In this document: positions 1-62,946 of the stretch, in pieces | Numbering within the stretch: the first letter of the stretch is position 1 | Layout of the letters: the number at the start of each line of letters is the position of its first letter | NCBI GenBank assembly: GCA_938016265.1 | Contig: CALLWB010000118.1 | Span: forward strand, 1-62,946 | From: an uncultured Saprospiraceae bacterium | GTDB lineage: Bacteria; Bacteroidota; Bacteroidia; Chitinophagales; Saprospiraceae | Length of the DNA: 62,946 nt | Direction of reading: 5' to 3' | The notes under the pieces: generated by a model | What the model was told of the DNA's origin: nothing | Databases searched by the model: none | What the model saw: the letters and a program-made list of their open reading frames with translations, nothing else | Position numbers and translations under genes: made by a program

Positions 1-486
1 TCACCCTATTATTTAGGTGGAATTCTTAAAGTGCCGAACTATTTATACCTGCCTCCAAATGGGAAAAATGTTATTGTCCCATCTGGAAACAATGCTATTG
101 TAGAAGCAGGTGATTACATTCTATTGAGGCCAGGATTTAAAGCATCAAAAGGAGGTGTTTTTAATGCTGAAATTAAGAGTTGTACAACTCCATCAAACTC
201 CAACAAACAGGAAACCCAATCGATCATTAGCCAATTCAACGTGTATCCCAATCCATTTTCGGAGTCGACAACCATCGAATTGCAGTTGGAGGAAGAAGCG
301 CAAGTTACCGTATTTGTTTCCGATATGACGGGAGCGATGGTGGCTAAAATTGCCGAGGACCAAATCACTCCTTCCGGCCTGCATCAACTCGTTTTTGATG
401 GTAGATCACTGAGTTCTGGGATGTATTTTGCAACAATTATTGCAGGAAAACATAAAGCAAGACAAAAAATGATTTTAATGAAATAA
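1..486 (+). CDS. Secreted protein C-terminus with T9SS type A sorting tail (5'-truncated)
   Basis: The frame is open to the window edge, so only the last ~161 residues are present; the GTG at 31 is internal. The visible part starts with a segment of the kind found before sorting tails in many Bacteroidota surface proteins (motif EAGDYILLRPGFKA, a short beta-rich repeat). It continues into a type A sorting domain: VYPNPF near residue 82 of the visible part, the GLHQLVFDG and SGMYFATI strands, and a Lys-rich end (KMILMK). T9SS tails direct export across the outer membrane and are usually cleaved. The missing N-terminus would define the function. A terminator hairpin follows at 540. The tail is closely related to the orphan tail at 1990-2115. 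Confidence 0.85.
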   Translation, partial: SPYYLGGILKVPNYLYLPPNGKNVIVPSGNNAIVEAGDYILLRPGFKASKGGVFNAEIKSCTTPSNSNKQETQSIISQFNVYPNPFSESTTIELQLEEEAQVTVFVSDMTGAMVAKIAEDQITPSGLHQLVFDGRSLSSGMYFATIIAGKHKARQKMILMK

Positions 487-539
487 TCGATCAGATTATA
501 GTAGAGTTACTATATATATAGGTTTTCGTATTTAGTTTA

Positions 540-571
540 GGCAATGGGAATATTTCTCATTGCCTTTTGTT
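540..571 (+). terminator. Intrinsic terminator
   Basis: A 10-bp stem with one G-T pair (GGCAATGGGA / TCTCATTGCC) is followed by TTTTGTTTT, 54 bases after the stop codon of the sorting-tail gene. Confidence 0.8.
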
Positions 572-886
572 TTGGCCAATTGGGAGTGTACAACATTATG
601 CAAACTAAGAACCTTGCAACAAGTTTTTTAAAAAATTGATTTAGATTGATAACAATTTGGAATTACCTGCGATTTCCTATTAAAAGACGTTGACTCCAAA
701 TTAGCGTTCTGATGGAATCTTGCCAAAACTACTTCTTGGTTAAATAACTTTTTGCACTTCTACCAATTTCAGGTTTTGTGAATTGTATCATGAGGGGCAT
801 AATTTGTTGAAATTGAGAATAGAATTCCATTACTAACAATATTATAAATACATAAACTTACTTAATGTTTTTTTAAACAAACTGCC
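572..886. other. Intergenic, no gene seen
   Basis: AT-rich spacer between the terminator and the next signal-peptide gene. I see no ORF with coding character and no clear promoter consensus. Confidence 0.5.
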
Positions 887-1882
887 ATGACAAACTCAAT
901 AAAAACGCTCACTTTTATTTTAATTTCTCTCTTTTTTATGGGAGAAGGAATTGCCCAAAACCAATCATTTTATAATGTGACTGCAGGCAATGGTAATGGA
1001 CTTCGTTTTTGGAGCGGAAGCAATTCTTACAAGATATCCTTTGGTAATTCGTCAGAATATAAGTTTGGCCCTGTTGCGGATTATAGTATCAAAAATTCGA
1101 TGTCTGGTCATGCTGCGAGAGGATGGACTTGGGGAGTAGCTGGAGCCACACCAATTGCAGCCTTAAATACTACAGGAAATTTTGCAGTAAAAGGTACATT
1201 AGAAACAAAGGGTGACAAGCTATTGTTTGGCAACACCAGTTATCTGCAAGCTCAATGGGCTCATACACTTACCTGGAGAAGCACACATAATACAGCAACA
1301 CGGGTAAGAATGCTTGATAAGCAGGGAACTCTTTATGGCTCCATTTATGGCTCTCATGATGGAAAATATTTTGGCCTTTTGGATGGAGATGGGAATTGGG
1401 CTTATCTTTCTACAAGGGATGAATATACCCAATTGAGAGTCAATAATGCCCCTATCATAACGGGATACGCAAATGGCAAGGTAAGAATTGGAAATGTATC
1501 GAATTCTTCAAATGACTACAAGTTGTTTGTGGAGAAGGGAATATTGACTGAAATTGTAAAAGTAGCCGTCAAAAACACTTCAGACTGGAGTGATTATGTA
1601 TTCAATGAAGATTACCATTTGATGCCGCTTTCCGATTTAGGCAGTTACTTAAAAAATGAAAAACACCTTCCTAATGTTCCTAGTGCAGAAGAGATGGTGG
1701 AGAATGGGCTTGACGTTGCAAAAATGGACGCCAAACTACTAGAAAAAATTGAGGAGGCGCACTTGTATATCCTAGAACTCCATGAGCAAATGGAAACAAT
1801 GAACAACCAAGCAAAGGAACAAATGGAGAAAATGAATGCTCAAATAACCGCGCTTCAAAAACAGGTGGATACAAAGAAATAA
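887..1882 (+). CDS. Secreted tail-fibre-like protein with C-terminal coiled coil
   Basis: 331 residues. A signal peptide covers residues 1-24 (hydrophobic run, cleavage after GIAQ). The middle carries one copy of a repeat seen several times in the gene at 34998-37178: a KLLFGN..YLQ strand, RMLDKQGTLYGSIYG, then DGKYFGLLDGDGN. The C-terminal third has the common Bacteroidota pattern W.DYVF..DYHLMPL..L..YL....HLPNVPSAEEM..NG, followed by a Gln/Lys/Glu-rich coiled coil (about 275-331). Such proteins resemble the stalk and chaperone-like ends of phage tail fibres (peptidase S74-type heads), but no catalytic motif is visible. Probably a trimeric surface fibre; function unknown. The signal-peptide ORF at 1913 begins 31 bases downstream. 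Confidence 0.8.
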   Translation: MTNSIKTLTFILISLFFMGEGIAQNQSFYNVTAGNGNGLRFWSGSNSYKISFGNSSEYKFGPVADYSIKNSMSGHAARGWTWGVAGATPIAALNTTGNFAVKGTLETKGDKLLFGNTSYLQAQWAHTLTWRSTHNTATRVRMLDKQGTLYGSIYGSHDGKYFGLLDGDGNWAYLSTRDEYTQLRVNNAPIITGYANGKVRIGNVSNSSNDYKLFVEKGILTEIVKVAVKNTSDWSDYVFNEDYHLMPLSDLGSYLKNEKHLPNVPSAEEMVENGLDVAKMDAKLLEKIEEAHLYILELHEQMETMNNQAKEQMEKMNAQITALQKQVDTKK

Positions 1883-1912
1883 TTCATTCATTCAAAAATT
1901 AAAATCTTGAAA

Positions 1913-2115
1913 ATGAATTATATACTCAGCAAGTGCGTATGTACAATATTCCTACTCCTTGCATTTACCAATTATTGCTCCTCGACAATCAGACAACAAG
2001 TGCTGGTTTTCATCAACTACTATTTAATGGCAAGGCATATGGGTCCGGGATGTACTTTGCAACGATTGTAGCTGGAAAACACAAGGCGAGAAAGAAAATG
2101 ATTTTAATCAAATAA
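1913..2115 (+). pseudogene. Remnant of a T9SS-secreted protein gene: signal peptide and sorting tail in different frames
   Basis: An ATG at 1913 opens a perfect signal-peptide-like frame (MNYILSKC, then a hydrophobic run ending in NYCSS). That frame hits a stop near 2070 in nonsense sequence. From about 1990 a different frame (+1 relative) encodes a clean type A sorting tail (SAGFHQLLFNG, GSGMYFATIVAGKH, KMILIK) ending at 2115, matching the tail of the gene at 1-486 almost residue by residue. The whole body of the protein is missing. The simplest reading is an internal deletion joining both ends out of frame. It has its own terminator at 2165. Confidence 0.75.
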
Positions 2116-2164
2116 AAGGTTGGAACATCAATATAACTTTCGGGTTGTATAGGTTCATTAGTTA

Positions 2165-2195
2165 GGCAATAGGCGCATTCCTGTTGCCTTTTTTT
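2165..2195 (+). terminator. Intrinsic terminator
   Basis: GGCAAtAGG pairs with CCTgTTGCC (9-bp stem, one mismatch-type pair), followed by a T7 run. Same GGCAA...TTGCC design as the terminator at 540, suggesting that the tail and its terminator were duplicated as a unit. Confidence 0.75.
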
Positions 2196-2452
2196 ATTTG
2201 CCAGGAAAATAAAATTTTGCTATTACTAATATGGGGCACCTCCTTTGATCCTATCCCATTTAACGCTAGCTTAATTTTTTGAAGAATTGTTCGACTAATG
2301 TCAATAAGGATACAAAAATATAATTTTCAGATAACAAATCATCGTCTAAAATTTGAAGGTGAAATTTTTCCAATAAAATTGAAGGAAATTATTAATTATT
2401 ATTTTTACCTTAGTATTAAGACTTTATTATTAATGACTTAGAACTGATCCTC
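2196..2452. other. Intergenic, no gene seen
   Basis: Very AT-rich spacer upstream of the gene at 2453; no ORF, repeat or convincing promoter recognised. Confidence 0.5.
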
Positions 2453-4351
2453 ATGAAAACTTTCCTCTTCACTGTTTCCTACTTCCTTGGCATCACCGTC
2501 CTATTTTGCCAACCGATTGGCCAACTCCCATTATTCAACATGAATGACCTGACCTATGATGGTGCATTCAGAATTACAAAAAATACTTTTGGCCCCTCTT
2601 CCATCAATTATGCACAAGGCCCCATTGAATACAATCCAGACAATCATTCTCTATTTATAGTGGGCCATCCCTATCAACAAGCCATAGCAGAATTCCCAAT
2701 ACCGCCGCTTGTGCAGAGTGCTAACTTGAGTGATTTGAACATGTCCTCCACGCCAATTCAAATTTATGCTGAAGTACTGGACCGAGCGCCTACCGGCAAC
2801 CCAGAAGGGCTAGATAGAATCGGCGGATTACACTATATCCCTACTACCCCAACACCAACGCTGATTGTAAATGCTTACGAATATTACGATGCACCAGCAA
2901 ACAATACCCTAAGCACACTAATCATCAGAAATAGCAATGACATCGCTAATTCGGCCATCGATGGTTATTTTGGATTTGTAGGGCCCGCAGGGCATACCTC
3001 CGGTTGGATTTCGCCAGTACCGACCTCCTTACAATCCGCCTTAGGAGGCACTCATATCACTGGGTTTTCTAGCGGAATACCAATTATAGGAAGAGCAAGC
3101 GTTGGACCTAGTGCATTTTCATTTCAGCAAACAGATTTGTTGCAGGCGACAACCGCCAATGAAATACCCACTACTACCCTACTTGACTTTAGTCTGTCCA
3201 ACAGATTGCACGACGACCTTTACAATGATTCGTTGACAAACGATCTATGGACGCATTTGTCAGGTGCGACTTTTGGTTTTCTGGTGCCTGGTACCAGAAC
3301 TTATTTCACCTTCGGCTATAGCGGTGGGCATGCTTCTGGTGTTTGCTATAAATGCACCCAGGACAATGGCAACCTTTGCGGCGGCTATTGTCCTCCAATC
3401 GCTGCAGACAGAGACCAATATTACTGGCTTTGGGATCTAGAAGATCTGATCGATGTGAAGAACGGCAATATCGCTCCCCACGAAGTCTTTCCGTATGATT
3501 ATGGTCCTTGGAATTTACCTTTCCAGGTTGATCTGAAAAAAATAGGTGGCGGTAGTTTTGACCCAATAAACAATCAACTTTATCTTTCTCTACAAATGGC
3601 AGATACTGACCAGGGAACCTACTCCAGACCACCATTAATTTTAGTTTTTAGCACCCCGCCAACTTCGAATTCTATCCAACCTGATATTTGTTTGTGGATG
3701 GAAGGCGCTTACGATAATGCAAACGGGATAATGCCGAGCACGCTTCTACAAAAAGGATTATTGCCAGCCAATCATCCATACAATGTACCACCCTGGGATT
3801 ACTTTGGAACGGAAGGTCAGGGATGGACGACTGCAGACTATCCGGCTACTGCAGTCGACTGGGTAAAGGTATCCTTTAGAACTACCCCACTTGCTAGTAG
3901 TGAAGTAGCTGCTACAGTTGCGGTGATACAGGAAGACGGGTGTTTGTTTTTTCCAAATTCGGAGGTACTGAGTGACGGGATGGGCAGTTCCTTTTACATT
4001 TTTGTTGAGCACCGCAACCATATTGGGATTCTGTCTTCTGTGGCGGTCGATGTCTCTAATGGTATGCTTTCTTATGACTTTAGGATTTCGGATAGCTATT
4101 CAGGTAGTCTGGGTGCTGGCCAGAAAGAACTAGCTCCTGGCATCTGGGGAATGTTTGCTGGAGATGGTGACCAATTGGCCGATCCGTCTGGCTTTGACAT
4201 CAATGGTACGGACCATGCATTTTGGGAACCCTTCAATGGGCTATTCGACAACTATATACCTGCTGACTTTAATATGGACGGCGATATAACCGGTGCTGAC
4301 AAAATATTGTGGAATATTAATAATGGAATATTCTCCGCTGTTGAAAAGTAA
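2453..4351 (+). CDS. Secreted protein of unknown function with shared C-terminal NMDGD module
   Basis: 632 residues. Signal peptide at 1-19 (MKTFLFTVSYFLG..., cleavage near LFCQ). Residues 20-400 are a secreted domain I do not recognise (motifs NPEGLDRIGGLHYIP, GGHASGVCYKC; beta-rich). From about 410 to the end runs a module also found at the ends of the proteins at 45496 and 59297: an EGAYD start, HPYNVPPWDYFG, VDWVKVSFR, VAVIQEDG, FYIFVEHRNHIGIL, SYDFRISDSY, FDINGTD, and DFNMDGDITGADK with dockerin-like Asp spacing, ending in FSAVEK. There is no VYPNP-type sorting tail, so this module may replace it as the export or anchoring signal (inference). Confidence 0.8.
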   Translation: MKTFLFTVSYFLGITVLFCQPIGQLPLFNMNDLTYDGAFRITKNTFGPSSINYAQGPIEYNPDNHSLFIVGHPYQQAIAEFPIPPLVQSANLSDLNMSSTPIQIYAEVLDRAPTGNPEGLDRIGGLHYIPTTPTPTLIVNAYEYYDAPANNTLSTLIIRNSNDIANSAIDGYFGFVGPAGHTSGWISPVPTSLQSALGGTHITGFSSGIPIIGRASVGPSAFSFQQTDLLQATTANEIPTTTLLDFSLSNRLHDDLYNDSLTNDLWTHLSGATFGFLVPGTRTYFTFGYSGGHASGVCYKCTQDNGNLCGGYCPPIAADRDQYYWLWDLEDLIDVKNGNIAPHEVFPYDYGPWNLPFQVDLKKIGGGSFDPINNQLYLSLQMADTDQGTYSRPPLILVFSTPPTSNSIQPDICLWMEGAYDNANGIMPSTLLQKGLLPANHPYNVPPWDYFGTEGQGWTTADYPATAVDWVKVSFRTTPLASSEVAATVAVIQEDGCLFFPNSEVLSDGMGSSFYIFVEHRNHIGILSSVAVDVSNGMLSYDFRISDSYSGSLGAGQKELAPGIWGMFAGDGDQLADPSGFDINGTDHAFWEPFNGLFDNYIPADFNMDGDITGADKILWNINNGIFSAVEK

Positions 4352-4502
4352 TTGGTTGCAGGTAGAAAGTACTTGACCGGAATTTTTTGTCCTTAAGCGA
4401 AGCTGCCTTTTTACTGGTAGCTGGGCCATCCATTGTCTTGCGTCAGCAAAACAAGCCGCCCTGCAAAGTACTTAATACTTTATACCAATTGCTATCAACC
4501 AA

Positions 4503-5180
4503 CTACCCAATATACTGTTGACTAATAATTTTTCTTTCGTCCATATCAAATGCCAGGAGACTTCCCAGGCCTTTTTTGCCAGCATAAAAGCACCCGTTGT
4601 CAATATCGAGCACCTTGTGTTTGTTTATTGTTTTTAGTTGTTTGTCTATTTTTGTTCTTGGTCTTGGCGTATGTCCATGGATGATTATTCGTTTTTTCAA
4701 CCAATGATAGTTGATTTTATGATACCAATCTCTAGCCCACAACATGGAATGAATTTCATGGAGCGGATCAGGCATTACAAATCCAAATCCAGCATGCACT
4801 AAAATGTAATCCACTTCCTTAGCATAATGGGGCAATTTTTCCATCCAGGAAAAAAAATCACTTGGAATTTCATTTGGGCTATTTGCATTAAACGAATTTA
4901 AGGTGGCTTCTCCGCCATTTAGGTGCCATCGCGCCATTTTATCTATTCCTTGCGAGGTTTCTACCAACATTTGCTCATGGTTTCCCTTGAGACAAGTTAA
5001 TTGGTATCCTTTTTTTTCTAATGCCCATATTCTTTCTATCACCCCTTTGCTGTCAGGGCCTCTGTCTATAAAATCACCAAGTAAGAATAGCTTATCCTCT
5101 TTTTGTAACGCTATTTTTTTGAGGAGCGCATTAAATGTTGCTAGGCATCCATGGATATCTGAGATGGCGTATCTTTTCAT
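4503..5180 (-). CDS. PPP-family metallophosphoesterase (protein or Ap4A phosphatase)
   Basis: 225 residues. The three metal-binding motifs of the PPP family are in order: SDIHG (7-11), GDFIDRG (35-41) and GNHE (66-69), with later HAG (about 128) and HGHTPRP (about 173) histidines. These bind two metal ions and hydrolyse phosphoesters. Bacterial members of this size act as Ser/Thr protein phosphatases or as symmetrical dinucleoside tetraphosphatases; the sequence alone does not decide. No signal peptide, so cytoplasmic. Transcribed on its own, convergent with the gene at 2453 and separated from the next minus-strand gene by about 200 bp. Confidence 0.88.
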   Translation of the reverse strand: MKRYAISDIHGCLATFNALLKKIALQKEDKLFLLGDFIDRGPDSKGVIERIWALEKKGYQLTCLKGNHEQMLVETSQGIDKMARWHLNGGEATLNSFNANSPNEIPSDFFSWMEKLPHYAKEVDYILVHAGFGFVMPDPLHEIHSMLWARDWYHKINYHWLKKRIIIHGHTPRPRTKIDKQLKTINKHKVLDIDNGCFYAGKKGLGSLLAFDMDERKIISQQYIG

Positions 5181-5388
5181 TTTTCTTTGACGACGGTTTG
5201 TCTAGATTTTGGGGGACTCAAGCTTCTAATTTTAAAACAATTTTCAAGTGGTGTTAATTCCTTAAAATTATCTAATTTTTCCTTTAAAAGTAGTTATTTA
5301 ATGGTAATAATCATTGAATTAGCGGAATTACTCTATTTACTGATTCTACCTTTTGTTTTCTACCAGCGGCGTTTTAAACCATACCGAT

Positions 5389-6897
5389 CTAGCTAAAATA
5401 TTTTTTGTGGCAAAATTCTACTTTTTCAAGGAGCCAATCTCTTTCTATCAAGGGTTGAAGCTCTTTCACTTCTTTTTCTAGTTTTAAGAAACTTGTACGA
5501 TTTAAAGGGTGAAAATAAACCAGCTTGCCTAATCTGCGCCAGATTTTGGAGTAGATTCTTACAAAATTTGAGTATTCCTTCCTTATTTGTGCAGCCATCT
5601 TTTTATTTCGTTGTGCAGAAAGATATTGGCGCATAGACTCCAAAATGGAATTGATCAAACTTTTGGAGTACGTCTTATATGAATAGTCGAATACTTCAAG
5701 ATAAATTTTGAGAGAAAGTATTCGATAATCCATATAATATGAAAAGTCTTTGAGCTGGACAATTTGATTGTTTTCCTCTTCAGCTTCCTCGAAGTCTCCA
5801 TTCTTAAAATGAATTAATGCTAGGGAAAAATGAACTACGTCTTGTTGGACTTTTGGGGGCAAAAAAGCCCGGTGTGTCTTCACGAAAGAAGTAGCCCAGG
5901 GCATTTCATTAAGGCTGATTGCCGTTTTGACAAATTGGATGAACAAACTTTCTGAAAAATAGATTCCTGCTGTCCATACCTTTTCTTTAATTCCAAACTT
6001 TATCAAATCAAATTTGTTGTTGTTGTATTTGGGGTTTCCAGCTTTGATCTGTTTATGGCAAAAATTGAAAAGGAAGTTCAAAATTTGCCGCTTGTCCACA
6101 AGGCTTAAAACCTTAGAGTTATTCAATAAGGTATGATAAGCCAAGCTATAATCTTCGTCAGCATTTGCAGCCGTAAGCACTTTAAAAATGGTGTAATGCA
6201 ATTTCAAATAGGGTTCTTCCAAATCATTACCATTTTCTAGAAAATCAAAGACAAACTTTCGGAAAGGCAAGTTATAATTTACATTTAATATTCGTTCTCT
6301 ATTTTGTGCGGCGTTGTAATACAACAATAGTCGGGCGAGCAAAAACTTGCGTATGTATCCCACTAGTTCTTCTAGGTTATCGTTTGGGTTTTTGTTTTTT
6401 AGGATGATATTCAGGAAAAACTCATTTTCTTGAAGGTAGATACTATTTTCAAAGTATTGAACATTTCGGATGCTTGCGCCTTCAAGCAATTTGTTGGCTT
6501 TTTTGTTTTCGAATGCTGCCAAATCATAGGCCTGATTGGAAATAAGAAATTCTTGTAAATATCGATCTTTGACGGCATCTTTTGATTCCAGGTTTTTCCA
6601 GGCGATAAAATCTCTAAGATGAATCTTTAGTTTGTAAAATAAGTTTCTTAGGGCGACCTCTTTTTGTGCTTGCTTTTCTCCTTTTAGTAAATGTCGGATA
6701 GGTTTTATCATGTTGACTTTGGATATAGGCAACTGTTGTCGGAGGAGGTGGAGCAATTGATCATAGACAATTTGCTGGTGGTTTTCTTTATGATCTGAAG
6801 TCCGAAAGTCCAGCCATTTCCTAAATTGTTTTCTGTCTACTGGGTCTAAAACAGAAATCAATTGCACAAACTTAGAATTTTTAAGCGCATCACTCAT
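5389..6897 (-). CDS. Helical ~500-residue protein, paralogue family copy 1
   Basis: 502 residues, no signal peptide, almost entirely predicted helical with many Leu/Lys/Glu and aromatic residues. N-terminal pattern: LISVLDPVDRKQFRKWL (near 13-29), then YDQLLHLLR, a Lys/Gln-rich helix, and a long TPR-like helical array. The same layout (a L..L...E...F.KFL start, a LFD.L segment, then helices) is found in the proteins at 20247 and 49373, so this is a paralogue family. I do not recognise a named family; helical repeats suggest protein binding. The long divergent spacer (6898-7574) leads to a small secreted protein gene. Confidence 0.7.
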   Translation of the reverse strand: MSDALKNSKFVQLISVLDPVDRKQFRKWLDFRTSDHKENHQQIVYDQLLHLLRQQLPISKVNMIKPIRHLLKGEKQAQKEVALRNLFYKLKIHLRDFIAWKNLESKDAVKDRYLQEFLISNQAYDLAAFENKKANKLLEGASIRNVQYFENSIYLQENEFFLNIILKNKNPNDNLEELVGYIRKFLLARLLLYYNAAQNRERILNVNYNLPFRKFVFDFLENGNDLEEPYLKLHYTIFKVLTAANADEDYSLAYHTLLNNSKVLSLVDKRQILNFLFNFCHKQIKAGNPKYNNNKFDLIKFGIKEKVWTAGIYFSESLFIQFVKTAISLNEMPWATSFVKTHRAFLPPKVQQDVVHFSLALIHFKNGDFEEAEEENNQIVQLKDFSYYMDYRILSLKIYLEVFDYSYKTYSKSLINSILESMRQYLSAQRNKKMAAQIRKEYSNFVRIYSKIWRRLGKLVYFHPLNRTSFLKLEKEVKELQPLIERDWLLEKVEFCHKKYFS

Positions 6898-7574
6898 AGA
6901 GCAATATTTAAGTTTAAAAAAAACAATACGAACACAAATAACTGATATACAAAATCTAAAATAACTTTTCGCACAAATCTAGCATTAATTATCAAAGATA
7001 AAGTCACCAAATTGTACTTTTTTAGTTTACTAACTGATCGTTACTTTTGAATAGCACGGTAAGCAATACACCAACAAACATTCGTGCAATTGACTTCCTG
7101 TGATAAAGATAAAATTGGAATACATTGATAATTCCATCAATCTTTTATGTTTTCTGTAAAAACCAGAATCGGGGTGGGAGCAAATTCCTAACCTGTTTTC
7201 TGGTTATTTCCAAGGCCAATTCAAATATTTGGTTAAATAGTTAAAATCAATACTATAAACTCTATCTATTGCCCTTAGCGCTTAAAACAGTGCTGTCATA
7301 TAAAAGGAAAGAAAATAGTGCAAAATTCCATAATTTACGATTAATGGTCAGTAAAAACATATGACAAATATTATATTTTTTCACAAAAGATAAAAAAGAA
7401 AAAAATGACTTTACTCATAAAAATAAACACCTAAGAATCAATGATTAAATAAATAACAAAGTGCAACTGTCGTTTTTCTTACATAAATTTTACCAACAAT
7501 TTGTACATTTTTTCATTGACTTATTCGTTCTATATTTGCAATACAGAAATTAATAGAAAACATAAAAATTAACA
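6898..7574. other. Long divergent intergenic region
   Basis: About 680 bp, strongly AT-rich, between the divergently transcribed helical-protein gene and the Cys-rich protein gene. No ORF with coding character. It must hold both promoters; the only element I can point to is TATATTTG at 7531-7538. Confidence 0.5.
7531..7538 (+). promoter_or_regulatory. Bacteroidota -7 promoter element
   Basis: TATATTTG matches the Bacteroidota -7 consensus TAnnTTTG and lies 36 bases before the ATG at 7575. No TTG sits at the usual spacing for a -33 box, so only half of the promoter is supported. Confidence 0.45.
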
Positions 7575-7946
7575 ATGAAAAATCTACTCACCATTATTCT
7601 CTTCGCCACTCTATTCCTAACCTCATTTATTAACTTACACGCTCAAGGTGTCATTTGGACAAGTGACAAATGCAACAAAGAACTTTGCATGACCATCGAA
7701 GATTTGGGATGCGATCTTGATGGAAACAGATGTTTCCTGATTCAAGTAACCAGCAACGCTGAGCAATCGCAATTAGGGGTCTATTTTGAAGGCGCACTTC
7801 TAAAGACATGTGAAAACACCAACTTTTGTGAGATTGAGTATTGCACAAATACAGGCAATTCTCCTAGTGTCGACCCAAAATATTTTGGATGTTCCAACGA
7901 TCTAATGCAAGATGGCTGTGTAGTCACCATTGAGCCATGCAAGTAA
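7575..7946 (+). CDS. Small cysteine-rich secreted protein
   Basis: 123 residues with a signal peptide at 1-23 (LFLTSFINLHA, cleavage before QG). The mature ~100 residues contain ten cysteines (33, 38, 46, 53, 79, 85, 90, 106, 115, 122), an even number fitting up to five disulfides in a compact extracytoplasmic fold. No sorting tail and no lipobox, so probably periplasmic or released. I recognise no family. The gene is a stand-alone unit: a -7 element 36 bases upstream and a perfect terminator 32 bases downstream. Confidence 0.75.
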   Translation: MKNLLTIILFATLFLTSFINLHAQGVIWTSDKCNKELCMTIEDLGCDLDGNRCFLIQVTSNAEQSQLGVYFEGALLKTCENTNFCEIEYCTNTGNSPSVDPKYFGCSNDLMQDGCVVTIEPCK

Positions 7947-7972
7947 ATCATAAAACATCAATCCAATACCCC

Positions 7973-8008
7973 AAAAAAGAGATTGCCATCACGGCAATCT
8001 CTTTTTTT
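7973..8008 (+). terminator. Strong intrinsic terminator
   Basis: Perfect 9-bp stem GAGATTGCC / GGCAATCTC with an ATCAC loop, flanked by A6 and T7, so it could act in both directions. It closes the Cys-rich protein gene. Confidence 0.92.
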
Positions 8009-8092
8009 ACAACTTTCAATAAATAATCTCCAATTCCTAGGAGGCACATAGATTATATTTATCTTGGTTTTTAGATAAACGAAAGTTGACAC

Positions 8093-9763
8093 ATGCGTAT
8101 TTTCGATTTCTTCTTCAAACCAGCAGACTTCCCATACGACTTTGACGTATGGAAAACCCTCCCTTTTCCCCAAAGAGCAAAACAAGTATGTCAAGCATGG
8201 GGCATTCAGGGATTCGGCGCCCCTCCTGCCGTCATTCTCTTCTACACACTCAAAATCGTTTTTTATTGTTGGATGTGGGTGTTTTTTTGTTCCTTTTCTG
8301 ACAGTTTAGGCCCCTCTAAACAAATAACAAACTGGTGGTTTTCACTAGAAGCACTCGGCAAAGGTCTCTTCTGGACCATATTGATCGAAGTAATTGGACT
8401 AGGAGGTGCAAGCGGCCCATTGACAGGCAGATACGTCCCTCCCTTTGGAGCAATCACCTATTATCTGCGGCCTGGCACCATCAAAATCCCACTATTTCCA
8501 AACCTTCCCTTCCTGGGGAATGACCATCGGAATCTCCTAGACATTTTACTTTATGCCGCCTTGTTATTTTTCCTTGTTCAGGCATGTATCGCACCTCAAA
8601 TTTCGCCGTCGGTGGTCTTGCCCGTTGTTATTTTGTTGCCGGTCCTTGGATTGTTGGATAGACAGATTTATCTCGCAGCGCGGGCGGATGTTTGGTTTCC
8701 CGCAATTTTTGTTTTTCTGTTTCCTTTAGCAACTGGTGCGGCATTGAAGATCTGTTGGTTTACTGTTTGGTTTTGGGCAGCGTTTTCAAAACTGACGCCT
8801 TCCTTCACTTCAGTCATCAGCACGATGATTTGCAACAGCCCCATTCTAAACGTCCAGTCCTTAAAAAAAATGATGTTCAAGGACTATCCCAACGATTTGA
8901 GATTGAGTAAAACAGCCAACTATATTGCCCACTTTGGGACTGTTATTGAATTTACGCTTCCTTTGTTATTGATCGGTTCCTGTTTATTCAACTTTCCTAC
9001 GCAGCTTACCTTTTATGCATTGATTGGAATGACCGCCTTTCATACGTTTATATTTTTGAATTATCCGCTGGGGGTTCCGATGGAGTGGAATGTGATAATG
9101 GTGTATGGAGGTTGGGTTTTATTTGGAATGCATCCTGAATTTGCACTTTCAAGTGCTGGACATCCATTGATTATTGGGTTGTTTTTAGTAAGCTTTATCC
9201 TACTCCCCCTCCTTGGAAATTTCTTCCCAAAATATGTATCCTTTTTGATGGCTATGCGCTATTATGCAGGCACTTGGGGATATTCGATTTGGTTGTTCAA
9301 ACACGGAATAAAAGAAAAGAAACTAGAGCCTAATATCGTCAAAACTTCCCCTGACGTCCGCAAGCAGCTCCACATGATCTACGACGAACGAACGACCGAA
9401 ATTTTGATGACTCGAGCAATGTCCTTTCGGTTAATGCATTTGCCTAGCAGAGCACTGCATGCCCTTTTTCCAAAAGCCGTTCAAAATATGGATGACTATT
9501 ATTGGTTGGATGGTGAAAATCTGGCAGGCGAAGTCATCGGTTGGAATTTTGGTGATGGACATTTGCACCATGAGGTACTGCTAGCTTCCATTCAAAAGCG
9601 GTGCAATTTCGATTCGGAAGAACTACGTGTGATCATGGTCGAATCTCCACAATTGCATAACGGGAATATCCACTGGCGGATCCATGATGCGAAGGATGGC
9701 CTGTTGGAAGAAGGCAACACCAGCATTCATGACCTAAAAGATAAAATGCCGTGGCCCCTTTAG
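8093..9763 (+). CDS. DUF3556-family polytopic membrane protein
   Basis: 556 residues. The N-terminus (FFKPADFPYDFDVWKTLPFPQR...) and the segments GLGGASGPLTGRYVPPFGAI, YYLRPGTIKIPLFP, AAFSKLTPSFTSVISTM.CNSP and AHFGTVIEFTLPLLL, PLGVPMEWNV match my recollection of the DUF3556 family, best known from mycobacteria and related actinobacteria. About ten hydrophobic segments lie between residues 45 and 390, followed by a soluble C-terminal domain (about 400-556). Biochemical role unknown. In this window it heads the block with phosphopantetheinyl transferase, DUF1214 and sulfotransferase genes, which would fit a part in lipid synthesis or transport (inference). The start ATG at 8093 gives the expected N-terminus. 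Confidence 0.8.
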   Translation: MRIFDFFFKPADFPYDFDVWKTLPFPQRAKQVCQAWGIQGFGAPPAVILFYTLKIVFYCWMWVFFCSFSDSLGPSKQITNWWFSLEALGKGLFWTILIEVIGLGGASGPLTGRYVPPFGAITYYLRPGTIKIPLFPNLPFLGNDHRNLLDILLYAALLFFLVQACIAPQISPSVVLPVVILLPVLGLLDRQIYLAARADVWFPAIFVFLFPLATGAALKICWFTVWFWAAFSKLTPSFTSVISTMICNSPILNVQSLKKMMFKDYPNDLRLSKTANYIAHFGTVIEFTLPLLLIGSCLFNFPTQLTFYALIGMTAFHTFIFLNYPLGVPMEWNVIMVYGGWVLFGMHPEFALSSAGHPLIIGLFLVSFILLPLLGNFFPKYVSFLMAMRYYAGTWGYSIWLFKHGIKEKKLEPNIVKTSPDVRKQLHMIYDERTTEILMTRAMSFRLMHLPSRALHALFPKAVQNMDDYYWLDGENLAGEVIGWNFGDGHLHHEVLLASIQKRCNFDSEELRVIMVESPQLHNGNIHWRIHDAKDGLLEEGNTSIHDLKDKMPWPL

Positions 9764-10009
9764 CAAAAATCATCATTTGCCATATCTTCAAATAATCAAG
9801 ACAATCATTCCAATCAAATTAATCGTAGTTCGGACTTCTGTACGAATTCAATACCGCACCCAACCCCACCAGTTTTCAGTAAAAAAAAATCCATATTGAC
9901 ACTTCTTAACTTAAGTCAATGAATCCAAATCTTCTTTCCTCTAATTTTGAATTATCAATTACACTAACAAGTAATAGATACATTTAAAACCACGAAAAGA
10001 AAATATTCC

Positions 10010-12448
10010 ATGAAAAATTCCATCTTTCTGCTCTTACTAAGTTGTCTAATAACAGCAACCAGTTTCAGCCAAAATCTAACACAAGTGGTAAGAGGAACTG
10101 TCCTTGACACCGACAGCAAACTCCCTTTGATTGGCGCAAATATCACCCTACTAGAATCCAACCCTTTCCTAGGAACGACCACCGACATCAACGGTCAGTT
10201 CCGCCTAGAAAATGTACCCATTGGCCGTATATCCATTCAACTTTCCTACTTAGGATATGAAGACCAAACCATTCAAAACATCGTTGTCAATTCAGGTAAA
10301 GAAGTCGTCCTAAATCTAAACATGCAAGAATCTGTAGCGCAGATGAAAGAAGTCATAGTAAGTGCCTACAGCAACAAAGGCGAAGCCAGAAACGACATGG
10401 CTTTGCTAAGTGCCCGCTCGATTTCGGCAGAGGAGACCAACAGATATGCCGGTGGATTTAACGATCCTTCTCGGATAATGTCCAACTTTGCAGGAGTGAC
10501 CAATACGCAGGACGGCAGCAATGACATAATTGTCCGTGGAAACTCTCCTAAATATATGCAATGGCGACTGGAAGGTATGCAAATTACCAACCCCAATCAT
10601 TTTGCCGACCAAAGTTCTGTAGGAGGAGCGGTGAGCGCACTCAACAACAATTTGCTGGCAACTTCCGACTTTTATTCCGGAGCATTTTCTGCGGAATATG
10701 GCGATGTGCTTTCTGGAGTTTATGACGTCAAACTGCGAGCGGGTAACAATGAAAAATTTGAGCCTGTTTTTGGGTTTGGGTTGCTGGGAACTGAATTGAC
10801 ATTGGAAGGACCGTTCAAAAAAGGATATAGTGGTTCTTACTTGGTTAACTACCGCTACTCTACTGCTTCTTTGTTGGATGTGCTAGGTTTGTTGGGGGAT
10901 GTCCCTGGAGTTCCTAATTTTCAGGATGCAGCCTTCAAGGTGGTACTCCCCTCTTCTAAAATGGGCACGTTTTCTATTTTTGGTTTGGGCGGATTGAGCA
11001 ATTTTTTGTTTGAGGATGTTACGCCTGCTATCTGGGTAACTCCTGGCGACAATGCGATGCGTGGAGAGATCATCGAAGACTTCAAAAAAGAAGCATTTCT
11101 GCTTAATTCAGGGTTGACACATACCATAAATCTAAGCCCGAAAAGCTATTTAAAGTCGACACTTTCCTATTCCAATGAAGGAGCTGATGATAATATTTTC
11201 GAATTGCGGACGTTTAAAATTTATGATGATGAAGGGGAATTCCTTAGAGATTCTATCCTTGACAAGAAGTTAAACTATCAGGGAAGTTATCAGAAAGCTT
11301 CCTATAGAGGAGCCATGACCTACAATAATAAAATCAACGCAAAACATAAAATCCAGCTAGGAATAGCCTACCGAAACACGGTATTGAGAAACCAGCAAAG
11401 TCAGTTATTGGAAGACGGTTCTACCCGATTTTTCCTGGTAGACTTCAACGAGCACATTGCCAATCTGCAGAGTTTTGTCAACTGGAAATTTCGACTGAAT
11501 GAATCCATCACTTTACTTTCCGGGGTGCATAATATGAACGTATTACTAAACAACAAACATACCCTAGAACCCCGAGTCGCATTAAACTGGAAATTGAATA
11601 AAACCAGCTCCATCAATGCAGGATATGGCTTGCACAGCACCATGGAAAGCATTCACAATTATTATGCGCAGATCGAACAGCCAGATGGCAGTATTACAAC
11701 ACCAAATACAAACCTCGGACTACTTAAAGCACACCATTTTGTGGTAGGTTATGAGCAACGATTTGGCAAACACTTCCGGGCAAAACTGGAAGCTTATTAT
11801 CAAGGATTGTACGACATCCCAGTAGAGAACAACGACACCAGCTACTATTCAACCATCAACGAAGGACTCGAATTCAGATACGTCGATTTGGTCAATCAAG
11901 GTACTGGAAAAAACTACGGACTAGAACTAACACTCGAACGATTTTTCCACAATAATTATTATTTTTTAATTAATGCTTCTGTCTTTCAATCCAAGTACAA
12001 ATCACTGGAAGGAATAGAGCGAAACACACAATACAATGGCAATTACCTAATCAATCTTCTGGCAGGAAAAGAGTTTGAGGGCCTAGGAAAAAAGAAAAAC
12101 CAAACGCTTAGTCTGAATGCTAAAGTTTTTGTCGGTGGCGGAAAAAAGATCATTCCATTACTAAGAGATGACCAGGGAAATGTATCTGTAGACCCATCCA
12201 CCAATAACTTTTGGGATTATGAAAAAGCTTATGAAAACGATATTGAAGATATCTATCAAGTCACCCTATCTGCCAGCTATAAATTTAACCGCCCAAAAGC
12301 GACCCATGAGCTGTTCCTCAACCTGGACAACCTCACCAACACCAAAGGCAAAAGCGGAGAATTCTACGATGAAGGCGAACCAAATTCAATCGGCTACATA
12401 CAGCAATTTGGCCTCTTCCCTAATCTAATGTACCGGGTATATTTTTAA
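10010..12448 (+). CDS. TonB-dependent outer-membrane receptor with CarboxypepD-reg-like N-terminus
   Basis: 812 residues. Signal peptide at 1-20 (ATSFSQ), then a carboxypeptidase-regulatory-like beta domain (about 27-108: VRGTVLDTDSKLPLIGANI..., TTDINGQFRLENVPIG). The plug follows (about 115-225: EVIVSA, NDIIVRGNSPKYMQWRLEGM.I.NPNHF), then a beta-barrel to the C-terminal YRVYF with its terminal Phe. Such receptors import a ligand with energy from TonB-ExbBD. No SusD-like lipoprotein is adjacent, so it is not a glycan-uptake pair; the substrate is unknown. The MDR gene starts 45 bp downstream and may be cotranscribed. Confidence 0.92.
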   Translation: MKNSIFLLLLSCLITATSFSQNLTQVVRGTVLDTDSKLPLIGANITLLESNPFLGTTTDINGQFRLENVPIGRISIQLSYLGYEDQTIQNIVVNSGKEVVLNLNMQESVAQMKEVIVSAYSNKGEARNDMALLSARSISAEETNRYAGGFNDPSRIMSNFAGVTNTQDGSNDIIVRGNSPKYMQWRLEGMQITNPNHFADQSSVGGAVSALNNNLLATSDFYSGAFSAEYGDVLSGVYDVKLRAGNNEKFEPVFGFGLLGTELTLEGPFKKGYSGSYLVNYRYSTASLLDVLGLLGDVPGVPNFQDAAFKVVLPSSKMGTFSIFGLGGLSNFLFEDVTPAIWVTPGDNAMRGEIIEDFKKEAFLLNSGLTHTINLSPKSYLKSTLSYSNEGADDNIFELRTFKIYDDEGEFLRDSILDKKLNYQGSYQKASYRGAMTYNNKINAKHKIQLGIAYRNTVLRNQQSQLLEDGSTRFFLVDFNEHIANLQSFVNWKFRLNESITLLSGVHNMNVLLNNKHTLEPRVALNWKLNKTSSINAGYGLHSTMESIHNYYAQIEQPDGSITTPNTNLGLLKAHHFVVGYEQRFGKHFRAKLEAYYQGLYDIPVENNDTSYYSTINEGLEFRYVDLVNQGTGKNYGLELTLERFFHNNYYFLINASVFQSKYKSLEGIERNTQYNGNYLINLLAGKEFEGLGKKKNQTLSLNAKVFVGGGKKIIPLLRDDQGNVSVDPSTNNFWDYEKAYENDIEDIYQVTLSASYKFNRPKATHELFLNLDNLTNTKGKSGEFYDEGEPNSIGYIQQFGLFPNLMYRVYF

Positions 12449-12493
12449 TAAAAATCATTCCATCTCGTAAAATTTAATTTATATATTAACAAA

Positions 12494-13459
12494 ATGAAAG
12501 CAATCGTCCGAAGAAAATATGGCCCACCAGAGTCCTTGCGTCTCGAAGAAATAGACAAACCCGTCCCTGCAACCAACGAGGTATTAGTAAGAGTTTATGC
12601 CAGTACAGTAAATAGAACAGACTCTGGAATGCTACGAGCAGCACCGTTTATCGTACGTTTTTTCACAGGACTCCTAAGGCCTCGTCGCATCATCACCGGG
12701 TCGGAATTTGCCGGTGTAGTAGAATCAGTTGGTATTGAAGTAAGTAAATATCAGGTAGGTGATAAGGTGTTTGGATTTCGCGACGAAGGATTGTCCACGC
12801 ATGCGGAATATCTTACCGTAGCGGAAGACGCAGGTATTTTGCCGATGCCTGCCAAACTGACTTTTGAGGAGGCCGCGCCTAGTAGTGAGGGTGCCCATTA
12901 TGCCTATTAATTTATTAGTAAAACTGGAATAAAAAGCGGTCAGCAAGTATTAGTAAACGGAGCAACAGGCGCTATTGGAACTGCTTTATTGCAATTTGCC
13001 AAATATTATGGAGCCACCGTCACCGCAGTCTGCGATACTAAAAACATGAACTTAATGAAGTCCCTTGGAGCGGACAAAGTTATTGACTATACCAAGGAAG
13101 ATTATACACAAGATAACCAACTGTATGATTTTGTATACGACACTGTTGGCAATCGGTCCTTCCGAGATTGCAAGCGATTATTGAAGCCAAAAGGTGTTTA
13201 CATTTCTTCCGAATTAGGTTGGAAAGGCGCAAATATTTTTTATGCATTGACAACGCCACTCCTAGGAGGAAAAAGAGTCATTTTCCCAATACCACTTGAC
13301 ATCAATCGAAGCCTGAAATTTATCAAAGAACGTATTGAGGAAGGACATTTTAAGGCGATTATTGATCGAAAATACCCCTTGGAGGAGGTGGAAGATGCTT
13401 TTCATTATGTTGAAAAAGGGATGAAAACTGGGAATGTGGTGATTGTTGTACGTGAATAA
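12494..13459 (+). pseudogene. MDR-family NAD(P)-dependent oxidoreductase interrupted by one in-frame stop
   Basis: The reading frame encodes a normal-length (about 321 residue) quinone-oxidoreductase-type medium-chain dehydrogenase/reductase. The GroES-like part starts MKAIVRRKYGPPESLRLEEI, with GSEFAGVVESVG and GDKVFGF. The Rossmann part has VLVNGATGAIGTALLQFAK, GADKVIDYTKEDY and VYDTVGN, ending near EKGMKTGNVVIVV. A single TAA at 12908-12910 (codon 139) splits it between ...GAHYAY and FISKTGIKSGQ..., where family members have an ordinary residue; nothing else is missing. A TTG start at 12989 would leave only half an enzyme. Either a recent nonsense mutation, a sequencing error, or stop-codon readthrough. 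Confidence 0.85.
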
Positions 13460-13723
13460 ATTCTTGTAGAGAGCTTCGTTTTGTAAGCGCAAAACTGGCT
13501 GGGCCCGCTTTAGATCGAGGGTAGAGGTGTTTTTTATCGAACAACTTAGATCAACCATTTACAAAACACTATTGCGCCAATAAATTTTGTGTAACAAAAG
13601 GAGCGGTTCGTCCAGCAAAATGAACTGCTCATCCAAAACAGTAGCCTTCAGTTGATTCCCAACACAAAAATTGCTAACTTGAATTCTTATCTTAGGAATT
13701 TCAGGGTAGTAAATTTTGTGTTA

Positions 13724-14344
13724 ATGAATAAAAACAACATTACAGAAGCGATCAAGGCTAAGCAAGAAAGGGTAAAATCCGATTATGACTTATGCGATAA
13801 CTTTCACCTATCTGAGGAAGAAAAACAGTCCATCGGAGAACTAAGCCAGGTCAAAAACTATAAAAAAGGGACGGTGCTTTTGCGAGAAGGTGAATATCCA
13901 ACAACCTGCTATCTCATCCTTAAAGGTCTGGTCAGGCAATATTATTTGGTGGATGGTGAAGAAAAAACGATTTTTTTCTTTGCAGAGGACGATTCAATTA
14001 CCTCCTCCACCAACGCAAATCAAAGAATCTCTTCCAAGTTTTACCTCGAATGTATCGAAGATTGTGAACTGTCTCAAATGAATTACGAAAATGAACTGGA
14101 GCTGTATCGCCGAATTCCTCGAATAGAAAAACTCTGTCGATTATCCTTGGAAGAAAAGCTGGCAAACTACCAGGAAATGTTTGCCCAATTTATGGTGTCC
14201 TCTCCTGAAGAACGATACAAAAATTTGATGATTACTCGACCGGATTTGCTCAATCGAGTTCCTCAGTATCAGTTAGCCAGTTATCTGGGAGTGAAACCGG
14301 AATCATTAAGCCGAATTAGAAAACGAATTGCAGCCCAGGGTTGA
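13724..14344 (+). CDS. Crp/Fnr-family transcriptional regulator
   Basis: About 206 residues from the ATG at 13724; the frame extends up to a TTG at 13652, but those 24 residues are unlike the family. An N-terminal cyclic-nucleotide-binding beta-roll (KKGTVLLREGEYPTTCYLILKG, then the EEKTIFFFAEDDS strand) is followed by a dimer helix. The C-terminal winged helix-turn-helix (QLASYLGVKPESLSRIRKR) is the DNA-reading helix. This Bacteroidota subgroup often lacks the residues that bind cAMP, so the ligand is uncertain. It lies 52 bp upstream of the phosphopantetheinyl transferase gene and is a candidate regulator of the block. Confidence 0.88.
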   Translation: MNKNNITEAIKAKQERVKSDYDLCDNFHLSEEEKQSIGELSQVKNYKKGTVLLREGEYPTTCYLILKGLVRQYYLVDGEEKTIFFFAEDDSITSSTNANQRISSKFYLECIEDCELSQMNYENELELYRRIPRIEKLCRLSLEEKLANYQEMFAQFMVSSPEERYKNLMITRPDLLNRVPQYQLASYLGVKPESLSRIRKRIAAQG

Positions 14345-14396
14345 TTGACCACCTCCTGTACTTTCCAGCATTGCCCATTACTCTTGAGAATAATCC

Positions 14397-15140
14397 ATGC
14401 CCACTAAAGCATTAAATATAGCAACCGGTAATATCCGTTTGCAACGGGAAAATTCCATTCACACTGCAGCCTGTTGCATAGTAAATGCTTCGTTGAGTGA
14501 TTTGCAAACGCATATAAATGACCTCCACCCTAGAGAATTGGCTACTTACGAAAGCTTCAAATTTGATGCACGAAAAAAGGCATATCTCCTAGGTCGACTT
14601 ACTGCTCGAAAAGCACTTTCCTTGCTAGTTCCTAAAGAAAAACTTTCAACTATTTTTATTGGGAACGGGGTATTTTCTTTTCCTATAGTCGAAGGAGAAA
14701 ACTGCGGACTACAAGTCAGTATTACGCATTGCGAAGATATAGGAATGGCCATGGTCTATCCACAAGCACATCCACTCGGGATTGACTTGGAGCGAATTGA
14801 CGCGAAGCGAAGCAAAACAATGGCGGAACAATTGTCGACCAAGGAAAAGGCGATTATTCGTAAAGCAGGGCTCCCAAAAACCATTGGATATCCCATCTCC
14901 TGGACGATCAAAGAAAGCCTGTCAAAAGTCCTTCGCACCGGCCTCACACTAGACTTCAAGTTTATCGAATTAGCATCCATTATCCGTAAGGGAAACTACT
15001 ACGAAAGCACCTTTGTCAAATTTGGTCAATACAAGGCGGTTTCTTATCATTTTGGAGAATATGTTTGTAGTATCGTGCTACCTAAATTTACCACGCCAGA
15101 TTTGAAGGAACTAGAAGGTGCATTGGATATGCTCAAATAG
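14397..15140 (+). CDS. Sfp-type 4'-phosphopantetheinyl transferase
   Basis: 247 residues. Family motifs in order: GRLTARKAL (66-74), SITHCEDIGMAMV (108-120, the substrate-binding His), PLGIDLE (126-132, with Mg-binding Asp130 and Glu132) and WTIKESLSK (169-177, with Glu173 and Lys177). It moves the phosphopantetheine arm of CoA onto a serine of carrier proteins. The obvious client in the window is Ser2239 of the polyketide synthase at 24954-34550. It starts 52 bp after the Crp/Fnr gene and converges on the epimerase gene, whose end is 8 bp away. Confidence 0.92.
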   Translation: MPTKALNIATGNIRLQRENSIHTAACCIVNASLSDLQTHINDLHPRELATYESFKFDARKKAYLLGRLTARKALSLLVPKEKLSTIFIGNGVFSFPIVEGENCGLQVSITHCEDIGMAMVYPQAHPLGIDLERIDAKRSKTMAEQLSTKEKAIIRKAGLPKTIGYPISWTIKESLSKVLRTGLTLDFKFIELASIIRKGNYYESTFVKFGQYKAVSYHFGEYVCSIVLPKFTTPDLKELEGALDMLK

Positions 15141-15148
15141 TAGACAAA

Positions 15149-16126
15149 TTATACAATCCTCCCCTGAAGAATAAACCAATCCAACATATCCTTGATCGAC
15201 TCCCTAGCGGAACGAGGCGAATATCCCAACTCTCTGCTCGCTTTCTCGTGGCTGATGGAAAGATTGCTATACTTTAAGGCGGTCAGTGCTTCGTTGGTGA
15301 AGCCGTTTGGTTTGCCGCTTCGTTTTGCTTTTATTTTTTCAAAAGGCACGCCCAACCTTGCTACCCAGAATGGCAGGACAATAGTTGGCACTTTGCGTTG
15401 GTATATCTCCCCTATCGATTGCGCGATTTGTTGAATCGTGAGAAATTCACTGCCAAGCAAATATTTTTCTCCGATTTCCCCCTTTTCCAATGCAGCAATA
15501 GTTCCTTCGCAGATATCGCGGACGTCTACCCAGTCTTGACCTCCCTTTACCAGAGCAGGAAGGGAATTGCTGTACATATCGATCAAGGATTGTCCTAGGA
15601 TAGAGGGCTTTTTATCGTAGGGCCCCATTACGGAAGTTGGAGTAATGATGATGGCATTCAATCCTTTTTTGATAGCTTGCAACACCTCCTTTTCGCCGGC
15701 AGATTTAGATTTGCCATACTGTGTTCCTAGTGATTGGTGGTCAATTAATTTTCTGGTTTCATCTAGGGTTGCCTCGAGGGGGAACTGATCAATTGCAGCA
15801 ATACTGCTGAAATGGATGAGCCGATTAATTTTGTACTTCAGACAGGCATTGATGATGTTTTTTGTTCCGTTGATGTTGGTATTTCGCATTTTTTCTAGCG
15901 ACCTACCTGAAACATTGATGTCTGCTGCTAAATGGATAATGGCATCAAAATTTTTCACAAAATCAAACACCTCTTTTTCATTGGTAATCGAGCCTTGATA
16001 CGTGGGGATATCTAAGTCGATTGGTGTTTTGTTGATTAATGCACCAATTTCATATCCCTTCAACATTAAAGCATTACAAAGCACACTTCCAATATGTCCT
16101 GTAGCTCCTGTAATACCAATTTTCAT
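15149..16126 (-). CDS. NAD-dependent epimerase/dehydratase-type extended SDR
   Basis: 325 residues. Rossmann motif GATGHIG (7-13), HLAAD (about 65-69), SSIAA (107-111) and the active-site pair Tyr137-x3-Lys141 (YGKSK) place it among extended SDRs related to dihydroflavonol-4-reductase and 3-beta-hydroxysteroid dehydrogenase. These oxidise or reduce a hydroxyl or keto group with NAD(P). Cytoplasmic. It is on the strand opposite to its neighbours and is divergent from the DUF1214-sulfotransferase operon (83 bp between starts). A tailoring role in the neighbouring pathway is possible but not shown. Confidence 0.88.
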   Translation of the reverse strand: MKIGITGATGHIGSVLCNALMLKGYEIGALINKTPIDLDIPTYQGSITNEKEVFDFVKNFDAIIHLAADINVSGRSLEKMRNTNINGTKNIINACLKYKINRLIHFSSIAAIDQFPLEATLDETRKLIDHQSLGTQYGKSKSAGEKEVLQAIKKGLNAIIITPTSVMGPYDKKPSILGQSLIDMYSNSLPALVKGGQDWVDVRDICEGTIAALEKGEIGEKYLLGSEFLTIQQIAQSIGEIYQRKVPTIVLPFWVARLGVPFEKIKAKRSGKPNGFTNEALTALKYSNLSISHEKASRELGYSPRSARESIKDMLDWFILQGRIV

Positions 16127-16208
16127 CCTATTTTCTTTGTTTTCAAAATTGAAGTTATATGTTTACACAGAAATTCTGAAATTATTCTATTAATACTGAA
16201 CTTGTTTA

Positions 16209-17393
16209 ATGAAAAAAATAATTCTGGGAATACTCTCAATCTATAAAAAATGGAAGCAGTTTATCCTTCGTTTAAGAGGGAAAACGGAGGCCGACATCCA
16301 TATGGAGCGCGTAGTAAGCGGTAAATCCTGGGAAGAGTTTTGCGACACCCTAAAAGCAGCGGGCAGCTCCATCCTCTATGCCAACCCACCGAAAGACGAA
16401 TTGGCGCAAGCAGAAGCCTACCGATACCTAAGCAGACTTACCCGAGCAGGTTTGGAAGCGTTCGTAGAATTTAATGATCCAGAATTCCCAGTTCTAAAAC
16501 GAATGGTCCACGAAACCGTAAAACTAGGCGCCGACAACCCCGACAACTACTACCAAAACGCCCAAATAACCGGCGACTATGAATATCGAATTACAGGAAA
16601 TAGAAACTCCGTCTTCTACCTCGGTTTCTTCACTCAAAATGGCAGCTATGGGAGCACAGGCGGATTGTCTCCTTGCGGCAGCCTGGAAGCTGCAGACATG
16701 GCAATTGAGGCAGACGGCAGCTTTGAAATCATCCTCAGCAAAACAAAAAAAGGAAAAAACTGGCTAAAAATTGAAGACGAGACGTCCATGCTGATGGTCC
16801 GTCAAACATTCATGGACAGAGAAGCCGAACAAATTGCAGAGATGGAAGTAAAGACCCTCAATGGTCCTGCATTTCCAAGGAGTTTGTCTGCTACTCAAAT
16901 TGATGGTGGATTAGACCTAGCAGGGACATTTGTGGCCGGGGCATCTATGATTTTTGCACGGTGGGCAGACGATTTCAAGAAACACACCAACCAATTGCCG
17001 CAGATGGATCCTGAAAAATCGAATGCGGCTGGCGGAGATAAAAACATTGCGTATTATCATAGTTATTGGGCAATTCAGGAAGATGAGGCCTTGGTCATTG
17101 AAGTCACTCCACCAAACTGCCGATATTGGAATTTCCAACTGAACAATCATTGGATGGAGTCGCTGGACTACCGTTTTCATCAGATCCATGTGAATGCGCA
17201 CACTGCAGTTTTAGAGGCGGACAATTCAGTAAGAGTGGTTGTTGCACACAAAAACCATGGATTCAAAAATTGGATCACAACGACAGGTCATGTGCAAGGG
17301 ACAATGTTGTGGCGTTGGTGGTACGCTAATGAATTTCCAGCACCGAAGTGCTCCTTGGTAAAAATCGAAGATATAATAGCCAACCATGCTTAA
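16209..17393 (+). CDS. DUF1214 domain protein
   Basis: 394 residues. The C-terminal half (about 270-385: YYHSYWAIQEDEALVIEVTPP, YWNFQLNNHWMESLDYRF, VVAHKNHGFKNWITTTGH) is characteristic of DUF1214, a beta-sandwich family of unknown biochemical role found with lipid and steroid-related genes in actinobacteria and proteobacteria. The N-terminus is Lys-rich with a short hydrophobic start but no clear signal peptide. The last 8 bases overlap the start of the sulfotransferase gene (shared ATGCTTAA), a strong sign of cotranscription and translational coupling. Confidence 0.82.
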   Translation: MKKIILGILSIYKKWKQFILRLRGKTEADIHMERVVSGKSWEEFCDTLKAAGSSILYANPPKDELAQAEAYRYLSRLTRAGLEAFVEFNDPEFPVLKRMVHETVKLGADNPDNYYQNAQITGDYEYRITGNRNSVFYLGFFTQNGSYGSTGGLSPCGSLEAADMAIEADGSFEIILSKTKKGKNWLKIEDETSMLMVRQTFMDREAEQIAEMEVKTLNGPAFPRSLSATQIDGGLDLAGTFVAGASMIFARWADDFKKHTNQLPQMDPEKSNAAGGDKNIAYYHSYWAIQEDEALVIEVTPPNCRYWNFQLNNHWMESLDYRFHQIHVNAHTAVLEADNSVRVVVAHKNHGFKNWITTTGHVQGTMLWRWWYANEFPAPKCSLVKIEDIIANHA

Positions 17394-18585
17394 GAACAAC
17401 CGCCCATTCCTAATAAAAGCCTTCAACAGGTTGAATATCCGGGTTCGGCTGGAGGCGGACGACTTGATGCAAACGGCCAAACGCAAAACCGGATTGACAG
17501 ACTTCGGTGAAGCCAATTTGCAGGAACCATTACACCAGTTAATCACTTCTATTCATCAGGATGCAAATCTGCATGCTTTTGGCCAGTTCATCACCAAACA
17601 ACGCCTACTAAATATCCTCCAAAACAGACTTCGAATTGAGCAATGTTTCAAGGACCACCCTGATATTGAAGACATTGAAATTAACTGCCCCATTTTTATA
17701 ACTGGATTGCAGCGAACAGGAACTACTCGATTGCACCGACTGCTCGCTGCGCATCCTGATGTTCGATCACTTACGTCGTGGGAAGCGTTAAACCCCGCAC
17801 CGCTCAACAACGATTCGAACAATCAAAAAAGAATAAACCAAGCCAAAACTGCTGAACGGGCGCTACGTTTTATGTCGCCTGATTTTTTTGCGATCCATCC
17901 GGTGGAGCATGAAGCACCTGAAGAGGATGTGTTGATCAATGACATGACTTTTGTGAGTGCTGTTCCAGAAGCAACAATGCATGTTCCTGGTTATACCGAT
18001 TGGCTGAAAACAGCAGATGGTTTGTGGCCCTATTCTTATTTGAAGAAGGTTTTAAAGCTTTTGTCCTGGCAGCATCCTAACAAAAAGTGGGTGCTTAAAA
18101 CACCACAGCATTTAGAAAACATGGCACCTATTTTTGCTGTTTTTCCAGATGCTAAAGTCATTCACACTTACCGCGATCCGCTTAAGGTAATCCCTTCATT
18201 TTCCAGTATGTTGTATCAAAGTTTTCGGATATTCAGCGATCAGGTAAATGCGGCAGCAATTGCCAATCATTGGTTGCAGAAAGACGCTAAAATGATAGCT
18301 GCAGCCATGGCTTACTGGTCTGGACTTCCTAGTGGAAAAGTACTGGACGTTTCTTACTATTCCATGATGAAAAATCCAGAAAAAGAACTGAAAAAAATCG
18401 TTGGTTTTATGGACTTGGATTGGAATACAAACGCGATGAATTCCATCAATACAATCAATACCCAAAACAAACAACACAAATACGGCAAACATCAATATCA
18501 CTTGGCAGACTTTGGACTCACAAAAGAAACTGTCGAGGCTTTGTTTGTTGATTATAGAAAAAAATATGCTATTCCTTTGGAGTAG
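17386..18585 (+). CDS. Sulfotransferase (Sulfotransfer_3-like)
   Basis: 399 residues. The 5'-phosphosulfate loop is FITGLQRTGTTRLH (104-117). The 3'-phosphate region is HTYRDPLKVIPSFSSM (about 262-277), with the conserved Arg and Ser. The end carries KHQYHLADFGLT. Family members move sulfate from PAPS to a hydroxyl. The same layout, including the C-terminal KHQLADYMLT block, recurs as the last domain of the polyketide synthase at 24954-34550, so the two are close relatives. Translationally coupled to the DUF1214 gene. The acceptor is unknown; a lipid or polyketide alcohol is the natural guess. No PAPS-forming genes are in the window. Confidence 0.88.
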   Translation: MLKNNRPFLIKAFNRLNIRVRLEADDLMQTAKRKTGLTDFGEANLQEPLHQLITSIHQDANLHAFGQFITKQRLLNILQNRLRIEQCFKDHPDIEDIEINCPIFITGLQRTGTTRLHRLLAAHPDVRSLTSWEALNPAPLNNDSNNQKRINQAKTAERALRFMSPDFFAIHPVEHEAPEEDVLINDMTFVSAVPEATMHVPGYTDWLKTADGLWPYSYLKKVLKLLSWQHPNKKWVLKTPQHLENMAPIFAVFPDAKVIHTYRDPLKVIPSFSSMLYQSFRIFSDQVNAAAIANHWLQKDAKMIAAAMAYWSGLPSGKVLDVSYYSMMKNPEKELKKIVGFMDLDWNTNAMNSINTINTQNKQHKYGKHQYHLADFGLTKETVEALFVDYRKKYAIPLE

Positions 18586-18685
18586 TTATTGAGTTACGGA
18601 GTACCAGAGTATATTAAGTTACTGACTGGATTGAGTATTTTGTGAACATTGAGGGACTTAACGACTTATTCAACTTAATTAAAAA

Positions 18686-19651
18686 ATGAGATACAACAAT
18701 CCATTTACAGCTACCATAAACGGGATCTTAGACCTCTTCAAAAAACAAACCCCCATCGGTGAATTGGGCGCCAATGATCGGTTGGATGGCAAAACCTGTC
18801 TGGTGACAGGGGCCAACTCAGGCCTGGGGTTTGCGGTGGCGACCCAACTCGTTCAACGAGGTGCATTTGTCGTGATGGCTTGTCGTGGAGGTATACCTGA
18901 AGCAGGAGAAAAAGTCACAAAAATCACTAGGAGTAATCTATTGAAAATGATTCCTATCGACTTATCGAAAATAGATAGCATTCATCAGTTTATCCAAACT
19001 ATAAAATCAGAAGGATGGCAGTTTGATGTGGCTGTTTTTAATGCTGCAATGGTGCCAAGTGGATCGCAGAAAATGGCCTCTGGATTTGACCAAATGTTTC
19101 TAGTAAATTATCTATCAAAATTTATTCTGGTGAATGGATTGCTTGAAATAAATGCGATTCCAAAACGAAAAACAAACCATGCAAGAATCATTTTTGTTTC
19201 TTCAGAATCCCACCGATCCACCAGTGCAATTGATTTTGAAAAACTAGGCGTTTTTGAGGAGTACAAAATGGGAAAAGTGATTGCACTTTATGGCGACTAC
19301 AAGCTGTTGCTGAATACCTATGCTACTGAATTGTCCAGAAGGCTAAACAACAAACATCTAAATATCAATGTGTTTGCACTTTGCCCTGGCCCAATAAACT
19401 CGAATATTGCAAGGGCAGCACCGAAAGCGGTTGTGCCTATATTAAAGTTGGTTTTCAAATTGTTTTTTAGATCTCCAACCAAGGCTGCGGAGCCCGTTTT
19501 GTATTTAGCCTGCTCTCCCGCTATCAAAAAACGGTCAAGTTTGTACCTGCATTTCATGCAAGAGAAAGCAATGGACGAAAAAGCGTTAGATCCTGAAAAC
19601 GGGAAAAAGCTTTGGGAAAAATCTGTTGAGTTGGTTAAAGGACGTAGCTAA
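18686..19651 (+). CDS. Classical short-chain dehydrogenase/reductase
   Basis: 321 residues. Cofactor motif TGANSGLG (41-48), NAA (119-121), catalytic Ser in VSSES (171-175) and Tyr202-x3-Lys206 (YGDYK) are all in place, so it should be active with NAD(P)H. The overall type (retinol-dehydrogenase or protochlorophyllide-reductase-like, with PGP.NSNIAR after the active site and a C-terminal helix) suggests a hydrophobic alcohol, aldehyde or ketone substrate. It follows the sulfotransferase gene by 100 bp on the same strand. Confidence 0.88.
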   Translation: MRYNNPFTATINGILDLFKKQTPIGELGANDRLDGKTCLVTGANSGLGFAVATQLVQRGAFVVMACRGGIPEAGEKVTKITRSNLLKMIPIDLSKIDSIHQFIQTIKSEGWQFDVAVFNAAMVPSGSQKMASGFDQMFLVNYLSKFILVNGLLEINAIPKRKTNHARIIFVSSESHRSTSAIDFEKLGVFEEYKMGKVIALYGDYKLLLNTYATELSRRLNNKHLNINVFALCPGPINSNIARAAPKAVVPILKLVFKLFFRSPTKAAEPVLYLACSPAIKKRSSLYLHFMQEKAMDEKALDPENGKKLWEKSVELVKGRS

Positions 19652-19659
19652 TGGTGAAA

Positions 19660-19715
19660 TAGTTAATGGTCTATTCCTGCTTGGTTGCTCAGAGCCTTCC
19701 GCCCACCATTAACTA
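19660..19715. repeat. Inverted repeat between convergent genes (possible weak terminator)
   Basis: An 11-bp perfect inverted repeat, TAGTTAATGGT (19660-19670) and ACCATTAACTA (19705-19715), lies between the convergent SDR and SRPBCC genes and covers the stop codon of the latter. The 34-base loop and missing T run make termination uncertain. Confidence 0.4.
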
Positions 19716-20149
19716 ATAAAAATTTCTTCTGCTCGTTTTTTCAATCCCTCCGCAACTAGATCAAATCCATGTTGGATTTTTTTCTTGTAAAACAACATCA
19801 CTACAGGAACTAGCATTCCCCAAAACTTATCGTACGTCAGATATTCAGTTTTATCTGGTCCTAGTGCTGTCAGTATTTGAGCGCGCTCTGTTTTGACAGG
19901 AAAGGTAGACGTTATTCCCCAGGCAATCGACTCTTGCTCCTTCACCCAAAGTAACGTTTCTTTTTGAATCAGCAACTTCCCATTTTGTTTCATATCCACA
20001 TGAAGAATTACCTCCTCTCCTGGCACCAACGAACATTCTACTTTTGGGGTGAACGGATTCCATTTAGGATAGGCTTCAAAATCCAGCAAAACGTTCCAGA
20101 CAATTTGTTTGGGGGCGTTGATAACTATTTTTGAGTTAATTTCTTTCAT
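19709..20149 (-). CDS. SRPBCC (START-like) lipid-binding-fold protein
   Basis: 146 residues. The start INSKIVINAPKQIVWNVLLDFEAYPKWNPF is the typical SRPBCC/polyketide_cyc2 beginning; the rest fits the small alpha/beta grip fold with a long C-terminal helix (GFDLVAEGLKKRAEEIF). The fold encloses a hydrophobic ligand or acts as a cyclase or co-chaperone; the sequence does not tell which. No signal peptide. It sits next to the SDR, so a hydrophobic pathway intermediate is a conceivable ligand. Confidence 0.82.
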   Translation of the reverse strand: MKEINSKIVINAPKQIVWNVLLDFEAYPKWNPFTPKVECSLVPGEEVILHVDMKQNGKLLIQKETLLWVKEQESIAWGITSTFPVKTERAQILTALGPDKTEYLTYDKFWGMLVPVVMLFYKKKIQHGFDLVAEGLKKRAEEIFIS

Positions 20150-20246
20150 GGATGGTTATTAGAGAATTGAAAAACGGAAATTTGCAGTAAACTATTCGTG
20201 CAAAGTAATACAAACCTTGTTCATTTGAGATATTCATAGGTAAATT

Positions 20247-21680
20247 TTATCCATCCGACAATTGCTCAACAAACCAATATTTATCAGGGAGGGGCTGGAG
20301 CAATTTGATTTCTTCCAGCAAGGCCAATTTCTCTGATTTGTCATACGGATTGACTTTCATTAGTTTGGTGAGTGAACTGATAAAGTTTTGATAGCTAATC
20401 CGATGGTAACTGATGATTTTATTTCTTCGAATAAAGATCTTAAAACTCTCTATTAGATTTTCGAAAGCTTCGATGTCATGTTGTTCATAATATATTCGCG
20501 AAAGCAAAATTTTAGTATCTAAACTTACATAAACATCGCCTAGGGAGACATTCAAAAATAAGAGTTGAAGTGCTTTTTCGTATTGTTTTTTTGAGTAGAA
20601 TAATTTTGCTAAATTATAATTGTAGGTCTCTTCTTGGTAAGCTGTTTCCAGAAATTCTTTGTATTGATGAATGAATTGTTCTACCCATTCAAACTGTTGC
20701 AGGCGAAGGCCAAGAGCGGTCATATTTTTATAGGTAAACCTGGAAATCAGCCCCTTGGAGAGGAGCATTTTTTTCTTCACACCAGACTTATAAAAATTCA
20801 GCAAAACAGGGATAAATGCTAGTTTTCCCTGATTCAGGTTTTTTATCCCGATGTTTATGGCAAGCAAGTAGATGTCCCGCATTTCAGCACTATCAAACAA
20901 CTCGGTGCTGCTATTAAGAATGCTTTCCATGGACTTAAAATAACCAATATTGTCAACGTTTGTTTGCGCTTGGTAAGCGTAGTAATAGATACTGATCGCT
21001 GGAATATTCAACAGGTCCAGCCGTTCGACTTCTTCCACCGCTGCCTCTACCAACCCCATGTCATAACTTATGTTGTAAACACTTTGATGAGAAAACATAA
21101 TACAACATTGTCGCAGCCGATTTGCTATATACCTAATGTCAAGTACTTTGGATACTTCTTGCAAGTTGTTTTCTTTAGTTCTTCCCTTTTGGACGAGGGC
21201 GTGACTTTGCTCCTGTTCCAGTTGGTATTTCATATCAAAATATTCCAGGTCTCTTTTGTTTGTTTGCTCGACAAGGGTAGTTAGATTGTTGGTTGTTTTC
21301 TCTAGTAGCTTGTGGAGGCCTCGTTTTCTGTAAGACTTGCAGAGTGCCAGTTGTGTTTGACTTTTGTCCTTAGTCAGCTCCTGAAAAGCGAGAAATTGCT
21401 CTAATGATTTAAACAGATAAGACATCACATCTCTGATGGCCTTATCGTTGTACGGAACATCAGGAAATATTTTTTTTGCAATTAGCTCCTTCGAAAAATT
21501 AGGTTGTACTCGAGTAAACTGCACCCTCAGATGATCAAACAACTCGACCACTTTGATGTGTTGATTAAAGATCTTAGACTCCAAAAACCGCTTAAAAAAC
21601 CTTAGTTCCTCCGAACTCAAAGAAGCGATAACCCGAACCAGTTTATTTTGTTCCATCTGTTTATGTTGCTTGAAATCCAC
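20247..21680 (-). CDS. Helical ~500-residue protein, paralogue family copy 2
   Basis: 477 residues, cytoplasmic, all helical in appearance. The start LVRVIASLSSEELRFFKRFL (14-33) matches the L..L...E...F.K.L beginnings of the proteins at 5389 and 49373, and LFDHLR follows. The C-terminal part ends with a Leu-rich segment before PLPDKYWFVEQL, comparable with PLIERDWLLEKVEF at the end of copy 1. The gene is divergent from a large secreted protein gene at 21882, as copy 1 is from a secreted protein gene at 7575. Function unknown; TPR-like helices suggest protein binding. Confidence 0.7.
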   Translation of the reverse strand: MDFKQHKQMEQNKLVRVIASLSSEELRFFKRFLESKIFNQHIKVVELFDHLRVQFTRVQPNFSKELIAKKIFPDVPYNDKAIRDVMSYLFKSLEQFLAFQELTKDKSQTQLALCKSYRKRGLHKLLEKTTNNLTTLVEQTNKRDLEYFDMKYQLEQEQSHALVQKGRTKENNLQEVSKVLDIRYIANRLRQCCIMFSHQSVYNISYDMGLVEAAVEEVERLDLLNIPAISIYYYAYQAQTNVDNIGYFKSMESILNSSTELFDSAEMRDIYLLAINIGIKNLNQGKLAFIPVLLNFYKSGVKKKMLLSKGLISRFTYKNMTALGLRLQQFEWVEQFIHQYKEFLETAYQEETYNYNLAKLFYSKKQYEKALQLLFLNVSLGDVYVSLDTKILLSRIYYEQHDIEAFENLIESFKIFIRRNKIISYHRISYQNFISSLTKLMKVNPYDKSEKLALLEEIKLLQPLPDKYWFVEQLSDG

Positions 21681-21881
21681 CTTGTCCGTTTAAATGTAGT
21701 CCATAAAAAGAAAAAATGCATTCACAGACAGAAATTTATTCCGACAATTACCTACCTAAAACAGCAATATACATGAAAATATTACAGAACGATTAAATTT
21801 TATTCCGACTAATTAAAAAAAATGTCCTTTTCTACCTACTAAAAAACCTACAATTTCGTTCTATCAAATAACTACTACAAA

Positions 21882-24797
21882 ATGACAACAATGAAGAACC
21901 CTCCAAAATCCAACCTTTACCACTTATTCTATTCTTTTCTCTTTTTACTTCTTGTTACTACCAATATAAATGGACAAGGGTGGAAACTAGATTTTCTACC
22001 GGATAGTCTTATACAAAACAGATTTCCTCACAAAGTCCTCCACGCTCATGATGGAGGATTCATTGCTCTGGGAATGGTACAATCTTGGTCAACCGACCAT
22101 AGTGATTTAGAGATCTCAAAAATAGATCCCTCTGGAAATATACAATGGAGAAAAGAAATTGGAGGAAATTACAATCTAACTTCCGCAGACATAACACCTA
22201 CAATAGATAGCGGATACGTTGTCTTAGCTCATAGGGTTACTTCTTACACCATCGATTCCGTTGCAATTAGACATCCGTACATTGTAAAAACAGATATCGC
22301 AGGAAACGTGCTGTGGGAGGAGGTACTGTTCAACAACTCTTTTACGTCTCTAAATGCAATAAAACAAACCCCTGATGGAGGCTACCTCATCGCTGGCGGT
22401 TATTATGAACAAAATTTAAATTCCGAGGCAGTACTAGTAAAACTAGATGCTTTAGGCGTATCAGAGTGGGATAGAACTTATGGGACTTCATTCAATTTTG
22501 GCAATGAAGCAAAAGACATAAGTATCAATTCCAATGGGACCTACTCCATAGTTGGCCAACTTGATAGTTTAGAGACTTTATTCACCATCAACCCAACTGG
22601 CGATATTCTTTGGTCTCAAAACTATAGTTCCGAACTCACCGATAACCTCGCAAGCATGTGCTCAACTTCTGATGGGGGGTATCTGCTTGCCGGATATAAA
22701 AAAAATACGTCAAACACGCGGGATATTTGGATGGTAAAAACCGATGCAAATGGACAGGAGCAATGGTCTAAGACAATTATTACTTTAAATTACTCCTTCG
22801 CAACTGATGTCATTCCTACTACAGATGGAGGTTATATGATAGCAGGGTATGGATTTGAGGGTGGTGGTGGAATAGTTTCAGGGTATGCCATAAAAACAGA
22901 CTCGCAATGCAATACTGAATGGATATATGAGTTTAAAGATCTAACTAATGCAAATATTGTAAGTAGTGTAATTCAAGCAAATGATGGTGGTTTTGTGTTT
23001 GCAGGCATTCCTGATTTTTCTGGAAATGCAGGTGGCTTTATTATAAAACTAGATGCGCAAGGTCGTTTGTATACCAGTGTCATCGAAGGAAACATCGCAT
23101 ACGATCAGAATAACAATTGCCTCATTGACTCCCTAGAAACTGCTCTTTTCAATTGGATGGTAGAAGCTAAGGGCGATGACACTTTTTATGGTATTACAGA
23201 TGCTTCAGGTAACTATACTATCCGATTAGATTCTGGTAGTTACGACTTAACTATTTATCCTCCAAACAACTTGTGGCTTCCTTGTCAGTCTTCCTATCAG
23301 TTTCTAGCAGCCAACGATACCACTAGTATTGCATTCCCTGTGAAAGCCCTAGGACAATGCGTAAATCTGAAAACGGATGTTTCCACCCCATTTCTGCGTC
23401 GTTGTTTTGACAATGTCTATACTGTTTCCTATAGCAATCAAGGAACGCTTCCTTCATCAAACAATTATATCGAAGTCGAATTCGATACTTTCTTAACTGT
23501 CGATTCTAGCTCAATTCCATGGACCTCGCAAACTGGAAATTTGTTTACTTTTTGGATTGGAGACTTAGGCATTTATGAAGGTGGTGACTTCTATGTCTAC
23601 GTCACCTTAGATTGCGACTCGACAATAGTTGGCCAAACTCACTGCGTAGAAGCGAATATCTACCCACAAACAATATGTATTCCTACAGATCTAATTTGGG
23701 ATGGCTCAATAACTACGGTAGATGCTAACTGTGATACGGACTCGGTTACTTTTACCATAAAAAACACAGGTAGCAATAACATGTCTGGCCCTCAAGACTA
23801 CATCGTAATTGAAGACAACATCATCATGAAAACTGGCCAATTTCAATTAGCTCCGGGACAGGAATTACCGGTCACGGTTCCCAGCAATGGCTCTACCTAT
23901 CGGATCTATGCAGATCAGGCTCCAGGGCATTTCCCGTCAGATCACCAACCAACTGTGGCAATTGAAGGCTGTGGAGTAAATCCAGTCACCCAAGAGTTTA
24001 GCCTTGGTTTTGTCAACCGATTCCCGGAGGATGACCAACTCGACTATGTTTCTATCGATTGCCAAGAGTCGATTGGTTCTTATGATCCCAACGACAAAAG
24101 GGCGGAACCAAAAGGCTATGGAGAAAAACACTATATCAATGTTGGAGAGGACCTCGAATACCATATCCGTTTTCAAAACACAGGAACTGACACGGCTTTT
24201 ACGGTAGTTGTCATGGACACCCTATCCCCACATTTAGACATTCAATCCATCATTCAAGGGACGTCAAGTCACTCCAATGTGCTTTCAATTATTGATGATA
24301 ATATTTTAAAATTTACATTTAAGGATATTCTTCTTGTAGACTCGGCCACCAACGAACCAGGATCTCATGGGTTTATTAAATTTAAGATCTCTCAAAAACC
24401 GTTCTTACCTTTAGAAACCGTGATTAACAATAGCGCTGCCATTTATTTCGACTTCAATGCTCCTATTATTACCAATGAGACCTATCATACCATTGGAGAA
24501 GACTTTATACCTGTTGAAATCATCCGTTATCCTGGTAGCAATACGCCTTCCAACCTTCAAGTGACCGTCCAGCCAAACCCTTTTACCCTCTATACCGATT
24601 TTGTATTAACAAACGGGCAGGAAGGTGAACAAACATTTCAACTTTTTGATACCATGGGCCGCCTGATTCATGCAGAAACGTTTTCTGAAGAAGGGGTTTA
24701 TCGATTATGGAGAAACAATTTGTCACAGGGCGTTTTCTTCTACACCATCAAAAAAGATAATCTGGTAATTGATACCGGTAAAGTTGTTGTTCAATAA
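21882..24797 (+). CDS. Large T9SS-secreted protein with DGGY repeats and sorting tail
   Basis: 971 residues. Signal peptide at about 10-33. Residues 40-390 hold about seven repeats of a D/T-DGGY-x-x-AG strand pair (PDGGYLIAG, SDGGYLLAG, TDGGYMIAG, NDGGFVFAG), which suggests a beta-propeller. A carboxypeptidase-regulatory or SdrD-like beta domain follows (about 400-465: GNIAYDQNNNCLID...GNYTIRLDSGSYDL). Then come DUF11-like sheets, the SYDPNDKRAEP segment common before the end of such proteins (about 732), and a type A sorting tail (VQPNPFTLYTDF..., about 887-971). Extracellular or surface-attached; ligand unknown. It ends at a bidirectional terminator shared with the polyketide synthase gene. 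Confidence 0.85.
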   Translation: MTTMKNPPKSNLYHLFYSFLFLLLVTTNINGQGWKLDFLPDSLIQNRFPHKVLHAHDGGFIALGMVQSWSTDHSDLEISKIDPSGNIQWRKEIGGNYNLTSADITPTIDSGYVVLAHRVTSYTIDSVAIRHPYIVKTDIAGNVLWEEVLFNNSFTSLNAIKQTPDGGYLIAGGYYEQNLNSEAVLVKLDALGVSEWDRTYGTSFNFGNEAKDISINSNGTYSIVGQLDSLETLFTINPTGDILWSQNYSSELTDNLASMCSTSDGGYLLAGYKKNTSNTRDIWMVKTDANGQEQWSKTIITLNYSFATDVIPTTDGGYMIAGYGFEGGGGIVSGYAIKTDSQCNTEWIYEFKDLTNANIVSSVIQANDGGFVFAGIPDFSGNAGGFIIKLDAQGRLYTSVIEGNIAYDQNNNCLIDSLETALFNWMVEAKGDDTFYGITDASGNYTIRLDSGSYDLTIYPPNNLWLPCQSSYQFLAANDTTSIAFPVKALGQCVNLKTDVSTPFLRRCFDNVYTVSYSNQGTLPSSNNYIEVEFDTFLTVDSSSIPWTSQTGNLFTFWIGDLGIYEGGDFYVYVTLDCDSTIVGQTHCVEANIYPQTICIPTDLIWDGSITTVDANCDTDSVTFTIKNTGSNNMSGPQDYIVIEDNIIMKTGQFQLAPGQELPVTVPSNGSTYRIYADQAPGHFPSDHQPTVAIEGCGVNPVTQEFSLGFVNRFPEDDQLDYVSIDCQESIGSYDPNDKRAEPKGYGEKHYINVGEDLEYHIRFQNTGTDTAFTVVVMDTLSPHLDIQSIIQGTSSHSNVLSIIDDNILKFTFKDILLVDSATNEPGSHGFIKFKISQKPFLPLETVINNSAAIYFDFNAPIITNETYHTIGEDFIPVEIIRYPGSNTPSNLQVTVQPNPFTLYTDFVLTNGQEGEQTFQLFDTMGRLIHAETFSEEGVYRLWRNNLSQGVFFYTIKKDNLVIDTGKVVVQ

Positions 24798-24878
24798 TAA
24801 TTTATACCAATTCATCAAGAAAGATCAACCCTTTATTTAAAGGAAGATCTAAGCGAATCAAGTATAAAGTTTTCACTC

Positions 24879-24924
24879 AAAAAAGAACCTCCTATGCTCG
24901 TCCAGCATAAGAGGTTTCTTTTTT
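24879..24924. terminator. Bidirectional intrinsic terminator between convergent genes
   Basis: Long hairpin: AAAGAACCTC pairs with GAGGTTTCTTT, with an inner ATGCT / AGCAT stem. It has an A run on one side and a T6 run on the other, and serves both the secreted-protein gene and the polyketide synthase gene. Confidence 0.88.
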
Positions 24925-24953
24925 AGAACATTGTCCTAGATCTAATTTATAAC

Positions 24954-27900
24954 CTAGTGTTGCAAACTGGCCTTCCTAAAAACAATTTCTCTATGCTCTA
25001 CAAATTTCAAGTAAGCAGCAAATGCCTGATCTACATCGGCTTTAGTCAACATATAGTCGGCCAGTTGATGCTTATTTCTTGACTCCTTGCTTCTTTGCTC
25101 GTTTTGCGTATGTACCCACTCTTCCATTTTAGCAGCTTTCTGTTCAGACAGCGGTTTATCCCATTGACCATAAATCGAACGGACCGTCTGCATTGGCTCC
25201 TTGATAAAATCGTAGTAGCTCACATCTATCCAACGGTCTTCCAACTCTGGATGAGCAGTTCTAAAATCGACCGCCTTGGATAACATTTTACTCATAAAGT
25301 CCAACTGCTGTTTTCCAATCTCCTTCTTGGATTGCGGCGTAGCCAAGGTCGCACGCGACTGCTCCACCAGATGATTCCACGAACTCATAAACTCACAAGG
25401 ATCGCGGTGGGTTTGGATAAATAACGCATCAGGATAAACTTCTATCAGTTCTTCCAACGCCATCAAATGAAAAGGCATTTTCAATAGCCATTGATTTCCT
25501 TGATCGGACTGGTGCGTACGTTGCCAGTTGAAATGCTGCATGATTTGATGGTGCATTTTGTAGGCATCCCCGCTACCCTGCTCCTCCAGCCGTCTGCAAT
25601 AAGACGGCAAATTATAGAGAATCGCAGAACTCCAGGAAGAAAATGAATGTTCCAATAGACCAAATTCTTCTTCCGGTGCGTCGATATCTACTTTATGAAT
25701 ACCGCGCAATTGCTCTTCTGCTTCATAGCCAGCTACCAAATCAGCAATGTATGTTCTTCTAGGATCAGCGATCGTTCCTCCTAGACATTTGTAGTCTCCA
25801 CCTGCCATGACTGGCTGCGTAGATTCATACAATTTCAAGGTATTAAACTGCCGATCTTGGGACAATAAATTGTGCATAAATGTGGTACCTGTTCGGTTGA
25901 TTCCTACTATGAATATCGGGCGTTCTATCCGTTGTTCCAATATCGCTGGATGTTGTTTTCTTTCCTTGGCTAATGCTGCCAAATTGTATAGTTTCCGACT
26001 TAAATTGACGGAAGTCATGGAACGTCTTTCTGACAACAATTTCGCTTCGGGTGCATTCAAGGCATTGACCAAAATATCCATAGACTTCAAGACAGGTTTA
26101 GGATAGGCTGCTTCAAAAGAAACGCCACTTTGCTCAGCGAATTCCTTAGCCAATCGTAGTAATATTTCCGTACTGATTACTCCATTTGGTGTGGTGTACT
26201 GCCAGTTTTCACGGTGGCGTTCTATCCATTTGTAGGAACTTGCGCTCATGGCAATTAACCCAGGCCACTCGATTTCGAATGGACAATCTTCCTTGATTGC
26301 CTGATCGGAAACCGGTTGTGCTCCATCCGCCCTGCTTATTCCAAACCATTGCGGCGCGAAATAATCTACTAGTGTCCAGTAGCCGTCAAGTGGCGATTTC
26401 TCTCCTTCCTCCATACAAGCTTGCTTGAAATCTGCATAGGATACTTCCTCTAGATCAATCCCAAATTCTAAAAAGCTCAGATCATGGCTTACCGGTTTCG
26501 GATTGCAGCATTGATAGATGGTATTTTTTCTATTTTCATTTAATGAAATCGCGGTACAAAAATTACTAATGGTATCAACAGGCTCTGTCCATCGGAGTTT
26601 CAGATTTTTGCATTTTTTGCCGATACTCAAGGCAGACAATGCAATCCGTACCTTGACATCATTGATCTGCGTATATCCGGTCTCCGCCGCCATCCCTGTA
26701 ACAGGCAATCTAAAAATAGCAATGGGCAATCCAGCAGATTTAGCAAAAAACAAACTTTGCTCTACCACCAATTTCGACCAGGGATATCCTACAAAACCTA
26801 GGGGGAATTTTCGTTTCATTTCCTCCAGATCCGGCTGTGCCTGATGGCTGATACTTTTATCCATGTATTCTCCTCCAAACTGGCTAAAATATTGCGGGAA
26901 TATTCCAAGTGTCGATGCGTAAAAAAGGTGCTTCATTCGTTTAGCAAAACAAAGTTCAAAGATATTTTGCATGCTGAGTGTATTGACTTTCCTAATAGTT
27001 CTATAAGGAGAAGCAAGCGTCAAATCTGCTGCAAAATGGTACACGGCATCCATCTGCTCGCTTAATTGGTCAAAATCGGTTGGAGTCAGTCCAAATTGAG
27101 GTTGCCCCATATCTCCAACTACTGGATGGATTCGATCTGCAAATTGGTCTTCCCATATCTCGGCTAGTTCGAGGGCGGCTTGCAGTCGTTCTTTTCCATG
27201 GGTGGCGTCTGTTGCTCTTACTAGGCAATGCACCTGAACCTCCTTGTGCTGTGTCAATAGATCCCGGAGTATAAATCGGCCAATGAAACCTGTTGCTCCG
27301 GTAATAAACACCTGCTTAAACGCGGTAGGCGAAATAGCTGGCTTGATCGGGTCAGTGCTTATATTATCTCGAATAAAAGCTCTTAATGTATTGATGTCCG
27401 TCTGGCAATCAGGAGGCAACGTGCCACTAAGTTTTTCTGGCTGAACGACCTCCTTTAGTTTTCCTGGGTGAACTGTGCCGTTTTTAGCTGTTGATTTAGA
27501 AGATACGCTTACTGCGAATGGTTCTTTTTCTGGTAGTTGGCCATTTCCATTTTGAAGGCCGTTTGTAGGAACAAGGGGATATTCAAAATGGTCCTCATAT
27601 TTATTCGCAAAAACAGACGGAATTCGTTTTGCTTTTGGCAATAGCACTTCCTCTTCGAGGGTTATTTGTTCTGTTTGATCTTCTTCCGAGCTTTCCGCCT
27701 CACTTGATTGGGTATGTCTGTTGATAATGCTGTCTACAAGAGTTGCCGTCGTTGCTTTAGTCATCAAATCGATAATACTGACTTGATAATTAAATTGAGA
27801 ATTTACAAAAGCAGACAATTCTGAAACTGAAATCGAATTTAGTCCAAAACTAGCAAATGGTTCGTGGATATCAATCTCTTCGTGGCCGCACAACTCAGAT

Positions 27901-30900
27901 ACTTTTGCTACGATTTGCGCCGTGATTCCTTCCGGAGTAATTTGACCTCCGCCGCCAATACTAAAACAGTCCTGATTGTTCATCAACGATCCAAAACGCA
28001 TATAATCGGGATGATCCAACGTCCACGGAATTCGCTTGAACAATGCAGTTATTAAATGCGTTTCATTTTTCATTTGACGCAAGGCATAATCCAAACCACT
28101 AAAGGCAAACAAAGCACTAATGGCTGGCATTCCACCAGCTTTCGCAATCCGTAAAACATGCGCATCCCTCGAAGCCATACCTGCTTCAGCAACCGCTCCC
28201 ATATTGAATGCTAATCCTGGCAAACCGTTTTGTTTACGGTAAGCCATCAGTCCATCCAAAAAGGCATTCGCAGCGCAATAATTCAACTGTCCAGGCGATC
28301 CAAATGCAGAGGCTACAGAAGAAGAAACGACAAAGTAGTCAAGGGCTGAATGCTGAGTTGCTTCATGCAAATACCAGGCACCATTCGCTTTTGCAGCAAA
28401 TACCTTTTTGAACGAAGCAGGAGTTAGATTCTCCAGCAACTGATCATCAAGCGTTCCTGCTAAATGGAATACTCCTTTCAAAGGTCTCTGTAAGTCATTT
28501 ATACATCGGACAACATCTTCCTCCTTAGAAGCATCTCCTTGTAAAATTTGAACTTCCACCTCAGGAAACATTCCACCGATACCGCAATTTTGACGCACCC
28601 ATTCCACTGATCGTTTTCTTTGCGAATCACGATCCATTAAGGTGATATGCTTCGCTCCTGAAGCGGCAAGATAAGACAATAAACGAAGGCCAAACCCTCC
28701 AAACGCGCCTGTTACAAGGTAAGTGGCTGTTGGATCGAAGAAGGCTCTTTTATCTGCTACCTTAGTAGCGGTACACACCTCTTCTTTCGGCATTTCAAGA
28801 ATCAATTTCCCTTGATGCTCTCCATTCATCATACTACGCAAAGCCACCGGATAGTCTTTCAGTGCGTATGTAGTAATCGGCAATGGAGGAAGAATCTCTT
28901 CCGAAATTAAATCTAAACATGATTTGGAAATTTCCTGACTTAAAGCAGGATCATCCATCATCAACCGATCCACATCTATCGCTATAAATCGTAAGTTTTT
29001 TCGGAAGACACACAGATTGATGGCGTGATCGGCATAAATATCCACTTTTCCTATTTCACAATGCCAGCCACCTGGTTTTAACGCCTCCAAACATAAGTTA
29101 ATGTGATGCCCAGCAAGCGAATTTAAAACCACATCTACACCTTCTCCATTCGTTGCTTCCATCAAATCGTCGTACCAAGAGAAACTATGCGAATCGAAGG
29201 CGGCTGTCGCACCTAAGGCTAGCAGCTTTTCTCGTTTTTCAACACTTCCGGCGGTAGCGTAAATCTCTGCTCCGATGTGCTTCGCCAAGGCAATTGCTGC
29301 CTGACCAACGCCTCCCATTGCGGAGTGAATCAAGAACTTTTGTCCTTTCTTCAACCTGGAAAGTTCTACCAGAGCATAGTACGCCGTTACATAGACCGAC
29401 ATCACACCAGCCGCTTCTGACTGAGTAAGATTCGAAGGTTTCAAGAAGGTGGCGCGTGCATCGGTGACGATTCGGTTGGCAATGCAGCCACCTTTCATAA
29501 ATACGACTTCTTCTCCAATTTTTCTGTTTTGTACTGCGGAGCCTACTTTGACGATCGTCCCGCTGGCTTCCATTCCGACTTCATGTCCGAGGGCAGATCG
29601 TTCGAAGGACAACAAGGGCAATTTCCCAAGGGCGACCATGATGTCTCTGAAGTTTAGGGCAGCCGCTGACACCTCAATCTCAACGTCATTTGCTCCTAGC
29701 TCAGGCAAGTCATATGTCTTTAATTGCAGGCCGGTTATTTGTCCAGGGTTGTCTATGAATAGACGGTATGGTATAACTTTTTCGCTTGTGATCAGCGGAA
29801 ATTCATCTTGTAGACTTAGTACTCTTGGTACGTAGATTTTTTCATTCCGGATGGCGATTTCTTTTTCACGGATATCGTTTCGGTATAGCCATTGTAAGGT
29901 GTTTAAATCTGTAATTTCTCCTAGGTCGATCAAGCGGAATTCCAGCCCGAGTTCTGCCGGTATTTCAAGCGTCAGACTTCGCACTGCACCACAGAATGTG
30001 CTGCTAGCAGGATCTTTCACTTGGTAAGCTGCATTCTTTGTTATTACATTTAATCTGCAAGGAGGAAGTTGATTTTCTGTTCGACATGCCACCAGTTCTT
30101 TTACAAAACCCGCAAATTTAGCAACCGCATATTCTCCGGTAACATCTGATTGATCTACCTCGACGAAGAAATCAATACTGGTAATTTCATCTGCATTTTC
30201 CAATTCAGAGATACAATATTTTTTTGAATTGGTGATAATAGATTGGCCTTCTAATTTGTTGGCCCATTCCTGAGAAAGGTCAGAATTATTCCCAATTATC
30301 CAATGGGCAGAATTTTCAGTATTTTCATCGACATATTCCATTTCAAATGGAATTTGTATTAATGTTGAATTTGGATTTGATCTAAGCTTAGACCAGCCTT
30401 CAGGAATAGTCAACGCACAATCTCCCTCGTGAAGCACAAGGAGCATTCCTCCAGGTATTAACAGTTTCCCAGCTTCTCGCCATTGGATTAAACTGGGTTG
30501 AAACTCTTTATAGTTAATCAATAAAACGTCTGCGCCTGCTATTCGGAGCAGCCCTTTGCTCAAATCAGTTTCTTCTGAATCATAAATGTCGTAATTTGCA
30601 AACCTGACGGCAGTTTCTATGTGATTGAAGGTTTCATAATGCTTTTTTGTCCCCTCGTCGATAGAGCAGCATAACCAGTATTCCGAAGAAGTTTTGTTTT
30701 CATTGAATGGTTTGATGCACTCTTTGAGCACTGTCTGATTTGGATCTTCCGTATCGGTGAGCTCTATTATTCTGCAAGCATATTGCTGGTGGTCATTTCT
30801 TTGTTCAAGAGCATTGATAAGATCGATGGCAGCAATTTCACCTGCTGGAATTTTTTGCTCGATGTTTTCCCCAGTATCAATAAATTTAGGTTGCCAATTG

Positions 30901-33900
30901 AGCAGTTTTTTGCTGCTGATCAGATCGCCTCTTTTTGAATTGGCGTGGAAACTGCTGTATTGTCCTAAATGGGCAACTAATGCTCCTGTATTTTTATCAT
31001 ATAGTGTAATGCTGCCACAATTGCGCTCTCCAAGTTCTAGCACCAACTGGCCTTTTTCATGCATATTGGACCAAGCAGGCGGAGGACAGAAATGACACGT
31101 TAGATGACCAGAAGTTGGTGCAGAAAACATGGTAAAATTTTCCGCCTGCATCGGGATTCCCGAGATATCAGTAACGTCCATCAAAAAATAGATAAACGAC
31201 TGCAACGCCCCGTCCATGAGTGAAGGAGGCAACATATAGCCCGCGTCCTTACTTTCTTGAAAGAACGCTTCTTCCATCTTCAAATCCAATAAAATCTCCT
31301 TGGTTTCTCTATTAATATCAATAGAATTTACTGCTTGAAAATACGGCCCGTATTGGAAATAATCTCCTAGCACTGCCTCCATGTGCGTATAAAAATCTGA
31401 AGCAGTTCTAAATCGTGTAGGAACAAATTTTTCTTTAATTGGACCAGCTATTCCTTGTTTAATTTTGCTGGCGTGTTCTTGATTGATTAAGCGGACTTTC
31501 CCTTCGCAATGTAGCGTTGGCTCTTGCTCTGAATTGTAGGCTTTGGAAACGATTTTGAAGGAATAGTTGTGCTTAGTTCCCTGGATTAGGGTCAATTCAG
31601 TTTTCAACAGTACAGGGGTATCTCCAATCACACAAGGGTTTCGGAATTTCAGGTGATCAAAATGGGCGGGTTGGTTGCCTAAAGCCTGTAAGACAATTTC
31701 AATATAACCAGCAGCAGGGACAATCGACATTTGCTGCACTTTGTGATCCGTCAACCAAGGAAAATCTTTGGCAGACATGCGTACCTCAAAAATCAAATTG
31801 TCAGTTGCAGATTGTTTACCGACCAACGGGCCAGTGCTGTACTGACTATTTTTCAAAAAGTGGGTATCGTCAATTAGGATATCCATCGTCGGTTGTTCTT
31901 CCTTGGTGTGTCCTGGCAGAAGATCAGTGATTGGCCTCGGACGAGGATACTGTGCTTCAAAATCCAGAGTTACTCCATGCTGAAACAGCTTTCCTAGGGA
32001 TTGGTAAAAACTAATAGAGGTGTCTGTTTTTCGTTTTAATGTACTTATACAAACAGGCATCTCCTTGCTTTGCTCGAAGCATTGTTGAATGATTGGTGTC
32101 AATGCATGATGAGGAGCAACTTCAAGTATGATCGTAGGTTTTATTGCCCGTTCAGCAGCTTTAATCGCTTCATAAAACTGTACCGGTTTCCGAATATTCG
32201 ACCACCAATACTGGCTATCTAACCTACTCGTCACCTTTCCGGTAACGGAAGAAATAAATGGAATATTCGCCTCAAATGCGCCTTCATCCAAAAACGTCAG
32301 ACTATCAATCAGGTCCTCTTTTATTTCGTTCATTGCGCTGGAGTGAAAGGCAATATTCCCAGCTAATAATTTTTTCTGATAGTTTCGCTTTGTCAGTTCC
32401 TCGACTATTGGATCGAGATTTTGCTGCGTGCCGCAAATTACTACACTTGCCGGTGCATTGACGCATGCAATTTCGACCTGGGCCTGATCTCCTGAAAAAG
32501 GAATCTCTAATTCATTCAGGAAGTCTTCTACCCCATTCAAATCTAAAGCAATCGCCAACATCCGCCCAGAGCCAGCCGTCCGCTGCTGCAACTTTGCGCG
32601 GTGGAAAACCAATCTAGATGCATCTTCCAGGGAAAGCGCACCACTCGCATAGGCCGCTGCCATCTCCCCGGCGCTATGACCAATAACTCCATCCGCATAA
32701 ACGCCCCAGGTTTTAAGCGTTTCGACCAGGGCGCATTGAATCATGAAAATAGCGGGTTGCGCCAACTCACATTCGTTTAGTTCTTCTTGGCTAGCATTAA
32801 AACAGGCATCCCTCAAAGAGCTGGAAGAGTAGCGTTTCCAGTATCCTTCGATCGCATCGATCGTCTTTTTGAATACAGGGTTGGTAGCATACAATTCTTT
32901 TGCACATCCTGCCCATTGTGTTCCTTGTCCCGAAAACACCATTAATATTCGGTCGTCTTTTTGGCCGGATAACTGGTTTAGGTTTTCTTTTACATCAAAC
33001 TCCTGAAGTGTGTCAAGCAGACCTTGTTGATCTTTAGCAACCAAGGCAGATCGTATTCCAAAATGTGTTCGGCGAAGGCTGAGGTTTGATGCTAGATCGT
33101 AGGGATCTATTGTATTTTCTGATAAAACTGTTTTTAATTCTTTTACATAATTTTCAAGTGCTTCAGTACTACGAGCGGAGATTGGGAATAATAATCCAGC
33201 ACCTTCTACCAATGGTTTTGAATACTGAGTGGAGGCATTGGGTTGATATTCTTCAATAATACAAATGCCATTTGCTCCTCCAAACCCGAAGGAATTAATC
33301 CCGATGACTACTGGTTCTTCGGGGAATGCTTCACAAGTAGTTTGGACTTTCATATTCAGTCCTGCGAAGTCGATTTCGGGGTTTCCAATTTTGTAGTTTT
33401 CTGATATTGGCGCAAATGTTCTGCGCTGGATCATTAATATGATCTTCAATAAAGAGCAATGGAAAGCTGCTGCTTCCATATGTCCTAGATTACTTTTAAC
33501 TCCTGCCACTCGCAGGGGATTCTTTCGGTCATATCCGCCGAATACTTCTCCTATTGCATTTCCTTCAATTCGGTCTCCTAGTTTAGTCCCTGTGGCGTGT
33601 GCTTCAATGTAAGAAAACTGCTGGGGCTCGATGCCTACCCGTTCGCAGGCTTGTTGCATGAGGTCTATTTGTGCATGAGGAGTTGGCGCGGTGATGTATC
33701 TTCCCTGGATCAAATCGGTGGTTCCTTCAGCGGCACCTGCTGTATTTAATAAGGTTTCAGAAATGACTGCGTGGATTTTGTCGCCATCTCTTTCTGCAGC
33801 AGCTACCGGCTTCAATACAAAGGTAAATACCCCTTCCGAACGCATATAGCCATTAGCATTGGCGTCGAAGGAATGACATTTGCCGTCTGGGCTAATGACT

Positions 33901-34550
33901 CCAAGCGATCCAAACCCCGTACTGGCAAGGTAAGACCCCAGGTAATTGGAGGAGCCTACTACTGCCTGCTCACAATCTCCGCACTGGAGGGAGTTCATCG
34001 CAGAATGCAGTGCACTGATACCTGACGAACAGGCGGTCAATGTGGTTGTAGACGGCCCCATCAAATTGAAATGATAGGAGATTCTGTTGGCAAACATCGA
34101 GAGGCTACTCCCAGGAATGGTGAACTCGTTTGCTCCTAGTGGAGATCTCCAGTTACAGGCGGCCGATATTTGCGTACCGACGAATACTCCGGTGTTGCTG
34201 TTGCGCAGTTTGTGCATGTCCCATCCTGCATGTTCGAAGGCATCCCAGGTACTGCTGAGTAGCAGTTTGATTTGTGGATCCATTTGTTCTGCTTCGTAAG
34301 GGGACATTCCGAATAGTTTGCAGTCAAAATTGAGTTCTTCACCGTCCAGCATTAATCCTTCAAATTTGTTGGCAAATCGTCCAGGGCCGGGGTTTCCTGC
34401 AAATGGTTCATAGCCTTCACCGTAACGGTCTTTTACTGGGCATTGGATTACTTTACGTTGACTTAGGAGTTCCCAATAGTCATTATCATTGTGGATACCT
34501 CCCGGCATTCGGTAGCCGTATCCTACGATAGCGATATTTTTACGCGCCAT
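24954..34550 (-). CDS. Reducing polyketide synthase KS-AT-DH-psiKR-ER-KR-ACP-thioester reductase-sulfotransferase
   Basis: 3198 residues, one complete FAS-like module plus two release or tailoring domains. KS: Cys174 (TACSSG), His318 (EAHATGT), His357 (NLGHMEA). AT: GQGTQWAG at 541, Ser626 (GHSAGE), with IAFH at 733-736 resembling the malonyl-type HAFH. DH: His936 (DHKVQQMSIVP) and Asp1113 (LPPSLMDGALQ). A structural psiKR lies at about 1215-1590; no methyltransferase motif. ER: about 1600-1920 (SAMGGVGQ at 1743). KR: TGAFGGFG at 1947, LDD at 2034-2036 (B-type), Tyr2091, Asn2095. ACP: Ser2239 (GLNSI). A 130-residue acidic, low-complexity linker follows. Reductase: GATGFIG at 2418, Tyr2589-x3-Lys2593. 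Sulfotransferase: GINRTGTT at 2883, THRD at 3047. All active residues are present, so it should make a saturated chain, release it reductively and may sulfate it. The product is not predictable. Confidence 0.95.
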   Translation of the reverse strand: MARKNIAIVGYGYRMPGGIHNDNDYWELLSQRKVIQCPVKDRYGEGYEPFAGNPGPGRFANKFEGLMLDGEELNFDCKLFGMSPYEAEQMDPQIKLLLSSTWDAFEHAGWDMHKLRNSNTGVFVGTQISAACNWRSPLGANEFTIPGSSLSMFANRISYHFNLMGPSTTTLTACSSGISALHSAMNSLQCGDCEQAVVGSSNYLGSYLASTGFGSLGVISPDGKCHSFDANANGYMRSEGVFTFVLKPVAAAERDGDKIHAVISETLLNTAGAAEGTTDLIQGRYITAPTPHAQIDLMQQACERVGIEPQQFSYIEAHATGTKLGDRIEGNAIGEVFGGYDRKNPLRVAGVKSNLGHMEAAAFHCSLLKIILMIQRRTFAPISENYKIGNPEIDFAGLNMKVQTTCEAFPEEPVVIGINSFGFGGANGICIIEEYQPNASTQYSKPLVEGAGLLFPISARSTEALENYVKELKTVLSENTIDPYDLASNLSLRRTHFGIRSALVAKDQQGLLDTLQEFDVKENLNQLSGQKDDRILMVFSGQGTQWAGCAKELYATNPVFKKTIDAIEGYWKRYSSSSLRDACFNASQEELNECELAQPAIFMIQCALVETLKTWGVYADGVIGHSAGEMAAAYASGALSLEDASRLVFHRAKLQQRTAGSGRMLAIALDLNGVEDFLNELEIPFSGDQAQVEIACVNAPASVVICGTQQNLDPIVEELTKRNYQKKLLAGNIAFHSSAMNEIKEDLIDSLTFLDEGAFEANIPFISSVTGKVTSRLDSQYWWSNIRKPVQFYEAIKAAERAIKPTIILEVAPHHALTPIIQQCFEQSKEMPVCISTLKRKTDTSISFYQSLGKLFQHGVTLDFEAQYPRPRPITDLLPGHTKEEQPTMDILIDDTHFLKNSQYSTGPLVGKQSATDNLIFEVRMSAKDFPWLTDHKVQQMSIVPAAGYIEIVLQALGNQPAHFDHLKFRNPCVIGDTPVLLKTELTLIQGTKHNYSFKIVSKAYNSEQEPTLHCEGKVRLINQEHASKIKQGIAGPIKEKFVPTRFRTASDFYTHMEAVLGDYFQYGPYFQAVNSIDINRETKEILLDLKMEEAFFQESKDAGYMLPPSLMDGALQSFIYFLMDVTDISGIPMQAENFTMFSAPTSGHLTCHFCPPPAWSNMHEKGQLVLELGERNCGSITLYDKNTGALVAHLGQYSSFHANSKRGDLISSKKLLNWQPKFIDTGENIEQKIPAGEIAAIDLINALEQRNDHQQYACRIIELTDTEDPNQTVLKECIKPFNENKTSSEYWLCCSIDEGTKKHYETFNHIETAVRFANYDIYDSEETDLSKGLLRIAGADVLLINYKEFQPSLIQWREAGKLLIPGGMLLVLHEGDCALTIPEGWSKLRSNPNSTLIQIPFEMEYVDENTENSAHWIIGNNSDLSQEWANKLEGQSIITNSKKYCISELENADEITSIDFFVEVDQSDVTGEYAVAKFAGFVKELVACRTENQLPPCRLNVITKNAAYQVKDPASSTFCGAVRSLTLEIPAELGLEFRLIDLGEITDLNTLQWLYRNDIREKEIAIRNEKIYVPRVLSLQDEFPLITSEKVIPYRLFIDNPGQITGLQLKTYDLPELGANDVEIEVSAAALNFRDIMVALGKLPLLSFERSALGHEVGMEASGTIVKVGSAVQNRKIGEEVVFMKGGCIANRIVTDARATFLKPSNLTQSEAAGVMSVYVTAYYALVELSRLKKGQKFLIHSAMGGVGQAAIALAKHIGAEIYATAGSVEKREKLLALGATAAFDSHSFSWYDDLMEATNGEGVDVVLNSLAGHHINLCLEALKPGGWHCEIGKVDIYADHAINLCVFRKNLRFIAIDVDRLMMDDPALSQEISKSCLDLISEEILPPLPITTYALKDYPVALRSMMNGEHQGKLILEMPKEEVCTATKVADKRAFFDPTATYLVTGAFGGFGLRLLSYLAASGAKHITLMDRDSQRKRSVEWVRQNCGIGGMFPEVEVQILQGDASKEEDVVRCINDLQRPLKGVFHLAGTLDDQLLENLTPASFKKVFAAKANGAWYLHEATQHSALDYFVVSSSVASAFGSPGQLNYCAANAFLDGLMAYRKQNGLPGLAFNMGAVAEAGMASRDAHVLRIAKAGGMPAISALFAFSGLDYALRQMKNETHLITALFKRIPWTLDHPDYMRFGSLMNNQDCFSIGGGGQITPEGITAQIVAKVSELCGHEEIDIHEPFASFGLNSISVSELSAFVNSQFNYQVSIIDLMTKATTATLVDSIINRHTQSSEAESSEEDQTEQITLEEEVLLPKAKRIPSVFANKYEDHFEYPLVPTNGLQNGNGQLPEKEPFAVSVSSKSTAKNGTVHPGKLKEVVQPEKLSGTLPPDCQTDINTLRAFIRDNISTDPIKPAISPTAFKQVFITGATGFIGRFILRDLLTQHKEVQVHCLVRATDATHGKERLQAALELAEIWEDQFADRIHPVVGDMGQPQFGLTPTDFDQLSEQMDAVYHFAADLTLASPYRTIRKVNTLSMQNIFELCFAKRMKHLFYASTLGIFPQYFSQFGGEYMDKSISHQAQPDLEEMKRKFPLGFVGYPWSKLVVEQSLFFAKSAGLPIAIFRLPVTGMAAETGYTQINDVKVRIALSALSIGKKCKNLKLRWTEPVDTISNFCTAISLNENRKNTIYQCCNPKPVSHDLSFLEFGIDLEEVSYADFKQACMEEGEKSPLDGYWTLVDYFAPQWFGISRADGAQPVSDQAIKEDCPFEIEWPGLIAMSASSYKWIERHRENWQYTTPNGVISTEILLRLAKEFAEQSGVSFEAAYPKPVLKSMDILVNALNAPEAKLLSERRSMTSVNLSRKLYNLAALAKERKQHPAILEQRIERPIFIVGINRTGTTFMHNLLSQDRQFNTLKLYESTQPVMAGGDYKCLGGTIADPRRTYIADLVAGYEAEEQLRGIHKVDIDAPEEEFGLLEHSFSSWSSAILYNLPSYCRRLEEQGSGDAYKMHHQIMQHFNWQRTHQSDQGNQWLLKMPFHLMALEELIEVYPDALFIQTHRDPCEFMSSWNHLVEQSRATLATPQSKKEIGKQQLDFMSKMLSKAVDFRTAHPELEDRWIDVSYYDFIKEPMQTVRSIYGQWDKPLSEQKAAKMEEWVHTQNEQRSKESRNKHQLADYMLTKADVDQAFAAYLKFVEHREIVFRKASLQH

Positions 34551-34997
34551 TTTATATTGTTTTTTTGGTTTTTTACTAAGTATATCTTCTTATTTTCGAC
34601 TACATTACCCTAACCTTTAGTTAATCTCGTTTTATTTAAAAAAAACGTAGTACTTTATCATTTACAAATATCAATTTGTAAACGTGCAGGTCGTTTATAT
34701 AGTGAACACAACAATTTTTCAGTGGGGGGTAGAAATCTGAAATTGATTGCGAGGGGGGAATTTGCCTTTGTTTGCCCTACAAATATATAAAACATTTCAA
34801 TTATAACCTATATGAACTTTACGAAATGAACGATCTACTTGACGAAAGAATTTTGAATGGGAGCTGGCATAGGAACCGAGTATATACCTTACGGCATTCT
34901 CTTACATTTAAAAATTGAAGTATATCAATTATTAATAATTTCTTTAACTTTTCAAAAACCCGTTAGGTATTGATGTTATATAGTGGAGGTTTGGGGT
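34551..34997. other. Intergenic region upstream of the polyketide synthase
   Basis: About 450 bp, AT-rich, between two minus-strand genes; it should hold the synthase promoter. It contains two G6 tracts (34724-34729 and 34753-34758) 29 bases apart and a -7-like element. No ORF. Confidence 0.5.
34780..34787 (-). promoter_or_regulatory. Possible -7 element of the polyketide synthase gene
   Basis: On the minus strand this reads TATATTTG, matching TAnnTTTG, 230 bases before the synthase start codon. There is no TTG at normal spacing, and the leader would be long, so support is weak. Confidence 0.3.
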
Positions 34998-37178
34998 TTA
35001 TTTATCTTCCAGGCGTTTTTTGAGTTGTTCGTTTTCTTTGGTAAGGGCTTCCATTTTTTTATCCATTTCGATAAGATGAAGCATGATTTGTTCTATCTTT
35101 TCCTGTTGTCGGATGGTTACTTCTCCAAGAGTGAGATTGTCTCCCATTTCTGCTTCAGATTCAAAGCCAGACAAGTGTCCCTTTAGTTTTATGTATTCTT
35201 CCTCTTGTTGGAGCGTTGGCATTTTGTATTCTGGTTTGAATACGTAGTCTGGCCAGTTGACTAATTCTACTACGATTTCTTTAGATCGGACTTTCCCATT
35301 TACGGATAGCTTGTCTGTGGGGTTTGTGGTGCCGATACCAATATTGCCATTGTCCAAAATGCTCATTTTTGGTGCTGTGTTGTTTCCAGCATATAGACCT
35401 GTGATGTTGGCGGAGCTCGTTCTTTTTATCATCCATTTCGTTTCGTTGTCCATCAGTCCAAACACAGTACCATTTGACTGCCCAATAACCCGACCATACA
35501 CTTCATTTTCTTTATCTCTATAAATCATTTGGGAAGAAGTAGAATGATTGCTATCCCAATATAAAGCTGTACTTGCATCACCTAACAGTCTCTGTACAGC
35601 TCCAAGATAAACACTACCTGAGTTTACTCTTATGTTGCCTTGGACATGAAGCTTCTGTGTAGGAACTGTCGTTCCAATTCCTAGGTTTCCATCATTGGTC
35701 AACCGCATTCTTTCGGTGTCGCTAAGTCGGAATGAAATGTTATTGTTATAATCATTTAGCAGGAAATATTTAGCGTCTTTATCCATCAAACCGAAGTACT
35801 GCCCATTCCCCGAACCGATCAGCCGACCATATATACTTCCTTCTAAATCCCTCATCAAAAATTGAGAAACGGTAGAGTGATTACCATAAAATTGAAGGGA
35901 GGATGCTTTGTCACCATAGAGTTTTTGGATACCTCCGAAAAAATAATTCCCGGTTTCTGATCTTACATTTCCATTGACATGTAGTTTTTCCTGAGGGACG
36001 GCGTTACCTATTCCTACATTTCCAGTTTCTCTGATAGTTAATGTTGTACTTGTTGTCCCTCCGCTAGGCGTAAATCGAAAATCAAAGCGGTTGGCATTGT
36101 CTGCAAGATCCCATTTGTCACCACTGTTCTCCAAAAACTGTAGACTTGGATAGTCGTTTGTTTTTTGGATCACAATTCCTGCTCCGCCATTATATTTTAC
36201 ATTTAGGGGAGCTAGTGGAGTGGTTGTTCCTATCCCTACTTTGGAAGTTGTGTTGTAGACGACTCCAGTACCTTCCGTCCAATCTCCATCATTTATGGAA
36301 GAAGCTGGCTGCCAAGTGGCATTTCCGGTAGCGTCTGAGATTAGTACATCACCGGCGGTTGCGCCTGTTGTTACTTGTAGTCCTGTTGCTTTAATTTTCC
36401 CAACGACCTCTAGTTTTTCTGTTGGATTGCCAGTTCCAACTCCTAAGTTGCCAGCCACTGTCAATCTCATTTTTTCGAGGTTGTTGAATTTGAAAGCGAT
36501 GTAGTCATTGTAAGCGTTCAGCAAAAAATATTTTGAATCTTTGTCCATCAATCCAAAGTACGCTCCGTCTGAAGAGCCATTCAGTCTACCGTATATAGTA
36601 CCTTCTAAATCTCTCAAAATTAACTGGGTGGATGTTGAATGATTAGAATAAAATTGAAAAGAGGAGGCGCCATCACCATATAGCCGTTGGACGCCGCCGA
36701 AATAGAAATTTCTAAGATCTGATCTTACATTTCCATTTACATGCAATTTTTGCGCTGGCGTTAGTGTACCAATCCCTAAAGAACCGTTATCAAGTATTCT
36801 CATATGCTCTGTCCCTCCAGTCGATAGACTTAAATAAGTATCTAGCTGGGATCGTAGAACAAAGTTATCGTTTGCATCTCTTATACCGAAATAATCTCCA
36901 TCATACGCACCGTAAAATCCGAAATAATTTACGTCATCGCTATCTCTAAATTTCAATTGAGTTACATTGGCATTATTTGCATTTAGGTAGAAGGTTGCTC
37001 CACCATTGCCGTATAAATTTTGGAGGGAACTAAAGAAAAGTCGCTTCCCATCGGTTCGGATATCTCCAATTACATGAAGCTCCTTTTGAGGAGTGGCTGT
37101 TCCGATACCTACATTTTGTGCGGTTACAGAAAATGCAATCAATAAAACAAGTACAATTAACAGGCAATTCTTTATCAT
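34998..37178 (-). CDS. Secreted tail-fibre-like repeat protein with C-terminal coiled coil
   Basis: 726 residues. Signal peptide at 1-20, then NVGIGTATPQKELHVIGDIRTDG, the usual start of Bacteroidota fibre-like proteins. Four units of about 100-130 residues follow, each with a VGIGT.P..KLHV.G.. strand, YFGG.Q.LYGD, NHST..Q...RD.EG..YGR..GS..G.YFGLMD and .ERMRL... The C-terminal tail (VNWPDYVFKPEYKMPTL..., about 620-650) resembles the stalk end of the protein at 887, but ends in a long Lys/Glu coiled coil (about 675-726). Probably a trimeric surface fibre. It lies just upstream of the synthase on the same strand, 447 bp away. Confidence 0.82.
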   Translation of the reverse strand: MIKNCLLIVLVLLIAFSVTAQNVGIGTATPQKELHVIGDIRTDGKRLFFSSLQNLYGNGGATFYLNANNANVTQLKFRDSDDVNYFGFYGAYDGDYFGIRDANDNFVLRSQLDTYLSLSTGGTEHMRILDNGSLGIGTLTPAQKLHVNGNVRSDLRNFYFGGVQRLYGDGASSFQFYSNHSTSTQLILRDLEGTIYGRLNGSSDGAYFGLMDKDSKYFLLNAYNDYIAFKFNNLEKMRLTVAGNLGVGTGNPTEKLEVVGKIKATGLQVTTGATAGDVLISDATGNATWQPASSINDGDWTEGTGVVYNTTSKVGIGTTTPLAPLNVKYNGGAGIVIQKTNDYPSLQFLENSGDKWDLADNANRFDFRFTPSGGTTSTTLTIRETGNVGIGNAVPQEKLHVNGNVRSETGNYFFGGIQKLYGDKASSLQFYGNHSTVSQFLMRDLEGSIYGRLIGSGNGQYFGLMDKDAKYFLLNDYNNNISFRLSDTERMRLTNDGNLGIGTTVPTQKLHVQGNIRVNSGSVYLGAVQRLLGDASTALYWDSNHSTSSQMIYRDKENEVYGRVIGQSNGTVFGLMDNETKWMIKRTSSANITGLYAGNNTAPKMSILDNGNIGIGTTNPTDKLSVNGKVRSKEIVVELVNWPDYVFKPEYKMPTLQQEEEYIKLKGHLSGFESEAEMGDNLTLGEVTIRQQEKIEQIMLHLIEMDKKMEALTKENEQLKKRLEDK

Positions 37179-37859
37179 TTCCTTCTTTTTTTAAAAACAA
37201 TTAATGTTGTTACAGTTCAGTTTTTCAAACTTGAATATTCTTATTCTATTATGGATCTAAATTCAGGAAGCACTTTAGGTATAATGAATAAAACAACAGG
37301 TTTATTATATGGCTACCCTACAATTGGTTATCTAAATTTAGGTATTTTTATTGATGAATTTTCATCCTAAAATTGACCAATAATTGTAAATTAAACTTCC
37401 ACGAACTATAAGGTATTTTTTATATTTTTTTCAGAAATGTACTTAAACCCAATTCATGCAATAGAAAATTCATTTTATGCTGAAACCTCTGCAAAACTGC
37501 GCACGTCCGTCAATTTTAATTCTCCCCGTAATCTTACTACGTCTGCGAGTCAAAATCACCGTAGAGCGCACATTTTTATTGAGTTTTCAACCTAAAACAA
37601 ACTTCCTATTGCATGAATTGGGTTAAACTATTGTGGGAAAAATTCATTTGCTATCCTAATCCTCAGTTTATTTATGATGGTTAGACGGCAAACCATAGCA
37701 TTTACTGAATGATGAAACAAATAGGTAATTGCCAAACAGTAATTTAAATAGTAGGGTACATTTCAATTGGCTAATTCGAATTTGTATTTTTGAACTTTAG
37801 TATTTATTATTAATAAAGTTGTTCAACAAAATTGATACACCTAAAAAAAGGTACTTACC
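37179..37859. other. Intergenic region containing a MITE-like element
   Basis: About 680 bp between divergent genes. Apart from the inverted-repeat element at 37443-37626 it shows only AT-rich sequence, with no ORF. Confidence 0.55.
37443..37626. mobile_element. MITE-like element with terminal inverted repeats
   Basis: A 184-bp non-coding element bounded by inverted repeats. CCCAATTCATGCAATAG (37448-37464) is the exact complement of the 17 bases at 37606-37622, and the match extends imperfectly outward through TTAA. The inside is richer in G+C (CGTCCGTC, CTACGTCTGCGAG, CCGTAGAGCGCAC) than the flanking AT-rich spacer and has no transposase ORF. This is the form of a miniature inverted-repeat element or a solo relic of an insertion sequence. 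I see no clear target-site duplication. Confidence 0.7.
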
Positions 37860-38453
37860 ATGAATCAGTTTTACCCTGGATTATTATTCTCTATTTTTAT
37901 TGGAATATTGTTAATCTCCGGCTGTAATAAAGAGGAACCAGAGATTATCGTTTACCCAGTTACTCTAACTTATGATGGTGTCACTGATTTGACAGATTGG
38001 GTCGCTTACAAAAACCAAAGCGGTACTGCAGTTGAAGTAAATCCACCATCAGCCACGACAAGTGATCCAGACCTAATGGTTCCCAGCGGCTCAGAAGTGC
38101 TTGTCTCTATCAAATTGATCTCTGAAACCACAGCAGAAATTACCGATGATACCGAAACAAAAACAGCTACCTACATCAATGTTGGCAATGCATTTCAATT
38201 TTCTATTAACGACGACACCTTCGGTACACTCACCTTGGGAGGATCAGGGGATGAAAAGGAAATGACTTTTGACGGAAGATCCTACTATGAGTCCGATGTT
38301 AATGGTTCTATATCTGTAAACGGAATCTGTGTCGAATTTGCAAATGAATCCTTACACTGCGGAGCAATCGATCTAGTAGATTTCGCATCTTCGACTTCTG
38401 AAGGCGCAGTTGTCGTATTCCGAGATTTCAAAATCAAGTTTACTGCAGACTAG
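37860..38453 (+). CDS. Lipoprotein of unknown function
   Basis: 197 residues. A lipobox at the end of the signal peptide (LLISGC, Cys22) is followed by NKEEPEI. The mature part is beta-rich and acidic, with no domain I recognise. The Asp/Glu residues just after the lipidated Cys resemble the surface-export signal of Bacteroidota lipoproteins (established for the phylum, inferred here). It ends at a strong terminator and is convergent with the acyl-CoA oxidase gene. Confidence 0.8.
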   Translation: MNQFYPGLLFSIFIGILLISGCNKEEPEIIVYPVTLTYDGVTDLTDWVAYKNQSGTAVEVNPPSATTSDPDLMVPSGSEVLVSIKLISETTAEITDDTETKTATYINVGNAFQFSINDDTFGTLTLGGSGDEKEMTFDGRSYYESDVNGSISVNGICVEFANESLHCGAIDLVDFASSTSEGAVVVFRDFKIKFTAD

Positions 38454-38523
38454 ATTGGTTAATAGAAGAATGGCCTACTCGTTAATTGTATCATTTGGCC
38501 TTCCTTATCATACCGTTCAAGAT

Positions 38524-38558
38524 AAAAAAAACCGATAGCAATTGTTATCGGTTTTTTA
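38524..38558. terminator. Bidirectional intrinsic terminator
   Basis: Perfect stem AACCGATA / TATCGGTT, flanked by A7 and T6, between the convergent lipoprotein and acyl-CoA oxidase genes. Confidence 0.92.
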
Positions 38559-38666
38559 TTTCTCTATGGACAAAGATCAATTATTCGCAAGTATACGTTC
38601 GTAAACAATAAAACTGTTGTTCTGGATCTGCGAAGTCAAGAACAGAGTTAACGACAATGCCTTCAC

Positions 38667-40997
38667 CTACAATTGCTTGTTCAAAGCAATCGGTGCACCA
38701 ATACTCTGTTCTGGAATAGCAAATGCGTCCGTCAAATACCTGGCGTCCTTCCGTAGCGTCAAACACAATCGCTCGATCGTCTTACGAATAGCTTTCGTTT
38801 TTGAGGGTTTCAAATACCCCTGTTCCAAGTACCAATCGAAGTGTTTTTGCATTTGCCAAAGTCCGTACAAATCGCTGATGTCATTGAGGACTCTTTTTAG
38901 TTTAGGATCTTCACAGGATTCCATTTTTTTAATGGATTGTTCCAGGATAATTCGCTCGGCATATGCTTCTGCCAATTCAACCATGTGCACTTGACACCGC
39001 AAGAAAATATCGTAGGACTCCATTTTTCTTTTTCGGTATCCTTGCATTCTTGAGGCGACTGCTCTTAGGATTTCTCCTTCTCTATGACGGAAGGCTTTTA
39101 GTTGAAATTCGGAACTGGTCAGGTGCTCTTCGTTGGTAATCCGTTCTTCACCCAGGACAGAGATAGACTCCCGCATGCCTTTGGTGACTAGTTTTATGAT
39201 ACCCCAGAAATTGGCATTGTCAAATTCTTCCTTCATTTCCGTTAGCAGGCCTTTTGCTACTAGCTGCATGAGCACTGTATTGTCCCCTTCAAAAGTAGTG
39301 TAGATATCGGTATCCGCTTTTAGGTCTGCAAATCGGTTTTCAGCCAGATAGCCTTTGCCTCCACATGCCTCCCTGCAGGCTTGTAAGGTAGCGGTAGTGT
39401 GCCAGGTAGCAAATGACTTCATAGCGGCAGCCATGGTTTCTATTTCTCTTGAGTCTTCTTCCGTTTTGTTGGTAAATCGCTCCGTCAGATACTTTAGGGC
39501 AAAATCGGTTGCATAAGTGGTTGCCAGATGCGGGATTAATCGTCGTTGATGCGTTGGGTAATCGAGTAATAAGGTTTCTGGTTCATTTTCAGGGCCGAAC
39601 TGCCTTCTGTTTAGGGCGTGTCGGATAGCGATGGTGAGGCCTGTTTTGGCTGCGCTCAATCCTGCCTGTGGTACGCATACTCTTCCTCCAACCAATGTTC
39701 CAAGCATGGTAAAAAATCGTCTTGACTCTTTTTCTATTGGACTCGAATAAGTGCCGTCTGCAGCAACTGAACCAAATTTATCCAACAAGTTTTCCCTAGG
39801 GACTCTTACTTGATCAAACCAAATTTGTCCATTATCTACCCCATTTAGTCCTAGCTTATATCCACAATCCTCTACTCGGATACCAGGCAAATGTTCTCCA
39901 TCTTCATCTTTCAGGGGCACTATGAAGGCATGAACACCATGGCCTTCTCCCTTTGTGTGGAGTTGCGCAAAAACGGAAGCAGTGTATCCATGAAGGGAAT
40001 TGCCGATGTACTCTTTTCTCGCCATATTATGAGGCGTATTGATGACGAATTCTTCAGTTTCTGGATCATAGATGGCGGTGGTCTCACAATCTCTAACGTT
40101 GGAGCCATGTCCGGTTTCCGTCATGGCGAAGCAACCGGAAAGTTCTAGGGTCCCTATATCTTTCAAGTACTTATCATGGTGTTTTTTTGTTCCGAGTTGC
40201 TGGACACTTCCCCCAAACAAACCAAACTGCACACCAAACTTAATCGCCAGACTCCCATCATGGTATCCTAGTGTTTCGAATACTGCTGCGTATTGGGAAA
40301 TATCGTTTTTTCCTCCATATTCTTCCCCGTAGGCCAACGCTCCTAATCCCTGTTTTGCAAGCAACTGACACCAATGCATAATCCGCAATCTAAATTTTTC
40401 TTTATCCCGGATAGTTACAAGTTCGAAGGCGGGGTCAGAAAGTAGCAGTCTGACTTTCTCTTTCAGTTCGTGGTGTTTGCCATCCAGGAGACGAGTCATT
40501 TTTTGCACATCAAAACTAGCTGCTTGCTCTGTGGTAGTTTGTTGTTCCTTTATCTGTTCTTCACTTAGCAGATTTCGGAAGTCTTTTATGGTCAGGTAGC
40601 CTAGTGCACCTTCGACGTCTTCGAGTGCTTGTCGAGCTTCCTTAGTGGACCATCTGTGTGCTTGTGAACTTGCTCCGGTATTTGCCATTTGCAAACCCAG
40701 ATCTACCATAGATTGTTTATTGCAATCATCCAGATTGGTGGAGGTAGACCGAATCACATCTACCCAACTTTGAAACAGTTCTTCTGAAGGTGGATTTGCG
40801 GGATTACTCCATTCATTGATGATTTGTTTTTCATTTGGCGTTAGCCAATCCATTTTATCAATCTGATTTCTGATCAGTTTGACTTCACTCGGACTCAGTA
40901 CAGCATCTGCCCAGCCTACATACAATAAGGGTAGGAAAGTCAGTACTCCAGGGGCTTCTTCGGAAATATTATCAAGGGATAATGAGGTGGTTTGCAT
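38667..40997 (-). CDS. Acyl-CoA oxidase/dehydrogenase with TerB-like N-terminal domain
   Basis: 776 residues. Residues 22-110 look like a TerB-type helical domain (LLYVGWADAVLSPSEVKLI...). The enzyme core from about 150 is of the acyl-CoA oxidase type: FAMTETGHGSN (290-300), NGVDNGQIWFDQVRVPRENLL (385-405), RRQFGP (464-469), EACGGKGY (543-550) and FEGDN (569-573), whose Glu570 corresponds to the catalytic base. It oxidises acyl-CoA to the 2-enoyl form with FAD, using oxygen or an electron-transfer protein. No signal peptide. The pairing of TerB-like and ACOX domains is unusual to me. Its place near the synthase allows a role in making or recycling acyl chains (inference). Confidence 0.9.
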   Translation of the reverse strand: MQTTSLSLDNISEEAPGVLTFLPLLYVGWADAVLSPSEVKLIRNQIDKMDWLTPNEKQIINEWSNPANPPSEELFQSWVDVIRSTSTNLDDCNKQSMVDLGLQMANTGASSQAHRWSTKEARQALEDVEGALGYLTIKDFRNLLSEEQIKEQQTTTEQAASFDVQKMTRLLDGKHHELKEKVRLLLSDPAFELVTIRDKEKFRLRIMHWCQLLAKQGLGALAYGEEYGGKNDISQYAAVFETLGYHDGSLAIKFGVQFGLFGGSVQQLGTKKHHDKYLKDIGTLELSGCFAMTETGHGSNVRDCETTAIYDPETEEFVINTPHNMARKEYIGNSLHGYTASVFAQLHTKGEGHGVHAFIVPLKDEDGEHLPGIRVEDCGYKLGLNGVDNGQIWFDQVRVPRENLLDKFGSVAADGTYSSPIEKESRRFFTMLGTLVGGRVCVPQAGLSAAKTGLTIAIRHALNRRQFGPENEPETLLLDYPTHQRRLIPHLATTYATDFALKYLTERFTNKTEEDSREIETMAAAMKSFATWHTTATLQACREACGGKGYLAENRFADLKADTDIYTTFEGDNTVLMQLVAKGLLTEMKEEFDNANFWGIIKLVTKGMRESISVLGEERITNEEHLTSSEFQLKAFRHREGEILRAVASRMQGYRKRKMESYDIFLRCQVHMVELAEAYAERIILEQSIKKMESCEDPKLKRVLNDISDLYGLWQMQKHFDWYLEQGYLKPSKTKAIRKTIERLCLTLRKDARYLTDAFAIPEQSIGAPIALNKQL

Positions 40998-41443
40998 ACT
41001 CTTTGTATTGATTTGAGCTGCAAATTACCGAATTATCTTAGTGTTGTCCAGTAGAGGATTGATTTTTTTTGTAGAGGTTTTTATTTTGCTTTGCAAAAAA
41101 TTCAATAAAAAGTGGCTCTACTAGTTGTTGTTTATTTCCCCCTTTCGGTTTAGGTCTAGCGGCAGTTCGCGGGTATAGAAGTTTATCCCTCTGGAATTCA
41201 AGATCATAATATCGAAATATTCAATATAAATAGGAAGTAGTCTTTGGTGATTAATTGCCTGTTGTCAATATGTTCTAATATTCTATTAGCAAAGAATTAA
41301 TTGTTGGTCTTCATCTAGAATTTCTTTGTATTAATCGAAATAAGTATTCCGCTACCGATAATTTGAATATCATTGCATCGACTCTCACCTAACTTTAACA
41401 ATAAAGTTGCGTACACTCAACTTTATTCAAAATCAATTGAACA
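40998..41443. other. Divergent intergenic region, no gene seen
   Basis: About 450 bp of AT-rich spacer between divergent genes. No ORF with coding character, hairpin or repeat recognised. Confidence 0.5.
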
Positions 41444-43843
41444 ATGAATAAGTTCTATCTTTTACTCTTTTTGTTTGGTGTGTTGACAAATTCAAAAGCC
41501 CAGCAAAACATGACCCTTATCTCCAATTTTAATTTTGGAGAAGATGCCAACGACATTTGGGGATATGCAGCCCCCGACGGCACTGAATATGCTCTTATCG
41601 GGCTAAACGGTGGCCTGGGAATAATGGACCTCACTGATCCTGTCAATCCTTTACTTCGTGATTACATACCAGGTGCCTCTTCTGTTTGGAGAGATATTAA
41701 AACCTGGGGAGAGTATATCTACGTTGTTGCTGATGAAGGCAGTGATGGATTGTTGGTAGTTGACATGTCCAATCATGACCAACCTGTCGCACTAAATTTT
41801 CAGTACCTGCGCCCCGAATTGACGATCAACGGGGTTACAGATACCCTAAATCGGGCACACAATATTTATATTGATGAAAACGGGATTGCCTACATTGCAG
41901 GAAGCAATCTAAATCAAGGCGGAATGCTGTTTTTTGATGCTGATGTATCTTCTGGTGTTCCAAATTTTATTGGCGCTGGTCCTGCGGTGTATTCTCATGA
42001 TGTATTTGTTCGAGGTGATACTATGTATAGTTCAGATATTTACGAGGGATATTTTTCTGTAGTAGATATATCTGACAAGACGAATCCTCTTATATTATCT
42101 ACACAGAACACTCCATTTCTTTTCACACACAATTCTTGGTTGTCTGAGGATGGCAACACTTTGTATACTACGGATGAGTTGGAAAATGCTCCAGTGGGAG
42201 CTTATGATATTTCTGATCTATCCGATATCACAAAATTGGATGAATTTCGTCCTCCCGCTACAATTGGACAAGGGGTAATCCCGCACAACGTTCATGTTCT
42301 AGGTAATTATTTGGTCATTTCTCATTACACAGATGGGGTAATTATCGTTGACGCAACTGATCCTTCTAATCTAACTCAGGTTGGGCAGTTTGACACCTAT
42401 ACCGGTTTTGGTCAGGGATTCGAGGGTTGCTGGGGAGCCTACCCATATTTACCGTCTGGAAAAGTACTTGCTTCTGATATCAATACAGGACTTTATGTGC
42501 TTGACGCGACATACGTGCGAGCCGCCTACTTAAGAGGAGTTGTGACTGATGCTAGCAACAGCAATCCCCTTAATGATGTAAAGATCGTATTGAATGGTGC
42601 TGATATAACAGAATACACAGACGTCAATGGGGACTATAGCACGGGGCTTGCTGAGTCTGCATCACTGACAGCCACTTTCTCAAAATCTACCTACGAGTCA
42701 AAAACCATCAATGTTTCCGTTACAAGTGGCCAGGTAACAATGGAAGACGTGCAGCTTACCCCATTAATCCCTTTTGCCATGACAGGAAAAGTGATTGATG
42801 CGGCTACAGGATTACCAGTTACAAATAGCAAAGTCAACATTTATAATCCAGACTTAAATTATGATGCGACAACAGATATGAATGGTGATTTCATAATTCC
42901 TACTTTTTATGAAGGAGAGTTTGCCGTCTATGGAGGAAAATGGACCTACAAAACAACAGAACTAACAGGCGAAATGCTTGATGCAAATGCCAACTATATT
43001 GAAATCGAACTTGAAAAAGGTATAGAGGATCCTTTCGCGCTTGACTTAGGATGGACGGTCTCTGGTGATGCAACGAATGGTGTTTGGGAACGCGGACGTC
43101 CGATTGCTTTACAAGCGCCTGTGCCTGCGACTGATATTTTTAATGATGCTGGTGTTAATGCTTACCTCACAGGAATAGACCCTGATCTTGAAATAAGCAA
43201 TGTTTCTGGTGGTACTACCCGCCTTACCTCGCCGGTTTTTGATCTTACGACTTATCAAGACCCTTGGGTTCGGTATTATTCTTATTTCTTTTCGGTTTAT
43301 TTTGATGGGTATAACTTCCCTCCACCAGCAGGAGATGATACGTTAAAGGTATTTTTGTCTAATGGTACAGACGAGGTGCTTCTAGAGACGTTTGTAGAGT
43401 TTGACTTTCCTTCTTCTTGGCTTAATTCGGGATTTCGGGTAATGGACTACATTACTCCAACTAGTACAATGCAAATCTCTTTTGAAACTTCTGATTTACC
43501 GTCTTCTTCTGATGATATTACCATGAGTGGTGTTGACTTTTTCAGAGTAACAGAGGAGGGAACTACTGACGTCAGTAATGTATTTGTAGAGCAACCTGAC
43601 TTTTCCGTATTTCCTAATCCTTTCACCCAGGAGGCACTAATCGGGCTGGATGAATCTATGAAAGATAAGGTATATAACCTGGAGGTATACAATAATTTAG
43701 GCCAACTTGTATTCGAACAGATTGTCGACAACCAAAAAAATATGGTTGCTGTTGGTAGCACGTTGAATGCTGGAGTATATTTTGTAAAGCTCGTATCTGG
43801 CGACCAAGAGTTGGGAGCGGTCCGAGTTGTAAAGGTTAAGTAG
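41444..43843 (+). CDS. Choice-of-anchor B (LVIVD) secreted protein with T9SS tail
   Basis: 799 residues. Signal peptide at 1-19 (NSKAQQ). Residues 20-360 are LVIVD/choice-of-anchor-B repeats (NDIWGYAAPDGTEYALIG, GLGIMDLTDPVNP, WRDIKTWGEYIYVVAD, HNIYIDENGIAYIAGSN), a beta-propeller type. Two carboxypeptidase-regulatory-like domains (about 365-520) are followed by a jelly-roll-like region (about 525-700) and a type A sorting tail (FSVFPNPFTQEALIG, about 715-799). It is a paralogue of the front half of the protein at 54379. A strong terminator follows 27 bases after the stop. Confidence 0.88.
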   Translation: MNKFYLLLFLFGVLTNSKAQQNMTLISNFNFGEDANDIWGYAAPDGTEYALIGLNGGLGIMDLTDPVNPLLRDYIPGASSVWRDIKTWGEYIYVVADEGSDGLLVVDMSNHDQPVALNFQYLRPELTINGVTDTLNRAHNIYIDENGIAYIAGSNLNQGGMLFFDADVSSGVPNFIGAGPAVYSHDVFVRGDTMYSSDIYEGYFSVVDISDKTNPLILSTQNTPFLFTHNSWLSEDGNTLYTTDELENAPVGAYDISDLSDITKLDEFRPPATIGQGVIPHNVHVLGNYLVISHYTDGVIIVDATDPSNLTQVGQFDTYTGFGQGFEGCWGAYPYLPSGKVLASDINTGLYVLDATYVRAAYLRGVVTDASNSNPLNDVKIVLNGADITEYTDVNGDYSTGLAESASLTATFSKSTYESKTINVSVTSGQVTMEDVQLTPLIPFAMTGKVIDAATGLPVTNSKVNIYNPDLNYDATTDMNGDFIIPTFYEGEFAVYGGKWTYKTTELTGEMLDANANYIEIELEKGIEDPFALDLGWTVSGDATNGVWERGRPIALQAPVPATDIFNDAGVNAYLTGIDPDLEISNVSGGTTRLTSPVFDLTTYQDPWVRYYSYFFSVYFDGYNFPPPAGDDTLKVFLSNGTDEVLLETFVEFDFPSSWLNSGFRVMDYITPTSTMQISFETSDLPSSSDDITMSGVDFFRVTEEGTTDVSNVFVEQPDFSVFPNPFTQEALIGLDESMKDKVYNLEVYNNLGQLVFEQIVDNQKNMVAVGSTLNAGVYFVKLVSGDQELGAVRVVKVK

Positions 43844-43870
43844 TTTTTGATAAACAGTTTAAAGTTAGAT

Positions 43871-43917
43871 GGGCTTTAGCAGATTCATAAAATGATTTGC
43901 TAAAGTCCTTTTTTTTT
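43871..43917 (+). terminator. Intrinsic terminator
   Basis: GGgCTTTAGCA pairs with TGCTAAAGtCC (with an inner ATT/AAT pairing), followed by a T9 run, 27 bases after the secreted protein gene. Confidence 0.9.
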
Positions 43918-44089
43918 GAGGAAATGTCTGCCCTATTCGTTGTACGTATTTACTAAGTCGAAAACAAAACTTGGCTAAAGCGCTGGTTTTCGTCCATTTT
44001 TGTTTTTTAATCTCAACTTTTTTTAAAATTCTTTCTAGCTGACTGTAAAATAGTTATGTAGGTTTTTTGATAAACTTTAAAAATCGGTT

Positions 44090-44340
44090 TATGTAAAATC
44101 CGAAATTTTGACTCTATATAGAAAGGGAAATTGTTTTTCTCTGGAATTATACGGCCGATTTTACATAGTTTTAGTACCTGGATCTGCTGCTGGGGTTGGG
44201 GCAGGCCTGTCAAGTATTGAAATGTTTGATTTTTGCTCCCTGATTTTTTCCAAAAATCAGGGAGGGTTGGGTTGCCCTCCCACATTCGTGGAGGTCTGCC
44301 TGCCTGCTACGCTGCGGAAGGCAGGCCTGTCAAATTTTGA
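44090..44340. repeat. Palindromic (REP-like) intergenic repeat cluster
   Basis: Several structures are packed into 250 bp without a credible gene. An 11-bp inverted repeat TATGTAAAATC (44090-44100) / GATTTTACATA (44157-44167). A 14-bp direct repeat GGCAGGCCTGTCAA at 44200-44213 and 44320-44333. A perfect 12-bp hairpin TCCCTGATTTTT / AAAAATCAGGGA (44237-44263). An overlapping hairpin GGGAGGG / CCCTCCC (44260-44281). An 8-bp hairpin GCCTGCCT / AGGCAGGC (44298-44326). GC content is above the surrounding spacer. Typical of a repetitive extragenic palindrome family; other genomic copies are expected. Confidence 0.7.
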
Positions 44341-44455
44341 ACTTTACTAAGTAACATTTATTGCAAAACCCTCCGTTTGTAAATAAATCTCGTTAGAATA
44401 ATAATTTTTTTGTAGAACTTCATCCCTGTTAATTAACCGGTAAAAAATTATCAAA

Positions 44456-45418
44456 ATGAAAGACAACCTTCTAAAAATCGGGATTGCGCAAATAGCCCCT
44501 ATCTGGCTAAACAAGGACCAAACCATTCAAAAAATTGAACAGTATATCGAAAAAGCAGGAACTCAAAACTGTGAGCTGCTGGTTTTTGGGGAAGGTCTGT
44601 TGCCAGGATATCCATTTTGGGTGAGCCTGACCAATGGTGCAGCGTTCAACGCGACCATTCAAAAAGAAATCCATGCACATTATATCCGAAACGCAGTCAA
44701 TATCGAATCAGGTGACCTTGAAGGAATTTGCAAACTGGCAAAAGAAAACCGACTTGCTATCTATCTAGGAACCATAGAGCGTGCGGCAAATCGAGGTGGG
44801 CATAGTGTCTATTGTTCGCTAGTGTACATTTCCCGTAAGGGTAAAATAAAATCCGTGCATAGAAAGCTACAGCCTACCTACGAGGAAAGGTTGACCTGGG
44901 CGCCTGGAGATGGAAATGGATTGCGCACACACCCCTTGAAACAATTCACTGTTGGTGGGTTAAATTGTTGGGAGAATTGGATGCCGCTCACTAGAACAGC
45001 GCTGTATGGACAAGGAGAAAATCTGCATGTAGCCGTTTGGCCGGGTGCTGAGCGAAATACAATAGACATTACCCGGTTTATTGCTCAAGAATCAAGGTCT
45101 TTTGTAATTTCAGCATCTGGATTGATGCGACTGGAAGACTTCCCTTCTGATACCCCTCATATCGATCAAATCATAAAAAATGCGCCTGCTGTTCTAGCAG
45201 ATGGAGGTTCTTGTATTGCAGGACCGGATGGCAATTGGATTGTTCCTCCAGTAGTAGGAAAGGAAGAATTGATAACAAGTACAATCGATTACAATCGGGT
45301 ATTGGAAGAGCGACAAAATTTTGATGTGGCGGGCCATTATTCCAGACCAGACGTCACTCAACTTGTACTCAACACAGAGCGGCAGTCTATTCTGAAGGAG
45401 GTAGTTGGTAGAAAGTAG
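44456..45418 (+). CDS. Nitrilase-family C-N hydrolase
   Basis: 320 residues. The catalytic triad is visible: Glu46 (VFGEGLLPGYP), Lys137 (HRKLQPTYEER) and Cys171 (GLNCWENWMPL). The TYEER and CWENWMPL signatures put it with true nitrilases (branch 1), which hydrolyse nitriles to carboxylic acids. Relatives also act on cyanide or aryl- and aliphatic nitriles; the substrate cannot be told. No signal peptide. It is a single gene with 105 bases between the palindromic cluster and its start. Confidence 0.92.
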   Translation: MKDNLLKIGIAQIAPIWLNKDQTIQKIEQYIEKAGTQNCELLVFGEGLLPGYPFWVSLTNGAAFNATIQKEIHAHYIRNAVNIESGDLEGICKLAKENRLAIYLGTIERAANRGGHSVYCSLVYISRKGKIKSVHRKLQPTYEERLTWAPGDGNGLRTHPLKQFTVGGLNCWENWMPLTRTALYGQGENLHVAVWPGAERNTIDITRFIAQESRSFVISASGLMRLEDFPSDTPHIDQIIKNAPAVLADGGSCIAGPDGNWIVPPVVGKEELITSTIDYNRVLEERQNFDVAGHYSRPDVTQLVLNTERQSILKEVVGRK

Positions 45419-45435
45419 AAAGGTCGGAAAACAAA

Positions 45436-45479
45436 AAAGAAAAGGTAGAAAGAATGACCTCCTTCTACCTTCTGCTTTT
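45436..45479. terminator. Weak bidirectional terminator between convergent genes
   Basis: AAGGTAGAA (45442-45450) pairs with TTCTACCTT (45463-45471), between the convergent nitrilase and TSP3 genes. A/T-rich flanks exist on both sides, but the T run is interrupted. Confidence 0.5.
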
Positions 45480-45495
45480 CATCTTCTACTATATT

Positions 45496-48400
45496 TTATT
45501 TTTCAACAGCAGAATAAACTCCGTTGTTGCCGCTCCAAAGCGCTTTGTCAGTTCCATTGACATCACCGTCCATATTGTAATCGTAGAGCATATAGATATT
45601 GAAAAAACCATTTAGCGGTTTCCATTTTACTTGATCAGAACCATTGATATCATAACCAAACGAGTCGATTGCCTGATCTCCATCTCCTACGAACATTGCC
45701 CACACACCAGAATCGACTTCTTTTTGTCCCATTCCATCTTCGTAACTGTTTTCTGAACGGAAATCATAGCTCAAGGTTCCATTAGAAACAGTGATAGCCT
45801 GAGGTGTCATGATTCCCATATGATTTCGATGCTGAACAACGATATAAAAGCTAGAGCCAGCGCTAGTATCCAATGCATCCTGATCCGGGAACACCAAACT
45901 TCCGTCTTCTTGCAACACTGCTACAGTTGAAGCAACTTCAGTACTTTTTTCAATGCCCGTTCTGAAGGACACTTTTACCCAGTCTACGGAATTTGCAGGA
46001 TAATCTGCTTGCTGCCATCCCTGCCCTTCATTTCCAAAATAATTCCAGGGAGCAATTCCATAAGGATGATTATCAGGTAGTAAATTTCTTGCTTGTAATG
46101 TGGTACTCATTTTCTTGGAGACCAAGTCGTAAGGACCTTCGAGGCAGACTTTGATGTCAAGAGTGGCAAACGGACAAGCGGTGTTTCCGTCAGCAGCACT
46201 TTGATATACTCCAACACAATTACATTCTTCATCGAATGTATCGTTGATGGTACAAGGATCTCCATCGGTACAGGATTCTCCTTCAACGGAGCAACCTTCT
46301 TCCACATAAAAAGTGATCGTTAAGCTATCTAGCGCCGTACCAGAAAGATCGTTTTCAGAAAAAGCGGTTGCTGTCAAGGTATGCCAGCCTAATGCAGGCG
46401 TCCATGGGTTGTATATTCCTGCAGAATCTCCAAGTATCAAGTGTGGGTAAAAATTATCAGTTTGGAAATTTATGATGGAGTCTAAATCAAATCGTATACT
46501 TGCAATCTCATAAGACAAAATAGCTTCGATGGTTAGATCCATTCCATCATTTGCAAAATTGATTGTATCGCCATCATTTAACGTACGGAGTGTTTCCTGG
46601 TTAAAAGTTTCAATCAGATCAAAGTGGGTAATCATTGGTATGCAGGCTCCCGCATCAGTAGAGTCTTGTGATACTCCAGTTCCCTGACCAGAACTAGTTG
46701 CTGCAAAAGGAATACCCTGTGCGTCTACACCACCTGTCAAAGTATCATTGGCGATTTGAGTATAGGAAATTGATCCATCTCCTTCTAAAGCATCTGGGCA
46801 ACCATCATTATCTGAGTCTGTATCCATTGTATTTGCTAACCCATCTCCGTCATAATCACAAGTAGAAATTGGATAGACACTAAAAGAAAGATCATCAAAT
46901 CGTACTCGATTTTCAGGATCCGTATTTTGTTCATCATATAGGTAGAACCTAAAATAAACTTGGGTTCCTCCTTCAAGATTCATATCTGAAATGCTGTTTG
47001 AAAGATTTACAGAAGCTCCTGCAATCATATCTCCAACCTGAAGATCCTCAAACAACAATGTCGAATTGAAGAAGGTGGAATAGATACTAGATTCCAGGGC
47101 TATTTTGAAGTTCCCGCAATTAAAATTGATGCTTGATGCGCTGCTTGTATAAAAGCCTAAGTAAATGGAATATAATTCCATATCTTCTCCAGGAACAAAG
47201 GAAACTTCCACATAGTCATTTCCTGCTTTAGCATCTGCAAAGTTCGTAGCAGTTGCATCTCTTAATCGGTAGGAATAAGAAATATTATCAGATTCATCCA
47301 AACCAGCTCCAAAACTCAAATCTTGAGCAGTTGTAAAATAAACATCAGCTCCGGTTGAATAACTTGCAGCATCAGATTCACCGCTATTTCCATTGTGGTT
47401 CCAAATAATTTGTGCCGTTGCACAAGTGCTTTCTGTAGCATCTAGAATCCCATCATTATCATCATCCAAATCTTCCGAATTTACTATTCCATCATTGTCG
47501 TTATCTATAGATGGAGGATCTGAAGGACATGCGGCGAAGATACTCGCATCTTGTCCATCTCCAACTCCTTGGCCTTGCTCTCCGTCTGTATCAGCAGAAC
47601 CACCTGCATTTATTATGTTCGGCACACCATCAGCGTCAACATCTGCAGGGATACCTACATTTATACTTCCATCAGCATTTAAATCTGCTAGTGTAAGATT
47701 TCCATCCCCTTCCAACGCATCAAAACAGCCATCTCCATCTGTATCAAGCATGGTACAATCTTTATCAAGGACCGAAGTCTGAGGATTAGAAAAAGAACCG
47801 CTTTGACCAAAATCTAAGGTGTATCCTGCGCCTCCATTACTACTTCCTAATGTTAAAGAGTAGTTCGAGGTGTTTAAGAAATTAACACGAACAAACTGCG
47901 TGGGATTATTTACTGTTGGATCTATTTGAACATAAGTCGAATTGGAGGTTGCTATATATTCGCTTGGGTCATCTAATGTATAAGAATAAGAACCCAGAGC
48001 AGAAAATCGTAAACCTTCCACTCTAGTAGAAGTTAAATCGATGTCACTTACATCTACCGATGTGGAATGTGTGATCGCAGTACCACCACCTCCTTTTATG
48101 ATTAGTGCAACATCTGCTATATCTGAAGCAGTTGCAAAATCTGGGTCAGCAAGATTAAAGAAATGCACCCCTAGTTCCGCCCATTCAATTGCTGAGGAAC
48201 CTCCGCCAGTACCGCCTACGGTTAGTCTGTTGTTAACATTTGCGTTTATGGATACTGCATTAGAATTTAATACGGTGAGTGAAACATAGAAATCTTGTGT
48301 TCCATCATTGACTCTGTAAACAACTACGTCGTCGACACCAACCGATTTAGTGTTAGCGTCTGCATTTCCATTGCTGTCTCCAAAATCAGCCCCTTGTATG

Positions 48401-48696
48401 ATAGAGTAAGTTAAAACGGGTGCGGATTCCAGTCCTGCAGTTGTCGTTACGCCTGTAATCACGCAATCATCCGTATCCAATATCCCATCATTATCATCAT
48501 CCAAATCACAGATGTCTGATATACCGTCACCATCACTATCAGGATTCCCAGATAATATTGGATCACATGGATTGGCAAACTTCAGGTTTGTGGTCTCTAA
48601 ATCTGATTTAAAGGAATGTCCTGAGTCGAGTGGATTAGCAAATAAAATAGTTTGACTAAGTGCAACAATTAGAAAAATAAGTACTGTTCGTGTCAT
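45496..48696 (-). CDS. Secreted thrombospondin-type-3 repeat protein with shared NMDGD module
   Basis: 1066 residues. Signal peptide at 1-20. Thrombospondin type 3 calcium repeats lie at about 48-80 (DSDGDGISDICDLDDDNDGILD), 310-425 and 615-690, separated by beta-sandwich domains of the choice-of-anchor kind. A Cys-rich insert (CSVEGESCTDGDPCTINDTFDEECNC) is at about 800-830. From about 850 to the end is the module shared with the proteins at 2453 and 59297: LEGPYDL, HPYGIAPWNYFG, VDWVKVSFR, FYIVVQHRNHMGIM, YDINGSD, DYNMDGDVNG, ending in YSAVEK. No standard sorting tail. Probably a large calcium-binding surface protein. Confidence 0.85.
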   Translation of the reverse strand: MTRTVLIFLIVALSQTILFANPLDSGHSFKSDLETTNLKFANPCDPILSGNPDSDGDGISDICDLDDDNDGILDTDDCVITGVTTTAGLESAPVLTYSIIQGADFGDSNGNADANTKSVGVDDVVVYRVNDGTQDFYVSLTVLNSNAVSINANVNNRLTVGGTGGGSSAIEWAELGVHFFNLADPDFATASDIADVALIIKGGGGTAITHSTSVDVSDIDLTSTRVEGLRFSALGSYSYTLDDPSEYIATSNSTYVQIDPTVNNPTQFVRVNFLNTSNYSLTLGSSNGGAGYTLDFGQSGSFSNPQTSVLDKDCTMLDTDGDGCFDALEGDGNLTLADLNADGSINVGIPADVDADGVPNIINAGGSADTDGEQGQGVGDGQDASIFAACPSDPPSIDNDNDGIVNSEDLDDDNDGILDATESTCATAQIIWNHNGNSGESDAASYSTGADVYFTTAQDLSFGAGLDESDNISYSYRLRDATATNFADAKAGNDYVEVSFVPGEDMELYSIYLGFYTSSASSINFNCGNFKIALESSIYSTFFNSTLLFEDLQVGDMIAGASVNLSNSISDMNLEGGTQVYFRFYLYDEQNTDPENRVRFDDLSFSVYPISTCDYDGDGLANTMDTDSDNDGCPDALEGDGSISYTQIANDTLTGGVDAQGIPFAATSSGQGTGVSQDSTDAGACIPMITHFDLIETFNQETLRTLNDGDTINFANDGMDLTIEAILSYEIASIRFDLDSIINFQTDNFYPHLILGDSAGIYNPWTPALGWHTLTATAFSENDLSGTALDSLTITFYVEEGCSVEGESCTDGDPCTINDTFDEECNCVGVYQSAADGNTACPFATLDIKVCLEGPYDLVSKKMSTTLQARNLLPDNHPYGIAPWNYFGNEGQGWQQADYPANSVDWVKVSFRTGIEKSTEVASTVAVLQEDGSLVFPDQDALDTSAGSSFYIVVQHRNHMGIMTPQAITVSNGTLSYDFRSENSYEDGMGQKEVDSGVWAMFVGDGDQAIDSFGYDINGSDQVKWKPLNGFFNIYMLYDYNMDGDVNGTDKALWSGNNGVYSAVEK

Positions 48697-49372
48697 AATT
48701 CGAGCTTGATTAATACGTAATAAATGGAATTTTCCTTCAAAACATGGACGAATGTGGGCAGTCTATGTTTTAAAAACTTTCATTTAGGTGAATTAAAAAA
48801 TTAAAATAAAATGAAATAATATCTACTACACTCTGTTTTACAAGAAGTAATTTCAGTATTCCATTTCAATCTGAATGAAATGTAAGTGGGTTTAATACTT
48901 ATGGAATAAATTTGAATATTAAATCATTCAAATTCAGACCTTTAAACTACACTTTTCCTTACAATCAATCAAAGATTGGTTGTATATTATTTTATTCAAA
49001 AATAGGTGTTTTGGTCTTTCATCTGCCTAATAAGATGTTCATTTTCATCAAATAGTTGTCCGCTGATTTTTTTTCAAATAAATTAAAAAAATAGAGGTCC
49101 ACTTTTAGGGTTATTTCTCCTCAATAAATTTGCTTTTCAAATCTAAATAAAACCATTATTTATTTTTACAATACAATGATGGCTAACTACTTTAAGAATA
49201 ATTTTTATAAATATATGAAGTCGCGAAACGTAGGCTTCGAATTGTAAAAATTAGAAAAAAAAGGATAAGGGTACAGTTTGTTATATCTTCAGCTTAAGCT
49301 TCAATAACCTTTTGAAAAGCAATAGTTTGCAACGACTAAAATTCGTTGTCTACAAATTCGGGAGGTTACCAA
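48697..49372. other. Intergenic region, no gene seen
   Basis: About 680 bp, strongly AT-rich, between two minus-strand genes. No ORF, hairpin-T-run or repeat stands out. Confidence 0.5.
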
Positions 49373-50899
49373 TCAAGTCGATTTACCTTTAAGTATATCC
49401 GAATAGGAACGGTCTTCGATTTTAGATTCTACCCAAGAGATGACATCAAAATAAGGAAGATCTCTGGTCAGTTCGACCTTGTATTTTTTTAGTTCAGGAT
49501 AATATTTTTTTAAATCTGCCACCCATTCTTTGTTTCTGGTATATTTAGTTTTTTTCCTAAAACATTTAAGAAGAATTTTTTCAAATTCCTGTTTTCTCGA
49601 TTGTTTGTTGAGGTAGCGTGAAAAATTGCGCAACAGGTTAGGGATAAACCGATCGTTGTTAAGGTCACAATGTAAAATAATCTCTAGGACTTTGGAGTGG
49701 TAAAAAATCTTATCTTTTATTCTTCGCTCGTTTGCATACAGCAAGCGGTTGAGCCAGTCAAATGCCTCATTATAGTCACCTGCAAGGAAATAACTATGTG
49801 CATAAAGGTATAAGGTCAGCGAATGGAAATATTCATTGTCCCGTATGAATTTTCGTTCTTTCTCTATTAGCTTTTTAATGAGCGTCAATCCCCCATGATG
49901 ATCTCCAATCCGGTTGCAAAACATGATGTCATTCAAAGGAACCAAATAATCCTTTTTAAATTTGGAAAGTGGTCTTTTTTTCAAGGAGGTATAAAGCATA
50001 GGAAGGTCATCCATTTCCTTCCGAAGTTCTTTGTATTCCTTAAATCTATTCGTATACATCGCGTTAGACATAAGGGTAATCAGGATGCTTGAGTGATTTT
50101 CTACGTGTTGATTCGTTTTTACCGGATCATTTTTCAGGGTGTCCCTGGCTTTAAGGTATTGATTGAATGCTTTTTTGAAATCGAGTTTGCAGTAATAATA
50201 ATATATGCCGCAAGTATTGTAATATCTAAATTTAGTCAATGTAGGCATTTCGATTTGCTCAAATTTCAGCAATTCCGTCTCGTCGATGGACTCATTTAGT
50301 TGGTTATTGATTTCAGGATTGTTTAGCCCTTTAGAAAGACTGAGCACTTTAGACTCCCAGAAGAAGAGGGTGATTTCGTTTCTTATTTTATCAATTCTTT
50401 TGAGGTACTCCTTTTCCTCCTCAATCAGCCAGGGCACGCTAAACTCATAGTCAGAAAGAATTCGTTTTTTGATTCTAAATTTCCAATGTCTGAACAACAA
50501 GCTAAACTCCAGCAGGTTTTTGCTGTCTGCGAGTTGACATGCTTTTTCTACAATTTCTTCACAAACGGTGTAGAGTTCTTTCTTGAATGTAAATTCGACA
50601 TCAGCAAGCATCCCTGACAGAATCCTATGCGCCGATTTGTCGCTGTGATAAGACCGCATGCATTTGAGGATGGCCATTTCGAGCGACTTATTGATAATTC
50701 GAAGATTTTTGATAAAATCTTCATTTTTGAATTTTTTGGCTATTTGTTGCTCGTTGTACGCTGATTGCTTGCAGAGGAAGTCAAACAACTTCAGTTGTTT
50801 ACTTTCTTTGCGATTAAGGGATGCTTGTTTTTTGAAGTATCCCTTTTCGTTAGGAGTTAGCGATTCTATCAATTTCAGCAACCTGTCTCCTGATTTCAT
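49373..50899 (-). CDS. Helical ~500-residue protein, paralogue family copy 3
   Basis: 508 residues, Lys/Leu/Tyr-rich, helical throughout, no signal peptide. The start LLKLIESLTPNEKGYFKKQA (7-26) and KLFDFL correspond to the starts of the copies at 5389 and 20247. The later helices carry TPR-like pairs with small-residue positions (YLYAHSYFLAGDYNEAFDWLNRLL near 355-378). Function unknown. This copy is the one most clearly built of TPR-like repeats. It lies beside a 2-kb gene-free region with several terminators. Confidence 0.7.
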   Translation of the reverse strand: MKSGDRLLKLIESLTPNEKGYFKKQASLNRKESKQLKLFDFLCKQSAYNEQQIAKKFKNEDFIKNLRIINKSLEMAILKCMRSYHSDKSAHRILSGMLADVEFTFKKELYTVCEEIVEKACQLADSKNLLEFSLLFRHWKFRIKKRILSDYEFSVPWLIEEEKEYLKRIDKIRNEITLFFWESKVLSLSKGLNNPEINNQLNESIDETELLKFEQIEMPTLTKFRYYNTCGIYYYYCKLDFKKAFNQYLKARDTLKNDPVKTNQHVENHSSILITLMSNAMYTNRFKEYKELRKEMDDLPMLYTSLKKRPLSKFKKDYLVPLNDIMFCNRIGDHHGGLTLIKKLIEKERKFIRDNEYFHSLTLYLYAHSYFLAGDYNEAFDWLNRLLYANERRIKDKIFYHSKVLEIILHCDLNNDRFIPNLLRNFSRYLNKQSRKQEFEKILLKCFRKKTKYTRNKEWVADLKKYYPELKKYKVELTRDLPYFDVISWVESKIEDRSYSDILKGKST

Positions 50900-51446
50900 T
50901 ATAGCGTTTGTGGTGTTTTAATCAACAATTTGTTTTCGTTGCCTAGTAGTTTGACGGATAGTACATCTAAATGGCTACTTTAACTAGCTTATCTACAGCA
51001 AATAATAAGCAAATATAATTTTTAATTAAAGATAATCTTAATATTCTAATAACCCTACTTTAATAAAAAAGTAAACTACTTCATCAATAGGAATGTTTCA
51101 GAGATGTTCTAATAACAGAATACAAATTAGATAGTTTACCAAGTAGAAAAAGTTGAAATATAAGAATTCTTGCAAAAACATTCAATATTATTCGAGATGC
51201 ACTAGTGCACAGAACCTACACTAAAAGCCTCTTGGAAAGGTATATAAATAATCGCAATTTGACAGTTCTGTTGCACAAAACAGACTAAACAATGCACTAT
51301 TTAACCATTAAAAAAAAAGGTCATCATCAAAACCAAGTTTTAAAATTCAATAATCTACAATGATTAACTTACTGCGAAAACTTCAATATTGAATTCGATT
51401 GTAATATTTATTTTTTTTCTCACTAGGAATATCCAATAAAAAAACC

Positions 51447-51454
51447 TACATTTG
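51447..51454 (+). promoter_or_regulatory. Bacteroidota -7 element ahead of an RNA candidate
   Basis: TACATTTG fits TAnnTTTG. It lies about 200 bases before a strong terminator with no ORF in between. No -33 TTG at the right spacing. Confidence 0.4.
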
Positions 51455-51460
51455 TGACAT

Positions 51461-51706
51461 GCAATTTAGCAACACTAATCTAAAAGTAGGTTAGTAAAAA
51501 ATTAAAAGAAGGAAATTAAACGATACTGACGGGTATTCCAAGATTTTATGACAAATGGATAAGATACAATTGCTTTTTTATTCACCATATTTTCTTAATA
51601 TTCGTTCAAAGTATCTTGTTTATTTTTCTTTCTAACTTATATTCGTTTGGGTAGGATAGTGGTGGCATCAATAAAATTTTATTGATCGCTGCCACTTTCT
51701 GTTTTT
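51461..51706 (+). ncRNA. Candidate non-coding RNA A
   Basis: A possible transcript of about 245 bases from the -7 element at 51447 to a long terminator hairpin at 51658-51706. The hairpin core is a perfect 20-base palindrome (51667-51686, ATCAATAAAA with its complement) inside AGTGG / CCACT, followed by TTTCTGTTTTT. No credible ORF inside. No known RNA family recognised. Confidence 0.4.
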
Positions 51707-51715
51707 ACACTGCTC

Positions 51716-51943
51716 TTATCTTAGCCATTCCATTCTCCCAATAATCAACCGATTAGACTCCAAATCCCAATCCACGCCCAATTTAGCACGCAAAATGTTA
51801 TATAAATCCCTAAGCACGCATTTACGCTTAAAAAGCAAGTATAAAAAAACATACAAAATGTCAAATGAGTGACGTTTTAATATAATTGCTATGTTTAGCC
51901 CGCAATCAGAAATTGCGTAAAGCACGCAACAAATTGAAATCAA
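51716..51943 (-). CDS. Doubtful small ORF
   Basis: 75 codons on the minus strand. The first half is hydrophobic and Cys-rich; the last 35 residues (RDLYNILRAKLGVDWDLESNRL...) look more protein-like. There is no recognisable family, no promoter, and the region contains repeated AGCACGCA words. It may be a decayed gene or chance. Confidence 0.2.
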   Translation of the reverse strand: MISICCVLYAISDCGLNIAIILKRHSFDILYVFLYLLFKRKCVLRDLYNILRAKLGVDWDLESNRLIIGRMEWLR

Positions 51944-52186
51944 AAGGAATATTTTAGTTCAAAAACCGACTCCAGAACATATCAAAGTTGAATTATTGGT
52001 ACAAAAATCGTTCAATGTTTGCCGGGTTCTATTTAGTTCACAAAAACACACAAAATACTAATAACCAGAAACTTAAAAAACAAACCTGCTTTCTAAATCC
52101 ATTTTTTCAAGCGTATTATTGTCAAATATTAATAAATTCTCCTCATTTCCGAAAGGTTCAATAAGCAAATTTACTGGTTTGCGAAT

Positions 52187-52392
52187 AATTCGATGTAGCC
52201 CTACATTTGTATTATCGAATTGAGCAACACCTTGTTGTTGTGCACTTTGAAGCTCTAACGAAAGTTGGAGCGAGCGACTACAAAGGTAGTCCTAATTTGA
52301 AATAAAGTTTGTTTAGTTGAGGAAATGGGTTCTATCTACAATAGACGGATTGCTCATGCAAGTTCGTCTATTTGTAGAACCCCTCTTTTTTT
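52187..52392 (+). ncRNA. Candidate structured non-coding RNA B with terminator
   Basis: Consecutive hairpins end in a terminator. AATTCGAT (52187-52194) pairs with ATCGAATT (52214-52221) around an ATGTAG-CC-CTACAT stem. GCTCTAAC-GAAA-GTTGGAGC (52252-52271) has a GNRA tetraloop and one wobble pair. GACTAC-AAAG-GTAGTC is at 52276-52291. The terminator stem GGGTTCTA...TAGAACCC with inner AGACG / CGTCT (52327-52383) is followed by CTCT7. No ORF runs through it. I do not recognise it as tmRNA, 6S, SRP or RNase P RNA. Confidence 0.5.
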
Positions 52393-52604
52393 GATCAACC
52401 AACTTATTTTATACATGAAGCTTTTGGGTTTTTATGCAGTGGTAGTGGGGGACTAAATTTTTAATTTATTGGAATAGTTTGTTAGATTCTGTTCGCCCCC
52501 TATACCCTGTTTTAGGGACCTTCGCAATATAATTTCCGGGTTTTGGAAATGAAATCTATGACGGCCGAAATCTGTCATTCAAATAAACCTATGACAAGGA
52601 AAGA

Positions 52605-52674
52605 GAGAGCAGAAAATCATCAAACTAGTATGATTCAAACCAAATGACCATAGACTTTCTGCTTCTCTTTTTTT
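52605..52674 (+). terminator. Orphan terminator hairpin
   Basis: GCAGAAA (52609-52615) pairs with TTTCTGC (52656-52662), extended by GAGA / TTCTC with a bulge. An inner ATCAT / ATGAT stem sits in the loop, and a T7 run follows. No gene precedes it within 1.7 kb, so it may end a small RNA. Confidence 0.65.
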
Positions 52675-52763
52675 AGTTCAAAACTCTATTAAAAGCAGGT
52701 AGTGTTGACTTAGTTTGTAGTTAGACTAAGTTTGTTTGTATTTATATAATTTGAGAAGAACAA

Positions 52764-52804
52764 GAAGGTAGTAACTGGCAAATAGCTGATTACTACCTTC
52801 TTTT
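52764..52804 (+). terminator. Orphan terminator hairpin
   Basis: Perfect 11-bp stem GAAGGTAGTAA / TTACTACCTTC (52764-52774, 52790-52800) followed by TTTT, 90 bases before the hemolysin-III-like gene. It could end an upstream small RNA or act as a leader attenuator. Confidence 0.65.
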
Positions 52805-52894
52805 ATATAGCACTATTCTACCGTATTTCATTGATCAAGATCCAGGAATAATTTTCTTTAGAATCAAGAAGGAAATCACTACCTTGCGTTCCTT

Positions 52895-53542
52895 ATGAAA
52901 ATGCCTGATTTTAGTAGAAAAGAGGAGCGAGTACATTATATAACACATGGAGTTCCTGCCATATTTAGCCTTTATGGTCTTGCCATACTGATTCAATACG
53001 CAACTCCTTTTCAGGACAACCTACTTCTTTTTAGCTACATCCTTTTCGGACTTTCCCTCATTTCGGTCTTCCTAGCGTCTACCATCTACCATTGGGTAGA
53101 TACAATGCCAATGAAGCGCCACCTTCGGGTAGTGGATCATCTGGCGATTTATTTAGTCGTAGCAGGTACTTACGCCCCCTTTATGTTGGTCAATCTTAGA
53201 GATCATGGAGGTTTTCAAATCATCGCCACTATTTGGATATGCTCTGCTTTAGGAATGGTTTTTAAAATATTAATCCGCAACAACCTTCAGAAATATGAAA
53301 AAATAGATGCTGCTATTTATGCGGTCTTAGGATCAGCAGCCTTCTTTTTTCTGGACAAAATCACCACTCATATAGCTGCTCCAGGCGTTCAGCTCCTCGC
53401 TGCTGGCGGTGCAGCTTACCTTATTGGGATCTATTTTTATCTTGCCAAGCGCATCCCTTATCATCATGCAATCTGGCACCTTTTTGTTATAGCTGGGGCA
53501 GGTTGCCACTTTTTTGCAGTACTCTATTATGCCGTTCCTTAA
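52895..53542 (+). CDS. trhA: Hemolysin III / YqfA-TrhA family membrane protein
   Basis: 215 residues with seven hydrophobic segments. Family marks: an early E..VHYITHG (about 11-18), SVFLASTIYHWVD (about 57-69), RVVDHLAIYLVVAGTYAPF (about 78-96) and the last-helix PYHHAIWHLFVIAGAGCHF (about 188-206). The histidines and Asp form the metal site shared with PAQR receptors. Known bacterial members influence membrane-lipid composition or energy state; the hemolysin name is historical. A single gene, ahead of a terminator-like hairpin near 53660. Confidence 0.92.
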   Translation: MKMPDFSRKEERVHYITHGVPAIFSLYGLAILIQYATPFQDNLLLFSYILFGLSLISVFLASTIYHWVDTMPMKRHLRVVDHLAIYLVVAGTYAPFMLVNLRDHGGFQIIATIWICSALGMVFKILIRNNLQKYEKIDAAIYAVLGSAAFFFLDKITTHIAAPGVQLLAAGGAAYLIGIYFYLAKRIPYHHAIWHLFVIAGAGCHFFAVLYYAVP

Positions 53543-53658
53543 GGACATTCGTCAAAATTTCCAAATTTTAACAAATTGGAAACACAATTAATATAAACTT
53601 TAACAAAACTTAATTGTAAATTTGTATCAAACGACCTGATTAATCCTTCTTAGTAACA

Positions 53659-53696
53659 AAAAAAGCCTTGGTAATAGACGAAACAAGGTTTTTAAT
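53659..53696 (+). terminator. Probable intrinsic terminator
   Basis: AAAAAgCCTTG pairs with CAAGGtTTTTA around an AATAGACGAA loop, 117 bases after the hemolysin-III-like gene. The loop word AATAGACGAA recurs just downstream. Confidence 0.5.
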
Positions 53697-53788
53697 AGAC
53701 GAACGAACTTTTTTTAGGAAACTTGTAACAAAAGATATGCGTTATTCGTCTTATAGGACAAACAGTATAATATAAAAATCAAAAAAGT

Positions 53789-54007
53789 ATGCTTCAGCGC
53801 AATTTCAAAAATCTTTTTTTCGGTGCTTTATTTACGATGAGCCTTTTTGCTTACACCTACCTCAATTCAAATTTCATTCCAACTACCACCACCTCGACTA
53901 CTAAAATAGAAAACAAAGACCAAAGTACTACCAACGTACTTCCTGACGTCCAGATCTTTATCTATGTAGTCAACAAAGTAAAGGAAGTCGTATACTTGCC
54001 TAGATAG
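53789..54007 (+). CDS. Small membrane or exported protein, unknown
   Basis: 72 residues: a short basic start, one hydrophobic segment (about 9-24, LFFGALFTMSLFAYTYL), a Thr/Ser-rich stretch, then LPDVQIFIYVVNKVKEVVYLPR. It could be a signal peptide followed by a short mature peptide, or a single-pass membrane protein. I recognise no family. Composition and codon use are plausible for a real gene, but its size leaves doubt. Confidence 0.45.
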   Translation: MLQRNFKNLFFGALFTMSLFAYTYLNSNFIPTTTTSTTKIENKDQSTTNVLPDVQIFIYVVNKVKEVVYLPR

Positions 54008-54378
54008 CTACTCACCATTCAAAATTATAATCCAGTATACTCCTGCCAATCCAATTTGGCACTTCATTCTATTGGTTATTCGATAAATTGAATTCAATTT
54101 TATTTGGGCACGCCAACGCGCAAGCTTGTCATAGGCTATTCGCTAAACCTCCCCACTCCTTCCTACCACTTAGAATAGTCGTCTTTTGTCTTCGCTTACG
54201 CTCCGCCTTCAAGACTCCCTGTTTCCTCGGTATTCAGTAGCACTGTTATCCCTAGTGCAGCGCCATTATTTCTAGTTATGTTGTTAATGCTAACCATCTG
54301 ACCATTGACTTGAGTTAAAAAAGCTTCGTTTCTCTTATTAAATTACTCAATAACATAATACACTAAACAACCCACCAA
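54008..54378. other. Intergenic segment with a locally GC-richer, repeat-like part
   Basis: 370 bp without an ORF. The part at about 54100-54230 (GGGCACGCCAACGCGC..., CTTCGCTTACGCTCCGCC) differs in base composition from the surrounding AT-rich spacers and looks like a decayed repeat or insertion. No clean terminal repeats seen. Confidence 0.4.
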
Positions 54379-57300
54379 CTATTTCCCAACAAAGATTTTC
54401 CGTGAACCAACTTTCCCATCTACACCAATCACCAATACATAAGTGCCAGTTGCTACATCCATCAATTCGATAGGCAGTACTACCCTACCCGACAACAAAG
54501 ATACCTGATTCTGATACACACGCTGCCCAATCAAATCATATATTTGAATGGACACCTCAGCTATCGATTCTCCAGACAATTCCAACTCAAAAATACCAGA
54601 ATTAGGATTTGGAGTGACTGCGATTCCTATCAATCCTAAAAGATCGTCCACACTTGTTGACAAATTGATCACCACTGTTTCAGTGCTTGTCGTGGTCCCA
54701 CAACTATTTGTTGCAGTAAGAATCACTGTATATGTTCCTGAGGCAGCATAGGTATGAATAGGGCTAGCCTGGGTGCTTGAACTCCCATCACCAAAATCCC
54801 AGCTATAGGATAGTCCACTAAATGTTGTATTGGTAAAGTCCACTTGGCCTCCAGAAACAGCATGTATAAAACTGGTTACAGGCACATCTGTCGCTACTAT
54901 ATAGTTAGAAAAAGTAGAGCTATTCATTCCAAAAGAATTGGTCACTGTCAAACTAACATCATGAGAGCCAGAGGTATTGTAAACTACCGTAGGGTTTTGC
55001 TGTGCCGAACTAGCAGGTGTCCCTCCTGCAAACGTCCAGTTCCAACTTGTAGGGTTGCCAGAGCTTTGATCTGTATAGACAACAGTCAACGGAATACAAC
55101 CGCTAGCAACGTCCACTGCAATTCCGGGTATTGGAGCAGCCATGGAAACGATATTGACCACTTCAGTAAACTGTTGACTTCCACAAGCATTCGTAGCGGT
55201 CAACACCACTGTATATGTGCCTGGATTCGTATACATATTTGTTGGGTTGGCAAGCGTACTCATATTCCCATCTCCAAAATCCCAGCTGTAGCTGGTAGCA
55301 TTAGTAGAGGTATTCACAAAAGTAGCAGTTGTTCCAGACAAACTACTATTGAAACCAGAAAGCGGAATATCATTAACGACAACCGCACCTGCTTGATTAC
55401 TGACATCATTCCCTAAGCCATTAGTCGCCGTAAGGGTGACGTCATAGGTTCCGGCAGTATTGTAGACGACTACTGGGTTTGCTGCAGTAGAAGTTGCCGG
55501 CGTTCCCCCGGGGAAGCTCCAGTTCCAGCTAGAAGCAATTCCAAGTGATTGGTCCGAAAAATTAACGGTCAATGGAGCACATCCGTTTGAGTTGGTTAAT
55601 CCAAAAGCAGCGGTTGGTGCAACTCCAATTGTTATTGTTTCGGTACTCTGCTGGCTACCGCATGTATTTGTGGCAGTTAGTTCTATAGTATAGGTTCCTG
55701 CATCAGTATAGGTATGCATAGGACTAGGATCCACACTTGAGTTACCGTCTCCGAATGTCCAGGAATAAGTAGTCCCACCAACAGAAGTATTGTTCATAGA
55801 AACCGTATAACCAGTAGTCGAAGTCATAAACCCTGCAATTGGAACATCTCCTACAACAACATAACTCATTTGCATAGAGGAATTACTTCCAATCGCATTT
55901 GTAGCGCTTAGCGTAACATCATAAGTCCCAGGATTGCTATAAACTATCGTGGGATTTTGCAGTGTCGAATTGGAAGGTGTTCCTCCTGGAAATGACCAGG
56001 ACCAGCTACTAGGAGCTCCACTTGACATATCACTAAAAGTGATGGAGAGTGGCGAACAACCATTGGCTGTCGTTGAAGTAAAAGCTGCTGATGGAGCACC
56101 ACCAACTGATATTACTTGAGTAAATTGTTGTGATCCACAAGCATTAGTTGCTGTCAGCACCACGGTATAAGAACCACCACTTGTATAAGTATGAGAAGGA
56201 TTGGCCATAGTACTCATATTCCCATCGCCAAAGTCCCAACTATAACTTGTTGCTCCTGTCGAACTGTTTGCAAAGGTAGCAATCAATCCACTAATCGAAG
56301 GGGTAAATCCTGCAGTCGGCGAATCATTGATGACAATGAGTGAGGTCTGGGTCAATGTGTTACTACCTGAACCGTTTGTTGCCTCTAATACCACAGTATA
56401 TGTGCCAGGGGTATTATAAACAACAGCTGGATTTTGCATACTGGAAACTCCTGGACTACCACCCATAAAAGTCCAGGACCAACTACTTGGAGAATTTGTT
56501 GATTGGTCCGTAAAATTAACAGAAAGAGGCGCACATCCACTAGTAGAAGAGGCCATAAAAGCTGCCATTGGTGCTGCACCAATAGTTATCTGCTGGGTAG
56601 ACATATTCGTACCACAACTATTGGTAACACTAAGCGTAACGGTATAAACACCAGGGGTATAAATATGAGTAGGGTTTTGAAGAGCAGACATATTTCCATC
56701 TCCAAAATCCCAAGACCAGGACGTTGCATCCGTAGAGTTATCAGAAAAAGACACCATTGTTCCACTTACAGTAGGAGTGAAACTACTGATGGGATTGTTG
56801 GCCGCCGTAGCTACTACGGGAACTTGATTGCTAGTACATGGATCTGCCTCTACCTCCCAGTCATATAAATAATAATAGAAGTTAGGTCCGGCGGTCGAAC
56901 TGGTTATTGACACTAAGTCGGTTATGGAATAAGGGTAATTGACACCAGAATCATTTCTAAACAAGTTCATACCGCTACCACCAATTTGGTAGTTTCCTGG
57001 GCCCATATTGAAATTTAGGGTGACTCGACTTTGGCCTGCGGGTACCATTATTGTAGAAGAATTTATTACGGCACCAGAGCCATCTTTGAGTTCGAATGTC
57101 CTTGGGCCAGCTGCGTCGGCATCTACGAATGCGGAGACCAACGTCAACGACTGGGTAACTGTAAATACTAAAAACTGAGTCGATGAGCCATGATGCGCTC
57201 CACTACCAATTGATCCGTCTACTGGGCCAAAATTTTGAGGCATTGTGAGGAGTTCATCTTCTACAAAATAGGTGGTCGTAGTTGTCAAAGCGGGTGTTGT

Positions 57301-58878
57301 AAAAGAACTTCCCGTATTGACCAAATTCCCTGAACCATCGTACCAATTTAACTGTCCAGATCCTGATGCGGTCAATGTTGTGCTTCCAGGAGAACAAAAT
57401 GAGTTGTTGGTAACACTAGGAGATGCAGGTATATTAATAGTAATATAGGCAGTTTTAGTTTCTGAATCAGACCCCAGACCATTGGAGCTGGTCAACATTA
57501 CGGAATACGTTCCTGCATTGGTATAGGTATGTGTCGGGTTTTGAAGCGAGGAAGTATTTCCATCCCCAAAATCCCAGGCCCAACTCGTAGGACCGTTTGC
57601 AGAAAAATCAGTGAATGAAACTACACCATCACAACTTATAGTAGTCATTGAAGAAAAGTCTGCAATTGGAGGAAAAGTACATGCTGCACAATACCCCCCG
57701 CAGTCTACTCCAAGTTCGATTCCGTTTTGCAGCCCATCATTACAGGTAGTGACCAAAGGAAGCGTGGTGGATAACACTACTAATCCGATTTCTGTGTCTG
57801 AGGCAACAATATTCCCGGAAGGGAAAAAAGGATAAACACCCCAGTTTTTGCTTGTTCCATTGTAGGTTGTATTGTTTGGATCCGTGTCGTACCAAGCAGA
57901 TTGAACTGGATTGGCCGGATCAGAAATATCAAATATTTGTACCCCATCCTCATAATAAGAGATGATTAGATAATTGCCGACTATGAAGGGATTGTGGGGC
58001 GTATTATCTACCTCTGCAGGTGCCAAAAGTGGAAACTTGAAGGTTGTGACCGGCACAATTCCATTGTTGGGGACGTCTGAAATATCCAGAACTCCCATTG
58101 GTCTGCCTGCAGGAACTTCTTCCGCAAAAAATGCAGTATTCCCGTCATCCGTCAACCAACTGCTATGGTTGTAGCCTCCAGTGACTCTGGAATCTATGAA
58201 CACAGGACTGGCAGGATTAGTATAGTCCCAAATATAAAATCCATTACCTCCATGAGAACAATAAGCTATATTATCTCGAACATATACATCATGCACATAT
58301 CCTCCTCCCTGTAATGTGGCATTTCCAACAATAGGTGGGTTGATTGGGTTTACATTCAAATCATAGACGATGAGCCCACTAGCAACAGTGTTTGACCCAG
58401 CAACATAAAGCAACCCGTTTGGCACATCTATAAAAATATTGTGCGCTCTTCCAAAAACACTATTATCTTGATTTACTAAAGAAATTGCCCCGCCTGGTAA
58501 TGCACTCATATCAAACACCAACAATCCTTCATTACCCTGATCTGCTACCCCATAACTATAGGTTTTGTAGGTTTTGAAGTCTCGCCAAACTGTGGTTGCA
58601 CCAGGCGTAAACTCTTGTACTAATGTCGGACTTGCAGGGTTTGTCACATCAATAAAATGGACCATGTTTGGAGATCCAACAATGGCGTATTCGTTATGTG
58701 AAGCATCTACATATCCCCAAATATCATTGTACTTCACACCACTGTGCACGACAGTATTTCCATCCCAATCTCCCAGAAGGGTCATGTTGAAACTTTGCTG
58801 TGTGTATGAAAAAATTGGAGTGAGCAGGAAAATAATTAAATAGAAAATTACAGATCTACATCTCATGATCAATTGCAT
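54379..58878 (-). CDS. Giant surface protein: LVIVD propeller, ten PKD domains, T9SS tail
   Basis: 1499 residues. Signal peptide at 1-26. Residues 30-375 are choice-of-anchor-B/LVIVD repeats like those of the protein at 41444. A Cys-rich link (TCNDGLQNGIELGVDCGGYCAAC start) is at about 382-404. A first PKD domain and an Ig-like sheet (486-545) follow, then a sandwich domain of about 140 residues. Nine more PKD domains run from about 700 to 1415. They alternate between a GDGNMS type (SYSWDFGDGNMST) and a GGTP type (SWNWSFPGGTP), so the real unit is a two-domain repeat of about 155-165 residues. A sorting tail (VTPNPNSGIFEL...) ends it. PKD arrays act as spacers or glycan and protein binders on the cell surface. 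Confidence 0.9.
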   Translation of the reverse strand: MQLIMRCRSVIFYLIIFLLTPIFSYTQQSFNMTLLGDWDGNTVVHSGVKYNDIWGYVDASHNEYAIVGSPNMVHFIDVTNPASPTLVQEFTPGATTVWRDFKTYKTYSYGVADQGNEGLLVFDMSALPGGAISLVNQDNSVFGRAHNIFIDVPNGLLYVAGSNTVASGLIVYDLNVNPINPPIVGNATLQGGGYVHDVYVRDNIAYCSHGGNGFYIWDYTNPASPVFIDSRVTGGYNHSSWLTDDGNTAFFAEEVPAGRPMGVLDISDVPNNGIVPVTTFKFPLLAPAEVDNTPHNPFIVGNYLIISYYEDGVQIFDISDPANPVQSAWYDTDPNNTTYNGTSKNWGVYPFFPSGNIVASDTEIGLVVLSTTLPLVTTCNDGLQNGIELGVDCGGYCAACTFPPIADFSSMTTISCDGVVSFTDFSANGPTSWAWDFGDGNTSSLQNPTHTYTNAGTYSVMLTSSNGLGSDSETKTAYITINIPASPSVTNNSFCSPGSTTLTASGSGQLNWYDGSGNLVNTGSSFTTPALTTTTTYFVEDELLTMPQNFGPVDGSIGSGAHHGSSTQFLVFTVTQSLTLVSAFVDADAAGPRTFELKDGSGAVINSSTIMVPAGQSRVTLNFNMGPGNYQIGGSGMNLFRNDSGVNYPYSITDLVSITSSTAGPNFYYYLYDWEVEADPCTSNQVPVVATAANNPISSFTPTVSGTMVSFSDNSTDATSWSWDFGDGNMSALQNPTHIYTPGVYTVTLSVTNSCGTNMSTQQITIGAAPMAAFMASSTSGCAPLSVNFTDQSTNSPSSWSWTFMGGSPGVSSMQNPAVVYNTPGTYTVVLEATNGSGSNTLTQTSLIVINDSPTAGFTPSISGLIATFANSSTGATSYSWDFGDGNMSTMANPSHTYTSGGSYTVVLTATNACGSQQFTQVISVGGAPSAAFTSTTANGCSPLSITFSDMSSGAPSSWSWSFPGGTPSNSTLQNPTIVYSNPGTYDVTLSATNAIGSNSSMQMSYVVVGDVPIAGFMTSTTGYTVSMNNTSVGGTTYSWTFGDGNSSVDPSPMHTYTDAGTYTIELTATNTCGSQQSTETITIGVAPTAAFGLTNSNGCAPLTVNFSDQSLGIASSWNWSFPGGTPATSTAANPVVVYNTAGTYDVTLTATNGLGNDVSNQAGAVVVNDIPLSGFNSSLSGTTATFVNTSTNATSYSWDFGDGNMSTLANPTNMYTNPGTYTVVLTATNACGSQQFTEVVNIVSMAAPIPGIAVDVASGCIPLTVVYTDQSSGNPTSWNWTFAGGTPASSAQQNPTVVYNTSGSHDVSLTVTNSFGMNSSTFSNYIVATDVPVTSFIHAVSGGQVDFTNTTFSGLSYSWDFGDGSSSTQASPIHTYAASGTYTVILTATNSCGTTTSTETVVINLSTSVDDLLGLIGIAVTPNPNSGIFELELSGESIAEVSIQIYDLIGQRVYQNQVSLLSGRVVLPIELMDVATGTYVLVIGVDGKVGSRKIFVGK

Positions 58879-59296
58879 ATTTGTTTGTTAGTTTACGTAG
58901 TACACTTTAAGGAGAAAAGACTCCTTTCCTTACGGAACAATATTAATTCAGTTGCATCGAGAACGAATTAGTTCTCGATTACATTTTTTGCCAAAACTTG
59001 GCGGGAACACATTTCTTTTAGTTAAACACATAGGGATTAGACGGTGAAACATAAGAGAAGACACATGAAGTCCCCACATCACCTAATAGCCTACCTATTT
59101 AACATTTTTATCGAGAGGAATGTTTTAAAATTGAGAAGGTGCTAGACATCCTAGTAACTAGATTAATATCAACCAAATAATACCTAAAAAGTTTTTTTTC
59201 GTTATTTTGCAAATATTATTGCCCAAAAAATCCTTCACTCTTCTTGAAGAAAAATTACTATTTATTCTGGAAATCAATTCTATAAAAGAAATTTCA
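58879..59296. other. Divergent intergenic region, no gene seen
   Basis: About 420 bp between divergent genes. It holds a short palindrome-like GAGAACGAATTAGTTCTC near 58958, but no ORF and no full promoter consensus. Confidence 0.5.
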
Positions 59297-62200
59297 ATGC
59301 CTAATTATCTTCAAACCTCATTTCGAATAGTTTGTTTAGGGTTAGCAACCGTCCTTTTGTTGATGGGTAAAATCGAGGCAAAGGAAGTGCACACTGCCAC
59401 CTGCGAAAGTATAACGAATGGCAATTTTCTGTTTGGCGCTAATGGCTGGAACTATTGGGATGGCAACGGAGCTAGCGGCTCTTTCAATGTCGTCAACGAA
59501 GAGGCAGTTATTAGTATTTCCAATGGTGGTCCAGGTACATTCGATGTTCGATTGCGGCAGTTTGGATTTATTTTTGAAAATGGAAAATCCTATCTAATCA
59601 TTTTCAAAGCAAAGGCATCCAGCCCTAGAACCATAGAAGTGAGAACAAGGCTAACAATGAGCCCGTGGACAAATTATCATACCGAAGTGGTCAATTTGTC
59701 TACTAGCTTTAATACTTATTCTATTCCCTGGACGATGAACGAGGCTACGGATCTGGATGGACGAATCTCCTTTTTGTTTGGAACGAACAACGCAGATGTT
59801 ACCCTAGACGATATTTCTCTTCAAGAAGTGGGTTGTACTACTGTCCAAGTAGATCATCCAACTATTTTAGGAGATACTAGTCAATATGCTGCGCTTCGAT
59901 CCAAGTCCAATCAGTTTCCATTTTTGCAAATGAAGAATCAGGCCATTTCAGATGCGAACAGCAACACCTGGCTTTCTTCTCAATATTTTGGTAGCGGAGG
60001 AGACTATACCAGACACTGTTTGCGCACAAAGGACATCGTCAATGCTTGCGCAATTGGCTACCTTCTAGACCCCAGCAACAAATCATTTTATGTAAATAAG
60101 GCCACCAACCAATTACTTGATGCGCTCAATTATTTAATCCCAAATCGACCGTCCTCCGATTGGTCTGGAAATGTTCCGTTAGGTGCTGCTATTTTTAATG
60201 CAATTCTTGCAATGGACATTATGTATAATGACATGTCTACTGCCGACCGCACCACTATCGAAAACCAAATTGATTTGCTTACCAATTCCTTAAGTAATTC
60301 CTGGGCCCCCTCCCAACAATCCATCAAAGGTGTTTGGGCGCTGTACACTGGAAACTTGACGATATTTAACCAAATGGTGCAACAACATGATGCCGAGTTA
60401 TTCAAAATGTTTTCTCCAGACGGCGTATTTTACCCTGGAGCTGGATACGCTGAAGCCCGCTTGTTGAGTGATGACAGAAATCAAAAACATCTATTTTTAG
60501 ACATCCTTGAACATCGGGGGACAAACAACTACTACACCCATCCAAAATTGGTAAAAGGGCACGAATGGGTTTGGGGATATTCAGCAACGCCTATTGGGTT
60601 GAGCTTCCCATTTGGAGACACCGCCCCTACTAGTACCGTCAGTCGTTGGACCAGCAAAGCAGCCTCCTACCGAGCAATTAAGTTTGGTCAAAAACACATG
60701 GAATATTCTAATCAATTATTAAAATACGACACTCCAAAACCGAATATTATTCTCTACTTTATAGTAGCCCCAAACACCTACGATCCTTCTCCGAAAAGTC
60801 AAGGGCCGAGCAAAATTTTCAAGGATGGTGGAGCTTGGTTCAGAGAATCGGTTTTTGAGGAAAATATGCTGTCCGGAGCACTATGGAATGTCAAGTCTTT
60901 CTCTGGTCATACCCATTTTGAAACCAACGCCATTTCACTATCGGCTTTTGGGGAATTGTTATTAACCAACTCCGGTTACAATGGTTGGGCGAACGGTCAG
61001 GAAAGCTATTCGTGGGCGGACATAAATGCTAGGGCGGTTTCAGGCAACACCGTACTTATTGACTACCCACTCAGCAACACGACCAACGGCAATTTCCCAT
61101 CCACAAACAATCACGTTGAAAAAACCGGTGCCGGGATTGTCGAAGGACTAACCACCAACCGCTTGGATTATGCTTGTGGAGATGCAGGCAATGCGCTGCC
61201 AAATGGACAACATCAACGCAATTTCCTGTTCATTCATCCCGACGGAAACATTGAAGGATACTGGATTCTCCTAGATGCTATTTCTACTTCGGGAACGAAC
61301 TCTACTGGTCATATTGCCCTGCATCCTTACAGTAATGTAGTGACCACTGTAGCTGCTGATAAGGAATATCGCTGGACAATCAATCAATTTGGAGGTACAG
61401 ATTCCTATCTGTCTATTCATCTAGGACATCAACCAGACAACCTACAACTTTTGGAAGGGGTTTCAGCCGACTGGGACGGTGGCGTGGTTCATGATTATTT
61501 GTATGCTACCTATAATTTGGGAGCGAGCGGACAACGAGAAATCATCACACTGCTTTTCCCGCATCAATCTGCTGGAAATTCACCAACCACGACACGTTTA
61601 AATGCTACTAACTATACTGGGATGTCTGCTGATTTGGGCAATAATGTAGAAGATTATACGCTGGAATCTGCCACTCCTGGCCAGCTGATTACCATTGATG
61701 ACCATAGTTTTGCTGGTGAAATGTCCACCTTCCGCACTACATCAGGAAATGCTGATTGGTACTTTGTCAAAAATGGGACGTCTTTTTCTTCAGGAAATAC
61801 AAGTTTTGAAACGGCTGCTCCAGTGAGCATTTTTATGGATGGAGCGACAGGACAGGTTTATGCTGCTACTTCAACTACAATCGACTTGTCTATTAGTCAG
61901 ATGAATATGGGTTGCGTACAGGTATTACTGAATGGGCAACTGATTTCTTCTTCCTTAAATAATGGAAAGATCAGCTTCTCTGTCCCTGCAGGCACTCATG
62001 ACATAGAAGTACAAGAACGGTGTCTCGAACTCGATTTAGCAGTATTGTTGGAAGGAGCTTTTGATCTATCTAATCTAACGATGTCTGACTCCTTAAAAAA
62101 ATTAAACTTGTTGCCGTTGACTGATCCTTATTCTGGAAATTTCTTCGCAGATCCTTCTCTTTTCCTCCAACCTTCTATTTCTTTGGTGGACTGGATTTGG

Positions 62201-62680
62201 GTGGAATTGCGCGACAAAAATGATCCTGCATCAGTCATCGATGCGCAAGCAGGTTTATTGCTAAAAGATGGAAGTGTTGTCAATCCAAATGGCCAGCTTT
62301 TGAAGTTTGCTGCTGCGAATGATGATTATTACATTTTTGTAGATCATCGTAACCACCTGGCGATTCTATCTCCAATGACGGTGCCTTTTGTTGCTGGTCA
62401 GACGACTAGCTTTGATTTTTCTATTCAAAATAGTTATTTGGGAGGGGGTACTGGTCAGCGGAACTTGGGAAGTGGTCGTTGGTCAATGTATGTTGGTGAT
62501 CCTGCACCAGATATTAATGGCTACGACATAAATGGAGAGGACAAGCTGCTTTGGAGTACTCAAAATGGGTTATTTCTTCAATATCTGGAAGGCGATTATA
62601 ATATGGATGGCGAGGTAACCGGGGAGGATAATCTGCTGTTTTATTTGAATCTGGGTTTGTTTTCTGGAATACCTAAGTAA
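59297..62680 (+). CDS. Heparinase II/III-like secreted enzyme with carbohydrate-binding domain and NMDGD module
   Basis: About 1127 residues from the ATG at 59297; a TTG at 59207 is in frame, but the signal peptide (MPNYLQTSFRIVCLGLATV..., cleavage near IEA) begins at 59297. Residues 35-182 look like a CBM4/9-type carbohydrate-binding sheet (ITNGNFLFGANGWNYW...DDISL). Residues 190-510 are an alpha/alpha barrel. SGHTHFETNAISLSAFGELLLTNSGY near 535-560 has the HxH of heparinase II/III-type polysaccharide lyases. Beta sheets follow to about 900. From 912 comes the module shared with 2453 and 45496 (LEGAFDL, VDWIWVELRD, DHRNHLAIL, YDINGEDK, DYNMDGEVTGED, ending in FSGIPK). Likely cleaves an acidic polysaccharide; the substrate is unknown. 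Confidence 0.82.
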   Translation: MPNYLQTSFRIVCLGLATVLLLMGKIEAKEVHTATCESITNGNFLFGANGWNYWDGNGASGSFNVVNEEAVISISNGGPGTFDVRLRQFGFIFENGKSYLIIFKAKASSPRTIEVRTRLTMSPWTNYHTEVVNLSTSFNTYSIPWTMNEATDLDGRISFLFGTNNADVTLDDISLQEVGCTTVQVDHPTILGDTSQYAALRSKSNQFPFLQMKNQAISDANSNTWLSSQYFGSGGDYTRHCLRTKDIVNACAIGYLLDPSNKSFYVNKATNQLLDALNYLIPNRPSSDWSGNVPLGAAIFNAILAMDIMYNDMSTADRTTIENQIDLLTNSLSNSWAPSQQSIKGVWALYTGNLTIFNQMVQQHDAELFKMFSPDGVFYPGAGYAEARLLSDDRNQKHLFLDILEHRGTNNYYTHPKLVKGHEWVWGYSATPIGLSFPFGDTAPTSTVSRWTSKAASYRAIKFGQKHMEYSNQLLKYDTPKPNIILYFIVAPNTYDPSPKSQGPSKIFKDGGAWFRESVFEENMLSGALWNVKSFSGHTHFETNAISLSAFGELLLTNSGYNGWANGQESYSWADINARAVSGNTVLIDYPLSNTTNGNFPSTNNHVEKTGAGIVEGLTTNRLDYACGDAGNALPNGQHQRNFLFIHPDGNIEGYWILLDAISTSGTNSTGHIALHPYSNVVTTVAADKEYRWTINQFGGTDSYLSIHLGHQPDNLQLLEGVSADWDGGVVHDYLYATYNLGASGQREIITLLFPHQSAGNSPTTTRLNATNYTGMSADLGNNVEDYTLESATPGQLITIDDHSFAGEMSTFRTTSGNADWYFVKNGTSFSSGNTSFETAAPVSIFMDGATGQVYAATSTTIDLSISQMNMGCVQVLLNGQLISSSLNNGKISFSVPAGTHDIEVQERCLELDLAVLLEGAFDLSNLTMSDSLKKLNLLPLTDPYSGNFFADPSLFLQPSISLVDWIWVELRDKNDPASVIDAQAGLLLKDGSVVNPNGQLLKFAAANDDYYIFVDHRNHLAILSPMTVPFVAGQTTSFDFSIQNSYLGGGTGQRNLGSGRWSMYVGDPAPDINGYDINGEDKLLWSTQNGLFLQYLEGDYNMDGEVTGEDNLLFYLNLGLFSGIPK

Positions 62681-62780
62681 CACCTCACAATGCGTTTGTA
62701 ACAGTTCTGGCAAATGGTCTGCGGCAACCAGGAAATTGGTATGGTCTAGACTATGAACGTCGGTAGAGTTCTATTGCGCC

Positions 62781-62935
62781 CCCATACTAGTCCTCCCCTT
62801 AAAAACACGAGCTTGTCTTGACAAGTGAGGCGGCGCAGGGACGAGCAGGGCAAGGGATGGCAGTGGACGCCATGTAGCTTCGCGAAATGGCTGGAACGAA
62901 CAGCCCGGCCACTAGGGCGCAGCCCTCAGTGGTGA
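62781..62935. repeat. GC-rich palindromic element
   Basis: A GC-rich segment in AT-rich surroundings with stacked hairpins: CTTGTC-TT-GACAAG (62812-62825), ATGGC / GCCAT (about 62857-62873), TTCGCGAA, and CCACTAGGGC-GCA-GCCCTcAGTGG (62909-62932). It resembles a repetitive extragenic element or the edge of an insertion that may continue past the window. Confidence 0.5.
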
Positions 62936-62946
62936 CTCCTTATTTT

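Follow-up and report, generated by a model that had tools for sequence, protein, structure and literature searches.

The analysed stretch of DNA, hereafter the window, covers 62,946 nucleotides of the contig CALLWB010000118.1 from an uncultured Saprospiraceae bacterium. The open reading frame at 24954-34550 of the minus strand starts with ATG, contains no internal stops and encodes a polyketide synthase (PKS) of 3198 aa. The Pfam order of the chain was determined to be ketosynthase (KS; ketoacyl-synt), acyltransferase (AT), dehydratase (DH), enoylreductase (ER; ADH_N/ADH_zinc_N), ketoreductase (KR), acyl carrier protein (ACP), NAD_binding_4 and Sulfotransfer_3 (PF13469), the E values of the last two being 5.5e-50 and 2.1e-34, respectively. 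Pfam and NCBIfam agree on the order KS, AT, DH, ER, KR, ACP, thioester reductase (TR) and PF13469 sulfotransferase (ST). Together, the Pfam domains and the single open frame confirm the domain order in one 3198-residue chain that the original prediction had proposed. Judged by its domains and motifs, the synthase is a member of the swf family ("sponge widespread fatty acid synthase") and of a kind already known. The features referred to below are the following:

24954..34550, minus strand: predicted fused SwfA-SwfB synthase (P0001), 3198 aa, assigned by the single open frame, the domains and the swf motifs
33060..34541, minus strand: KS, aa 4-497, Pfam, with the DPQIK and HATGT motifs
31983..32939, minus strand: AT, aa 538-856, Pfam, with FSGQGTQW, QCALVET, GHSAGE and IAFH
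31092..31820, minus strand: DH, aa 911-1153, Pfam and catalytic residues
29751..30968, minus strand: pre-ER region, aa 1195-1600, the last ~100 residues structural-KR-like (E 5.9e-5 over ~90 residues)
28797..29696, minus strand: ER, aa 1619-1918, Pfam
28185..28727, minus strand: KR, aa 1942-2122, Pfam, with the LDD motif
27732..27917, minus strand: ACP, aa 2212-2273, Pfam, with Ser2239
27435..27731, minus strand: linker between the SwfA and SwfB parts, about aa 2274-2372; the SwfB of genome G263 aligns from aa 2374 on
26394..27314, minus strand: TR, aa 2413-2719, Pfam/NCBIfam, with the solved relatives MxaA 4u7w and 8v1x
24957..26183, minus strand: ST, aa ~2790-3198 (PF13469 core aa 2878-3131), Pfam and solved relatives
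14397..15140, plus strand: phosphopantetheinyl transferase (PPTase) that probably activates the ACP, separated from the synthase by 9.8 kb and four other genes
16209-19651, plus strand: DUF1214 protein, second PF13469 sulfotransferase and SDR in a row
38667-40997, minus strand: 776-aa protein resembling acyl-CoA oxidases, located 4 kb beyond the synthase
34998-37178 and 45496-48696, both minus strand: large ORFs of 726 and 1066 aa, respectively, with no Pfam match at E 0.001

The catalytic residues of KS (Cys174/His318/His357), AT (Ser626/His736), DH (His936/Asp1113) and KR (Ser2078/Tyr2091/Asn2095) are kept, as is Ser2239 of the ACP. The KR also contains LDD, the mark of B-type KRs. These five domains thus have their active residues, with a departure at one position of the DH motif: it reads HxxxQxxxxP versus the canonical HxxxGxxxxP, and the motif is variable in other swf chains too. 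The structural KR which had been placed ahead of the ER was weakly supported. About 90 residues were similar to solved KR-containing PKS proteins in a search with a 27-row profile (E 5.9e-5); the ~300 residues preceding them matched no solved structure by sequence. A degenerate methyltransferase suspected by eye before the structural KR was rejected, being without sequence support.

According to the available text of the 2013 description of the family (Della Sala 2013, PMC3908369), SwfA consists of KS-AT-DH-ER-KR-ACP, SwfB of TR and ST, and SwfC is a radical SAM protein. By Pfam, the synthase has the single KS-AT-DH-ER-KR-ACP module of SwfA, and its TR is followed directly by the ST as in SwfB. 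The KS carries the swf motif DPQ[I/V] (for DPQQR) as DPQIK, aa 91-95, and HATGT (for HGTGT) at aa 318-322. The SwfA motifs were checked in 52 chains of at least 2200 aa, and HATGT was found in 51 of them; the exception, an antisense ORF of locus L109, is no PKS. In the AT, FSGQGTQW and IAFH (aa 733-736) are present and the signature QCALVEL, the last residue of which is variable, occurs as QCALVET (aa 605-611). The AT reads GHSAGE in all three fused chains and GHSSGE in 48/52 chains, the latter being described in 2013, though not as a signature (PMC3908369). The ST grouped with the SwfB STs in a 51-row quick tree (36 of the 67 available swf rows and 15 stand-alone STs), for which the program warned of long branches. 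The three fused STs formed one clade (support 99) placed among the SwfB STs via forks of 91 and 82; the separation of the swf STs from the 15 stand-alone STs had a support of 81, below the 95 level. The novelty implied by the original prediction was not supported, as a PKS plus TR-ST was described in 2013 (available text of PMC3908369) and is widespread in sponge-type MAGs.

The distribution of TR-ST was studied with a five-row TR-ST alignment against one genome per species, in a scan built on two short peptide patterns by which distant members can be missed. The scan resulted in 83 confirmed stretches, 80 of which were kept, corresponding to 79 distinct loci: 75 with a whole or partial TR-ST and four (L110-L113) with the ST only. 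Leaving out five partial and the four ST-only loci, 70/79 spans were translated and 65 were open. Among the groups given in the record titles are Acidobacteriota, Gemmatimonadota, Latescibacterota, Nitrospirota, Alpha- and Gammaproteobacteria, Caldilineaceae, Rhodothermales and others, and the bins named SB066x, RHO, IRC, COS and CO36 are presumably sponge MAG series. Clusters resembling swf are described from Nitrospirota, Latescibacterota and Acidobacteriota in the partly available PMC9426513, and the likewise partly available PMC4245539 doubts a Poribacteria origin. Swf is one of two PKS groups reported to be widespread in sponge microbiomes.

Most of the 75 loci have one neighbour gene with SwfA domains and another with a B12 radical SAM protein. 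The gene orders were A-C-B (27), A-B-C (17), A-B (11, two fused loci included), C-B (7), B alone (7), C-A-B (4), B-A-C (1) and A and C on the other strand (1). Where the two genes are separate, a 4-base overlap of swfA with swfB is frequent (8 of the 21 close pairs counted), so that little is needed for a fusion. At L088 (1197-8160, Rhodothermaceae, genome G353), three consecutive ORFs that overlap by 4 bases make up SwfA and two ORFs make up SwfC; these are either real splits or assembly errors.

With the own genome counted in each case, a TR-ST match was detected in 2/398 Saprospiraceae genomes, both of one genus, and in 1/395 genomes at the class level (both at E 1e-60), as well as in 5/395 at the phylum level (E 1e-40). 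Ten of the 100 nearest relatives matched at E 1e-30, the whole TR-ST being covered only in the own genome (G000) and in G002. Matches were also found in 83 plasmid records, none of which covered 80% of TR-ST in one place.

SwfA and SwfB occur as a single polypeptide of 3179 to 3198 aa at three loci: the window, L035 of G002, which is a Saprospiraceae MAG of the same genus, and L036 (JADCRZ010000017.1, genome G490). The open frame of the window shows that the two are here encoded as one predicted polypeptide, in which about 100 linker residues precede the retained start of SwfB. Among the remaining 73 of the 75 loci, some of them cut by contig ends or frame-broken, no one-chain form was seen. 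The G002 chain, from another species of the genus, is 75% identical to that of the window over the full length; given this ortholog, the one-chain form is unlikely to be an artefact of assembly.

The genome of L036 is a MAG filed as "Williamsia" (Actinomycetota), and by the available text of PMC8103880 it originates from the plastic fabric of a tent that had been left in the Panama jungle for 14 months. The genome contains 88 type IX sorting domains, which 0/14 control genomes have, and its sampled GC is 0.46-0.51, near 0.49. A TR-ST match was found around it in 1/244 genomes of the family and 2/396 of the order, the own genome counted, and the order-level search gave one genome whose coordinates and ORF length come close to those of G002. 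The "Williamsia" name is therefore probably wrong and the genome a misnamed Bacteroidota; the name had raised the idea of a transfer between Bacteroidota and Actinomycetota, which was rejected on the sorting domains, the GC and the order-level match. The plastic fabric also indicates that sponge symbionts are not the only carriers of swf genes. The novelty lies in a compact branch of one-chain synthases in Bacteroidota that has no SwfC nearby and at least one carrier outside sponges.

No swfC was found beside the fused gene at any of the three loci. With the SwfC query at E 1e-10, no match was obtained in the own genome (100% complete) or G002 (96%); a 30% relative was detected on another contig of G490 and a 26% relative in G001. 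As one of the three founding clusters, PSA11D7, also lacks swfC (PMC3908369, available text), swfC is not a swf requirement, and the gene-order counts indicate that the absence of a nearby swfC is not peculiar to the fused form. As no SwfC-type B12 radical SAM protein was detected in the own genome, the methylation step that has been proposed for SwfC is expected to be lacking here. In the accessible part of a 2022 paper (PMC9864124), SwfA is said to serve methyl-branched fatty acids, the 2013 work being cited.

A PPTase gene was located within 10 kb in 3/3 fused loci and directly adjoins the synthase in L035 and L036. An HMM built from the three PPTases gave weak matches in 2/73 other loci (L096, 1.5e-10; L044, 7.6e-5). 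In PMC3908369, as far as available, the ACP of SwfA was loaded by co-expressed Svp and stayed apo in E. coli without Svp, the E. coli ACPS not loading it, so a dedicated PPTase would make sense. By its linkage, the nearby-encoded PPTase would arm the ACP of the synthase.

From the domain set and the single module, malonyl-CoA extension is expected to be iterative and to result in a mostly saturated fatty acyl-ACP. The terminal TR would use NAD(P)H to release this chain, two successive reductions to a fatty alcohol being the most likely course. The TR motifs GATGFIG and Y2589/K2593 are kept, and the best-scoring solved relatives in the profile search were MxaA 4u7w and the type I PKS entry 8v1x; MxaA-type TRs perform the four-electron reduction to the alcohol. 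Carboxylic acid reductases, which are of the two-electron type and yield the aldehyde, were also among the profile matches. The TR could accordingly stop at the aldehyde, leaving its reduction to another enzyme and the sulfation of that alcohol, or of another molecule in trans, to the ST. This course appears rather improbable, since MxaA and the TR of a type I PKS are two solved relatives with top scores, and since TR and ST are contiguous wherever both could be read, broken frames excepted, which suggests a direct handover.

After release as the alcohol, the adjoining ST would transfer sulfate from PAPS to the new primary hydroxyl, giving an alkyl sulfate. The ST loops GINRTGTT and HRDPCEFMSS aligned without gaps with the solved 2zq5 and 2z6v, which bear in the library only the name "putative uncharacterized protein" and which we take to be mycobacterial sulfotransferases. 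By sequence, both presumed PAPS loops look intact. The synthase ST was not among the matches of a Pfam Sulfotransfer_1 search of the own genome. An APS kinase gene for PAPS supply was found in 4/4 swf genomes, yet also in 11/14 control genomes. The reduction and subsequent O-sulfation guessed in the original prediction are reasonable, and the 2013 authors had already proposed a primary sulphate by the same release and sulfation scheme for SwfB (PMC3908369, available text). For the beta-activated product, which the original prediction gave as a second outcome, the evidence speaks neither for nor against.

The sulfate might instead serve as a leaving group. Iterative PKSs can skip reductions, and the ST could then sulfate a kept beta or internal hydroxyl to yield an alkene or a ring, while the TR frees an aldehyde or alcohol. 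The curacin precedent was discussed for SwfB in the accessible part of PMC3908369; however, the decarboxylative route would have to proceed without a thioesterase domain in the synthase, the ST is positioned after the TR, and, as DH, ER and KR are all present with intact residues, few hydroxyls are likely to be kept on the chain. A leaving-group role is thus considered unlikely, and sulfation of the released alcohol is preferred.

The neighbouring genes were examined for further pathway members. G263 carries the DUF1214-ST-SDR set too, at a distance of about 8 kb from its swfB. The DUF1214 gene is present in 5/7 genomes tested: it is absent from G002 and G490, both with fused swf, and present in G001, G034 and G078, where no full TR-ST was found. 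Due to this distribution the set was rejected as a part of the pathway, and it looks like a separate conserved set. The other neighbours (acyl-CoA oxidase, epimerase, unknown ORFs) were rejected as pathway genes, being unmatched in the 40 kb of G002 examined; matched there were the PPTase, the cNMP-binding protein (33%) and three large ORFs located elsewhere in the window. PF13469 enzymes are broad and mostly uncharacterised, which would allow the sulfate acceptor to be a head group or another lipid, with the fatty chain only an intermediate of a larger molecule. Against this, only swfA, swfB and swfC recur around the 75 loci among the query genes tested, beyond which further genes could recur as well, and the nearby DUF1214 gene is missing from both other fused-swf genomes, so an acceptor of this kind is very improbable.

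Taken as a whole, the route of a swf-type one-chain synthase via a reduced fatty chain and an alcohol to an alkyl sulfate is regarded as probable with moderate confidence; the distance of 9.8 kb to the PPTase in the window and GHSAGE versus the usual GHSSGE weigh against it, as does the methyl-branched role given to SwfA in PMC9864124. It is more tentatively suggested that one Bacteroidota polypeptide with only a PPTase may constitute a self-contained synthase of alkyl sulfates, i.e. natural detergent lipids, also outside sponges. Should alkyl sulfates be the product, the standard saponification and methylation analysis would, according to the 2013 authors, miss this class of lipids (PMC3908369). 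In the available text of the same work, the split three-gene cluster gave no new compound in E. coli BAP1, which likewise weighs against the route, and the role of SwfA was called unknown. The natural one-gene swf with a linked PPTase gene and without SwfC offers a simpler system for finding the product. A known product of the same architecture, which would have counted against the original prediction, did not turn up; in the open-licence PMC literature, no paper giving a swf product and none on a bacterial one-chain PKS-TR-ST was found.

CurM (curacin) and the cyanobacterial Ols also contain a PKS-embedded ST, but there the ST is followed by a final thioesterase and the product is a terminal alkene. 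In the synthase the order is TR-ST and, by Pfam, no thioesterase domain follows, so the contrast with CurM drawn in the original prediction holds. A PKS on the Planktothrix agardhii plasmid NZ_LR882953.1 (L129, 4247-11764), KS-AT-KR-DH-ACP-thioesterase-ST, has a terminal PF13469 ST 31% identical to that of the synthase; unlike in the synthase, the thioesterase replaces the TR and no ER match was obtained. Downstream of the plasmid PKS lie genes for an iron alcohol dehydrogenase and for a dioxygenase of the PhyH type. A coccidian type I FAS with contiguous R-ST is mentioned in the available text of PMC3908369, and the reductase domain of Cryptosporidium FAS1 uses C20-C26 acyl-CoA (PMC2995488, available text). 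By these descriptions, both resemble the synthase as large single chains with a terminal reductase, in the coccidian case with contiguous R-ST, and differ from it in being multimodular and eukaryotic. The closest likeness in kind is to the swf cluster as described in the accessible part of PMC3908369, with which the synthase shares the domain order, the SwfA motifs, the TR-ST pair and the one module, whereas here these are predicted to lie in one chain, in Bacteroidota, with a PPTase gene near and no swfC nearby.
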